From assembly GCF_001659605.2 (NCBI RefSeq), contig NC_035162.2, positions 11,489,248 through 11,553,247 on the forward strand: a stretch of 64,000 nucleotides of DNA, read 5' to 3'. Both the position numbers and the translations under genes were made by a program. Source of the DNA: Manihot esculenta. Lineage: Eukaryota; Streptophyta; Magnoliopsida; Malpighiales; Euphorbiaceae. The notes under the pieces were generated by a model. The model ran no database searches. It was not told the origin of the DNA and was given only the letters and a program-made list of their open reading frames with translations. How positions within the stretch are numbered: the first letter of the stretch is position 1; each line of letters opens with the position of its first letter. Shown here one piece after another: positions 1-64,000 of the stretch.

Positions 1-2219
1 GTATTCTTTGAGGACTTTTTGTTGGGTGATTGCTGGCAATTGCTTTGTTAAGTAAAGTAATTTGCATAACTTCCAACTTTGTTATTATTTACAGTCCAAA
101 TGGGTTTATGATGTTGCGAAGTCTTTGCAGCACTTAATTTGAGTATGTCTATTTTTCATTGATGGTGTTCTGCCATAATTCATATGATCTTTTGAGATGA
201 AAGTTTAATGGTCTTCTGAGCATAAGGCGACGTATAAGCTTATTCAAGAGTTGGAAGCATGCCTTTGATGAAGTTGTTTTTCAAAATAATAGGAGTGAAT
301 TTTTTTTATTACCTGTAATTTCTTCTGAGTTTATTGGAAGCGTCATTGAATGGAGTGGTTGGATCTGTTAAATTGATTGACTACTGGAATTTCTATATCG
401 AATCAAAAATTGCAGGAAATGATGCTTTTGGCAAATTCTTTCTGAGATATGTAGATGGCAGATGCGCACTTCCGTTGCCCTTTTAAATATTGTTGCAATC
501 TGGACTGCACCTTTTTGAGAAGCTTTGCTAAATATGGTTTGAGGTGACATTTCAATAGTACATTGTGGTTGGTTATTGAAGTATCTTTGCCCTATGACAA
601 GAATCTTCCATTTGCGTTCAACTCCCAAATATAGTTTTTGGTTCTTTGGTTGGATGCTCATGATATGAGTCACCAACACTTTAGAAGTCTTAGACACACA
701 GCATGCATATATATATATATACATATATATTAAATTAAATTAAGCATTTGATTCATTTGTTTTCTTCAAACCCACATTTCACAACGTTATTGTTGAATGC
801 TAATTATTCAGTTGATTTTTTATACTTGATTTGTTTCCCTTGACATTTTTGCCCATTGTTCATATTACCCTTTGCTATTTCATTAACCTGAATACTGCTG
901 TACGCTACACTGGTCCTCCATAATACAGTCTCTTTCTCCCCTTCTCTTACCCACTGTTTTTCTCCCTCAAATTTTCTTTTGGGGGTCGGGGTGATCAGCG
1001 GTGGGCCAAGGTGGCTTGTTAACAGGTGGAGGCAACAACATTTTCTCCTCTCTAACGGTAGTGGAGGAGCAACCTTCATGTTTTGATGGGCAAGAGAGAA
1101 GGATGAAAGTTGAAATTTTTCTGTTATTAAAAATGTCTGAAATTATATTTACCCAAGCCAATATTTGTGTTTTCCTAGACCAAGTCTGTAAAAGAAAATA
1201 GAATGAAGTAGAAAAATGGTTAGGGTTATTATTATTATTATTATTATTTTCAATAATTTAGAAGGCTGCGATCAGAGAAATATACCAGGATTTTCGTTTC
1301 GAGTAAACTACAGGAGGAACCATAACCATTATATTTGAAAAACACATCTAATCGATGGAAAGCAAAACAATACGGTGAAGGAATTTTAGTGTCACATCAG
1401 AAGCTGTTAGTTTACAACTCTTTCATGCTTCTTTGGCAAGCGCATTGGCCAATATTATTCTCTAATTAAATCACTGCTGTATTCTACAATTTTCCCAACT
1501 AAATCACGCAAAGTTACATTAATGCATACGGTAAGCGGCTCCAAGCAAAACTCACTATCCAGACAACAGAAATTTTCAGAAGTCTCATTTCAGCAATCAA
1601 TGTTGGTAATTATCTCGAGATTTACATGTCATCCTGAGAAGTTCAACCAAACAATGGCAGAAGCTTAGCTCTCTACTGTCAAAAGAAATTCAAACTTGTA
1701 AAATGCCTGCTAATTAACCCCCTTTTCTCTAGGTTTTTATTTCAGTCCCTTCTCTTTGTTGCCTAAGTGTAGTTTCCCTTATCCTTCCAAGTGGAGGAGC
1801 GTCCTTCCCGGCCTAGAATGTGGGATTTGCCCTTCCGTTCAGATTAGGTGTAACATTTTTTTGTGTTTTCACTGTAGATTCTATGCTCTGTTGGAGAGGG
1901 TGTTTTGCTGAGATCTGCATTCTTAGGCTCTATTTCTCATCGTCCAATTGTGCTTAGAGGGAGTAGAATTGGTGTTTGGCTACGAAAGAGATTCTGTCTT
2001 GCGTTATTACTAAGCAATCTTGGAGTCCTTAGCTGCACTGTTCCCTTGGCCAACTAACACACTCAAGGTGCTAATATCAAATACCGAAGATTTTGCTTAG
2101 GCTTCCTTCTCGCAGCCACGACGAAGTGTTGGCTATGTTGGCACTTTTCCAATGCATTAACCCTAGTCGAACTGTTACGTAGCTACATGAAAACTACATT
2201 GTATTATGGACCTACATGC
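1..2219. other. Intergenic region, no supported gene
   Basis: I see no coding region here. The open frames are short, have no recognisable motif and overlap on both strands. There is an AT dinucleotide run near 706-730 and an ATT trinucleotide run near 1228-1250. The stretch ends at the left target duplication of the hAT element that starts at 2220. Confidence 0.6.
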
Positions 2220-2639
2220 TAGACATTGCCGTAGGCTGGTTCCGGTTCCGATTAAGTTCAAATTTTAAACCGTTTAATTCAGTTAATAATTTTATATTAA
2301 AATTTAGGTAAAATTAAATAATAACTAAAAATATTAAATTTTATTGATTAAGTGATATATGTCATATATAATTTAATAAATAAATAAAATAACATTGCAT
2401 TTAAATGAAAATAATATTTACAAGTTTATAAAAGAGAGGGAGAATGAGCTTGAACTTACGTGATAATTAAATTGTCTATGTATTCTTAGTATTAAGGTAA
2501 ATTATTATAATTATATTTGATTTTTATTATATATTTCTGCCTTTTAATGGGCCGATACCTTGACTCATGAAATCATTTTCAGTGTTTATTTTCAAATTAT
2601 TAATCATAATATCGGTTCTAATTCAATTATTTAAATAAT

Positions 2640-3690
2640 ATTGTGCTTTAAATGCTGAAACACTAAGATTTGAATGCCTTTCATCTCGTATCAAACCAAC
2701 CAAACTAAACATTTTGTTCTATTGGTAATACTAGAACTTTTAATAATTCTTTTGCAACTTTTGATAAAATTGAAAATTTTAATTTATCCACTTTAAGTAT
2801 GCAAAAATTTAACTCACTATTGTCACTAAATTTAAAATTAGTACATAAATATAAATTAATTTCAGTAAGTCTACTGAATCTTTTATTTTTTTGTTTTTGC
2901 ATTAAATATAATGAATCTCTCTATACCCCAATAAATTGTTAGATTATTAGATCCTCTGAGTACAATTGATGTTTTTGCTATCATATGTATGAAATCCAAA
3001 ATATTTTGTTTTATCTGATTTGCTACTTTGGATGTTTCGAATTTAAAATCAATAGCATTATAATAATTTACTAATAAATTACAAATTCCATCTATTTGAA
3101 TTCTAAAATCCAAAAATGCAACACCAAGATAAATTTAGAAATTTCTCCAAAATAATTAAGTCATTTTATTTTCATTATTTTAATACAATAGTTTATTTCA
3201 TCATTTTTTAATATCAACTAAATATTAATTAATGTTGACATAATATTAACAAATTCAATTAAAAAGATATATATTGTTGGTGAATAAATATGAAAAAAAA
3301 TTTCAATAGCATCGTTAAAAACTTGTAAAACTTCACATTTTTTATAAATATTTCAATTATTTGTATCACAAGTAAATGATGAAAATCTATTCCAAAAAAT
3401 AAAAGTAATAAATTTCTATTTGGATGTCTTGTATCCCACTTGCTTCACTAAATGTTTATTTTGAAAATATCTTAAAAAATTTTATATCCATTTCTGCTTT
3501 GAAATTTAAAAGGTGATTGCAATAATTACATTTTATTTTAATTTTATTTTGAGTGAACATTTTGGTAATGTAAATCGTAAAATTATTAGACTTTAACTAC
3601 TATTTAATTGAGTTGACTCCGTTGTTGGATCCACTGTTATTGTTGGTGTTGGTGCTTCATCATTCATTATCATTTATATTTATATATTGC
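2640..3690 (-). pseudogene. hAT transposase remnant (BED finger to C-terminal domain)
   Basis: Reading on the minus strand, an N-terminal Pro/Thr-rich piece (NDEAPTPTITVDPTTEST) appears near 3660-3605. It is followed near 3560-3520 by a degenerate BED-type finger start (KCNYCNHLLNFK). Two overlapping open pieces follow. 3113-2883 contains a FLDFRIQIDGICNLL-like stretch that resembles the LDPRFKL region of hAT transposases. 2902-2640 contains a match to the C-terminal hAT dimerisation region (TEINLYL ... LSKVAKELL ... then DERHSNLS after a frameshift). Stops and frameshifts break it repeatedly, and the central catalytic region appears shortened. The family assignment rests on the order and spacing of these motifs together with the element ends. 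Confidence 0.7.
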
Positions 3691-3726
3691 AATCTAGTGT
3701 GATGTCTGAAATTTAATAATGGGTCA

Positions 3727-3997
3727 GACTCAAAGTATACTATTGTAAATTTGGTTTGTTTATTCCCTTGATTTCCTTCTTATTTCCCTTTCTTTTTTTA
3801 TTCTTTCTGGCGTATAATCGTCGTCTTGCGTTTGTAGACTCAAAGTATACTGTTGTAAGTTTGGTTTGTTTATTCCCTTGATTTCCTTCCTATTTTCCTT
3901 TCTTTTTTTATTTTTTCTAGTGTATAATCGTCGTCTTACGTTATTTTCCTTTCTTTTTTTATTTTTTCTAGTGTATAATCGTCGTCTTACGTTTGTA
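3727..3997. repeat. Short tandem duplication inside the hAT element
   Basis: A unit beginning GACTCAAAGTATACT at 3727 is repeated at 3837 (period 110 bp). Its last 51 bp, from TATTTTCCTTTC at 3891, are duplicated again at 3942. The copies differ by a few substitutions. The array lies upstream of the transposase remnant on its coding strand, in what would have been its 5' region. Confidence 0.85.
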
Positions 3998-4970
3998 TAT
4001 TCATATCATGTTCACGTTGGCCATACATTCGGAGATATTGCGTCTTTTTCTTTAGTCCATTTAATTCTATTCGGCGCCATTCCTATACAATCCTGTGTGT
4101 TACATGATTTGTTGTTCCATGTGAATTAATAGATATTTAGACCTAGAATCCTCCCGGAGAGTTTTTCCGACTTGCCTAGATAAAGCTCAAGTTTACATAA
4201 AGTATAGAGCCACGCCTTGAGTTCTAATTGAACTTAGACTCAATCTTTTTAGCATGTTTAGAGTTTAGTTGTCATTACAGTATTTATTAAATATGTAAAA
4301 GAAAAGTGACTATCAAACAATTTATGGAGAGTGTCTGAAACAGAGATCGAACATATCTTAATCGATAAAATTAGTTATTTTTTCTTTACTGTTATCTATT
4401 CTTATTAATTAATTTTCAAACTTCATATTAAAAAAAATATCAAATTGAAGTATTAGAGTTTTTGAGAAAATAGAATAATTTGAGAAAACTTAAAATAATT
4501 TGAGAGAATTGAAATGATTTTAAATTGGGGAAAATATTGAGAGCTTTAAGAATTAAATAGAGAATTTTGAGTGAGGTAAAATTTAGATATTTATAGGAAA
4601 AAAAATATTTTAAAAAATAACTATAAAAAATTGATAAAAAATTGAACCGTTTGCCACCTACAGCAACCTAGGCCGCGAGCTACAGCCCACAGAGCCTGGC
4701 CCTCTCTCCCCATATCTAACCATGGGCACCACGTGGAAACTTTATCACAGGGCCTCCCCTAGTTGGATGATTCAATTTCGATTTAAATTTAACCGGAATC
4801 AGATCGGAACTTGAATTTCAATTTAAATTTAACCGGAACCAGATCAAAACTTGGTTTAAAGAATGGGTCCCATATGCGGTCTTCCTCCTAGAAGGTTCTG
4901 ATCCGATTGATGAACCAGAACCAATTGACCAGTTCGGTTCACAATTCAAATTGGACCATGTCCATGTCTA

Positions 4971-5992
4971 CTACCTGCTCTTCCATAGGTCTTTAGCGAA
5001 TCTTTGGCTCCATTGAGTGATGTTTTCCTCCTCCATCTCCAAATCTTTTGCTTGCTTCCCCTTGATACTGTAAGGCAAGGGATTGAAATTGAAAATGTTT
5101 ATTTTGAGACTCATGGATATTTGCTCCCAAGTAGCTGTAATCTTTGCTGGTAGGCTAATGAAGCTTGCAGCGGACATGGTTTTCTGGAGTTCTGATGCTC
5201 CACAGCTTATCTTGCTGCTCCAGAGGCATAGTGGGCTTGGTTCCTTTTGCTAAAATTCTGTGCCGTTATGGGCCTTAGACCTGCTTTTGTTTATTTCTTT
5301 TTTTTTTTTTTTACCTCTAATTAGCATTTTATCCATGCTCGTATTACTAAATGTATTGATCCTGAACTCAATTTACTCAATAAAGTAGACTTCCTCTTCC
5401 AGAAAGATCGAAATACTCGATTCATGTTATCAAAATACACTTTTAATTCCCGTATAACTTCACAAATAAGGGTCAGTCCTCATAAGGAACGAATTAGATA
5501 ATAAGACACTCAACACAAATCTAATTAAGAAGCGATATCCTACCTAAAGGAGGAGGGAAAAAAACACATTTCTTCTGTTTCCACTCCTAGCACAAACAGT
5601 CAAAGCAAAGATTTGAAAGAAAACACATGGATCAACAGAAAATAATGATGATAGTGCAATACAAGGCTTATGTAGGTGTACCGATTACTTTTTCCCTGGG
5701 GAATCTAGGCATTCAATCAATCTTTACCCTAAGCAGGACTTGAAAGTCAAAAATACATATAAGGCTTAGCAGTGGCATCGAGAAAAATAAGGAGCACAAA
5801 AACACAGAATAAACTAAAAAACAGCCAAAGAAAAATAGGGGTAAAAAGGAAGCTTGGCGTGCCCACACTACACAACCCACATAAGAATACCTAAGATCTC
5901 ACTCTAGCAAGCAAATTAGCAACAATCATTTTATCCTAATAAAAAACGAACAGCGGAGAAGTTCAATCCTAAAATTGTGCAGTGAAGCATTC
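4971..5992. other. Intergenic region downstream of the 14-3-3 gene
   Basis: This stretch lies between the hAT element and the 14-3-3 stop codon. About 4980-5250 has a slightly more coding-like composition on the minus strand, but I recognise no domain and the frames are broken. The part next to 5992 probably holds the 14-3-3 3' untranslated region and polyadenylation site. Confidence 0.5.
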
Positions 5993-9216
<3,224 letters not shown>

Positions 9217-10633
9217 TGTTGAAAGACGAAGAAGGAAAGAAAGATGCAAAGAAAAAGAGGGAGTTGTAGATCTAGTTTCTGAAAATGAGAGAGAGAAGGG
9301 GAAGGGAGTGAGTTATTTTTGAGAGAGTGTAGGGCTAATTTTGGGGGGATAGTGGAGGGAAGGGGGACGCTATGATTGCGTGGAGGAAGATGGAGGGATT
9401 TTGGAAAGATGGAACGTGGACCGTTGGATTAGAAAAAGGTAGAGATTCGGTTGGGGCAGGGGGGATGGCTGTTTGGCTGGCAGGTAAAAGGCAAGGTGGC
9501 AAACACGGGAAATGGATTGATTGAGCGAAAAGGTTGGCACTTATTTCATTTGAATTTCACCATCCGTCTCGAAACTATTTAGGTAATTGTGATATGACTA
9601 AATATTTTTAAATTTTAATAAAATATTTTTTTTTGAAGTCAATAAAATATTATTAAAGTTTTTATAAACTATTATTATTAATTTTAAAAATTAATTTATA
9701 TCTAAATTTCATTTCCAATCTCTAAACTTGTACAATACAAATATATAAAAATCATCCTCAACTATTTACAGAATAAAAATTTTTCAATTTAACTTTTTTT
9801 TGGAAATCTTTATATGATGTTTTAATAGATTATAAATTATAATAATTTGGTTTTAAAACTTAATTTAAATTTCCATTTATTTTATTCTCACTGAAAAAAA
9901 AAATAAAAAGGTAGCAATAGAATTTCATTTTTAAATGGTCGGTCGGTATATTCAAAGTTTGGTAAACGTTGATAAGTTAATTTACTAATTATTTTTTTAT
10001 AATTTAATTGATAAATTTAATTATTATTTTTATTTTTTAATGTCTATTTATATAAATTTACCTATTTCAAAAAAAAAAATTTACTGAAAATTTATGGTAC
10101 ACCAATCTAATTAAGAATAATAAGTAAAATTTGTAATGAGTTAATTAGTAAATTGATGATAGTATGTTACATGAATTTAAATGATATTTAAATTAAAATT
10201 ATAAAAGATATTGAAATTAAGGGAAATTAGTGATAGATGTATGAAATAAACCCCACTATTCATGCACTCAAAGGTGAAAATAGTCACAGAAGTCCTGATG
10301 TCAAAAATACATGAGAATTTATGCATATACAATCTATATGAATTTTTATGTTTTTAAATTTAAGGTAGTATTGGAAAAAAGTTATTATTATTATTATTAG
10401 TCAACATTTATTTATTTTTAAATAGTTGCATATTTAATATTAGATTAATATCTATATTGTAAATATAAATAAATAAATTAAGAAGTTGGCAATAAACTAA
10501 TAAGTAAAATGTGAGAGTTTCAAGTTGGGTATGAAGTTTGATTGAAAATTCTTTTTGTTAATATTCAGACTTGTTCAACTTGAAATTTTAATACTGAATA
10601 GCTGAATGTTAAGCGTGGTGCAAAATTGAGCTT

Positions 10634-10667
10634 GGCAACTGGCAACTGGCAACTGGCAACTGGCAAC
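10634..10667. repeat. Heptamer tandem repeat (GGCAACT)n
   Basis: Five consecutive near-perfect copies of GGCAACT are visible. No function is suggested. Confidence 0.9.
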
Positions 10668-10971
10668 GCATAGCTTGGAGCCTTGGACGCTGTTAAGCAA
10701 CTCTTTTTTTTCCCCAAAAATCGACGTGATCAAATTGCCGAATATTCGTAAAAACTGTGCATTCTATTATTTGTCGTAAATTTATTGAAGACTTATAGAT
10801 TTCAGTAACTTATAGTCTGTTATAATCAGAGAACTCAATAATTAATTAACACATTCAAAGAGACCTATTTTTCATTGCCAAATAGACGGATCGTGTGTGT
10901 AAATATAAACGGTTAGTGCGGCTCTGAAATCAGCTTGGTCACAAAGTCAAGTTCTCCAATTCTAGAATGTG

Positions 10972-11024
10972 GTTTCATTTCACGTTTCAGTTCCCACTTG
11001 AAACGTGACAGTGCCTGAAACCAT
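10972..11024. repeat. Nested inverted repeat / hairpin
   Basis: TCACGTTTCA (10980-10989) and TGAAACGTGA (10999-11008) form a perfect 10-bp inverted repeat around a 9-base loop. An outer pair, GGTTTCA upstream and TGAAACC ending near 11023, extends the symmetry. It could be a degenerate miniature element or a hairpin. It lies about 220 bp from the retroelement insertion. Confidence 0.75.
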
Positions 11025-12128
11025 ATTTGTCAAGCTTTACGAATTTGGCCACCCATGCAAGGGGATCAAATTGCACAATACAAAAATAATAATAATAATA
11101 ATAACTGATTTCGTACGGTTTTCATAAATTTCCCTTTTGTTTTTTAGGATAATTATTTTTCCTCAATCTTAATTTGGTTGTGAAGTGGGACTAATGGTGA
11201 TATGCAGTGTTGGACAAGCAGTTCCGTGAAAACCCGTGAAATATGTCACGGTCCAAAGGTGATAGGACCAAGGACCCCCAAAATTGGAAGGAAAATTGGC
11301 TTTACGGGTTGTTAGAGCCAATTCTGCATTTGGGCCTCTGTGGCAGCCCAAATGAGGTTCAACGGGCTTGTGCTGCTGGTTGCAGGGGAAAAATGCCAAC
11401 TGGGGCAGATTGGCCAGCAGACAGGTTGAACGGGCCCGTGGGTGCCAGAGGTGACTGGCACTGTTGGGGAAAACAGGCAGACTTGCGGGCCAGGAGGGCT
11501 AACAAGCGAGGTTCGCTGGGGGACTGGGCCAGGCGTGGAGCCCAGCAGGCCAGACGGGCTGGCGAAGGCAATGGAGGCAGTCTAGCGAGTGGCAGGCCCG
11601 ACGGGGTGCAATTGGGCCAGCCCAGCACGGGGGAAGGTGCTGGAAGCCAGGGGGCATCGCCAGTTGGTAGGAGGTTCAATGGGGCTGGAACATTCGAGAA
11701 GGTTTCAGGGGCATCCGGAGATGTCCAGGCGCAGATGAGGTTCAGCGGGCACGCTGGCAGGCCGCGCGAGGCTGGCGGGCCGAGCGCGCAGAAGGGGCGC
11801 GCTGGTAGGCCGCGCGCGCAGGGGGACGATGCTGGTTGGCCGCGCGGGGAAACAAGGTTCACGCGGGCTGGAAGACGCATGAGAATTCCAGAAGCTTCGA
11901 GGATTCTCCAGGCGCTGCTGGAAGCTGCCAGGCGCGGGCAGAGAGGCGCAGGCGGGCGCGGGGCGCGCGGAGCGCACGGGCCCGTGGCACGCCAAAATGA
12001 GGTTCATTGCCAGAATCTGCCAGAAAATTCCAGAACATCCCAGATTGCTCCCAAACCGCCCAAACAGGGGCAGACACGTGGAAAAACACCAACCACGAGT
12101 TAAGGTCGGTTGAGCACCCTCATTTGCC

Positions 12129-12139
12129 TATAAATACCC
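12129..12139 (+). promoter_or_regulatory. TATA box of the Gag-only LTR
   Basis: CTATAAATACC is present here and in the 3' LTR near 27090. The solo LTR at 12150 was inserted about 12 bp downstream, where the transcription start would be expected. Confidence 0.6.
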
Positions 12140-12149
12140 CCATTGGCAA

Positions 12150-14464
12150 TGTAATACCCGGCTAGAATCCGGCATCGGAATTCCTGCCCTCCGGCGGAAT
12201 CTAGGGTGTTGGATCTCTCTAGAAGGGTAAAATGTATTTTCTAAATGTTTTTATAATGATTTCAATGGTTTTAATTGAAAAAGAATTGAGTTTTGAAGAG
12301 AAAAGACCAAGGAGGCAATTGCCAGGTTCGGCCGCCGAAAGTGAAGTTCGGCCGCCGAACATGGGAAGGCTTCGGGAGCGCCTTTGGCCTCCGAAAGTCT
12401 TGTTTAAACGAGCCAAGGTTCGGCCGCCGAAAGTCAAGTTCGGCCGCCGAACATGCATGAGTTTAGGGGGCACGTTAGGCTGCCGAAGGTCTTCGACCAG
12501 GCCACCTATAAAGGGCCCTCAGATCGGAAATGGATGAGTTTTCTCCCCATTCTCGAGCTCAGGTGTGTTCATGTCCTCCCTTGGTCAATTTCACGTTTTC
12601 TTCCAATCTTCTATGGTTTTTATGAGTTTCATTCTTGGTTTTGAAGAGTTTTAAGCTTGGATCAAGGAGTTTTGGGAGCTTGGAGCTTTTGGAGCTTGGA
12701 TTCTCCATACCTCCGAGTTAGGGGTCACACCACCCTCGATCTTCAAGAGGTAAGTGTAGATCCTTGTTTCCCTAGTGTTTTCATGAAGTTTTATGAAGTT
12801 TTTGATGGTTGAGTATGGGTAGATATGCATGTTTAGGTTTATGTGGGTTTTATACCCAATGTATGTTATGTGATGTTTGTGTTGAGGAGTTTATGTTAGT
12901 TTATGCTCCTTTATGCTTGTGGGAGTGAGTATGCATGATTGGGAGAGAGTATGTGAGGATTTGGGTATATTTGAGTTTGGTTTTTGGCTTGGCAGAATCG
13001 GACCTGTCGTCCAGAGGGGACCAGGTTCGGCCGCCGAAAGGAGTTTCGGCCGCCGAACCTGCATGGGAGGCAGTCTTTAGGCTGCCGAATGTGCCCCCGA
13101 AGGAGGGACTTTCGTTTCTGTCCTAGGGTTTCGGCCGCCGAACCTGCTGCCGAACCTACCCGAGTTTCGTCTCTGGAGGGGACTTTCGGCCGCCGAAGGT
13201 GCCGCCGAAAGTGCCCTGTCCAGCCGCTTCTTGGGTGTTTTCCATGCATGTTTAAGTGATGTTTAGAGGGGTATGTTTATGAGTTGTTAGAGTATGTTTG
13301 GCACCTCATTCGAGTCCACCTGTGTAGGATCGGACCCGAGAGACCGAGGAGGCCATTAGTACTAGCAGGTGCAGAGTCAGTCGGCGTCTGCCAGGAGGTG
13401 AGTAGAACTAAACCTAATCTTTTATGCACAAAATCTAATGCCTAAAGCATGTTCATGCATCATGATTATATGTAGTAGGTTGATTGCACTAGTTTCACGA
13501 ATATGACGCATTGCATTATTTCATGTTGATGCTGAGGAAGGGTGGACCGAGGCGACTTCAATAGCCCATATCTGTCACGAGTCTTGTCTTAGTCCTTTGA
13601 GAGCCGGACAAGTACATGTAGGAAAGTCCATGTGAGCTCTCTGTGGACCAGACACCATGTCATGTATGTTACAGGCCTTTGTGAGCTCCTATGGGGGAGC
13701 CGGGCACCGACAGAGGGATTTTTGATGTCATGTCCATCCTCTGAGAGGAAAGATGCATGCAAAAAGACAGACTCTCAGAAACCAGGGTCCGTGGGGAATA
13801 AATATTGCATAAGCCCCGAGGCGGACAAGATTATGTGATTTCTCTGTGTTATGATGCATTTCATGAAAGCATGTAATTAATGAACTGTTTTCTATGTTTC
13901 TACTCACTGGGCTTTTTAGCTCACCCCTTTCCCCTAACCCCAGTGTTGCAGGTTTAAGTCAGAGTCCAGAGGCTGCAGGGTAAAGTCAAGGTTAAGATAT
14001 GCATGTTGTAATAGCTTAGATTATGTTGATGTTTAGTATGTTAGAGTGGACATGTATTATAAATTCATGTAAGATAATGTAATGTTAAGTAAAGTTATGT
14101 CTATGGATTAGTTGTGCTTGGCCCTATAGACTGGTTAGTCCCTGTTAATGCATGGTTATGTTTATGTTATATGTTGAGTTGAGAACCAAACTTGAGGCAT
14201 GTAATGTTACCCCATTGGAGTATATGATGAGGACTCCAGTGGAGGTTTTATGATTTTATGATGTATGTTTCATGTCAGGATACATGCACAGGTCAGATTT
14301 GGGTTCAACAGATGTTCAGTTTACATGTTTTTATGGTTAAGTTTCAATCATGTATGGGATTTGACCAGGTAATAGTATGTATGTTTGGCTTGCTACGGGT
14401 CCCGGCGGCCTTAAGCCGATCTGGATCCTAGCGCCGGTGGCGGTCCGGTTTCCGGGTCGTTACA
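12150..14464 (+). mobile_element. Tekay/Del-type solo LTR
   Basis: It starts TGTAATACCCGG and ends GGTCGTTACA, the same termini as the full-length chromoviruses in this window. It is 2315 bp long and flanked by the 5-bp duplication GGCAA (12145-12149 and 14465-14469). There is no internal region, so it is a solo LTR left by LTR-LTR recombination. A TATA box lies at 12507-12513. Eight exact copies of the TTCGGCCGCCGAA palindrome are at 12327, 12347, 12419, 12439, 13026, 13045, 13130 and 13185. Splice-like sites: donor 12750, acceptor 13327, donor 13398, acceptor 13951. Confidence 0.92.
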
Positions 14465-14802
14465 GGCAACATGTAAACTCAAGAGAGAAAGAGTGGGAGC
14501 CTCCAACACCAAAATAGCCTTTGGGACACTTTGTGGTACATTTGTGAGCTTTCTTGTATTCTTGCCTTGTAAATTTTCCCAAGTGTAATATAAAAGCCAT
14601 TTTCCCCAATTCTCTTCCCTTCTAGCTTATTTAGCTTGTCTAGCTTCCTTCATCCCACAAGAGCTGGTTTAGCTCTTCACAACCCTTCAATTACTTTCCG
14701 CTGAGTGTTTGTGAGGTTAGGCTGACTTAGCTCGACGGACTGAGCTGAGTGCCGCACGGCTTAAGTGATTTTCGGGGTTGGAATCATTAAGCCCGTGACA
14801 AG

Positions 14803-14814
14803 TGGTATCAGAGC
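14803..14814 (+). other. Primer-binding site of the Gag-only element
   Basis: TGGTATCAGAGC is complementary to the 3' end of plant initiator Met tRNA. It begins 2 bases after the 5' LTR. The Tekay-type element at 14820 inserted directly beside it, with target duplication CATTG at 14815-14819. Confidence 0.9.
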
Positions 14815-14819
14815 CATTG

Positions 14820-17089
14820 TGTAATACCCGGCTAGAATCCGGCACCGGAATTCCTATTATCTGGCGGAATCCGGGGTGTTGGGATTCTATCTAAGGGTAG
14901 GAGTTGTGTGTTATTAAGGGTTATGATGTGTTTAAATGTTTTAAGGTTAAAGGAAGTGAGTTTTGAGTTGAAATGACCTCAGGCAGTTGAGCCAAGTTCG
15001 GCCGCCGAAAGTAAGTTCGGCCGCCGAAAGTGTTTGGCTTCCGAAGGGAAGTTCGGCCCCCGAATGTTGCATGGTCTTGCATGTCATTGGGCAGCCGACG
15101 ATGAGTTGGCCAGCCAAGCTGAGTCATGGCTTTTGACAGATGTTGGCCTCAGATTCTTGCCATGAATTAGCCACGTCTTCTATGACTCATTTGCAAGTGT
15201 TTTGAGCAGCTCATGCAGGAGTTTGCTCATTCACCAAGTTTTGAAGGGTTTGAAACAAAAAGTGAGTTTGAGAGAGTTTGAGAGTGTGAGAAGTGGTGAT
15301 CCGTTTTCCCTTGTTCAGAGTGTTTAGCTTCTTGCTACAGGAGGTAAGTGATGCACTTGAACATGTGTATATGTTTCTGAGTTTATGGGGATAAAGGAAG
15401 GAGATGCATGCTTAGGGTATTAATGGTAGTTTTAAAGAATTATGCATGGTTACATGTTTATATGTATGTTTGTTTTGTTATTTGGGGTTATTAGCTAGTT
15501 TTGGACCCCTGTGATCATATACATGAGTATATGTATGTTGAGGAGGTGAAGTTTGCATGGTTTGAGAAGTTGAAGGAAAGAGGGAGATGGTTTGCCATTG
15601 AAACTGAGTTCTGGATGAACTCAGGTTCGGCAGCCGAAAGTTCATTCGGCCGCCGAACCTCTTGCATGGTGGCTTAGGCTGCCATAGCTTGCCCCCGCGA
15701 GTTGTGCATGTTCGGCTCTATTTGGGGGATTCGGCCGCCGAAGGTGCCGCCGAAGGTTAGAGACTTTCGTCTCTGGAGTACCTTGTGGCCTCCGAAACTT
15801 GCCCCCGAAAGGGTTCGGCCGCCGAACATAGAGATTCGGCCGCCGAAGATGCTTAAGTTTCGTCTCTGGAGAGGACATTCGGCCGCCGAACCTGCCGCCG
15901 AAAGTGTTCTGTCCAGCTTTCTTTTACATGTGATACATGGCTAGTAGAGTGAGTGTAAGGGGATTCTTGGGGAGTTTATTAGAGTTGGTCATAAGCTTGT
16001 TTGGTCCCTCATTTGAGTCCATCTGTATAGGTACAGACCAGAGGAACCAGAGAGAGCAGCAGTGAGTACTGCTCCAGAGATTCAGAACCTGCAAAGTCAG
16101 TCAGTTCAGTTAGCCAGAGGTGAGTGGAATTAAACTTATAACTTTTAATTGAACCACAAACTGCTTTTAGCATATCTCATGCATCATGTTTATGCCATAG
16201 GTTGTTACATTAGTATTCACGAATATGTTGCATTGCATTATATTTGATGATGTGAGTAAATGCTGAATGATCCAATAGTCACAGACAGGAAGACCAGGAG
16301 CCTTTGACTACGCCCTGGCACGTATAGCAAAGACCAGGAGCCTTTGACTACGCCCTGGCAGGTATATAGTAAAGTCCAGGAGCCTTTGACTACGCCCTGG
16401 CAATGGTAAGTTCACAGGTGTTATATACACATATACATATATGACAGGAAGACCAGGTGCTCGATTCTACGCCCTGGCACAGAGTTACTGGGACTATGTG
16501 GTGACAGGTTTACTCTTGATGTGGCTTGTCTGTGATATGGTGCATTCCATGAGATCATATTTTACTGAGATGTTTTACTGTTCTACTCACTGGGCTATAG
16601 AGCTCATCCCACTCCCTTAACCCCAGTTTTGCAGGTTCAGTATTCAGTGTACAGTGTACAGGATGGGACAGTCCAGCAGAGTACAGAAAAAAGTAAAGAG
16701 ATCTGTAATAGCTTAGAGTGGACATGTAATATTAACGAGATATAATAGTTGTAGCTTGACCTAGTGATGTTTGTGTTGTACATGATCTGTATATGTATAT
16801 ATGTTTTCCTGTATGTGAAAACCAGGCTTAACAGGTATGAGTTAACCCATCTAGAGCAAGCTCTAGTCAGGGATACAGAGTACAGAGTACATGAGTACAG
16901 AGTACAGAGATAGTGCATGCACAGGTTGAGCCTTGGTTCAGAAAAGAGTTTTATTTTCACATAAAATGTATGATCATGTATGAGGTTTACAGGTACACAG
17001 AGAGTATAGCAGGCTTGCTACGGGTTCTGGCGGCCTTAAGCCGACCTGAATCCTAGCGCCGGTGACGGTCCTTTTTTGGGGTCGTTACA
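14820..17089 (+). repeat. 5' LTR of the complete chromovirus
   Basis: It has termini TGTAATACCC and GTCGTTACA. Seven exact copies of TTCGGCCGCCGAA lie at 14997, 15016, 15645, 15730, 15814, 15835 and 15878. I see no clear TATA box, unlike its relatives. Splice-like sites: donor 15344, acceptor 16030, donor 16120, acceptor 16634. An array of CCAGG...CCCTGG units occupies 16291-16480. Confidence 0.95.
16291..16480 (+). repeat. Stem-loop tandem repeat in the LTR (about 40-bp units)
   Basis: Units starting AGACCAGGAGCC or AGTCCAGGAGCC lie at 16291, 16331 and 16373, with a fourth diverged unit at 16450. Each can pair CCAGG with the CCTGG at its end. The identical array in the 3' LTR is at 23755-23944. 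Confidence 0.9.
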
Positions 17090-17092
17090 GAT

Positions 17093-17104
17093 TGGTATCA
17101 GAGC
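17093..17104 (+). other. Primer-binding site of the complete chromovirus
   Basis: TGGTATCAGAGC begins 3 bases after the 5' LTR and matches the initiator Met tRNA type used by most plant Ty3 elements. Confidence 0.93.
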
Positions 17105-17310
17105 CCTAGGTTCACATGATCGGACCTATAGAGACAGTGTTGGGCTCAGACAGGTTAGAAGTGGTCAAGCACAATAGGGAAATCATGTCCACTAGGATAG
17201 GGTTTTGAGTCCTATCTGCTATGATATGCCATGAGTATTGCATGTGTATGAGTGATATGTGATGTTTATGTGCTAAGTGGTATGTTATATGTTGTGTTTC
17301 CAGAGTAAAG

Positions 17311-20300
17311 ATGCGAGGAACTCGTCGATCAGCTCGATTGACTGGAGTCCCACCAGAGAGTGAAAGACCAGCTGCTCGTCCTCCTGCATTGCCAAGGGCA
17401 AGGTCTCAGAGATCTAGCAGGGAAGGTATGTCAATAGACCCTAGAAGGTCTGTAGACGAGAGCAGAAGAGGAACAGTTAGGGGAGGAAGATCAGAGGAAA
17501 GGAGGGAGGCTATGGAGACTGATCCGTCTATGGATGAAGGTATGGGCGATTCCGAGGGAGGCGTTCAGGCCTCAGATTATGGTTATCCATCCTTGTTTCA
17601 GGAGCCAGAGTATCCGATGGAGGGTATGTCGGAATACTCTCGTTTTGACCCATATCCTACATACATGCCATATATGCCATATCCTCACTGCTATCCACCA
17701 TATCCTATGTATCCATCTTCCCCTACCCGCCCAAGTGCAGCACACCTAGAGCCAAATGAACCAGTACCACCACCAGAACCAGTAGTCCCTGTTGTTGACA
17801 GGCATGAACCTAGCTCATCTAGAGGTAAAGTTCAAATGACGGAGTACTTGAAATTGGATGCTCCGAAATACAATACGGGAGATGATCCATTTGATTACCT
17901 CAGAGCAGTTAGGATGATCACCAGTGAATTGGGAGCAGATGATAGGAGAGCCATTGAGATGGCAGGTTTCACAATAAAATGCAAGAAAGCCAGAGAATGG
18001 TTTAAGAATTATGTGGAGCCTAGAATGGACAGTATGTCATGGGGAGAGTTCGCCAATGAGTTTGCAGGGTGGGCTTTTCCTGATAGTTCGAGGGAGATGA
18101 AAGTAATTGAATTTGAACAGTTGCGACAGACAGATGAGATGAGTGTTGATGAATTTACAGATAAGTTCCTGGATCTGCTTCAGTACGTGGGTCAAGCCTA
18201 TGATACTGATCAGAAGAAAGCAAGGAGATATACCATGAGACTTCATCCCAGGTATTCTTCTTTGATCCTTCCAGCTGAGAAGGAGAGTTTTCACTCTATT
18301 ATAGATGCAGCCAGGAAGATGGAAGCTAGTGCCAATATTCAGAAACAGTCAAGGGCACAAGCTTCGGGTTCTAAAGCCCCCAGTTCAGGTTCTACAGGCA
18401 ATAAAAGATGGGAGAGAGCGAGAGGAACAAGGAAAGGGTTCTGGAGTAAAGTCAAGTCAGGTCTGGGAATAGGTAGTGGCTCAAGCTCTGGCACAGCTCC
18501 AGTCTGCAGACGATGCGGAAAACCACATGGCGGAGTTTGTCGGTTGGGATCTACAGTTTGTTTTCGATGTGGACAGGAAGGGCATATTGCTCGGGATTGT
18601 CCGCAGATGACTTTTGCACCATCCCAGCAGATGAGTTCAGGCAGTGTGGTACAGCCAGTTGTACGGCCAGTAGCTTCAGTCATGCCTCAGAGTAGTGGCA
18701 GAGGTAGAGGGAGAGGGGTAGCCTCTACTTCAGCAGCAGGTTCCCGAGGTGGAAATCCGGTAGCCCCAGCACGGATTTTCACAGTGACACAGGAGGAGGC
18801 TAACACGTCGAACACAGTGGTGTCAGGTAATCTCATCATTGGGTGTTCAGATGTGTATGCTTTGATGGACCCCGGTGCTTCTCATTCCTTTATTGCTTCG
18901 AGAGCCATAGAGCGGTTGGGTTTGATCAGATCTGAGTTAGAGTATCCTCTCTGGGTCAGTGGACCTAGATGTGACCCATCAGTGGCAGTGTCAGTCTGTC
19001 GTTTCAGTCCAGTGTTTATAGAGGGTAGATGCCTTCCAGCTGACCTTGTGGTTCTAGACTTGACAGATTTTGATGTCATTCTAGGGATGGATTGGCTATC
19101 TGCATATAGTGCTACGTTGGACTGTCGAGAAAAGCTAGTGAGTCTCAGAGACCAGGATGGGTCAGAGTATGTCTTCAGAGGAGACAGGAGAGGTACACCC
19201 AGAGGTATGATTTCAGCCCTTCAGGCTCGTCGTTTGCTTAGGAGGGGTTGTCAGGGGTTTCTAGCTCATGTGAGAGAGCTAGATAGTCAGGTTAGGGAAC
19301 CAGCCACAGTACCAGTAGTCCGAGAGTTTCTCGATGTGTTCCCAGACGATTTACTAGGACTACCACCTGATAGGGAGATAGGGTTTGACATTGAATTATT
19401 GCCAGGTACCAGACCTATCTCTATACCTCCCTACAGGATGGCGCCAGCTGAGTTAACAGAGTTGAAAGAACAGTTGCAGGACTTGGTAGATAAGGGTTTC
19501 ATCCGCCCTAGTACCTCACCTTGGGGTGCTCCAGTGCTCTTTGTCAGAAAGAAGGATGGATCCCTCAGACTTTGTATCGACTACAGACAGTTGAACAAGG
19601 TCACTATCAAGAATAGGTATCCTTTACCTCGGATTGATGATCTATTTGACCAGCTAGCTGGAGCAGGTTGTTTCTCGAAAATAGATCTGAGATCTGGGTA
19701 TCATCAGTTGAGAGTCAGAGAGGCAGATGTGCCTAAGACAGCTTTTCGGACCAGATATGGGCATTATGAGTTCTTAGTGATGCCGTTCGGGTTGACTAAC
19801 GCCCCTGCAGCATTCATGGATCTCATGAACAGAGTATTTAGTGAGTTTCTGGATCACTTTGTCATTGTGTTTATCGATGATATCTTAGTGTATTCCAGAG
19901 ATGCAGAGGAGCATGCCCAGCATCTGAGGATTGTTTTGCAGACACTGAGAGAGCATGGTTTGTATGCCAAGTTCTCGAAGTGTGAGTTTTGGTTGGGGAG
20001 CATTTCCTTCTTGGGACATGTAGTATCAGCAGAGGGTATTGAGGTAGATCCCAAGAAGATAGAGGCTGTAGCTAACTGGCCCAGACCTACGACAGTAACT
20101 GAGATTAAAAGCTTTCTGGGACTGGCAGGTTACTACAGGAGGTTCGTTCAGAACTTCTCAAAGATAGCAGCTCCTATGACCAAATTGACTCAGAAGAACC
20201 AGAAGTTTATCTGGTCAGACCAGTGTGAAGAGAGCTTTGAGGAGCTCAAGAGGAGATTGACCACAGCACCAGTGTTAGCTCTGCCTGTGAGTAATGAGGA

Positions 20301-22209
20301 CTTCACAGTATTCTGTGATGCATCTCGAGTGGGATTGGGTTGTGTATTGATGCAGAATGATAGAGTAATAGCTTATGCTTCTAGACAGTTGAAGAAGCAC
20401 GAGTTGAATTACCCTACCCATGACCTAGAAATGGCAGCAGTTATCTTTGCACTTAAGATATGGCGGCATTACCTCTATGGGGTTAAATGCGAGATCTTCA
20501 CTGATCACAAGAGTTTACAGTACATCATAAGTCAAAGAGAGCTGAATTTGAGGCAGCGAAGATGGGTTGAATTGCTCAGTGATTATGATTGTAAGATCCA
20601 GTATCATCCGGGTAAGGCGAATGTTGTCGCAGACGCCCTAAGCCGGAAGTCACTAGGCAGTTTATCCCATATAGCAGCAGAGCGGAGACCGGTTGTAATG
20701 GAACTTTATAAGCTCTTTGACGAGGGATTACAGTTAGAGTTGTCTGGTACAGGTGCGTTGATAGCACAGATGAGAGTGACACCTGTGTTTCTGGAGCAGA
20801 TAGCTCAGAGACAGCATGAGGACCCTGAGTTGATGAAAATTGCCAGGACTGTTCAGTCAGGCAACAATGCAGAGTTCAAATTTGATAGTAAAGGGATCCT
20901 TCGCTATGGAAGTCGACTTTGTGTACCAGATAGGGGCAGTGTGAAGGAAGACATTATGAGGGAAGCTCATAATGCGAGGTATAGTGTTCACCCAGGAGCT
21001 ACCAAGATGTATCAGGATCTGAAAAGGATCTATTGGTGGCCAGCCATGAAGAAAGAAGTGGCGCAGTTCGTGACAGCCTGTGAGGTTTGTCAGAGGGTGA
21101 AATTAGAACATCAGAAACCAGCCGGAATGCTGAACCCATTACCGATTCCAGAGTGGAAATGGGAGAACATAGCCATGGATTTTGTAGTGGGTTTACCAGT
21201 AGCGTCCAAGATAGACTCGATATGGGTGATTGTGGACAGACTCACGAAATCTGCTCATTTTCTTCCAGTACGGAGTAACTATTCTGTGGATAAGTTAGCA
21301 CAGGTCTATCTGGATGAGATAGTGAAATTACATGGAGTTCCAGTGTCTATAGTTTCAGACAGAGGACCTCAGTTTACCTCCCGTTTTTGGCGGAGTCTGC
21401 AAAGTGCGATGGGCACGAGGTTGGATTTTAGTACTGCTTTCCACCCACAGACTGATGGACAGTCAGAAAGGACCATCCAGACCATAGAGGATATGCTTCG
21501 CCTATGTGTGTTAGACTTTGGCGGTTCTTGGAGGCAGCATCTACCTTTGGTGGAGTTTGCCTACAATAACAGTCATCATGCTAGCATTGGGATGGCTCCT
21601 TATGAAGCTTTGTATGGGAGGAAGTGCAGATCCCCTGTTTGCTGGGAAGAGGTAGGAGAGAAAGCTCTTGCAGGGCCAGAGTTAGTAGACATTACCAGTA
21701 GAATGGTGCCCATGATCAGAGAGAGAATCAGAACAGCTCAGAGTAGACAGAAAAGTTATGCAGACATTCGCAGGAAGCAGTTAGAATTTCAAGAGGGTAA
21801 TTGGGTATTGCTGAAAGTGTCTCCAATGAAAGGAGTGGTTCGTTTTGGGAAGAAGGGTAAATTAGCTCCACGGTACATTGGACCCTTTGAGGTGTTGCAG
21901 AGGATCGGAAATGTGTCGTATAAGCTGGATTTACCTGTTTCTATGGAGAGGATTCACCCGGTATTTCATGTTTCTATGCTACGACAGTTTGTGTCAGATC
22001 CGAATCAGGTTCTGAGTGAGCCTGAGGTGGAGATTCACACAGATCTCACCTATATAGAGCAGCCAGTGCGGATTCTGGACACGCAGATCAGACAGCTAAG
22101 GAACAAGGAAATTCCGATGGTGACAGTTCTATGGAACCACCATAACCTAGAAGAGTGCACATGGGAGACGCGGGAGTCTATGCTCCAGCAATATCCATAT
22201 TTGTTTTAA
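17311..22209 (+). CDS. Gag-Pol polyprotein of a Tekay/Del-type chromovirus
   Basis: This single 1632-residue frame encodes all retrotransposition functions. Gag capsid-like region: about 175-340 (WFKNYVEPR at about 230). Zinc knuckle: [14 protein letters not shown] at about 417, preceded by a half-knuckle [12 protein letters not shown] at about 398. Aspartic protease: [11 protein letters not shown], with Asp520. Reverse transcriptase: FIDD box at 854-857. RNase H: FCDAS with Asp1003. Integrase: zinc-binding His at about 1227, then catalytic Asp1290, Asp1350 and Glu1386 (a DD-35-E spacing). A chromodomain-like C-terminus with [15 protein letters not shown] lies at about 1600-1625. The start [15 protein letters not shown] is conserved in the minus-strand relative. 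The protease box reads D-P-G rather than D-S/T-G, which the relative shares. No stops or frameshifts are present, so the protein could be functional. A donor-like AAGGTGAGT overlaps the stop codon. Confidence 0.95.
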
Positions 22210-22270
22210 GGTGAGTTTCCTCCTTGTGTTTTGTTTTGTGTTTTAGGAACATCCGAGGACGAATGTTCTT

Positions 22271-22283
22271 AAGGAGGGGAGAA
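22271..22283 (+). other. Polypurine tract of the complete chromovirus
   Basis: AAGGAGGGGAGAA lies immediately before the 3' LTR and is the expected plus-strand primer. It is preceded by an imperfect inverted repeat (GAACATCC 22247-22254 with GAATGTTC 22261-22268). Confidence 0.9.
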
Positions 22284-24553
22284 TGTAATACCCGGCTAGA
22301 ATCCGGCACCGGAATTCCTATTATCTGGCGGAATCCGGGGTGTTGGGATTCTATCTAAGGGTAGGAGTTGTGTGTTATTAAGGGTTATGATGTGTTTAAA
22401 TGTTTTAAGGTTAAGGGAAGTGAGTTTTGAGTTGAAATGACCTCAGGCAGTTGAGCCAAGTTCGGCCGCCGAAAGTAAGTTCGGCCGCCGAAAGTGTTTG
22501 GCTTCCGAAGGGAAGTTCGGCCCCCGAATGTTGCATGGTCTTGCATGTCATTGGGCAGCCGACGATGAGTTGGCCAGCCAAGCTGAGTCATGGCTTTTGA
22601 CAGATGTTGGCCTCAGATTCTTGCCATGAATTAGCCACGTCTTCTATGACTCATTTGCAAGTGTTTTGAGCAGCTCATGCAGGAGTTTGCTCATTCACCA
22701 AGTTTTGAAGGGTTTGAAACAAAAAGTGAGTTTGAGAGAGTTTGAGAGTGTGAGAAGTGGTGATCCGTTTTCCCTTGTTCAGAGTGTTTAGCTTCTTGCT
22801 ACAGGAGGTAAGTGATGCACTTGAACATGTGTATATGTTTCTGAGTTTATGGGGATAAAGGAAGGAGATGCATGCTTAGGGTATTAATGGTAGTTTTAAA
22901 GAATTATGCATGGTTACATGTTTATATGTATGTTTGTTTTGTTATTTGGGGTTATTAGCTAGTTTTGGACCCCTGTGATCATATACATGAGTATATGTAT
23001 GTTGAGGAGGTGAAGTTTGCATGGTTTGAGAAGTTGAAGGAAAGAGGGAGATGGTTTGCCATTGAAACTGAGTTCTGGATGAACTCAGGTTCGGCAGCCG
23101 AAAGTTCATTCGGCCGCCGAACCTCTTGCATGGTGGCTTAGGCTGCCATAGCTTGCCCCCGCGAGTTGTGCATGTTCGGCTCTGTTTGGGGGATTCGGCC
23201 GCCGAAGGTGCCGCCGAAGGTTAGAGACTTTCGTCTCTGGAGTACCTTGTGGCCTCCGAAACTTGCCCCCGAAAGGGTTCGGCCGCCGAACATAGAGATT
23301 CGGCCGCCGAAGATGCTTAAGTTTCGTCTCTGGAGAGGACATTCGGCCGCCGAACCTGCCGCCGAAAGTGTTCTGTCCAGCTTTCTTTTACATGTGATAC
23401 ATGGCTAGTAGAGTGAGTGTAAGGGGATTCTTGGGGAGTTTATTAGAGTTGGTCATAAGCTTGTTTGGTCCCTCATTTGAGTCCATCTGTATAGGTACAG
23501 ACCAGAGGAACCAGAGAGAGCAGCAGTGAGTACTGCTCCAGAGATTCAGAACCTGCAAAGTCAGTCAGTTCAGTTAGCCAGAGGTGAGTGGAATTAAACT
23601 TATAACTTTTAATTGAACCACAAACTGCTTTTAGCATATCTCATGCATCATGTTTATGCCATAGGTTGTTACATTAGTATTCACGAATATGTTGCATTGC
23701 ATTATATTTGATGATGTGAGTAAATGCTGAATGATCCAATAGTCACAGACAGGAAGACCAGGAGCCTTTGACTACGCCCTGGCACGTATAGCAAAGACCA
23801 GGAGCCTTTGACTACGCCCTGGCAGGTATATAGTAAAGTCCAGGAGCCTTTGACTACGCCCTGGCAATGGTAAGTTCACAGGTGTTATATACACATATAC
23901 ATATATGACAGGAAGACCAGGTGCTCGATTCTACGCCCTGGCACAGAGTTACTGGGACTATGTGGTGACAGGTTTACTCTTGATGTGGCTTGTCTGTGAT
24001 ATGGTGCATTCCATGAGATCATATTTTACTGAGATGTTTTACTGTTCTACTCACTGGGCTATAGAGCTCATCCCACTCCCTTAACCCCAGTTTTGCAGGT
24101 TCAGTATTCAGTGTACAGTGTACAGGATGGGACAGTCCAGCAGAGTACAGAAAAAAGTAAAGAGATCTGTAATAGCTTAGAGTGGACATGTAATATTAAC
24201 GAGATATAATAGTTGTAGCTTGACCTAGTGATGTTTGTGTTGTACATGATCTGTATATGTATATATGTTTTCCTGTATGTGAAAACCAGGCTTAACAGGT
24301 ATGAGTTAACCCATCTAGAGCAAGCTCTAGTCAGGGATACAGAGTACAGAGTACATGAGTACAGAGTACAGAGATAGTGCATGCACAGGTTGAGCCTTGG
24401 TTCAGAAAAGAGTTTTATTTTCACATAAAATGTATGATCATGTATGAGGTTTACAGGTACACAGAGAGTATAGCAGGCTTGCTACGGGTTCTGGCGGCCT
24501 TAAGCCGACCTGAATCCTAGCGCCGGTGACGGTCCTTTTTTGGGGTCGTTACA
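22284..24553 (+). repeat. 3' LTR of the complete chromovirus
   Basis: It has the same length as the 5' LTR, 2270 bp, with two substitutions seen. It carries the same seven palindromes, each offset by 7464 bp, the same stem-loop array and the same splice-like sites. The element ends at 24553 and is followed by CATTG. Confidence 0.95.
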
Positions 24554-24558
24554 CATTG

Positions 24559-25086
24559 GAGGCAAATTTCGCCTGGTTCTGGTTGGCCAGCGGTAACATA
24601 CAGTGAGGTTTATTACTGCTGCAATTGTTGCCGAGATACCAGAGGTTGGTATTCCTGCTTCAGTAAGGGTCAGCTTGCCTTTGTGAGGTTATTTCCAGCT
24701 GATTCTGGGCAAGAGTTTGCCAGAATTATTGGGGCGCTGGTTTGGCAGGAAGTGAGGTTGTTCTGCCAGTTTCTGGGCAAGTTGCTGAGCAGTTTCGGCA
24801 AGGGTGATTTTTGGCTGCAGAAGAACAGTCCAGCGAGGTTAGCCTGTCCAGAATTGTGAGGGTGATTTCTGGGCATTGGTGGCAGATTTTCAGGGGAGGA
24901 AAATCTGTGTGCTGGAGTAACCAGTGAGGTTCAAAACTGCCTACAGGGGTAGTGCAGTGAGGTTTTTCTGTGAGAAGCCAAAAGCAGCAGAATTTTACCC
25001 GCAACCAAGTAAAGAGGAGTACTTGGTTCCCCCACCCTTTTTGGAAGAAAGGAGGTTTTCATCGAAGGAAGCAAATTTTGCCAAAA
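24559..25086 (+). other. Untranslated leader of the Gag-only element with recurring GTGAGGTT
   Basis: This continues the internal region interrupted at 14819. Before the first good Met codon of the Gag-like frame (25087) there are six copies of G(T/C)GAGGTT at 24603, 24683, 24752, 24833, 24924 and 24957. They are embedded in loosely repeated CCAG/TTCTGGGCAAG sequence. The same kind of motif recurs in the LTR. A packaging or dimerisation role is possible but is only inference. Confidence 0.6.
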
Positions 25087-26724
25087 ATGTCAAGCCCAAC
25101 AAAGGAAGTTGGGATGGTTGGCTTGGGTGCTCCAAAAGGGAAGGAGCATGGCGACCTAAGGAGGAAGTTGGAGCCAAAGAAACCTAGCCAAGGGAGAGCG
25201 GAGCTAGGGGACTTTGAGGTCGAGCTCGCAAGGGTGCAATTGCGACTTGTCGATGATGATCTACGCTTCGAGGAGATAGAGTCCCACCTTGAGGAACTTG
25301 AGTCTAGCATGGACGAGGTTCGCGAGGAGATGCAAGGGGCGCTAAATGAAGCCATCGACAAGGTGGTCAAAGAAGGTGAGTCTTCGACATCCTCCCTCCT
25401 TAGTGAAATTGCCGCACTTAAGGAAGAGAATGTATTGTTGAGGGGAGAACTTGGGAAATTAGTAGAGGAGTTGAGTAGGATGAAAGGTGAGGTGGAAAGT
25501 TTGAGGGAAGAAAAGGATTGTGAGTCCACTTCATCCATTCCTCTACTAGGCAAGGAGGAAGTCCCTAAGGAGAGTAGATCTTTGCGAAGGTGTTATTGTT
25601 GCAAAGGTCCTCATCGAAATGGTGAATGCCCAAGGAGGAGTGAGCTTGTTGCTAGGAAGCAAAGCAACAAGGAGACTCCATTGGAGCCAAGGATGGAAAA
25701 CTTGGGTTCTTTACAAGTGTGTGGAACACTTGGACGGGTGGAAACTTTGGAGGAGCAAGATGAGGAGGCGGGTACCTCATCATCATCATCTTCATCATCA
25801 TCTTCATCTTCGTGTTTGAAGAAGGACCAAGGGGAATGTGGAGACCAAAAGGGTATGAAGTTGCCGAGGGAGCTACCACCAAGGGAAAAGGTGGATGGTG
25901 CCATGGACGAGGGGTCCAAAGTAGCTGAAAGTCCGAGGGAAGTGGTTTCGCCGAAGCAAAGGAGGCGTAGGCGACGACGCTCAAAGGGGAGCAAAAGTAG
26001 GTGCAAAGCCGAGGGGATGGCAAAGTCACCTAGCCACAAGGACAAGGGGAATGCTACTAGTGCACTAGAGGAGAAGGCTGAAGGCAACACTTCGTATGTA
26101 GGTGGACATACAGAGGGGTCCTCCACAACTTCGCACAAGGGAGATGCGAAGAGGTCCGAAGTTTGCTCAAGTGGTGTTGGGCAAGCGAAGAAAACGCGAC
26201 GAGGGCGTCGCGGGTATGAGTGGGGGAGAATGTCACGGTCCAAAGGTGATAGGACCAAGGACCCCCAAAATTGGAAGGAAAATTGGCTTTACGGGTTGTT
26301 AGAGCCAATTCTGCATTTGGGCCTGTGTGGCAGTCCAAATGAGGTTCAACGGGCTTGTGCTGCTGGTTGCAGGGGAAAAATGCCAACTGGGGCAGATTGG
26401 CCAGCAGACAGGTTGAACGGGCCCGTGGGTGCCAGAGGTGACTGGCACTGTTGGGGAAAACAGGCAGACTTGCGGGCCAGGAGGGCTAGCAAGCGAGGTT
26501 CGCTGGGGGACTGGGCCAGGCGTGGAGCCCAGCAGGCCAGACGGGCTGGCGAAGGCTATGGAGGCAGTCTGGCAAGTGGCAGGCCCGACGGGGTGCAATT
26601 GGGCCAGCCCAGCACGGGGGAAGGTGCTGGAAGCCAGGGGGCATCGCCAGTTGGTAGGAGGTTCAATGGGGTGGAACATTCGAGAAGGTTCCAGGGGCAT
26701 CCGGAGATGTCCAGGCGCAGATGA
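25087..26724 (+). CDS. Gag-like protein lacking capsid and pol (non-autonomous element)
   Basis: I chose the ATG at 25087 (MSSPTKEVG); the frame is open upstream to about 24970 but without an earlier ATG. It encodes about 545 residues. In order there is a long acidic coiled-coil region (LRFEEIESHLEELESSMDEV, then EEMQGALNEAIDKV and further heptads to about residue 160), a short zinc knuckle CYCCKGPHRNGEC (C-x2-C-x3-H-x4-C) at about 180, a Ser run at about 232-244 and a basic tail with RRRRRRR at about 300. The frame has no stop at the end of the internal region and runs through the purine tract into the 3' LTR for about 164 codons. The coiled coil and knuckle are homologous to the old element at 50417-51540 (EEMQGALN is shared), but the capsid segment between them there is missing here. 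Confidence 0.7.
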   Translation: MSSPTKEVGMVGLGAPKGKEHGDLRRKLEPKKPSQGRAELGDFEVELARVQLRLVDDDLRFEEIESHLEELESSMDEVREEMQGALNEAIDKVVKEGESSTSSLLSEIAALKEENVLLRGELGKLVEELSRMKGEVESLREEKDCESTSSIPLLGKEEVPKESRSLRRCYCCKGPHRNGECPRRSELVARKQSNKETPLEPRMENLGSLQVCGTLGRVETLEEQDEEAGTSSSSSSSSSSSSCLKKDQGECGDQKGMKLPRELPPREKVDGAMDEGSKVAESPREVVSPKQRRRRRRRSKGSKSRCKAEGMAKSPSHKDKGNATSALEEKAEGNTSYVGGHTEGSSTTSHKGDAKRSEVCSSGVGQAKKTRRGRRGYEWGRMSRSKGDRTKDPQNWKENWLYGLLEPILHLGLCGSPNEVQRACAAGCRGKMPTGADWPADRLNGPVGARGDWHCWGKQADLRARRASKRGSLGDWARRGAQQARRAGEGYGGSLASGRPDGVQLGQPSTGEGAGSQGASPVGRRFNGVEHSRRFQGHPEMSRRR

Positions 26725-27454
26725 GGTTCAGCGGGCACGCTGGCAGGCCGCGCGAGGCTGGCGGGCCGAGCGCGCAGGGGGACGATGCTGGTTGGTCGCG
26801 CGGGGAAACGAGGTTCACGCGGGCTGGAAGACGCACGAGAATTCCAGAAGCTTCGAGGATTCTCCAGGCGCTGCTGGAAGCTACCAGGCGCGGGCAGAGA
26901 GGCGCAGGCGGGCGCGGGGCGCGGGGCGCGCGGAGCGCACAGGCCCGTGGCACGCCAAAATGAGGTTCATTGCCAGAATCTGCCAGAAAATTCCAGAACG
27001 TCCCAGATTGCTCCCAAACCGCCCAAACAGGGGCAGACACGTGGAAAAACACCAACCACGAGTTAAGGTCGGTTGAGCACCCTCATTTGCCTATAAATAC
27101 CCCCATTGGCAACATGTAAACTCAAGAGAGAAAGAGTGGGAGCCTCCAACACCAAAATAGCCTTTGGGACACTTTGTACACACTTTGTGGTACATTTGTG
27201 AGCTTTCTTGTATTCTTGCCTTGTAAATTTTTCCAAGTGTAATATAAAAGCCATTTTCCCCAATTCTCTTCCCTTCTAGCTTATTTAGCTTGTCTAGCTT
27301 CCTTCATCCCACAAGAGCTGGTTTAGCTCTTCACAACCCTTCAATTACTTTCCGCTGCGTGTTTGTGAGGTTAGGCTGACTTAGCTCGACGGACTGAGCT
27401 GAGTGTCGCACGGCTTAAGTGATTTTCGGGGTTGGAATCATTAAGCCCGTGACA
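26231..27454 (+). repeat. 3' LTR of the Gag-only element
   Basis: It is an uninterrupted 1224-bp copy with termini TGTCACGG and CCGTGACA. It shows the sequence CATTGGCAACATG at the position where the 5' LTR was hit, confirming that insertion. It lacks about 30 bp of GC-rich repeat present near 11790 and carries a short extra ACTTTGTACAC near 27170. Confidence 0.92.
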
Positions 27455-27459
27455 AATAG

Positions 27460-28794
27460 TATGAGATGTAGTCGGTGAATTATTTTAAAGTTAAAAAGGC
27501 GAAGCATTATCTGTGGATAAAATTGCCTCTTTCCTGTTTAAAACAGGAGACAGTTGCTGTCGTTTTTAATCTACACACAAAATCACCACACAAGCATAAT
27601 CATGATTTTTTTTTATCTTTTCTCAATCAGTTGCTTCCATACCAGACAAGATAACAGCCAAAGTGAATGCATTTATTACTTGGAAATTAAAAAAACAAAA
27701 CAATTAGAAATTGAAATACTTGTTTTATAATGTGTTTTTACATTAAAATCTAGTTATATATATAGTTTTAAATTGAAAAAATTTTCGAATTATACCTCTT
27801 CCTTGCTTAATCTATTAAAAAAATAGAAACAGATTCATTTTAATTAGGAATGTTGATGATTCAATCATCCAGCCAATTTAATTCAATTCAAATTAATAAA
27901 CTTAATTAAATGATTATGTTGAATTGATTTATATATTTCATTTCATTTATATTTTTTTACTAAATTTAATTAATTAATAAATAATCATTTAAAATTTAAT
28001 TATAAATTTTAAATTCTAACTTTATTTTCTTTTTATATTTAGTTTGAATATAATATTAATTAAAATTTTTTAAATCTCTATTATTATTATAAATATAATA
28101 TTTTAATTCAATTATTTTATTTTTTAATTTTTAAAAAATTAAAAATTAACTATATTTTTACATCTACTCTATATATATTATTTTATTTTTTACAATTATT
28201 TCAGGTGTAATAATTTTTTAATTTTTATAAAATTAAAATTAGTCATATTTATGAAAAAAATTAAATTTAATATGTATAAATTATTTTAATTTTTAATTTG
28301 TGCAAAGTTTAAAAGTAGCATATTTTAAAAAAATAATTAAAATAATATACAAAATATATTTTATTTCATTACTTTTAAATTATATAAAAGTTCATTTGTA
28401 ATTAAAAATTAAAAAGTTAAACAATAATTTAAAATATTACTTATTAAAAAAATATTATTTCATTACTTTTAATATTCTACTATTAAATTATACGTATTTA
28501 AAAATAATTTTCATATTTTCTATGCTAAAAAACCACAGGGCAAAATGTTGTGTATACAAACTTATTAAATTGCTTTCAAGGTTTCCCGTGATCTACACCT
28601 CCAAGAAATCTAATAACAACAAACAAGCCCACTGTAAGATTAAAAAAGTCAAGAATGAGCCCCCAGGTTCAGTTGAAGTGACTTCCATTACCCACTTATC
28701 AAAATTGCGTCTCCTTTCTATCTATATTCGTAATCATCTTATTTATAGTGGGATTCACTGTAAAAAGACGACAGATTCTATTTTACAGCCAAAA
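27460..28794. other. AT-rich intergenic region upstream of the cysteine oxidase gene
   Basis: 27700-28520 is extremely AT-rich with no coding signal. 28522-28794 is open in frame with the cysteine oxidase start but probably represents 5' untranslated sequence. Confidence 0.55.
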
Positions 28795-29957
28795 ATGAAC
28801 CTGAACAGGGAAGGCACCAAAGTGCAAAGATTGTACGATGCCTGTAACCATGTATTTGCACAAAAAGGGTTACCAAATTTTCTACAACTTCAGTCTCTCA
28901 AAAATCTCTTAGGTATATTATAATATACTATTTCTGGTTGTTTATGATACTGCTTCGTTTACTATTGTATAGATCACTGTTAAAGTATGATATTGAATTA
29001 CAGATACATTTGAAGCTGTTGATGTGGGTATTGATGAATTCAGCTTGCCTGGATCTCCATCTTCAAGCCCAGAAGGGATCAAGGAATTGATTTGTGGGCA
29101 AGGAGTAGCTGAAATCACTTACATTCACATCCATGAATGTGACAATTTCTCTGTGAGTAGAATTTAAATTAATCAGTTCATTTATAGGTCTACGATCTGT
29201 TCATTGATGTATATCAACTTGAGCTTTTATAGGTGCATTTAATAATTTGGTATTCTTGTACAGATAGGGATATTCTGCTTTCCGGCTGGAGCAAATTTTC
29301 CCCTGCATGATCATCCCAGAATGACAGTACTTAGCAAGGTCCTGTATGGATCTGTGCATGTCAAGGCCTATGACTGGGTGAAGGTGGAAAACTCCAGCAG
29401 CCGGACAAGTAATTTTGGCAAAATATTCATTTGAAGCGATCAAACTAATAAATCTAGTATTAGTTTTCTTTGATGATCATGTTATGTATGCTGTGGGTGT
29501 AATGGCAGAAATATTGTGGATGCAGTTGGACTAGCAAGAAGCGTCGTAAATGGAATTCAAAGTGCACCCTGTGAACCATCCATCTTATTTCCAAAAAGTG
29601 GAGGAAACATTCATTCTTTCACAGCGTTGACGCCGTGTGCTATCTTGGATGTGTTGTCCCCTCCTTACTCTGAAGACCATGGGAGATCCTCCACTTATTT
29701 CTCGGAATTCCCCATCCATGGTCTTCCCGGTAATCCCCAATCTACTCAAGTTATTCTAATGCTCATTGTTCTATTGCATTACAAATTTATAATACTATGT
29801 TTACATGTAGTAACTTGCGAGATTGTTGCTTATATATGTTGGCGTCCAACGTCTTCTATATGAACCAGGTTATTGCGTGCTAGAAGAGAGAGATCTTCCG
29901 GGTGACTTTGCTGTAGTAGGAGCATCGTATCTTGGGCCAGACTTGATCTTTCCTTGA
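28795..29957 (+). CDS. Plant cysteine oxidase (PCO, thiol dioxygenase), five exons
   Basis: PCOs are iron-dependent dioxygenases that oxidise an N-terminal cysteine of regulators such as group VII ERF factors, feeding them to the N-degron pathway. They act as plant oxygen sensors. The exons are 28795-28912, 29004-29152, 29264-29408, 29526-29729 and 29869-29957. They sum to 705 bases, giving 234 residues, a normal PCO length. The cupin metal ligands are visible: His104 and His106 in [11 protein letters not shown], and His167 in GGNIHSFTA. The N-terminus [12 protein letters not shown] and the end [18 protein letters not shown] are typical. For exon 4 I used the acceptor ending at 29525 because the upstream AG at 29506 would put the conserved region out of frame. 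The start is the ATG nearest the conserved domain; an in-frame ATG at 28522 would add 91 low-complexity residues and is less likely. Confidence 0.92.
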
Positions 29958-32073
29958 GAATAAAAAACTCAGAGCATCTATAGCTAGTATATATGTATTG
30001 TACATCTTGTCTGACATTTTTGCTTGTTTTATGTCAAAAACTGATGAAAGATTTCTAGTTTGATTAGTTGGGTTAAATTCGGATCCATTTCACCTTTCAA
30101 AAATTAAAGATGTTGATATTTTAGATTCCAAATGTTAAGCATGAACGATTAGAAATCCAAAACTGATTTTTTTAAAAAAATTGAACTAAAAAGAAAAAAA
30201 GAAGACTATGGCTGTTGATGAGAGCGGAATAAAAAAGAAACGTTATTGTCAAGTCATGCAGTAAATTCACTAGTGTCTATTTTAAAAATATTAAAGTATA
30301 GTATCTACGAACTCTTTTAGCTATTCTGTTTAAATAAATAAAATTATAACTTGAAAAGATAAAATAATATAAATATTTAAAATTATAAAATTAAATAATA
30401 TGTATAATTGAAATTATAATAAATGAAGTGTATAAATATTTAATATTTTTAACATAAAAATTAATAGTTAAATTTAAAAAATTACAATTTTTATTGAGTT
30501 TTTATTTAAAATAAAAATGAATTAATAAATTTATTAAAAACTCAATAATTCATTAATAAAAAGAAAAAGAATGATGGTGTAATATTATCCAGCGACTAGA
30601 AAAATGAAGAAGCTGTGGTGAATAGGCAGCAAGGGTAGAAGCGGTGCGCTGCTTTTGCCGTTGCCGTAAGGGAAGCGGCAAATTTGGCAGCATCGGCCCG
30701 TACTTTGGGCTGCGACCACCAATTTTCGTATGGCAATATCTAATGGGCTCCACTCCTTTTCATATAATTATAATTATTATTTTTCGGTGGGTGAAGATTT
30801 TGGTTTTCCTATCACTTCTATTTTCTTTTATTGTCTGGGGTTGGACTCGTTCCATTGTTCTGATCATAGTAGTTGAATAAAACGTGCGATGCTGACGTCA
30901 ATAAATATGTTTAAACTAATTATTAAATTAAATCAAATAAAATAAGTGCTTGTCGACCGTTATATTTTTATATGTATAAAAAAGTAAACAAAAGCGTGTA
31001 AAATTAAAAAAAATGTTTTTTTAAGAAAAAATAATAAGAACCTTCAAACATCAGTAAAATGCACGTGCCAATACCACTATTTATTATTTATATCAAACCA
31101 TTATCTATGATTTAAATATATTTTTTTAATTATTTTCAATTTAAATAGTGCTATATATTATTATTGTTTCAAATTTATTTTTTTTAATTATTTTCAATTT
31201 AAATATAATAAAGGAGAAAAATAACAATATTTTAATTCACAGTTTTTTCTTTTTCTTTTTTTTAAATAATTTCAAGCAAATGCTAAAGATTTAGATAATT
31301 TTTTTTTATAAATTAATATTTGTATTACATAGCTATTAATTGCAGTAAAGTTATTATAACAAGAAATTGCAAATCAATTACATAACTGCTAATTTACAGT
31401 AAAGTTATTATAACAAAAATGAAAATGTAAATCTGTGAATTGATATTGTTGTAAATCCGATAATAATAAATTATTCAAATAAAATTTAACTTTTATATTT
31501 GTATCGGTATTTATTTGATAAGAAATTTATTGAGAGAAAATATTTGAAATGCGAAAGCAAATATCAAAAAAAGCTATAATCGAAACCTTAATTTCCCATG
31601 GTATGGTAGGCAACAAATTGAAAAGAGTATTATACACGATAACAGAATTAGTTTCACAAGTAATACATTGAAAACCCACAAGATATACCATTTTAATAGC
31701 CACTAATAGCAGGTGTCACCCCTACAATAGAGAAACATCATACTCGCATAATAGTACCATATACAATCCTGCTCGTACTATCTCTAGCTATAATAACAAT
31801 TGCAACAAGAAAAAACTAATCTACTCATGTCACATCACTGTTAAACTTGATGCATCCAATAGGGGAAGACACCAAGTAACAACTAAATAAGACCTATATG
31901 ACTGAGAGAGAGAATCTACAAAAATACCACTCTACTGAAATAGTCTCAAATTAATAGAAATACAATGTAATGTAGCAATAGAATCGGACTGTACAAACTC
32001 AAATGCCTTTATTTTTTTCTTTCTAGATATGCCATAAGATAAGTGTAGTAAGTGTCCATAACAAAATGGCCAT

Positions 32074-32150
32074 TCATATCAATCTGAACCCTTTTTGGTA
32101 AAGTTTTCCAAAGTCCACAGGGTCAGGTTTATAGCCATAAGGATCAATGA
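32074..32150 (-). pseudogene. Possible terminal-exon relic, unidentified
   Basis: On the minus strand, an acceptor-like TTTAG is followed by an open stretch containing FIDPYGYKPDPVDFGKLYQ and ending in TGA at 32074-32076. The residue composition looks like a real C-terminus, and I do not recognise the family. The open frame at 32144-32368 just upstream is not in frame with it. No further exons were found, so it is either a gene fragment or chance. Confidence 0.25.
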
Positions 32151-34120
32151 ACTAAACTACACAAACATGTGTTCCAAAGTTTCTTACGAAGACTGACAAA
32201 TAAAGCATCTGGAAACTTGCAAAACGCCTCATCAAGCCAAAGTAACAGAGACTGGTAGCACATCGTGAAAAACTCACCAGAGGAAAATTTGCAATTTTGG
32301 AGGGACTTGAAGAGACCATATACACTTCCACATATCCGGGTGTATATTAGAGGTAGAGGAGGGCACATATATCAGTTGTTGAGCATATGAGCTACACATG
32401 AGCTACTTATAACCGGATTATATATTGTATTGATTATTACATGCATAGTGCAAAATAAGAGAGTCATGCATACCAATAGGGGTTAACAGAATAAAGAGAA
32501 TAGTTATAGCCTATTGATGAGTGAATAACCACTTCATAATGATCCCTGTGATCAATTAAATCTACCGCCCTATCAATGCCCATTGACCGAGATATAAGAC
32601 TAAGTAATATGAAGTTACCTAACCCATATACTCATAGATCCGACCAAATTGAAGTACTCTAACCATCTTCTATATTTATTTGAGTACCAATTTGAAGAAC
32701 TCTTCTACCAGGCAACAAACCAGAAAGAAGATATTAAAAAATATAACCTTTTTGAAACCTTTATCCATAATTGGGATGGATTATAGCAAAGCCTCCAACA
32801 TTATTTTGCTAAAAGCACAACGTTGAAAATTTTAAAATCTTGAAATCCTAAACCAGCCAAGGGAAACTCTTCAACTCCATTCTCTAACACTTTTCATCTC
32901 TCTTCTTTGGAAGGTGAGAAATTTTCTTTTTCTTTTACACTTTATTGGGAAGAGATATAGGAATGTATTCTAAAATATAGTTTTACAAGGTAAGATTTTT
33001 CATGGTGTTTAAATCTTAATACTTTTTTGTTGTTCGGAAAGAAATGAATGTTTTTAAGGTATTTGAGAAAACCTTCAATTAAAGGCTTTTGGATGTTCTT
33101 TACTTTAAAAACCCTAATTCTCTCACAAATACAAGTTTAAAATTTTTAAATCTTGAAAACCTTCAATTAAGTTAAAAATCCTCCTTGTAAATAGAGGTTT
33201 AAGGTTTTAGACCCTTTGTCATTGTCGCCTGTCTATCTCCCCCACCCCACTAGATAGAGAGGCTTTCTTCCTCCAATCCGACAGGGTTTTCCTGCTCTAT
33301 TGCGGCGTTAGAGTGTAGATAATTTTTGTTGTAGTTGTTTTGGTGGCTGTGCTTATTTGTGAAGCTGTATATAGTTATCTTCTTTTAATTTTTTTTTCTT
33401 TGCTTTTGTTGTTTGCTTATCATCTATATTTGAGTTGATTTCTTTTACAAGTGATTTCTTTTCCTCAAAATAGCTCCAATTGGCCATTTCGGTAACACTC
33501 AAGATACCCTATTCGCTGAATTGATTCGGTCTCAGATTATGCCTTCTGCTCTATCTTCATCGAGACTTCTCAAAATGCTGAGAGTTGAATTTTATTGCTC
33601 TATTTTTTATGGTGTATCAATTGTTGCTCATGAAAGAAAAGTTTTATACTCTTTTATTGCTCTACCTTTTTGTTATTTGGTTTCCTTTGCTTTTTATCGT
33701 TTGTTGTTATGGTAGTTTCATGCTGATTGATATCCATTTAGGCTTCTTTAGCTTCTGTTCGTTCTTGGTTGTGCGGGCTGGTGATGCAACAATGCAATGG
33801 TAATGTTGATTTCTAGTTTTGCTTGTTTGACTTTGTGTATTCAGTTATTTTAATTTTAGATTTTAATTTTAATTTTTAAATTGATTTATTGTTAGTTTGT
33901 TTGGTTTGATTAATTTAGTTGGACTGTGTTTATGTTTAAATTGGACTTTGTGTTTTTTATAGATCATTTGTAATTATACGCTCTGCACTTTAAAAATACT
34001 TTACTATTGCATGGTAAAAAAATAATTTTTCAAAAAAAAAAAAGTTTATTTTAACCCCACGTAATATGAGAAGCTCGAAGATCAAAGACCCCATTATTGC
34101 GACAGGCCACTTTAACAGAG

Positions 34121-34130
34121 CACGTGGGCG
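34121..34130 (+). promoter_or_regulatory. G-box / ABRE-like element upstream of SnRK2
   Basis: CACGTGGGCG contains a G-box (CACGTG) with ACGTGG overlap, about 460 bp before the SnRK2 start codon. Such elements bind bZIP and bHLH factors and are common in abscisic-acid-responsive promoters. The link to this gene is inference. Confidence 0.4.
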
Positions 34131-34583
34131 TATAGCCCTGTGCCTCATAGTCCTTTCGGTGATGTCGAATTCTGGATTATGACTTACGCCAAATCTTTCC
34201 TTTCCTCATCCCGTTAAGGAATTTATGCACTTCCCAAACAGACTACGCACCGCCTGTGGAAAATTTTCAGCCCCCGAAGTTTCACTTCCCTCGTCTTGTC
34301 TTTATATTCATTTACCTAATCCAATCTTCGTCATTTCTCACACGCCTCACCTCTATCTCTCTCTGTCTCAAGTAACTGCAGTCAAACGCAGAGGCTTTCC
34401 TCTCTGCGTGTTTTCTGTAACTTTGAAGCTCGTGTTAGTGTCACCTAATCTTTTGTGCTCTATTTTTGAAAGTCTTTCGGAACAAGAATAGAGAAGTTTG
34501 TAGACAGAGAGTGAATTTGGAGATTGGACATAAATTCTGGTCTTTTAGCTGTTGCGCTATATTGCTACTTTCTTCTTGCAATT

Positions 34584-36744
34584 ATGGAGCGTTATGAGAT
34601 TGTGAAAGATATTGGGTTTGGGAATTTTGGGGTCGCCAAGCTGGTTAGAGATAGATGGACTAAAGAGCTATTTGCTGTTAAGTTTATTGAGAGGGGCTTA
34701 AAGGTCTGTTTCATCCACATTTTTTTGTGGAGCAAAAATTGAAATTCAATTAGTTTACTTTTGTTTCTTTTCCTACAGTATCTGGGTAATCATCTTTTGT
34801 CATGGTGGGTGTTTTTGTGTTGGGACCCGGTTTTGTGGGATTAAATGCCTTCCATTGGTTCCTTTGTGGTTGCAGATTGATGAACACGTGAAAAGGGAAA
34901 TCATCAATCACAGATCATTGAAGCATCCCAATATAGTTAGATTCAAAGAGGTTAAATTATAAGTGTTAATTCTCCTTTATTGTCTTGTGATTGTTATTGC
35001 TGCACTGGCCAAGGGCTCTGTTTTGCTCAATAGAGACGGATTTGGGGGGTTGATAATTTTAACGAAACGGGACAGTCTATAATTTGTGATGCATTGCAGG
35101 TCCTGTTAACACCTACTCATCTAGCTATAGTTATGGAGTATGCTGCAGGAGGAGAACTCTTTGAGAGGATATGTAATGCTGGCAGATTTAGTGAAGATGA
35201 GGTGATGTGTAGCAGAAAAACTCTCTCATAATTCTGCGTATTTGATGATAAATAAAAAATTTCTAGCAATTGGGTATATGCCCAGCCTTTTTTACTTTAT
35301 GCAATTTGATTTTAATTTGTCAGCATGAAAGTTCAATTGATGTTTTGCATTTGAATCAGGCAAGGTTTTTCTTTCAGCAATTGATATCAGGAGTTAGTTA
35401 CTGTCATTCAATGGTACACTCATCAAATTTCTTGACCTTTCTATTCTGCCGCTTCCTTGTGTAACCTTTAATAGAACCTGATGCGAGGAATTTCTGTGCT
35501 GCAGCAAATTTGTCATAGAGATCTGAAGCTTGAAAATACTCTCCTAGATGGTAGTGCAGCACCACGGGTCAAGATATGCGACTTTGGGTATTCAAAAGTA
35601 AGCCTTTTACTAATGGTAATGATGGTCTTCTGATATTAAAGTTTGATATAGTCTTGGTTACTAATTATCTTGAGTTATTTTGTAGTCATCTGTGTTTCAT
35701 TCTCAACCAAAATCTACAGTAGGAACTCCAGCTTACATTGCACCTGAGATTCTGTCGAAAAAGGAATATGATGGGAAGGTAATATCCTCGTCGTTCTTTC
35801 CCTTCAATTATACACTTTCTTTTTGGGTGCTTGAGAGCTATCTATACCATGCTAAACCTCGACAATTATAGATTGCAGATGTCTGGTCCTGCGGCGTTAC
35901 CCTGTATGTGATGCTAGTTGGGGCATATCCCTTTGAAGATCCTGATGATCCCAAAAACTTTAGAAAAACAATTGGGGTGAGTGGTATTGCAAAACAATGA
36001 GCAGATTAAATTTAGATTTAGTTGCAATTGTTTAAGGTCTGCATAACTTAATTGAGGAGTTCTTATTAAACTACTATTATTATGGTAGTCATGTTGAATA
36101 ACTTTTCCTCATTGCAGAGAATACTGAGCGTCCACTACACAATTCCAGATTATGTTCGAGTTTCTAGGGAGTGCAGGCACCTATTGTCTCAACTATTTGT
36201 GGCAAATCCTGAAAAGGTAACTTGATCTTTGGTATGGAAGGAAATGTACGTAGGCATCAGCAGCTTCCACTAAAATTGAAGAGAAAAAGAAATTAAGATA
36301 ATACAATTGTTATGTTTTCCGGAAGATAGAGGGCGTGCCTAAATGTTGCTACACAATCCTTAGGAACAATTAATAAATTCTTTTCTTTAATCAAATTTTC
36401 TTCTGTTTTGTCCCTTGTTTGTCTTCCTGTGGATTGTTTTACTATGTCCATGCTTGTTCTGTTATCAGAGAATAACCATTCCAGAAATTAAGAATCATCC
36501 ATGGTTCTTAAAGAACTTGCCCTTAGAGCTGATGGAACGAGGCAGCTGGCAAAGCAATGATGTGAATAACCCATCTCAAAGCATTGAAGAAGTTCTGTCT
36601 ATAATACAAGAGGCAAGAAAACCTGTTGAGCTGCCAAAGACTGTAGACGACTTTCTTGGAGGGAGCATGGATCTTGATGACTTGGATGCTGATGTCGATT
36701 ATGAAGATATAGATACAAGTGACGATTTCGTGTGCCATTTATGA
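34584..36744 (+). CDS. SnRK2 protein kinase, SnRK2.7/2.8-like, nine exons
   Basis: SnRK2 kinases are plant Ser/Thr kinases activated by osmotic stress and, in some subclasses, abscisic acid. The exons are 34584-34703, 34876-34950, 35100-35201, 35360-35413, 35505-35597, 35686-35778, 35872-35976, 36118-36216 and 36469-36744. All are phase 0 with GT-AG borders, giving 338 residues. Visible kinase features are the glycine loop IGFGNFGVA, the Lys in [17 protein letters not shown], the metal-binding DFG in CDFGYSKS, an activation segment with STVGTPAY, and APE in IAPEILS. The SnRK2 box follows ([15 protein letters not shown]), then a short acidic tail [20 protein letters not shown]. The [11 protein letters not shown] start and that tail resemble Arabidopsis SnRK2.8. 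A non-ATG in-frame extension from 34524 was rejected as a start. No damage is seen. Confidence 0.95.
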
Positions 36745-37475
36745 GCAAAGTGAATAAAAAAAAAAATCATACTTTATTAAGGTTTTGTTTCAATGATTAT
36801 ATGAGCATCAGATTTCTTGTCATGGGTGATTTCCTTTGTGATTCTTGTTTAGCCACATGGCGTATCAATCCCCTTCTGTAAATCCTCTCATACTTACAGT
36901 GCAAGCTAGTTTATAATATAAAAATTTTTAGTGCAGCGTTGTGAATATCGTCACTTGCGAATCTTTCCTGGGATGATATTGTTAGGATATTAGAGGTATT
37001 GATGTACGTGTTGGGACTTGATTCATGCACTAGGCACTTCAACAACTAAATTGTTTATTATATTTGCTAAGACAAGGATTATATAAAAATACAAATAGTA
37101 TTACTGATTTTCCACCAAAGACGAGCTTCAGATCTGCTGAGCTATTTAATTTGTTAGATTAAGAGAATTGGACATTATTGGTGACACTAAGGTGGATGTG
37201 ATTTTAACATTTTTCTTATGGCCGATAGTATCTAGGCCTGAAGTTCGAGAATAAACTTTTTTGTTTTGGCCATTTATCATATAAAAGCGATACTGAAGGA
37301 ACTTGTTTTGGAGTCTCATGTCCTTCCATTTCATGGCACCTGAATACCGAAATCTGATCATTGTTCATCACAACACTCAACCTGCCAATTTCACAAATAG
37401 AATCTATTGATTGCTGGTGAGTATAATTCACGAGGCCTTTCTTCTTTGACCCTTTGCATAAAATCAACTTCCAAG
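36745..37475. other. SnRK2 3' region
   Basis: This holds the 3' untranslated region and downstream DNA up to the LTR of the old element at 37476. A minus-strand stretch (about 37216-37470) is open for 85 codons but has no recognisable motif. Confidence 0.5.
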
Positions 37476-39886
37476 TGTCGCCTATTGAAGGTCTCTCCCT
37501 GCAGAATCGGCTAATTTTTTGCACCTTGATCACCCATAAGGCTGCTAAGCATGTTGGTAGGCCTACGGACCAGACAGATTGCTCAACCCAGTAGATAGAT
37601 ATCGCTAGGGTAAGAAAGAACTCTTGCCACAAATAAGGTTCCAACGGCCCGTCTCGCAAGCCCATGGAGGACAACTACGGGAAATCTCTTAAATTTGCCA
37701 AAGCGTGCAATCTATCATGGGCCAATTTGTACAATAAGGCCTCAAATTGCCCCAAACGAACCCAACGCACACTAGAAGCTTCCAGGCAAAACAAGATTCG
37801 ACGAGCAAGTTCTCTGCGCACGAGAAGGTTTTGGAATTGGCCAGTCCAGCGCTCAAGTGAGGTTTGACTGCCGTAATCTGCCAGAATTTTCTGGAAGCTT
37901 CCTAACTCTTGTAGTCAGTTATTGTACATAGAATTTTCTAGAAACTCTTACGCCTATAAATAGGGATAGTCACCCTCATTTTCAACTACTGTAAAAATTT
38001 GTAAAGCACCCATACTCTTATAAAGCATTCTTTGTGTAATACCCGGCTAGACTCCGGTATCGGAATTCCTACCGTCCGGTGGAATCTCGGGTGTCGGAGA
38101 CCTCTAGAAGGGTAAAACTATGTTTTCATAAAATGTTTTAATGTGTTTTATGTTTTAAGCATGAAAGAAAATGAGTTTTTGCATGAAAACAACCTTGGAG
38201 GAAAACTCAGGTTCGGCCGCCGAACCTCAAGTTCGGCCGCCGAACCTCAAGTTCGGCCGCCGAACATGCATGCGTTTCGGGTGTGCCTTAGGCCCCCGAA
38301 AGCATAAGTGAGGGAAACCAGGTTCGGCCGCCGAACCTTATGTTCGGCCGCCGAACATGGCATGCATGCGGAGGCACTTTCGGCTCCCAAACGTGGCCTG
38401 GCCAGCCACCTATAAGGGGTCCCTTAGCCGAAAACGGGCGAACTTTTCTCCCCATTTTCGGCCAAGGTGAGCTCTCCGCCATCCCTCGCCGGTTTTGAGT
38501 TCCTTCCTTCAAATCTTTCTCGATTTTCATTAGTTTTACCCTTGTTTTAAAGATTTTGAGTATTTGAGCAAGTTTTGGAGCTTGGAGGTTCAAGGAACTC
38601 TCTCTCTCCCATTTTCCGAGCTAGGGTCGTTCTCCTCTCGATCTTCAAGAGGTAAGGGTCGATCTTGAGCTTATGGCATGTTTTAAGTAAGTTTTAAGTA
38701 GATCTATGGGGTAGAATGCATGTTTAGCTTATGGTTAGGTTTATGGGTTTATGTTATGTTTTTGGACAATGTGGATGTTTGATGTGTTGTAGATGGGGTT
38801 TAAGATAGTTTGAAGCCCCTAGGAACTAGTATGCTTGAGTATGTATGTTGTAGATTAGGAAAAATGCATGTTTGGTTGGTTTTGGAAGGCAAAGGTGCAT
38901 GAGGAGCCAAGTTTTTGCCCTTTGGCAGAAACCAGGTTCGGCAGCCGAAGGACTTTCGGCCGCCGAACCTGCTTGGGAGGCCAGCCTTTCGGCTGCCGAA
39001 GCCTGCCCCCGAAAAGAGACTTTCGTCTCTGGAGGGCACTTTCGGCCGCCGAAGGTGCCACCGAACCTGTCTGGCTTTCGGCTCTGGAGGGACTTTCAGC
39101 CGCCGAACCTGCCGCCAAAAGTGCCCTGTTCAGCCTTCCTTTGCATGTTTTTGCATGGATGTTTTGAGGTGTTTTAGAGGGTTTTTGGGGGATGTTTTTA
39201 GAGTTATGTTCTAGTTGTTTAGTCCCTCATTTGAGTCCACCTGTGTAGGTTCGGACCCGAGGAACCGAGGACCCCAGCAGTGAGTCAGCTGCTTCAGTCA
39301 TTGTCAGAGCTAGTTGAGGTGAGTAGAATAAACACTTATGTTTTAAAGCAAATCAATATAAATTTGAGCATGTTCATGCATCACGAATGATATGTGATAT
39401 TCTAGGTTATTTGCATTAGAATTCACAAATATGTTGCATTGCATAATTTGATGATGATGTGGATGGTTATTGGATGATCCTTAGTCCTCGATATGATGGG
39501 ATGTGATATGATACGGTATGGTACGGAAGTCCAGGTTGTACCCATTCTACGTCCCTGGCACATTGGAATGTTATGTTATGCTATGTTAAGAGAAAGACTG
39601 GTTGACCCATTCTACGTCCTGGCACTTTGGAATGTAGAGGACTCTTGGTGACAATACCATCCATGATGTGATTTGTCTGTGATGTGTTGCATTCCATTAT
39701 AGCATATGATTTAAATGTTTTATTATTCTGCTCACTGGGCTCTAGTAGCTCACCCCTTTTCCCTAATCCCCCAGGGTTGCAGGTACAGGCTAGACAGAGA
39801 AGTCAAGGTGAATGAAGTCTTGAGTTGTAATAGTTAGAATGTGGACATGACAAATTGTATAATGATGTAAAGTTATGAATAGTTAT

Positions 39887-42155
39887 TGTAACGACCCGGA
39901 AATCCGACCCGTTACCGGCGCTAGGATCCAGATCGGCTTAAGGCCGCCGGGACCCGTAGCAAGCCTACATACCTCCTGTAAACCTGTGGAATCCCATACA
40001 TAACAACATATACATGATCTGTAAAAATTTTCTTTTCTCTTATCCAAGCAAAACCTGTGCATGCACAAAATCATACATAAACCTCACACTGGAGTCCTCA
40101 TCAAATACTCCAATGGGGTATCATCATCATACATATCAACTTGGATAATCATGGTCATTAACATCATTACTCATTAAACACTCTGTACATAATGGGGATT
40201 CACACACCTCTAGGTCAAGCACTACTATAATCCTCAATACATCATCAAATCATTCGTTACATTACATGGTCATAAATACTCATTACATCATGTTCATGTC
40301 CACTACTATCTATTACAACATACATGACTTGACTTCACTCTAGCCGACTTCTTGATCTATCCTGTACCTGCAACTCTGGGGATAAAGGAAGTGGGGTGAG
40401 CTACTAGAGCCCAGTGAGCAGAAACTAAAAACATTTGTTTTAATTCCTCCATTTTTAGGTATATTATTATTCATTTTATTATTATTATTATCATTTAACT
40501 TTTTCTTTCTTTTTTTCTTATTCATGCTTTCATGTATGCGCCATAACACAAACATTTCACAACAAGGATGAATTTGTCACCATTTAGCCCCTATCGTTCT
40601 TACTTATACATGCCGGGGGCGTAGAGCCGTAGCAGGCACACCCGGACTTCCATAATCTGTCATAGTGCCAGGGGCGTAGAGCCGTAGCAGGCACACCTGG
40701 ACTCACATAGGCTATCATGACATACAAGGGCTAATGGATCATTCAACATTCATCCACATCAACAACAAAGTATGCAATGCAACATATTCGTGAATTCTAA
40801 TGCAAACAACCTAATATTGCATGGCATAATGATGCATGGGCAATGCTTTATGATTCATTCATTTATTCATTTACTTTAAAGCTTAAGGGGTTGTTCCACT
40901 CACATGGTAACTGAAGCTTTAACAACGAACTCTGAACGACTATCTAACAACCGGGGGTCTCGGTTCCTCGGGTCCGAACCTACACAGGTGGACTCAAATG
41001 AGGCACCAAACATACATGAACATGACTCTAAAATACTCCCCAAAAAACCCCTAAAACATCCTGAAAACATCACATGAAAACATGCAAGAAATGGCTGAAC
41101 AGGGCACTTTCGGCGGCACCTTCGGCGGCCGAAAGTCCTGGACAGAGACGAAACTCAGGTAGGTTCGGCGGCACCTTCGGCGGCCGAAAGTGCCAGACAG
41201 AGACGAAAGTCTCTTTTCGGGGGCAACTTCGGCAGCCGAAAGGCCTGCCTCCCCAGCCATGTTCGGCGGCCGAAAGTACCTTCGGCTGCCGAACCTGGTT
41301 TCTGCCAAAGGGCAGAAACTTGGCTCCCTTAGCACATTTCGCCTCCAAACCTTCCAAACATGCATATTGTTCAACCAAAGCATGCATACAAGTTCCTAGG
41401 GGCCTCAAACATGCATATACCCCATCTACAACACTTCAATCACACACAATCAAGCTACATTGTTCAAAAAGTCATCAAAAACCCATAGGTTTAACATATA
41501 CCCTAACATGCATTCTACCCCTTAAAACTTCATAAAACTTGTTTAAATCATACATTGAGCTTAAGATCGGCTCTTACCTCTTGAAGATCGAGGGTTGAGG
41601 AGATCTAAACTTGGAGATGGGAGAAGTTCCAACTTTTGGTCTCCAAGCTCCAAAACTCGTTCTAAGCTCCAAGATCTTCAAAAACAAAGTTATAAACTTG
41701 TAAAGATCAGGGAAAAAGGAAGGAAAAACTCAAGATTGGGGAAGGATGGCGGAATGCTCACCTTGGCCGAAATGGGGAGAAAAAGCTCGCCCATTTTCGG
41801 CTAAGGGACCCTTTTATAGTGGCTGGCCAGACCACGTTCGGGGGCCGAATGTGCCTCCGCATCCATGCAAATGTTCGGCGGCCGAACCTTGACTTCCCTC
41901 ACTCATGCTTTCGGGGGCCTAACGTGCCTCCAAAACGCATGCATGTTCGGCGGCCGAACTTGACTTTCGGCGGCCGAACCTGGGTTTTCCTCCAAAGACT
42001 TTTCATGTAAAAACTCATTTGATTTCTTACTTAAAAACATAAAATACATGAAAACATTTCATAAAATCATGGTTTTACCCTTCTAGAGGTTTCCGACATC
42101 CGAGGTCCCACCGGACGGTAGGGATTCCGATACCGGAGTCTAGCCGGGTATTACA
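39887..42155 (-). repeat. 3' LTR of the minus-strand chromovirus
   Basis: On its own strand it starts TGTAATACCC (at 42155) and ends GTCGTTACA (at 39887). TATA sequence is at 41812-41818. Splice-like sites on the minus strand: donor 41577-41576, acceptor 40981-40980, donor 40903-40902, acceptor 40369-40368. The TATA-to-donor distance is about 241 bp, as in the two solo LTRs. Confidence 0.93.
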
Positions 42156-42192
42156 TTCTCCCCCCCTTAAGAACATTCATCCCCGAATGTTC
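42156..42192 (-). other. Polypurine tract with adjoining hairpin
   Basis: The tract reads AAGGGGGGGAGAA on the minus strand (42168-42156). Next to it, GAACATTC (42171-42178) and GAATGTTC (42185-42192) form a perfect 8-bp inverted repeat with a 6-base loop. The equivalent in the complete chromovirus is at 22247-22268 with one mismatch. Confidence 0.85.
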
Positions 42193-42258
42193 CTCAACTA
42201 ACATACAAAGCATGGCATCAATCATAACATACAACATATAGAACAACTAACACTCACC

Positions 42259-45200
42259 TCAAAACAGATGGGGGTATTGCTGGAGCATGGACTCCCGGGT
42301 CTCCCAGGTGCATTCCTCTAAGTTGTGGTGGTTCCAAAGGACCTTTACCATCGGGATTTCCTTGTTCCTCAGCTTTCTGATCTGGGTGTCAAGAATCCGC
42401 ACTGGCTGCTCTACATAGGTGAGATCCTCTTGGATCTCTACATCAGGCTCACTAAGAACCTTGCTCGGATCTGACACGTACTTCCGTAACAGAGAAACAT
42501 GGAAAACCGGATGGATTCTCTCCATCGAAGCAGGCAAGTCTAGCTTGTACGACACATTACCGACCCTCTGAAGCACCTCGAAAGGACCGATGTACCGTGG
42601 AGCTAACTTACCCTTCTTCCCGAACCGAACCACTCCTTTCATAGGAGACACCTTGAGCAGAACCAAATCCCCCTCCTGAAACTCTAGCTGTCTTCTGCGG
42701 ATATCTGCATAACTCTTCTGCCGACTAGCAGCAGTCTTGATCCTCTCTCTGATTATGGGTACCACCCTGCTGGTAAGCTCTACTAACTCCGGACCCGCAA
42801 GAGTCCTCTCTCCTACCTCCTCCCAGCAGATAGGTGATCTGCACTTCCTCCCATACAAAGCTTCATATGGAGCCATCCCTATGCTAGCATGATAGCTGTT
42901 ATTGTAGGCAAACTCCACCAAAGGTAGATGCTGCCTCCAAGAACCGCCAAAATCTAGCACACACATTCTGAGCATATCCTCTATTGTCTGGATGGTCCTT
43001 TCTGACTGTCCGTCTGTCTGTGGGTGGAAGGCAGTACTGAAGTCTAATCTGGTACCCATAGCGTTCTGCAGACTCCGCCAAAACCTGGAGGTGAACTGGG
43101 GCCCTCTATCTGACACTATAGATACCGAGACCCCATGCAGTCTGACAATTTCATCTACGTACACCTGTGCCAACTTGTCCACAGAGTAACCACTCCTGAC
43201 AGGGATGAAGTGAGCAGATTTGGTGAGTCTGTCCACAATCACCCATATGGAGTCCAATCTGTTGGACGTCGCCGGTAACCCCACTACGAAGTCCATAGCT
43301 ATATTCTCCCATTTCCACTCTGGAATCGGTAGTGGATTTAACATTCCAGCCGGCTTCTGATGCTCTAGTTTCACCCTCTGACACACATCGCAGGCTGACA
43401 CGAACAGTGCCACGTCCTTCTTCATAGCTGGCCACCAATACACTCTCTTCAGATCCTGATACATCTTGGTGGCTCCAGGGTGAACACTATACCTGGTATT
43501 ATGGGCTTCCCCCATAATATCTCCCTTCAGACTAATGTCATCTGGCACACATAATCTGTTCCCGTAGCGGAGGATCCCCTTATCATCAAACTTGAACTCA
43601 TTACTCTGGCCTGACTGAACCGTTCTGGCTATCCTGACCAACTCTGGGTCCTCATGCTGTTTCTGAGCTACCTGCTCCAGAAACACGGGTGTCACTCTCA
43701 TCTGAGCCACTAAGGCACCTGTGCCAGACAACTCCAACTGTAATCCCTCACTCATAAGTCTGTGGAACTCCTTCACCACCGGCCTCCTCTCTGCTGAAAT
43801 GTGGGATAGACTGCCGAGTGATTTCCGGCTTAGGGCGTCTGCCACAACATTCGCCTTACCCGGATGGTACTGAATCTTGCAATCATAGTCACTCAACAGC
43901 TCTACCCATCTCCTCTGCCTCATGTTCAGTTCTCTCTGACTCAGGATGTACTGCAGGCTCTTATGATCTGTGAAGATCTCACACTTTACCCCATAAAGGT
44001 AATGCCTCCACATCTTGAGTGCAAAGATCACTGCTGCCATCTCTAGGTCATGTGTGGGGTAATTCAGCTCATGCTTCTTCAGCTGCCTAGAAGCATAAGC
44101 GATCACCCTCTCATTTTGCATTAGCACACAACCCAGTCCCACACGGGACGCATCACAATATACTGAGAAGTCATCATCACTTTTTGGCAGAGCTAACACC
44201 GGTGCTGAAGTCAACCTCCTCTTAAGCTCCTCAAAGCTTTCCTCACACTGATCGGTCCATATGAACTTCTGATTCTTCTTTGTCAATTTGGTCATAGGAG
44301 CAGCAATCTTTGAGAAGTCCTGAACGAACCTCCTGTAGTAACCTGCTAAACCCAGAAAACTCTTGATCTCGGTCACTGTGGTGGGTCTAGGCCAGTTAGC
44401 TACAGCCTCTACCTTTTTGGGGTCTACTTCAATACCCTGTTCTGACACAATGTGCCCCAAGAATGAAATGCTCCTAAGCCAAAACTCACACTTGGAGAAC
44501 TTGGCATACAAGCCATGCTCTCTCAAGGTCTGCAAAACTGTCCTCAGGTGATGGGCATGCTCTTCTGCATTCCTGGAATACACTAGGATATCATCTATGA
44601 AGACAATAACGAAGTGATCCAGATACTGACTGAATACTCTGTTCATGAGGTCCATGAATGCTGCAGGGGCGTTGGTCAGCCCAAACGGCATCACAAGGAA
44701 CTCATAGTGCCCATACCTGGTCCTGAAAGCTGTTTTCGGTACATCTTCATTCCTTATCCTCAACTGATGGTACCCTGATCTCAGATCTATTTTGGAGAAA
44801 CAACCTGCTCCTGCTAGCTGGTCGAATAGATCGTCGATCCTCGGCAAAGGGTACTTGTTCTTGGTAGTGACCTTGTTCAACTGCCTGTAGTCGATACAAA
44901 GTCTAAGGGATCCATCCTTCTTCCTCACAAACAAAACCGGAGCACCCCAAGGTGAAGTACTCGGTCGGATGAAACCCTTATCTACCAGCTCTTGCAACTG
45001 TTCCTTCAGTTCCTTCAATTCAGCTGGTGCCATCCTGTAGGGAGGGATAGAGATCGGTCTGGTACCAGGCATTAACTCAATCTCGAACTCTATCTCCCTA
45101 GTAGGTGGTAACCCTGGCAGCTATTCTGGGAAAATATCTAAGAACTCACTCACCACAGGCACTGAGGCGGGCTCTCTGACATGACTATCTAACTCCCTCA

Positions 45201-47244
45201 CATGAGCTAGAAACCCCTGACATCCCCTCCTAAGCAACCTACGAGCCTGAAGAGCTGAGATCAGACCTCTAGGTGTACCCCTCTTGTCTCCTCTGAAGAC
45301 GACCTCTGACCCATCCTGATCTCTGAATCTGACTACCTTGTCTCTACAGTCCAAGGTAGCACCATGGGTCGATAACCAATCCATCCCTAGAATGACGTCA
45401 AAATCTGTCAAATCTAGAACCACGAGGTCGGCGGAAAGGCATCTTCCCTCTATGAAAACTGGACTACATTGGCAGACTGCCTCTGCCACTGACGGGTCAC
45501 ACTTGGGTCCACTGACCCATAGGGGACACTCTAACCCAGAGACCATCAATCCTACCCTCTCCACGAGTCTCGGAGCAATAAAAGAATGAGATGCACCCGG
45601 GTCCATTAAGGCATACACATCAGAACAACCAATGATGAGATTACCTGCCACCACGGTGTTGGATGTGTTGGCCTCCTGCTGAGTCATAGTGAAGATCCGT
45701 GCCGGAGCTGATGGACCTTCACCTCTGTATCCTGCTGATGAAGAGGCTGACCCTCTCTCTCTGCCTCTGCCACTGGCCTGTGTTGCGGCTGGAGCTACTG
45801 GCTGCACCACACTGCCGGAGGTTGTCTGCTGAGACGGTGCTGTAAAGGCTCCTCTAGGACAGTCTCGAGCCAAATGACCCGCCTGTCCGCATCTGAAACA
45901 TGTGTTTGTCCCTGCCAGACATACTCCCTTGTGTGGTCTCCCACATCTCATACATGCTGTAACCTCTGCGCCAGAGCTTGAGCCACTGCCTAAACCCAGA
46001 CCTGACTTGATCTTGTTCCAGAACTTATTCTTCTTAGATTTTCTGTGGCCTCTGTCCCACTTCTTACTGCCTGCAACTGCTGCACTTAGAGAAGAGGAGT
46101 CTACCCTTTCCCCACCTGGGGTCTTGGAACCAGAAGACTGTGCCACTGACTGTTTTACCTTCCCCTCAACGATAGCACTAGCCTCCATTCTCCTAGCCAT
46201 ATCCACTATGGCATGGAAACTCTCTCTCTCTGCTGACTGTACCAAAGAGGAATACCTGGAGTGCAGCCTCATAATATATCTCCTTGACTTCTTTTGATCT
46301 GTGTCCAAATTCAGCCCAGCATATGGCAACAACTCCAGGAACCTGTCTGTGTACTCGTCTACACTCATGTCATTAGTTTGCCTCAACTGCTCGAATTCTA
46401 TCATCTTCAATTCCCTTGAACTATCAGGGAAAGCCCATCCTGCAAACTCGTTTGAAAACTCGTCCCAATTCATGCTGTCCACTCTCGGGTTCACATAATT
46501 CTTGAACCACTCCCGTGCCTTCTTGCACTTAAGCGTGAACCCGGCCATCTGAATGGCTCTACTGTCATCGGCCCCTATCTCATCTGTAATTGCCTTGACC
46601 CGCTCCAAATACACGAACGGATCATCACCGGTTTCAAACTGGGGAGCACCCAGCTTCATGTAATCGGTCATCTTGACCTTGCTCCCTCTAGATGAGGTAG
46701 GTTTGGGTACTTGTGTTTCCGGGACAGTAGATACTGGTGGTGGTGGAGGTACAACATCCCCTGGGGTAGGGTTTGCTGTACTGGTATAGGGAGGTGGAGG
46801 CGGGTACATGGGGTACTGAGAGTATGGTGGGTAGTAAGGTGGGTATGGCATATGTGGAGGATAAGGGCTAAAACTGGGGTAATCCGATGTACCTCCCATC
46901 GAATACCCTGGATGGTGTGAATAGGGTGGGTAGTGATGTGGCTGGACATAACTCGAGGCCTAAGTGCCTCCTTCTGATTCTCCCATGCCCTCTTCCGGTA
47001 TGCTTACACCAAGACTGCCATCCCTCCTCTGATCTACTTCCATATCCTCAGACATTCCTCCCTGCACTGTTCCCCTTACTGATCTGCTTCTACCCAGATC
47101 CAAAGACCTTCTAGGGTCTCTAGCTACTCTATCTCTGTTGGACCTACTGGACATTGCCCTAGGCAATGCTGAAGGACGGGCATCAGCGCCCTCGTCCTGA
47201 GGTGGCACTCCAGTCAATCGTGCAGATCGACGAGTTCCTCTCAT
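42259..47244 (-). pseudogene. Gag-Pol of the minus-strand chromovirus with two in-frame TAG codons
   Basis: The frame runs from the ATG at 47244 ([15 protein letters not shown]) to a stop at 42259, 1662 codons including the stop, with no frameshift. TAG interrupts it at codon 95 (46962-46960) and at codon 708 (45123-45121). The relative in this window has Gln near the first position. The second lies in the protease-to-RT linker, where the relative is acidic. The rest is intact: zinc knuckle CFRCGQAGHLARDC, protease [17 protein letters not shown], RNase H, integrase with SDRGPQFTS and [11 protein letters not shown], and a chromodomain-like end. As it stands only short Gag pieces could be made, unless readthrough or a downstream start (for example MGGTSDYP at 46899) is used. 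Confidence 0.92.
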
Positions 47245-47492
47245 TCTATCTTCTGAAAAACAGCACAAGCAATCATTAGCATCATATGGTTCATGTGGAA
47301 ACACATGAACCCTCATCACATACATAGCATCACATCATAGCATTTATGCACATGCATATCATCATGGCATATCATATCATCATATAGACAGGACTCTACC
47401 TCCCATCCTAGTGGACATGATTTTCCTAGTGTGCTTGACCTTCTAGAACATCTATGAGCCCGACACTCTAGGTCCGACCATATGAACCTAGG

Positions 47493-47504
47493 GCTCTGAT
47501 ACCA
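47493..47504 (-). other. Primer-binding site of the minus-strand chromovirus
   Basis: GCTCTGATACCA on the plus strand is the complement of TGGTATCAGAGC. It lies 3 bases inside the 5' LTR, as in the complete chromovirus. Confidence 0.93.
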
Positions 47505-47507
47505 CTC

Positions 47508-49776
47508 TGTAACGACCCGGAAATCCGACCCGTTACCGGCGCTAGGATCCAGATCGGCTTAAGGCCGCCGGGACCCGTAGCAAGCCTACATACCTCCTGT
47601 AAACCTGTGGAATCCCATACATAACAACATATACATGATCTGTAAAAATTTTCTTTTCTCTTATCCAAGCAAAACCTGTGCATGCACAAAATCATACATA
47701 AACCTCACACTGGAGTCCTCATCAAATACTCCAATGGGGTATCATCATCATACATATCAACTTGGATAATCATGGTCATTAACATCATTACTCATTAAAC
47801 ACTCTGTACATAATGGGGATTCACACACCTCTAGGTCAAGCACTACTATAATCCTCAATACATCATCAAATCATTCGTTACATTACATGGTCATAAATAC
47901 TCATTACATCATGTTCATGTCCACTACTATCTATTACAACATACATGACTTGACTTCACTCTAGCCGACTTCTTGATCTATCCTGTACCTGCAACTCTGG
48001 GGATAAAGGAAGTGGGGTGAGCTACTAGAGCCCAGTGAGCAGAAACTAAAAACATTTGTTTTAATTCCTCCATTTTTAGGTATATTATTATTCATTTTAT
48101 TATTATTATTATCATTTAACTTTTTCTTTCTTTTTTTCTTATTCATGCTTTCATGTATGCGCCATAACACAAACATTTCACAACAAGGATGAATTTGTCA
48201 CCATTTAGCCCCTATCGTTCTTACTTATACATGCTGGGGGCGTAGAGCCGTAGCAGGCACACCCGGACTTCCATAATCTGTCATAGTGCCAGGGGCGTAG
48301 AGCCGTAGCAGGCACACCTGGACTCACATAGGCTATCATGACATACAAGGGCTAATGGATCATTCAACATTCATCCACATCAACAACAAAGTATGCAATG
48401 CAACATATTCGTGAATTCTAATGCAAACAACCTAATATTGCATGGCATAATGATGCATGGGCAATGCTTTATGATTCATTCATTTATTCATTTACTTTAA
48501 AGCTTAAGGGGTTGTTCCACTCACATGGTAATTGAAGCTTTAACAACGAACTCTGAACGACTATCTCACAACCGGGGGTCTCGGTTCCTCGGGTCCGAAC
48601 CTACACAGGTGGACTCAAATGAGGCACCAAACATACATGAACATGACTCTAAAATACTCCCCAAAAAACCCCTAAAACATCCTGAAAACATCACATGAAA
48701 ACATGCAAGAAATGGCTGAACAGGGCACTTTCGGCGGCACCTTCGGCGGCCGAAAGTCCTGGACAGAGACGAAACTCAGGTAGGTTCGGCGGCACCTTCG
48801 GCGGCCGAAAGTGCCAGACAGAGACGAAAGTCTCTTTTCGGGGGCAACTTCGGCAGCCGAAAGGCCTGCCTCCCCAGCCATGTTCGGCGGCCGAAAGTAC
48901 CTTCGGCTGCCGAACCTGGTTTCTGCCAAAGGGCAGAAACTTGGCTCCCTTAGCACATTTCGCCTCCAAACCTTCCAAACATGCATATTGTTCAACCAAA
49001 GCATGCATACAAGTTCCTAGGGGCCTCAAACATGCATATACCCCATCTACAACACTTCAATCACACACAATCAAGCTACATTGTTCAAAAAGTCATCAAA
49101 AACCCATAGGTTTAACATATACCCTAACATGCATTCTACCCCTTAAAACTTCATAAAACTTGTTTAAATCATACATTGAGCTTAAGATCGGCTCTTACCT
49201 CTTGAAGATCGAGGGTTGAGGAGATCTAAACTTGGAGATGGGAGAAGTTCCAACTTTTGGTCTCCAAGCTCCAAAACTCGTTCTAAGCTCCAAGATCTTC
49301 AAAAACAAAGTTATAAACTTGTAAAGATCAGGGAAAAAGGAAGGAAAAACTCAAGATTGGGGAAGGATGGCGGAATGCTCACCTTGGCCGAAATGGGGAG
49401 AAAAAGCTCGCCCATTTTCGGCTAAGGGACCCTTTTATAGTGGCTGGCCAGACCACGTTCGGGGGCCGAATGTGCCTCCGCATCCATGCAAATGTTCGGC
49501 GGCCGAACCTTGACTTCCCTCACTCATGCTTTCGGGGGCCTAACGTGCCTCCAAAACGCATGCATGTTCGGCGGCCGAACTTGACTTTCGGCGGCCGAAC
49601 CTGGGTTTTCCTCCAAAGACTTTTCATGTAAAAACTCATTTGATTTCTTACTTAAAAACATAAAATACATGAAAACATTTCATAAAATCATGGTTTTACC
49701 CTTCTAGAGGTTTCCGACATCCGAGGTCCCACCGGACGGTAGGGATTCCGATACCGGAGTCTAGCCGGGTATTACA
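47508..49776 (-). repeat. 5' LTR of the minus-strand chromovirus
   Basis: This copy is 2269 bp, offset 7621 from the 3' LTR. On this copy the candidate leader introns are 49198-48601 and 48524-47989 with a 76-nt exon at 48600-48525 between them. An acceptor-like TGTTTTTCAG ends at 47253, eight bases before the gag ATG. Confidence 0.93.
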
Positions 49777-50359
49777 GTTATGTTATGTAAATATTGATTA
49801 TGAGATTGAGGTTTAGAAGTTGTGCTTGACCGAGTTTGCATGATAATCCCTCTTGTAAGCATAATCTATGTTTAAAATGTTTTTGTTCCACCAAGCTCGT
49901 GTATGATGAAATGTCCCATTGGAGCATTTGATGAGAGCTCCAGTGTGGGGTTTATGTTTATGTTATGTATATGTTTATGTGCATGCACAGGTTGAGCTTG
50001 GAAAAAAAAAAAGAAAAGTTCAAATTTTTATGTATGTTGCTGATCATGTATGGGATTTGACAGGTGCTCAGGTTTATGTCAGGCTTGCTACGGGTCCTGG
50101 CGGCCTTAAGCCGATCTGGATCCTAGCGCCGGTAGCGGTCCGGTTTTCGGGTCGTTACACTTTGAGAGTTAGTAAACTTTCTTTACCAAACTATTGCCAC
50201 ATTTTCCTCTCTACCTTCACACCCACGTTTCCTTAGCCAATATCTTGCAATCTCAATTAGCCAATCAAGGGGGATAAGGCTGACTAGCTTACTCATTGTG
50301 GGAGTTTGCTAGTGCTGCAAGAGAAAAACACTTGGGAAAATAAGTGAGCCCATGACAAG

Positions 50360-50371
50360 TGGTATCAGAGC
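50360..50371 (+). other. Primer-binding site of the old element
   Basis: TGGTATCAGAGC begins 2 bases after the 5' LTR end (CATGACA), the same spacing as in the Gag-only element. Confidence 0.88.
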
Positions 50372-50416
50372 CTCATTGTTTCAATCTCCTTCACATACGT
50401 TGAGGTTTAGTTCTAT

Positions 50417-53400
50417 GTGTTAGCATGTTTGGCAGCAGTGGGATGGAGACAACCATCGGATCACAACCCCAGAAGGAGGGGGGGACGAAGGAAAAAGTCC
50501 CGAGACATCCTTGTTGCATTGAAAGAGAGGCTGGCAAGGATAAAAGCCTTCCTGTCGGAGCAGAGGGATAAAAGCGACGACATGGAACTCCACATTATTG
50601 AGCTCGAGTCCAAGGGGGATGAGGAGCTGAGGGAGGAGATGCAAGGAGCTTTGAACACAATAATTGATACCTTGGCCAGGAGGGACCAGGCCATTGAGGT
50701 AGAATTGGTTGCCTACCATGAGAAGGTGGATAGGCTGAAGATCGAGTTAGCCTTGTGCAAGGCAGCGTTAGCCAGCGGGGTTGGCACAAGCACTCCAACT
50801 GCTAGAATCGATGCTCCCAACCCGAAGGCCTATGGTGGGGTAAGGAATGCAAGGGAGATTGACAACTTTATGTGGAACGTGGAGAGGTAATTTGAAGCAG
50901 TGGGCATCATGGAGGATGCTGCCAAGATTCAGAGTGCCCCACTCTACTTGAGCGACATTGCCATTGTCTAGTGGAGGAGGAGTGAAGACATCAAGAGAGG
51001 AACTTGCACCATCAACACGTGGGAGGACTTCACCAAGAAGCTGAAGAAGCAGTTTTATCCAAAAAATGCTGAGAGCGAGGCACACACCAAGCTTCAACGC
51101 CTCCAATATAAAGAAGGTAACATTCGTGAGTATGTTAAGGAGTTTTCTGAAATAATGTTGGAGATACCTGATATGGGGGAAAAGGATGCTCTCTTTTGCT
51201 TCCTTAATGGTCTCTTCCCTTGGGCCAAAATGGAGCTTCAACAAAGAGGGGTGCAAGACCTTTCCATTGCCATGACAGCCGCTGAATCCTTGATATAGTT
51301 CAAAAGGAAGGACTCTAACAAGGACAAAGGGAAGAAATTTAATCGCAATAAGCATGGAGGGGACAAGCCGAAGTCCTTCAAGGACAACAAAGGAGGTGAC
51401 AGTAAGCAACAGAAGGACAAGGGCAAAATGAGAAGGAAGGGGATTCTCCTCGGGCCAAGATTGCTTGCTTCATTTGCAGCGGCCCTCATAGGGCTTTTGA
51501 GTGCTCAAAGCGTGGCAAGTTGGCAGCCTTGCTGGTTAAGATGAGGCACCACAAGAGGAAAGGAGAGTGGCGTCCTTGCAGCTGCTCAATGCCATCCAAG
51601 CCAAGGTGAAACGACAACAACATGGCATAATGCTTGTGGAAGCCAAAGTTGCGGTAAGCCAATGGAGGCCCTGGTGGACATTGGCCCTGACATGGTCTAT
51701 ATGGCCAAGACGCTGGCTTTGTCAAGGGTGTCAATGCCAAGAGCCTTCTGATCAGTGGAATTGCAAGAGGAACTCAGATTCGCTATGGCAATGTCAAGGT
51801 ACGATTGACACAACTATTGCTCCTCTAAACGATAAGAAGTTCTATCTAGGAATAGATTTCTTTACTGAGGTGCAAGCACTATTAGACCCCTATGCAAATA
51901 CCATGTGCATCATGCAAAATGGCCAACCATGTGTTGTCCCAATTAATAGGGAGAGTGGGGACAAGAATATTATTTCTACCTTACAATTGTCCAAGGACGT
52001 CAAAAGGAAAGAGCCCACGTTTGTGGCTTCCCTCAAGGAGGATGATGGGCAGATTGTGGGGGAGCTTGTGTTCCCAAGCTTGTTGAAAAGGTGCTTCAAG
52101 AGTTCAAGGATGTCATGCCCGCAGAATTGCCTAAAAAGGTCCCACTAAGAAGGGAGGTTGACCATGCAATTGAGCTGAAACTAAGGGCAAAGCCACCAGC
52201 TTTTGCTCCCCACTGCATGTCACCTCATGAGCTGGAAGAATTAAGGAGGCAACTGAAAGAGTTGCTAGATGCTGGTTATATAAGGCCCTCCAAATCACCA
52301 CATGGAGCTCCGGTACTATTTTAGAAGAAGCATGATGGGTCACTTCGACTATGCATTGACTATAGAGCTTTGAACAAGATTACAATCAAGAACAAGTACC
52401 CTATTCCTCTTATAGATGACTTGTTTGATCAGTTGGGTAAAGCAAGGATATTTTTGAAGCTGGATTTGAGGTCAGGGTACTATCAAGTTCGCATAGCCGA
52501 AGGAGACAGAGGCAAGACAGCTCGTGTCACTCGCTATGAGGCATACAAGTTCTTGGTTGTGCCTTTCGGTCTCACCAACGCACTGGCAAAATTCTACACC
52601 TTAATGAACAAGGTACTTGCTCAATTCCTTTACAATTTTTTAGTAGTGTACCTTGATGATATTGTTACCTATAGTTCTTGGAGGAGCACTTGGAACTCTT
52701 GAGGCAAGTGTTTCAAACTTTAAGGGAGAACCAGCTTTGTGTTAAAAGGGAGAAGTGCTCATTTGCCTAAGAGGAAGTGACTTTCCTAGGGGTGATGATA
52801 AGCTATGCATGGATCCTTCCAAGGTGCAGGCTATTCAAGATTGGGAACCACCCACCAAAGTCATAAAATTAATATCTTTCCTTGGGCTGTGCAATTATTA
52901 TCAGAGATTTATCAAGAGATATTCTTCAATTGCAGCCCCTCTCACTGATTTGTTGAAAAAAGGGAAAGGTTGGGATTAGTCTAGCAAGTGTCAGCAAGCC
53001 TTTGAAAGGTTGAAGGAGGCAATTGTGGAGCAGACATTACTGTTCTTACCTGATTGTGGGAATCCTTTCAAAGTTTATATTAATGCCTTAGATTTTGCCA
53101 TCAGTGGATTTCTTATGCAAGAGGGTCGGCCTATTGCTTTTGAGAGTAGGAAACTTAATGACACCAAGAAGAGGTATATGATGCAAGAGGAAGAGATGAC
53201 TGCCATTGTGCATTGCCTTCGCACTTGGCGTCATTACTTGCTGGGATGCAAGTTCGTGGTCAAGACTGATAATGTGGCCACTAGCTACTTTCAGACACAG
53301 CAGAAGTTCTCTCCTAAACAAGCTCGATGGCAAGACTTTCTTGCTAAGTTTGATTATGTCATGGAGTATAAGTCGGGCAAGGCAAATCTTGTGGTTGTAA

Positions 53401-54951
53401 TCTGCAGAAGAGGATCAAGCAAGGGCTACATTGGGACTCCTTAGCACGAGGCTACATTGCTCTAGTCAAGGAGGATAAGTCAAGGAGATTTTGGCTGAAG
53501 GGGGACCTGTTGTAGACTACTGGACACAAGTTATATGTGCCACTCTATAACAAACTTCAAAGAGAGTTGCTGAGGGAATGTCATGATAGCAAATTGGCTG
53601 GACATCCAGTTATTCAACGCACTTTTGTCTTGCTCATGGAAAATTAATTCTGGCAAAAAATGAGGGAAGACATGGAGACTTATGTGAATACTTGCCTTAT
53701 TTATTAACAAGACATGGTAGAGAACCAGCTACCTCCAATACTAATAGAGCCATTGCCCATACCAGATAAGCCATGGGCAAGTGTCTCCATGGACTTCATT
53801 GTGGGGCTGCCACCTTCGGAGGGGTGCGAAGGGATCCTTGTTGTGGTGGACAAATTTTCAAAATATGGGGTATTCATTCCAACTCCGGAGGACTACATGA
53901 CTGAGCAAGCTGCCCAATCGTTCCTCAAGCATGTAGTCAAGTACTAGGGACTTCCAAAGACAATCTTGAGTGATAGAGATCCATGCTTCACTGGTAGGTT
54001 CTGGACTAAATTGTTCAAACTCATGGGGACTGAGTTGAATTTCTCTACTTTGATGCATCCCCAAATAGATGGCCAGACGGAAAGGGTTAATGCCTTACTG
54101 GAGTTGTATCTAAGACATTATATGAGTGTCAACTAGCAAGATTGGGCTAAACTGCTTGATGTTGCCCAATTCTCCTACAATCTGCTACGAAGTGAGTCAA
54201 TAGGGAGGAGTCCTTTCAAAGTCCTTATGGGGTAGCAGCCTAACACTCCAACCAGCATTGCTACGGGCTATAAAGGTAAAAGCACTGCAGCCTACAAGTT
54301 TGCCAAAGGCTAAGAGGAGCAACAAGAATCAACCCGTACCTACTTGACTAAGGCAGCCAAGCGCATGAAGAAATGGGCAGACAAGAAAAGGAGACCATTG
54401 GAGTTTAAGGAAGGAGACATGGTGTTGGTCAAGCTATATATGCTTGGGAAATGTTAAGGGGCCACCATCAGGGGCTTATTGAGAAGATATAAAGGGCTCT
54501 ACCATATCCTCAAGAGGATTGGCAAGCAAGCATATAAGGTGGTTTGCTTGCCAACTACCAAATTCACAATGTCTTTCCACGTGAGTTTGTTGAATCCCTT
54601 TTTGGAGGACAAGGAGTATCTTGCCTGAAGCATATCCATAAGAGCATCAGGAGGTGTTCGTGTCCAGTATGACAAGGAGGTAGAAGCTATCATCTCTGAT
54701 CGAGTGGTACGCATATCAATTGAGCACTAACAAGGGAGTTGCTTATCAAGTGGAAGGGATTGCCTGATAGTGAAGCAAGTTGGAAACCATTGGACGAGCT
54801 TTGGCAATTTAAGGAGCAAATTGCGACTTATGAGAATAGCAAAGTGACAAGGACGCCACTGGAATGGGTGGGGGAGAATGTTACCTACCAAAAGTCTCAC
54901 CCTACAGAACAGGCCGATCTTTCCCACCTTGATCAGTCACCAGGCCGCTAA
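50417..54951 (+). pseudogene. Decayed Gag-Pol of a chromodomain Ty3 element
   Basis: Gag lies at about 50417-51540: a coiled coil (ELREEMQGALNTIIDTL), then a capsid-like region with LQRLQYKEGNIREYVKEF and a zinc knuckle CFICSGPHRAFEC near 51464-51505. A weak protease region follows (about 51670-51900). RT (about 52090-52690) has [20 protein letters not shown] and YLDDIV. RNase H is at about 53010-53400 and integrase at about 53540-54250 (SDRDPCF is recognisable). A chromodomain LLIKWKGLPDSEASW is near 54739-54790. Several in-frame stops (for example near 50888, 50970, 51297, 52322 and 52977) and frameshifts make it inactive. The frame end overlaps the purine tract and reads into the 3' LTR. 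Confidence 0.88.
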
Positions 54952-55607
54952 GCATATTGGTAGGCCTACGGGTTAGAGAGACTGCCCAGCCCTACAGGTA
55001 AATGGCGCTAGGGCAGAAAAGAGCTCCTGCCATAAATGAGGTTTCAACGGGCCCGTCTCGCAGGCCTACCCAGGACAACTATAGGAAATCTCTTGAAGCT
55101 ATTAGAGAGCGCACAACCTACCATGGGCCAGTCTGCGTGAGAAGGCCCCATATTGCTCCAGACGAATCCAGCGCGTGCTAAAAGCTTTCAGGCAAAACAA
55201 GATTCGACGGACAAGTTCTCTGTGCATGAGAAGGTTCTGGAATTGGCCAGTCCAGCGTCCAGATGAGGATCGACTGCTCTAATCTGCCAAAATTTTCTGA
55301 AAGCTTTCCAACTCTTCTAGAAAGTTACTGTATATAAAATTTTTTAGAAATTTTTGTGCATAATCACTCTCAATTTCAGCTACTGTAAAAACTTATAAAG
55401 CATACACACTCTTGTAAAACATTAATTGAGAGTTAACCTTTTTTGCCAAACTTATGCCACATTTTCCTCTCAACCTTGATGCCCACAATTCCTTAGTCAA
55501 TTTTTTATAATTTCAGCAAGCAAATCAAGATGATTAAGGCTGACCAACTAATCATTGGGGGTGTTTGCTAGGAAATATCATTTTGGAGAAATAAGTGAGC
55601 CCATAAT
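54879..55607 (+). repeat. 3' LTR of the old element
   Basis: It begins TGTTACC after the purine tract. Its end is eroded (CCATAAT against CATGACA in the 5' copy), so the right border is approximate by a few bases. Confidence 0.78.
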
Positions 55608-56200
55608 TCAAGGAAGATGGATTGGAAAACCGAGGACTTTTAATTCTTTAATTGTAATTGAAAATAACAAATGTTACCCCTCCCACTTTGCAAAAATAAG
55701 CTTATAATTAATTTATAATTAAGAAATAAGTTCGAATTCTATACTTTTCATGGGTCAAATAAGCTTATAATTAAATTTTACGAAATAAGTTTAAATTGGC
55801 TTTTATATTTTTTAAGAGTTAAATAAGCTCATTTTATTTTATTTTATTTTATCAAAATAGACCAACAACTCTTAAGTTTATGGCTATATATATCCAAACA
55901 CGATAAACTATTTCTTTTTCAAAAAAATAATAAAATATTATTTTCAGAATTTTTAAACATTTAAATTTATATACTATTTTTAGTTAAAATTAAAATGAAA
56001 AACGAAAAATTAAAAAAAAAAAACAAAAATCAAGAATCATTGTCTAATCTTTTTATTTTTTTTTTAAAAAATTAATATTGGATGTGAACTTGTTTCCGCG
56101 AATAAATACCAAGTTAAACTCCGCGACAAAAACCCTAGAAGCAGAAGGCTAGTGAAAGCTCTATTTTCCGCAGGGTCGCCTCTGCTCCAACCGGACCACG
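55608..56200. other. Intergenic region and eS6 promoter
   Basis: AT-rich sequence ends in a short GC-richer leader before the eS6 start codon. A telo-box is present at 56130-56137 (separate entry). Confidence 0.55.
56130..56137 (+). promoter_or_regulatory. Telo-box in the eS6 promoter/leader
   Basis: AAACCCTA about 65 bp before the ATG is the telo-box typical of plant ribosomal protein and other growth-related genes. Confidence 0.6.
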
Positions 56201-58136
<1,936 letters not shown>

Positions 58137-60387
58137 ATCCATGTTCTACTTGTGAGTTTTGATAGCAAGATGAAATGCCAGCGGGTTTTTTATTTGATTT
58201 TTAATATCTTAACAGGCGTTTAGTTTGATGGTTATGGAAATGCCTTGACGCTTAGTCTACTGAATTTTTGTGTCCTGACAATTTTCTATAATATTATATT
58301 GGATTTTGCACGAGTGGTTTGTTTTTTGAACGTTTAATTAAAATCAAAATCTTTAAATACTTACACAAATTATTATAATTAAATATAAATTATTTTTTAA
58401 AAAAAAGTCTCGAGTGTATTTTAAATGTTGGTAATTATATTTTAAATTTTATTAATTTATAAACTTAATATGAACAAGTGGAAGAATTTATAACTTTTCA
58501 ATAGGTTAAAGTAGTAGGAGAGTTTAAGACTAACATATTAGCTCTGTATAAGGTACTACTGCTTTTGGTCCGCCATTATAGTAGTTGCTTTGTTATGAAA
58601 GAACTGGAATCAATAGGAAAATATTTACTTTGATTTGGTATTGACCAAAAGATTTTGAAGATATAAATAAATGAATTTATTACAAAAAAATAAATAGAAT
58701 TTATTTTTTTATTTTTTGGATTTACAGTGAATTCAGTTCACTAAAATTTTTTCAAAATTCAATGTGTTTTTTTTCTCTGAAAACAAAATTTTCTGAAATT
58801 CAATGTATTTTTTTCCCTAAAAACAAGTAATTTTATCAAGGCCTCAGAGGCAGAGTTGAGTACAATTAAAAATTGGCTTAATACAATAAAGAAGTAGCAG
58901 TACTTTGCTACCAAGAACTGCATAGAAGGGATCTCTAATCATTGACAACCATGCATAAAGCTACAATAAGAGCTCCAGAACAAATCATCAGAAATTTGGA
59001 ACCAAGTTAGAGCTGGGAAGATCAGAATTGTTAGAAATTAAACTTGGTTTTACTTTTGCCTCTTGGATTTTGAAATCATATTGCTTAGTCATCCCAATTT
59101 ATTTAGCCATGAATTTACTTAGCCTTAAAGATTTTGAGTTGGCAAGAAAATGAGCAGCAAATGGACATATCATGGTGGAGTTTTTCCATGTAGCTGCAAG
59201 TGGATAAACCTTGTGGACTTGCTTCTTGGAGCAGTAAATTCTTCAAACATTAGAGTCAATAAATTCACAAATGGGTACCTCTATTTTTCAGCTATAAGTA
59301 AGGAAGATGATGTTTTGCAGTTGTACCAGAATTTTTTTGAGAAAAAATATTAATAGAGTGAAAGAGAATTTTGTAAAATAGAGAGGATTTAGTTTCAAGG
59401 AATTAAGTTAAAAATACAGTATCGCCCGGAGACATTAAGCTTATGAATATGATGCAGCAACACCACAGTTATGTGCGTGTATCTTTAGCAAGGACCCACC
59501 AGTGCATGAAAGCATTAAAGCATCCAATACACAAGGAAACGGCTGATATTTATAATTAAATACAATCAATTTAGCATAATTGTATTGAAATTAAACTTCT
59601 TAAATATATATATATATTGATTTTATCAAGTGTAAATACAGCATTATTAAATACTTTGACCCCTAAATGTAAATATTACATTCATATCCCTTACTGCATT
59701 TGCCCCCTAAATGTAATATTGCATTCTTCACTGAATACAACCATCAATTCACAGCAGAAATATTTAAGCATTTTCATTCATGCAAGCAACATAAGAGAAT
59801 GACCACAAAGAATACCAATGATTCTTAAATATCAACTAGCAATGATAAGTTGATGACGAGTAATAAGACTGATGAGAAAAGAAATATTTAGATATCATGT
59901 ACTCATAATTCAGTCATTTATTCTGAAATTCATCCTTCTCAATTTTCGTTTCTTTTTTCTCTTTTGCTATATATATATATATATACATAAAATATATTGC
60001 TGGTGTGGACAGCAGAAAATACATTTAGCCAAAAACTAAATGTGAGGGATTTCTTTCGACAGCCTTGTACTTTGCCTATATTTTTCTTCGCCAGCGCTCA
60101 TCTTTCTACCTCTTCAACAGTCTAGAGATTGCTTCTGGATATTCCATAAGCAAGCAGTACAGAGATTATATACATGTAATCCATTAACTCAAATTTTCAT
60201 ATTGGGACGAAGCATTTAACTCTACATTTATTTCTTTTGCTTTTTCAGGTCTCAAACATTACCGTCTTCAAGTATACACATATAACACTCGACATAAATT
60301 AACTCCATTTTAAGGATGTTCTATTAATACAGGCTTTGATAAATTTTGCAAAAAGAACAAGCATACAGGTGAGCCTTCACTGCCGTT
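58137..60387. other. Intergenic region between eS6 and DAHP synthase
   Basis: The convergent gene ends leave 2.2 kb with no supported gene. There are TA-dinucleotide runs near 59606-59618 and 59970-59985. A 67-codon open frame at 59150-59353 has no recognisable features. The two genes' 3' untranslated regions probably occupy the edges. Confidence 0.55.

Positions 60388-64000
<3,613 letters not shown>

Follow-up and report, generated by a model that had tools for sequence, protein, structure and literature searches.

Plant LTR retrotransposons are generally intron-free, with Ogre and EVADE among the exceptions listed in a 2025 review (PMC12786077). For Ogre, a plant Ty3/gypsy element of the Tat group, splicing of part of the transcripts is described (PMC6317226). 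Spliced subgenomic RNAs are on record for the plant LTR elements EVD/EVADE (shGAG), Bagy2 and CRR (PMC12786077, PMC3735527), and in the Ty1/copia element BARE1 splicing separates the translated from the replicated RNA (PMC3735527). The leaders of the pararetroviruses CaMV and RTBV are rich in upstream open reading frames (uORFs) and hold a splice donor; the same leaders serve packaging and reverse transcription (PMC5902531). In the TyH3 assay, intron loss marks passage through spliced RNA (PMC12786077). In sunflower, splicing has been reported for expressed elements, and Tekay is absent from the expressed set as described (PMC7730604).

A 64,000-nt stretch of plant genomic DNA (the window) was analysed here. 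The results suggest, with a probability of about 0.85, that the LTR of a Ty3/gypsy chromovirus-type element doubles as an intron-bearing 5′UTR. Splicing apparently rids the leader before gag of its many false start codons. Genomic copies that lack intron 1 provide good support for its removal; the rest of the splicing scheme, including the Gag-Pol mRNA, is likely and partly inferred.

LTR types of the window and the layout of their splice sites

Four related LTR types are present in the window, which lies on contig C2 of the 640-Mb genome searched: those of complete element A, of solo LTRs B and C, and of minus-strand element D. Element A (forward strand, target-site duplication [TSD] CATTG) consists of a 5′ LTR at 14820..17089, a primer-binding site (PBS; TGGTATCAGAGC) at 17093..17104, an intact gag-pol ORF at 17311..22209 and a 3′ LTR at 22284..24553 with 2 differences from the 5′ copy. 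Element D (minus strand, TSD GTTAT) has its 5′ LTR at 47508..49776, its PBS at 47493 and its 3′ LTR at 39887..42155, with 3 differences between the two LTRs. With near-identical LTR pairs, TG..CA ends, TSDs and a PBS, both are LTR retrotransposons. Solo LTR B (forward strand, TSD GGCAA) occupies 12150..14464. The solo LTR reported at 38035 does carry the sites ascribed to it, but it is one LTR split by element D, which sits inside it: the left part of C (forward strand, TSD CTTTG) covers 38035..39886, and the remainder lies past D at 49782..50159 (forward strand).

Pfam matches in A, with three pieces searched apart, run in the order gag, protease, RT, RNaseH, integrase, which is that of Ty3/gypsy elements. 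A C-terminal Chromo match (E = 0.00074, 19.8 bits) is below the curated cut-off of 25.1. The clade name Tekay, given in the preliminary description and defined by the RT/polyprotein phylogeny of PMC6317226, would be a putative one here. The intron between gag-prot and pol ORFs by which Ogre is recognised is absent, A having a single ORF of 1632 aa. The Gag piece is 59% identical to the best covering match named cassava.

The preliminary description had listed two donors (D1, D2) and two acceptors (A1, A2) in each LTR. All listed sites are present, and D1, A1, D2 and A2 follow in the same order in the same alignment columns, in LTRs that are only 59-77% identical in pairs. In A (forward strand), exon 1 is placed at 15133..15343, its start being inferred and its last 120 nt free of ATG. 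Intron 1 spans 15344..16030 (D1, GAG/GTAAGT; A1, TGTATAG/G), exon 2, without ATG, 16031..16119, and candidate intron 2 16120..16634 (D2, GAG/GTGAGT; A2, TTTTGCAG/G). The corresponding D1, A1, D2 and A2 are at 12750, 13327, 13398 and 13951 in B, at 38652, 39248, 39319 and 39782 in C, at 41577, 40980, 40903 and 40368 in the 3′ LTR of D, and at 49198, 48601, 48524 and 47989 in its 5′ LTR. The middle exon measures 89, 70, 70 and 76 nt in A, B, C and D, in agreement with the 70-89 nt given before. The near-constant TATAA-to-D1 distance also held (243, 241 and 241 nt in B, C and D); there is no TATA box at this place in A, where the 211-nt exon 1 has 4 ATGs. A GT abuts A2 (16635..16636 in A, forward strand), a conserved donor-like site that may delimit a zero-length exon. 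A putative poly(A)-like element, TGTAATAG, follows A2 by 44-70 nt in all four window LTRs (16704..16711 in A, forward strand). CCAGG..CCTGG hairpins occur in intron 2 of A (four), C and D, and B has none. The A1 block of this LTR family has about 27,000 copies in the genome (26,799). Outside the host, no relatives were found in viral_contigs, and three matches to the A1-block pattern in MAGs (257 Gb) are about the chance level by our own estimate.

Sites were scored with an approximate plant splice-site matrix. By this matrix, D1 is the top-ranked donor in each of the four window LTRs. Scores are 5.4-6.6 for D1, 3.7 for D2 (1.6 in D), 1.1-4.4 for A2 and 0.5-1.8 for A1. They overlap those of three homology-placed introns in a 14-3-3 gene of the window (donors 4.5, 4.5, 5.2; acceptors 5.3, 3.2, -0.1). 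In the minus-strand element, D2 follows an unfavourable exon sequence (CAT/GTGAGT) and ranks 25th of 187 GTs; the GT abutting A2 ranks 18th of 208 in A. A weaker third donor, GTRAAG, had been proposed at 16693 in A and 47959 in D; with ranks of 20 of 208 and 129 of 187 it is not convincing and was rejected. GAGGTAAG is the only invariant run of at least 7 between alignment columns 319 and 923 of the four window LTRs. A run of at least 8 arose on shuffling these columns with P = 0.0076, and a crude neutral simulation kept such a donor in all four LTRs with a probability of 0.002.

Conservation was then assessed in LTRs sampled from the genome. The sampling anchor was a U5 motif containing none of the sites (16,899 copies; control 0). 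Eighty loci, all on contig C1, were fetched among 100 listed U5-anchor places. Sixty of the 80 entered the alignment by having the LTR-start motif TGTAATACC more than 1500 nt upstream of the anchor; an alternative LTR-start anchor pattern was TGTAATACCCGGCTAGA. Together with the four window LTRs they make 64 sequences, or 35 clusters at 90%, four of which are the window types. The length filter disfavours LTRs without intron 1 and dropped at least one, L058.

In the 35 clusters, GT is kept at D1 in 31 (absent in 4) and at D2 in all 35, and AG is kept at A1 in 32 and at A2 in 33. For pairs of adjacent columns lying 9-100 columns from each site, those equally conserved number 10/135 for D1, 7/133 for D2, 21/149 for A1 and 24/88 for A2. 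LTR-wide conservation percentiles, from an earlier set of 49 sequences in 29 clusters, are 0.78 (D1), 0.86 (A1), 0.90 (A2) and 0.965 (D2). Many other LTR dinucleotides are equally conserved, so the contrast of the sites is with their local flanks. The expected excess of GT/AG conservation over neighbouring bases is seen against most local flanks and is smaller against the LTR as a whole. A scan of all columns, with no prior choice of sites, was also carried out in 34 cluster representatives. The best conserved donor columns were D1, the GT abutting A2 and D2 (medians 6.0, 4.0 and 3.8; best antisense 3.3). D1 was the top-scoring donor in 21 of these representatives, and the GT abutting A2 was present in 97%. 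The best acceptor column was A2 (median 3.3; best antisense 1.8), while A1 came fifth with a median of 1.4, below the best antisense. In 25/35 clusters a TATAA precedes D1 by 237-243 nt, and in 30/35 TGTAATAG follows A2 by 20-110 nt. Exon 2 measures 59-89 nt, a length not divisible by three in 20/35 clusters, so a coding role is unlikely.

Base composition of the predicted segments was also recorded. The T fraction is 0.367 in exon 1 and 0.33 in intron 1; T is scarce in exon 2 and in the first 28 nt after A2. Ordinary plant exons are T-poor relative to introns, unlike exon 1 here, and T-richness was dropped as an intron test because exon 1 is not T-poor.

Upstream start codons and the acceptor before gag

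Counted from the assumed start to gag, the unspliced leader of A has 68 ATGs and that of D 107; complete splicing would bring these numbers down to 5 and 1, respectively. Use of A2 in D would create one ATG at the junction. For counts in LTRs, the predicted exons were taken as the 211 nt before D1, exon 2 and the 28 nt after A2. In the four window LTRs they contain 7 ATGs where 47.2 are expected, or 0 where 33.5 are expected when exon 1 is trimmed to 120 nt; in the 35 clusters the count is 80 against 404.6 (ratio 0.20). ATGs per 100 nt amount to 0.97/0.08/0.61 in the exons, 3.5/4.79 in the introns, 5.78 in the LTR after A2 and 2.65 in U3. Exon 2 is without ATG in 33/35 clusters and the last 120 nt of exon 1 in 22/35. 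The longest ATG-free stretch covers exon 1 to just past D1 in B, C and D, and A1, exon 2 and D2 in A. Observed/expected ratios of other trimers in the exons are 0.95 (GAT), 0.87 (TGA), 0.76 (TAG), 0.62 (CAT), 0.40 (GTA) and 1.37 (AGT). Since GTA is also depleted, the ATG effect may be partly one of composition. When single leaders were compared with random placement, related LTRs not being independent, P was 0.0012 for D and 0.12 for A, so that the depletion is not significant in A taken alone. The proposal that splicing would remove most upstream ATGs is supported by the ATG-poor predicted exons.

An acceptor just before the gag ATG (A3) had been noted in both full elements, and it recurs: a CAG that closes a pyrimidine-rich tract is found 5-10 nt upstream of the ATG in 20/20 leaders. 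These are A, D and 18 loci with a recognisable gag ATG among the 26 PBS-bearing loci of the 80, some being near-identical. The last intron base is 17303 in A (forward strand), 7 nt before the ATG, and 47253 in D, where the gag ATG is at 47244 (47244..47253, minus strand). Between the PBS and the ATG lie 16-19 AGs, among which A3 ranks first in 13 leaders and second in 7. Back-translation of N-terminally extended gag homologues (P0001, P0002, P0003, P0007) is compatible with the same acceptor arrangement. The exon 2-gag junction pattern was defined as AGCCAGAGN{4,11}ATGMGAGGAAC.

The exact exon 2-exon 3 junction gave 0 genomic matches, with 10/64 LTRs eligible against 21/64 for the exon 1-exon 2 junction described below. 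Either intron 2 would be needed for packaging or copying, or D2 would be joined mainly to A3; D2-A3 joining would remove the PBS, leaving an RNA that cannot be copied. A3 would be joined either to D2 or to the conserved GT next to A2.

The main role of the introns could instead be to raise transcription or to hide the element from silencing, with gag translation incidental. The first intron is promoter-proximal, and CGATCTT flanks D1 in C and D, loosely like the motif TTNGATYTG (PMC6760150). The match is only partial, however, and ATG depletion in the exons and A3 before gag are left unexplained; this role as the principal one appears doubtful. Less probable again is that intron 1 is real but A3 unused, Gag-Pol being made by shunting or internal entry on the rest of the leader as in plant pararetroviruses. 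CaMV and RTBV combine shunting with leader splicing (PMC5902531), many uORFs precede gag, and copies with the exon 2-exon 3 junction were not found in the genome. Against this, ribosomes would face 68 (A) to 107 (D) upstream ATGs in the leader, and the stretch between the PBS and the gag ATG alone holds 9-26 in the 20 leaders. The single predicted MFE fold of each leader (A, D) has no dominant long hairpin, and A3 is kept in every one of the 20.

Genomic copies without intron 1

The exact exon 1-exon 2 joint was searched genome-wide as a 23-nt pattern with up to 2 mismatches. It was found at 62 + 39 = 101 places, where homologues of intron 1 of A are precisely absent; the reversed pattern gave 0. 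This count covers the exact junction only, the spacing pattern for inexact loss being TCTTCAAGN{0,30}TCGGACCCGAG. The 100 places listed are spread over 18 contigs. Among them are 31 same-strand pairs 3.5-25 kb apart, 12 of which are at 6.87-7.05 kb, the LTR spacing of A and D (7464, 7621) minus an intron of ~600 nt.

Twelve of the 101 loci were fetched; the way the search was built ensures that each has the junction. Upstream of it, 11/12 have an LTR start and 9/12 a TATAA at a distance of 239-242 nt; downstream are the D2 motif in 10/12, the A2 motif in 11/12 and the PBS in 5/12. TSDs were read for two whole intron-1-less elements (AATTT, TTACT) and one solo LTR (TTGTT); two of the four LTR pairs, L093/L094 and L099/L100, are without a recognised LTR end. 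L101/L102 are 92% identical over the 5′ flank to L062, which is without the junction. In the sample of 80 loci described above, one is intron-1-less, namely L058 (= L092), with an LTR of 1544 nt.

These copies could be ancestral or ordinary deletions, intron 1 then being an insertion or spacer. Shorter intron-1 regions do exist, of 406 nt in L016 (D1 not recognisable) and 430 nt in L024. Yet the junction matched with zero mismatches at 53 of the 100 places listed, and the 12 fetched loci fall into 7 lineages at 85%, which are only 59-79% identical to each other. Some are nearest to LTRs that contain intron 1: over the 3′ flank, L099/L100 share 91% identity with B, and L095 shares 93% with L068. 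The GT of D1 and the AG of A1 are moreover retained in 31 and 32 of the 35 clusters. This origin is consequently very improbable. That GT/AG conservation belongs to an unrelated promoter or RNA element, splice-like by chance, is scarcely credible, as the precise intron-1-less copies against zero control matches largely refute it and D1 is the top donor in 21/34 representatives, even though many LTR blocks are equally conserved and the acceptor score of A1 is not high.

Exact junctions in 7 lineages, some copies having canonical 5-bp TSDs, thus argue that intron 1 is spliced in vivo at D1/A1 and that the spliced RNA is sometimes reverse-transcribed. Repeated reverse transcription of intron-1-spliced RNA is the simplest reading of the intron-1-less copies. 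The idea, as first envisaged, that mRNA is spliced and genomic RNA strictly unspliced has to be given up: RNA devoid of intron 1 and keeping intron 2 and the PBS has apparently been reverse-transcribed and has integrated repeatedly.

Proposed splicing scheme and comparison with known systems

With the LTR acting as an intron-bearing 5′UTR, transcription would start ~210 nt before D1, as judged from the TATA box fixed at 237-243 nt. Splicing of D1 to A1 would take out intron 1, a step backed by the genomic copies. Joining of D2, or of the GT next to A2, to A3 (5-10 nt upstream of the gag ATG) in a second step would drop the remainder of the leader with its hairpins, U5 and the PBS and produce an almost ATG-free Gag-Pol 5′UTR. 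A2 with the downstream TGTAATAG probably constitutes the terminal exon of RNAs ending in the LTR. The replicating RNA would have to retain the PBS and would usually retain intron 1 too; intron-1-spliced RNA would occasionally be reverse-transcribed and integrate as a normal element. Thus, of the multiply spliced leader predicted in the preliminary description, removal of intron 1, the conserved sites and A3 stand, while use of D2, A2 and A3 and the Gag-Pol product are candidates. Introns of the 3′ LTR would come after the gag-pol stop codon and could thereby expose the RNA to nonsense-mediated decay, which counts against the model.

An extension of this scheme is put forward tentatively. The LTR may be a self-contained spliced transcription unit, with promoter, exon 1, intron, exon 2 and second intron in that order, in which TTGCAG/GT then acts as both acceptor and donor, choosing between the LTR poly(A) end and recursive-style re-splicing to the gag acceptor. 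As upstream ATGs and packaging-like hairpins lie in the introns, the splicing decision would set the fate of the RNA (terminated, translated or replicated), and RNAs spliced at intron 1 only would leak into replication. Elements without the intron would remain uncommon, its presence being required for long-term success.

An intron-bearing LTR retrotransposon with the introns inside the LTR, forming a spliced 5′UTR, appears to be new. At the title/abstract level, with most subscription journals outside the scope, no report of introns inside plant LTRs was found, the sole phrase match being to a lentiviral vector. The arrangement suggests how a long leader filled with upstream ATGs can still yield Gag, and allows the balance of translation and replication to be tested through RT-PCR of the junctions. 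A further implication is that genes next to any solo LTR could receive a spliced 5′ exon from it.

The described systems differ from this one mainly in where the intron lies. Ogre has its intron between reading frames, whereas the present element has a single gag-pol ORF and carries its introns in the LTR and leader. The introns described for EVD/EVADE, Bagy2 and CRR serve gag, env or pol RNAs, none being described in the LTR. Caulimoviruses have no LTRs and a much shorter leader than that seen here. For CaMV and RTBV, the acceptors described are in downstream ORFs (PMC5902531). BARE has a 104-nt intron at the end of gag, and its capped and uncapped RNAs are described as coming from two TATA boxes (PMC3735527). 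In the TyH3 assay the intron was inserted, whereas here it is the element's own and within the LTR, and its losses are natural; the intron-1-less copies would thus document in the genome, as a natural experiment, that spliced RNA is reverse-transcribed.

Splice-site context within the LTRs

The splice-site scores were referred to a positive control within the window, the three introns of a 14-3-3 gene (9216-5999, minus strand), whose positions were set through homology. A GT dinucleotide lies immediately 3' of A2, the acceptor of candidate intron 2, at 16635, 13952, 39783 and 47988. This GT is kept in 97% of the 34 representative LTRs, and it is donor-like with a median score of 4.0. The abutting GT may mark a zero-length exon or serve as a recursive splice site. 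The region of intron 1 is shorter in two LTRs from the genome-wide sample, L016 (406 nt) and L024 (430 nt), the former being without a recognisable D1 donor. These appear to be ordinary deletions, unlike the precise losses, in which genomic copies lack exactly intron 1.

A probable host element and genomic abundance

A direct repeat of 94-95% identity was found between 11243-12149 plus 14465-14812 and 26230-27466, its first copy being interrupted by the solo LTR B. The PBS-like sequence TGGTATCAGAGC at 14803 adjoins the insertion site of the complete element A. The two repeat copies are probably the LTRs of another element, into which both B and A were inserted. The three ORFs within or beside this repeat gave no Pfam matches. 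Across the whole genome, GAGGTGAGT was counted 47,187 times and the same pattern reversed 3,269 times, while the block at the intron 1 acceptor A1 has 26,799 copies. Thus, LTRs of this type probably make up a sizeable share of the genome.

Repeated motifs and hairpins

Within the LTRs, near-palindromes of the form TTCGGCCGCCGAA are repeated across both U3 and intron 1, at 29 places on the plus strand. CCAGG..CCTGG hairpins are seen at 16294-16477 in A (four), with one counterpart each in the split solo LTR C and the minus-strand element D and none in B; all lie in intron 2. These hairpins could act as packaging signals, which only transcripts still containing intron 2 would carry. CATGCATCA and GCATTGCAT, also of intron 2 (alignment columns 1493-1501 and 1554-1562), are invariant across all four LTRs of the window, and they resemble RY motifs.
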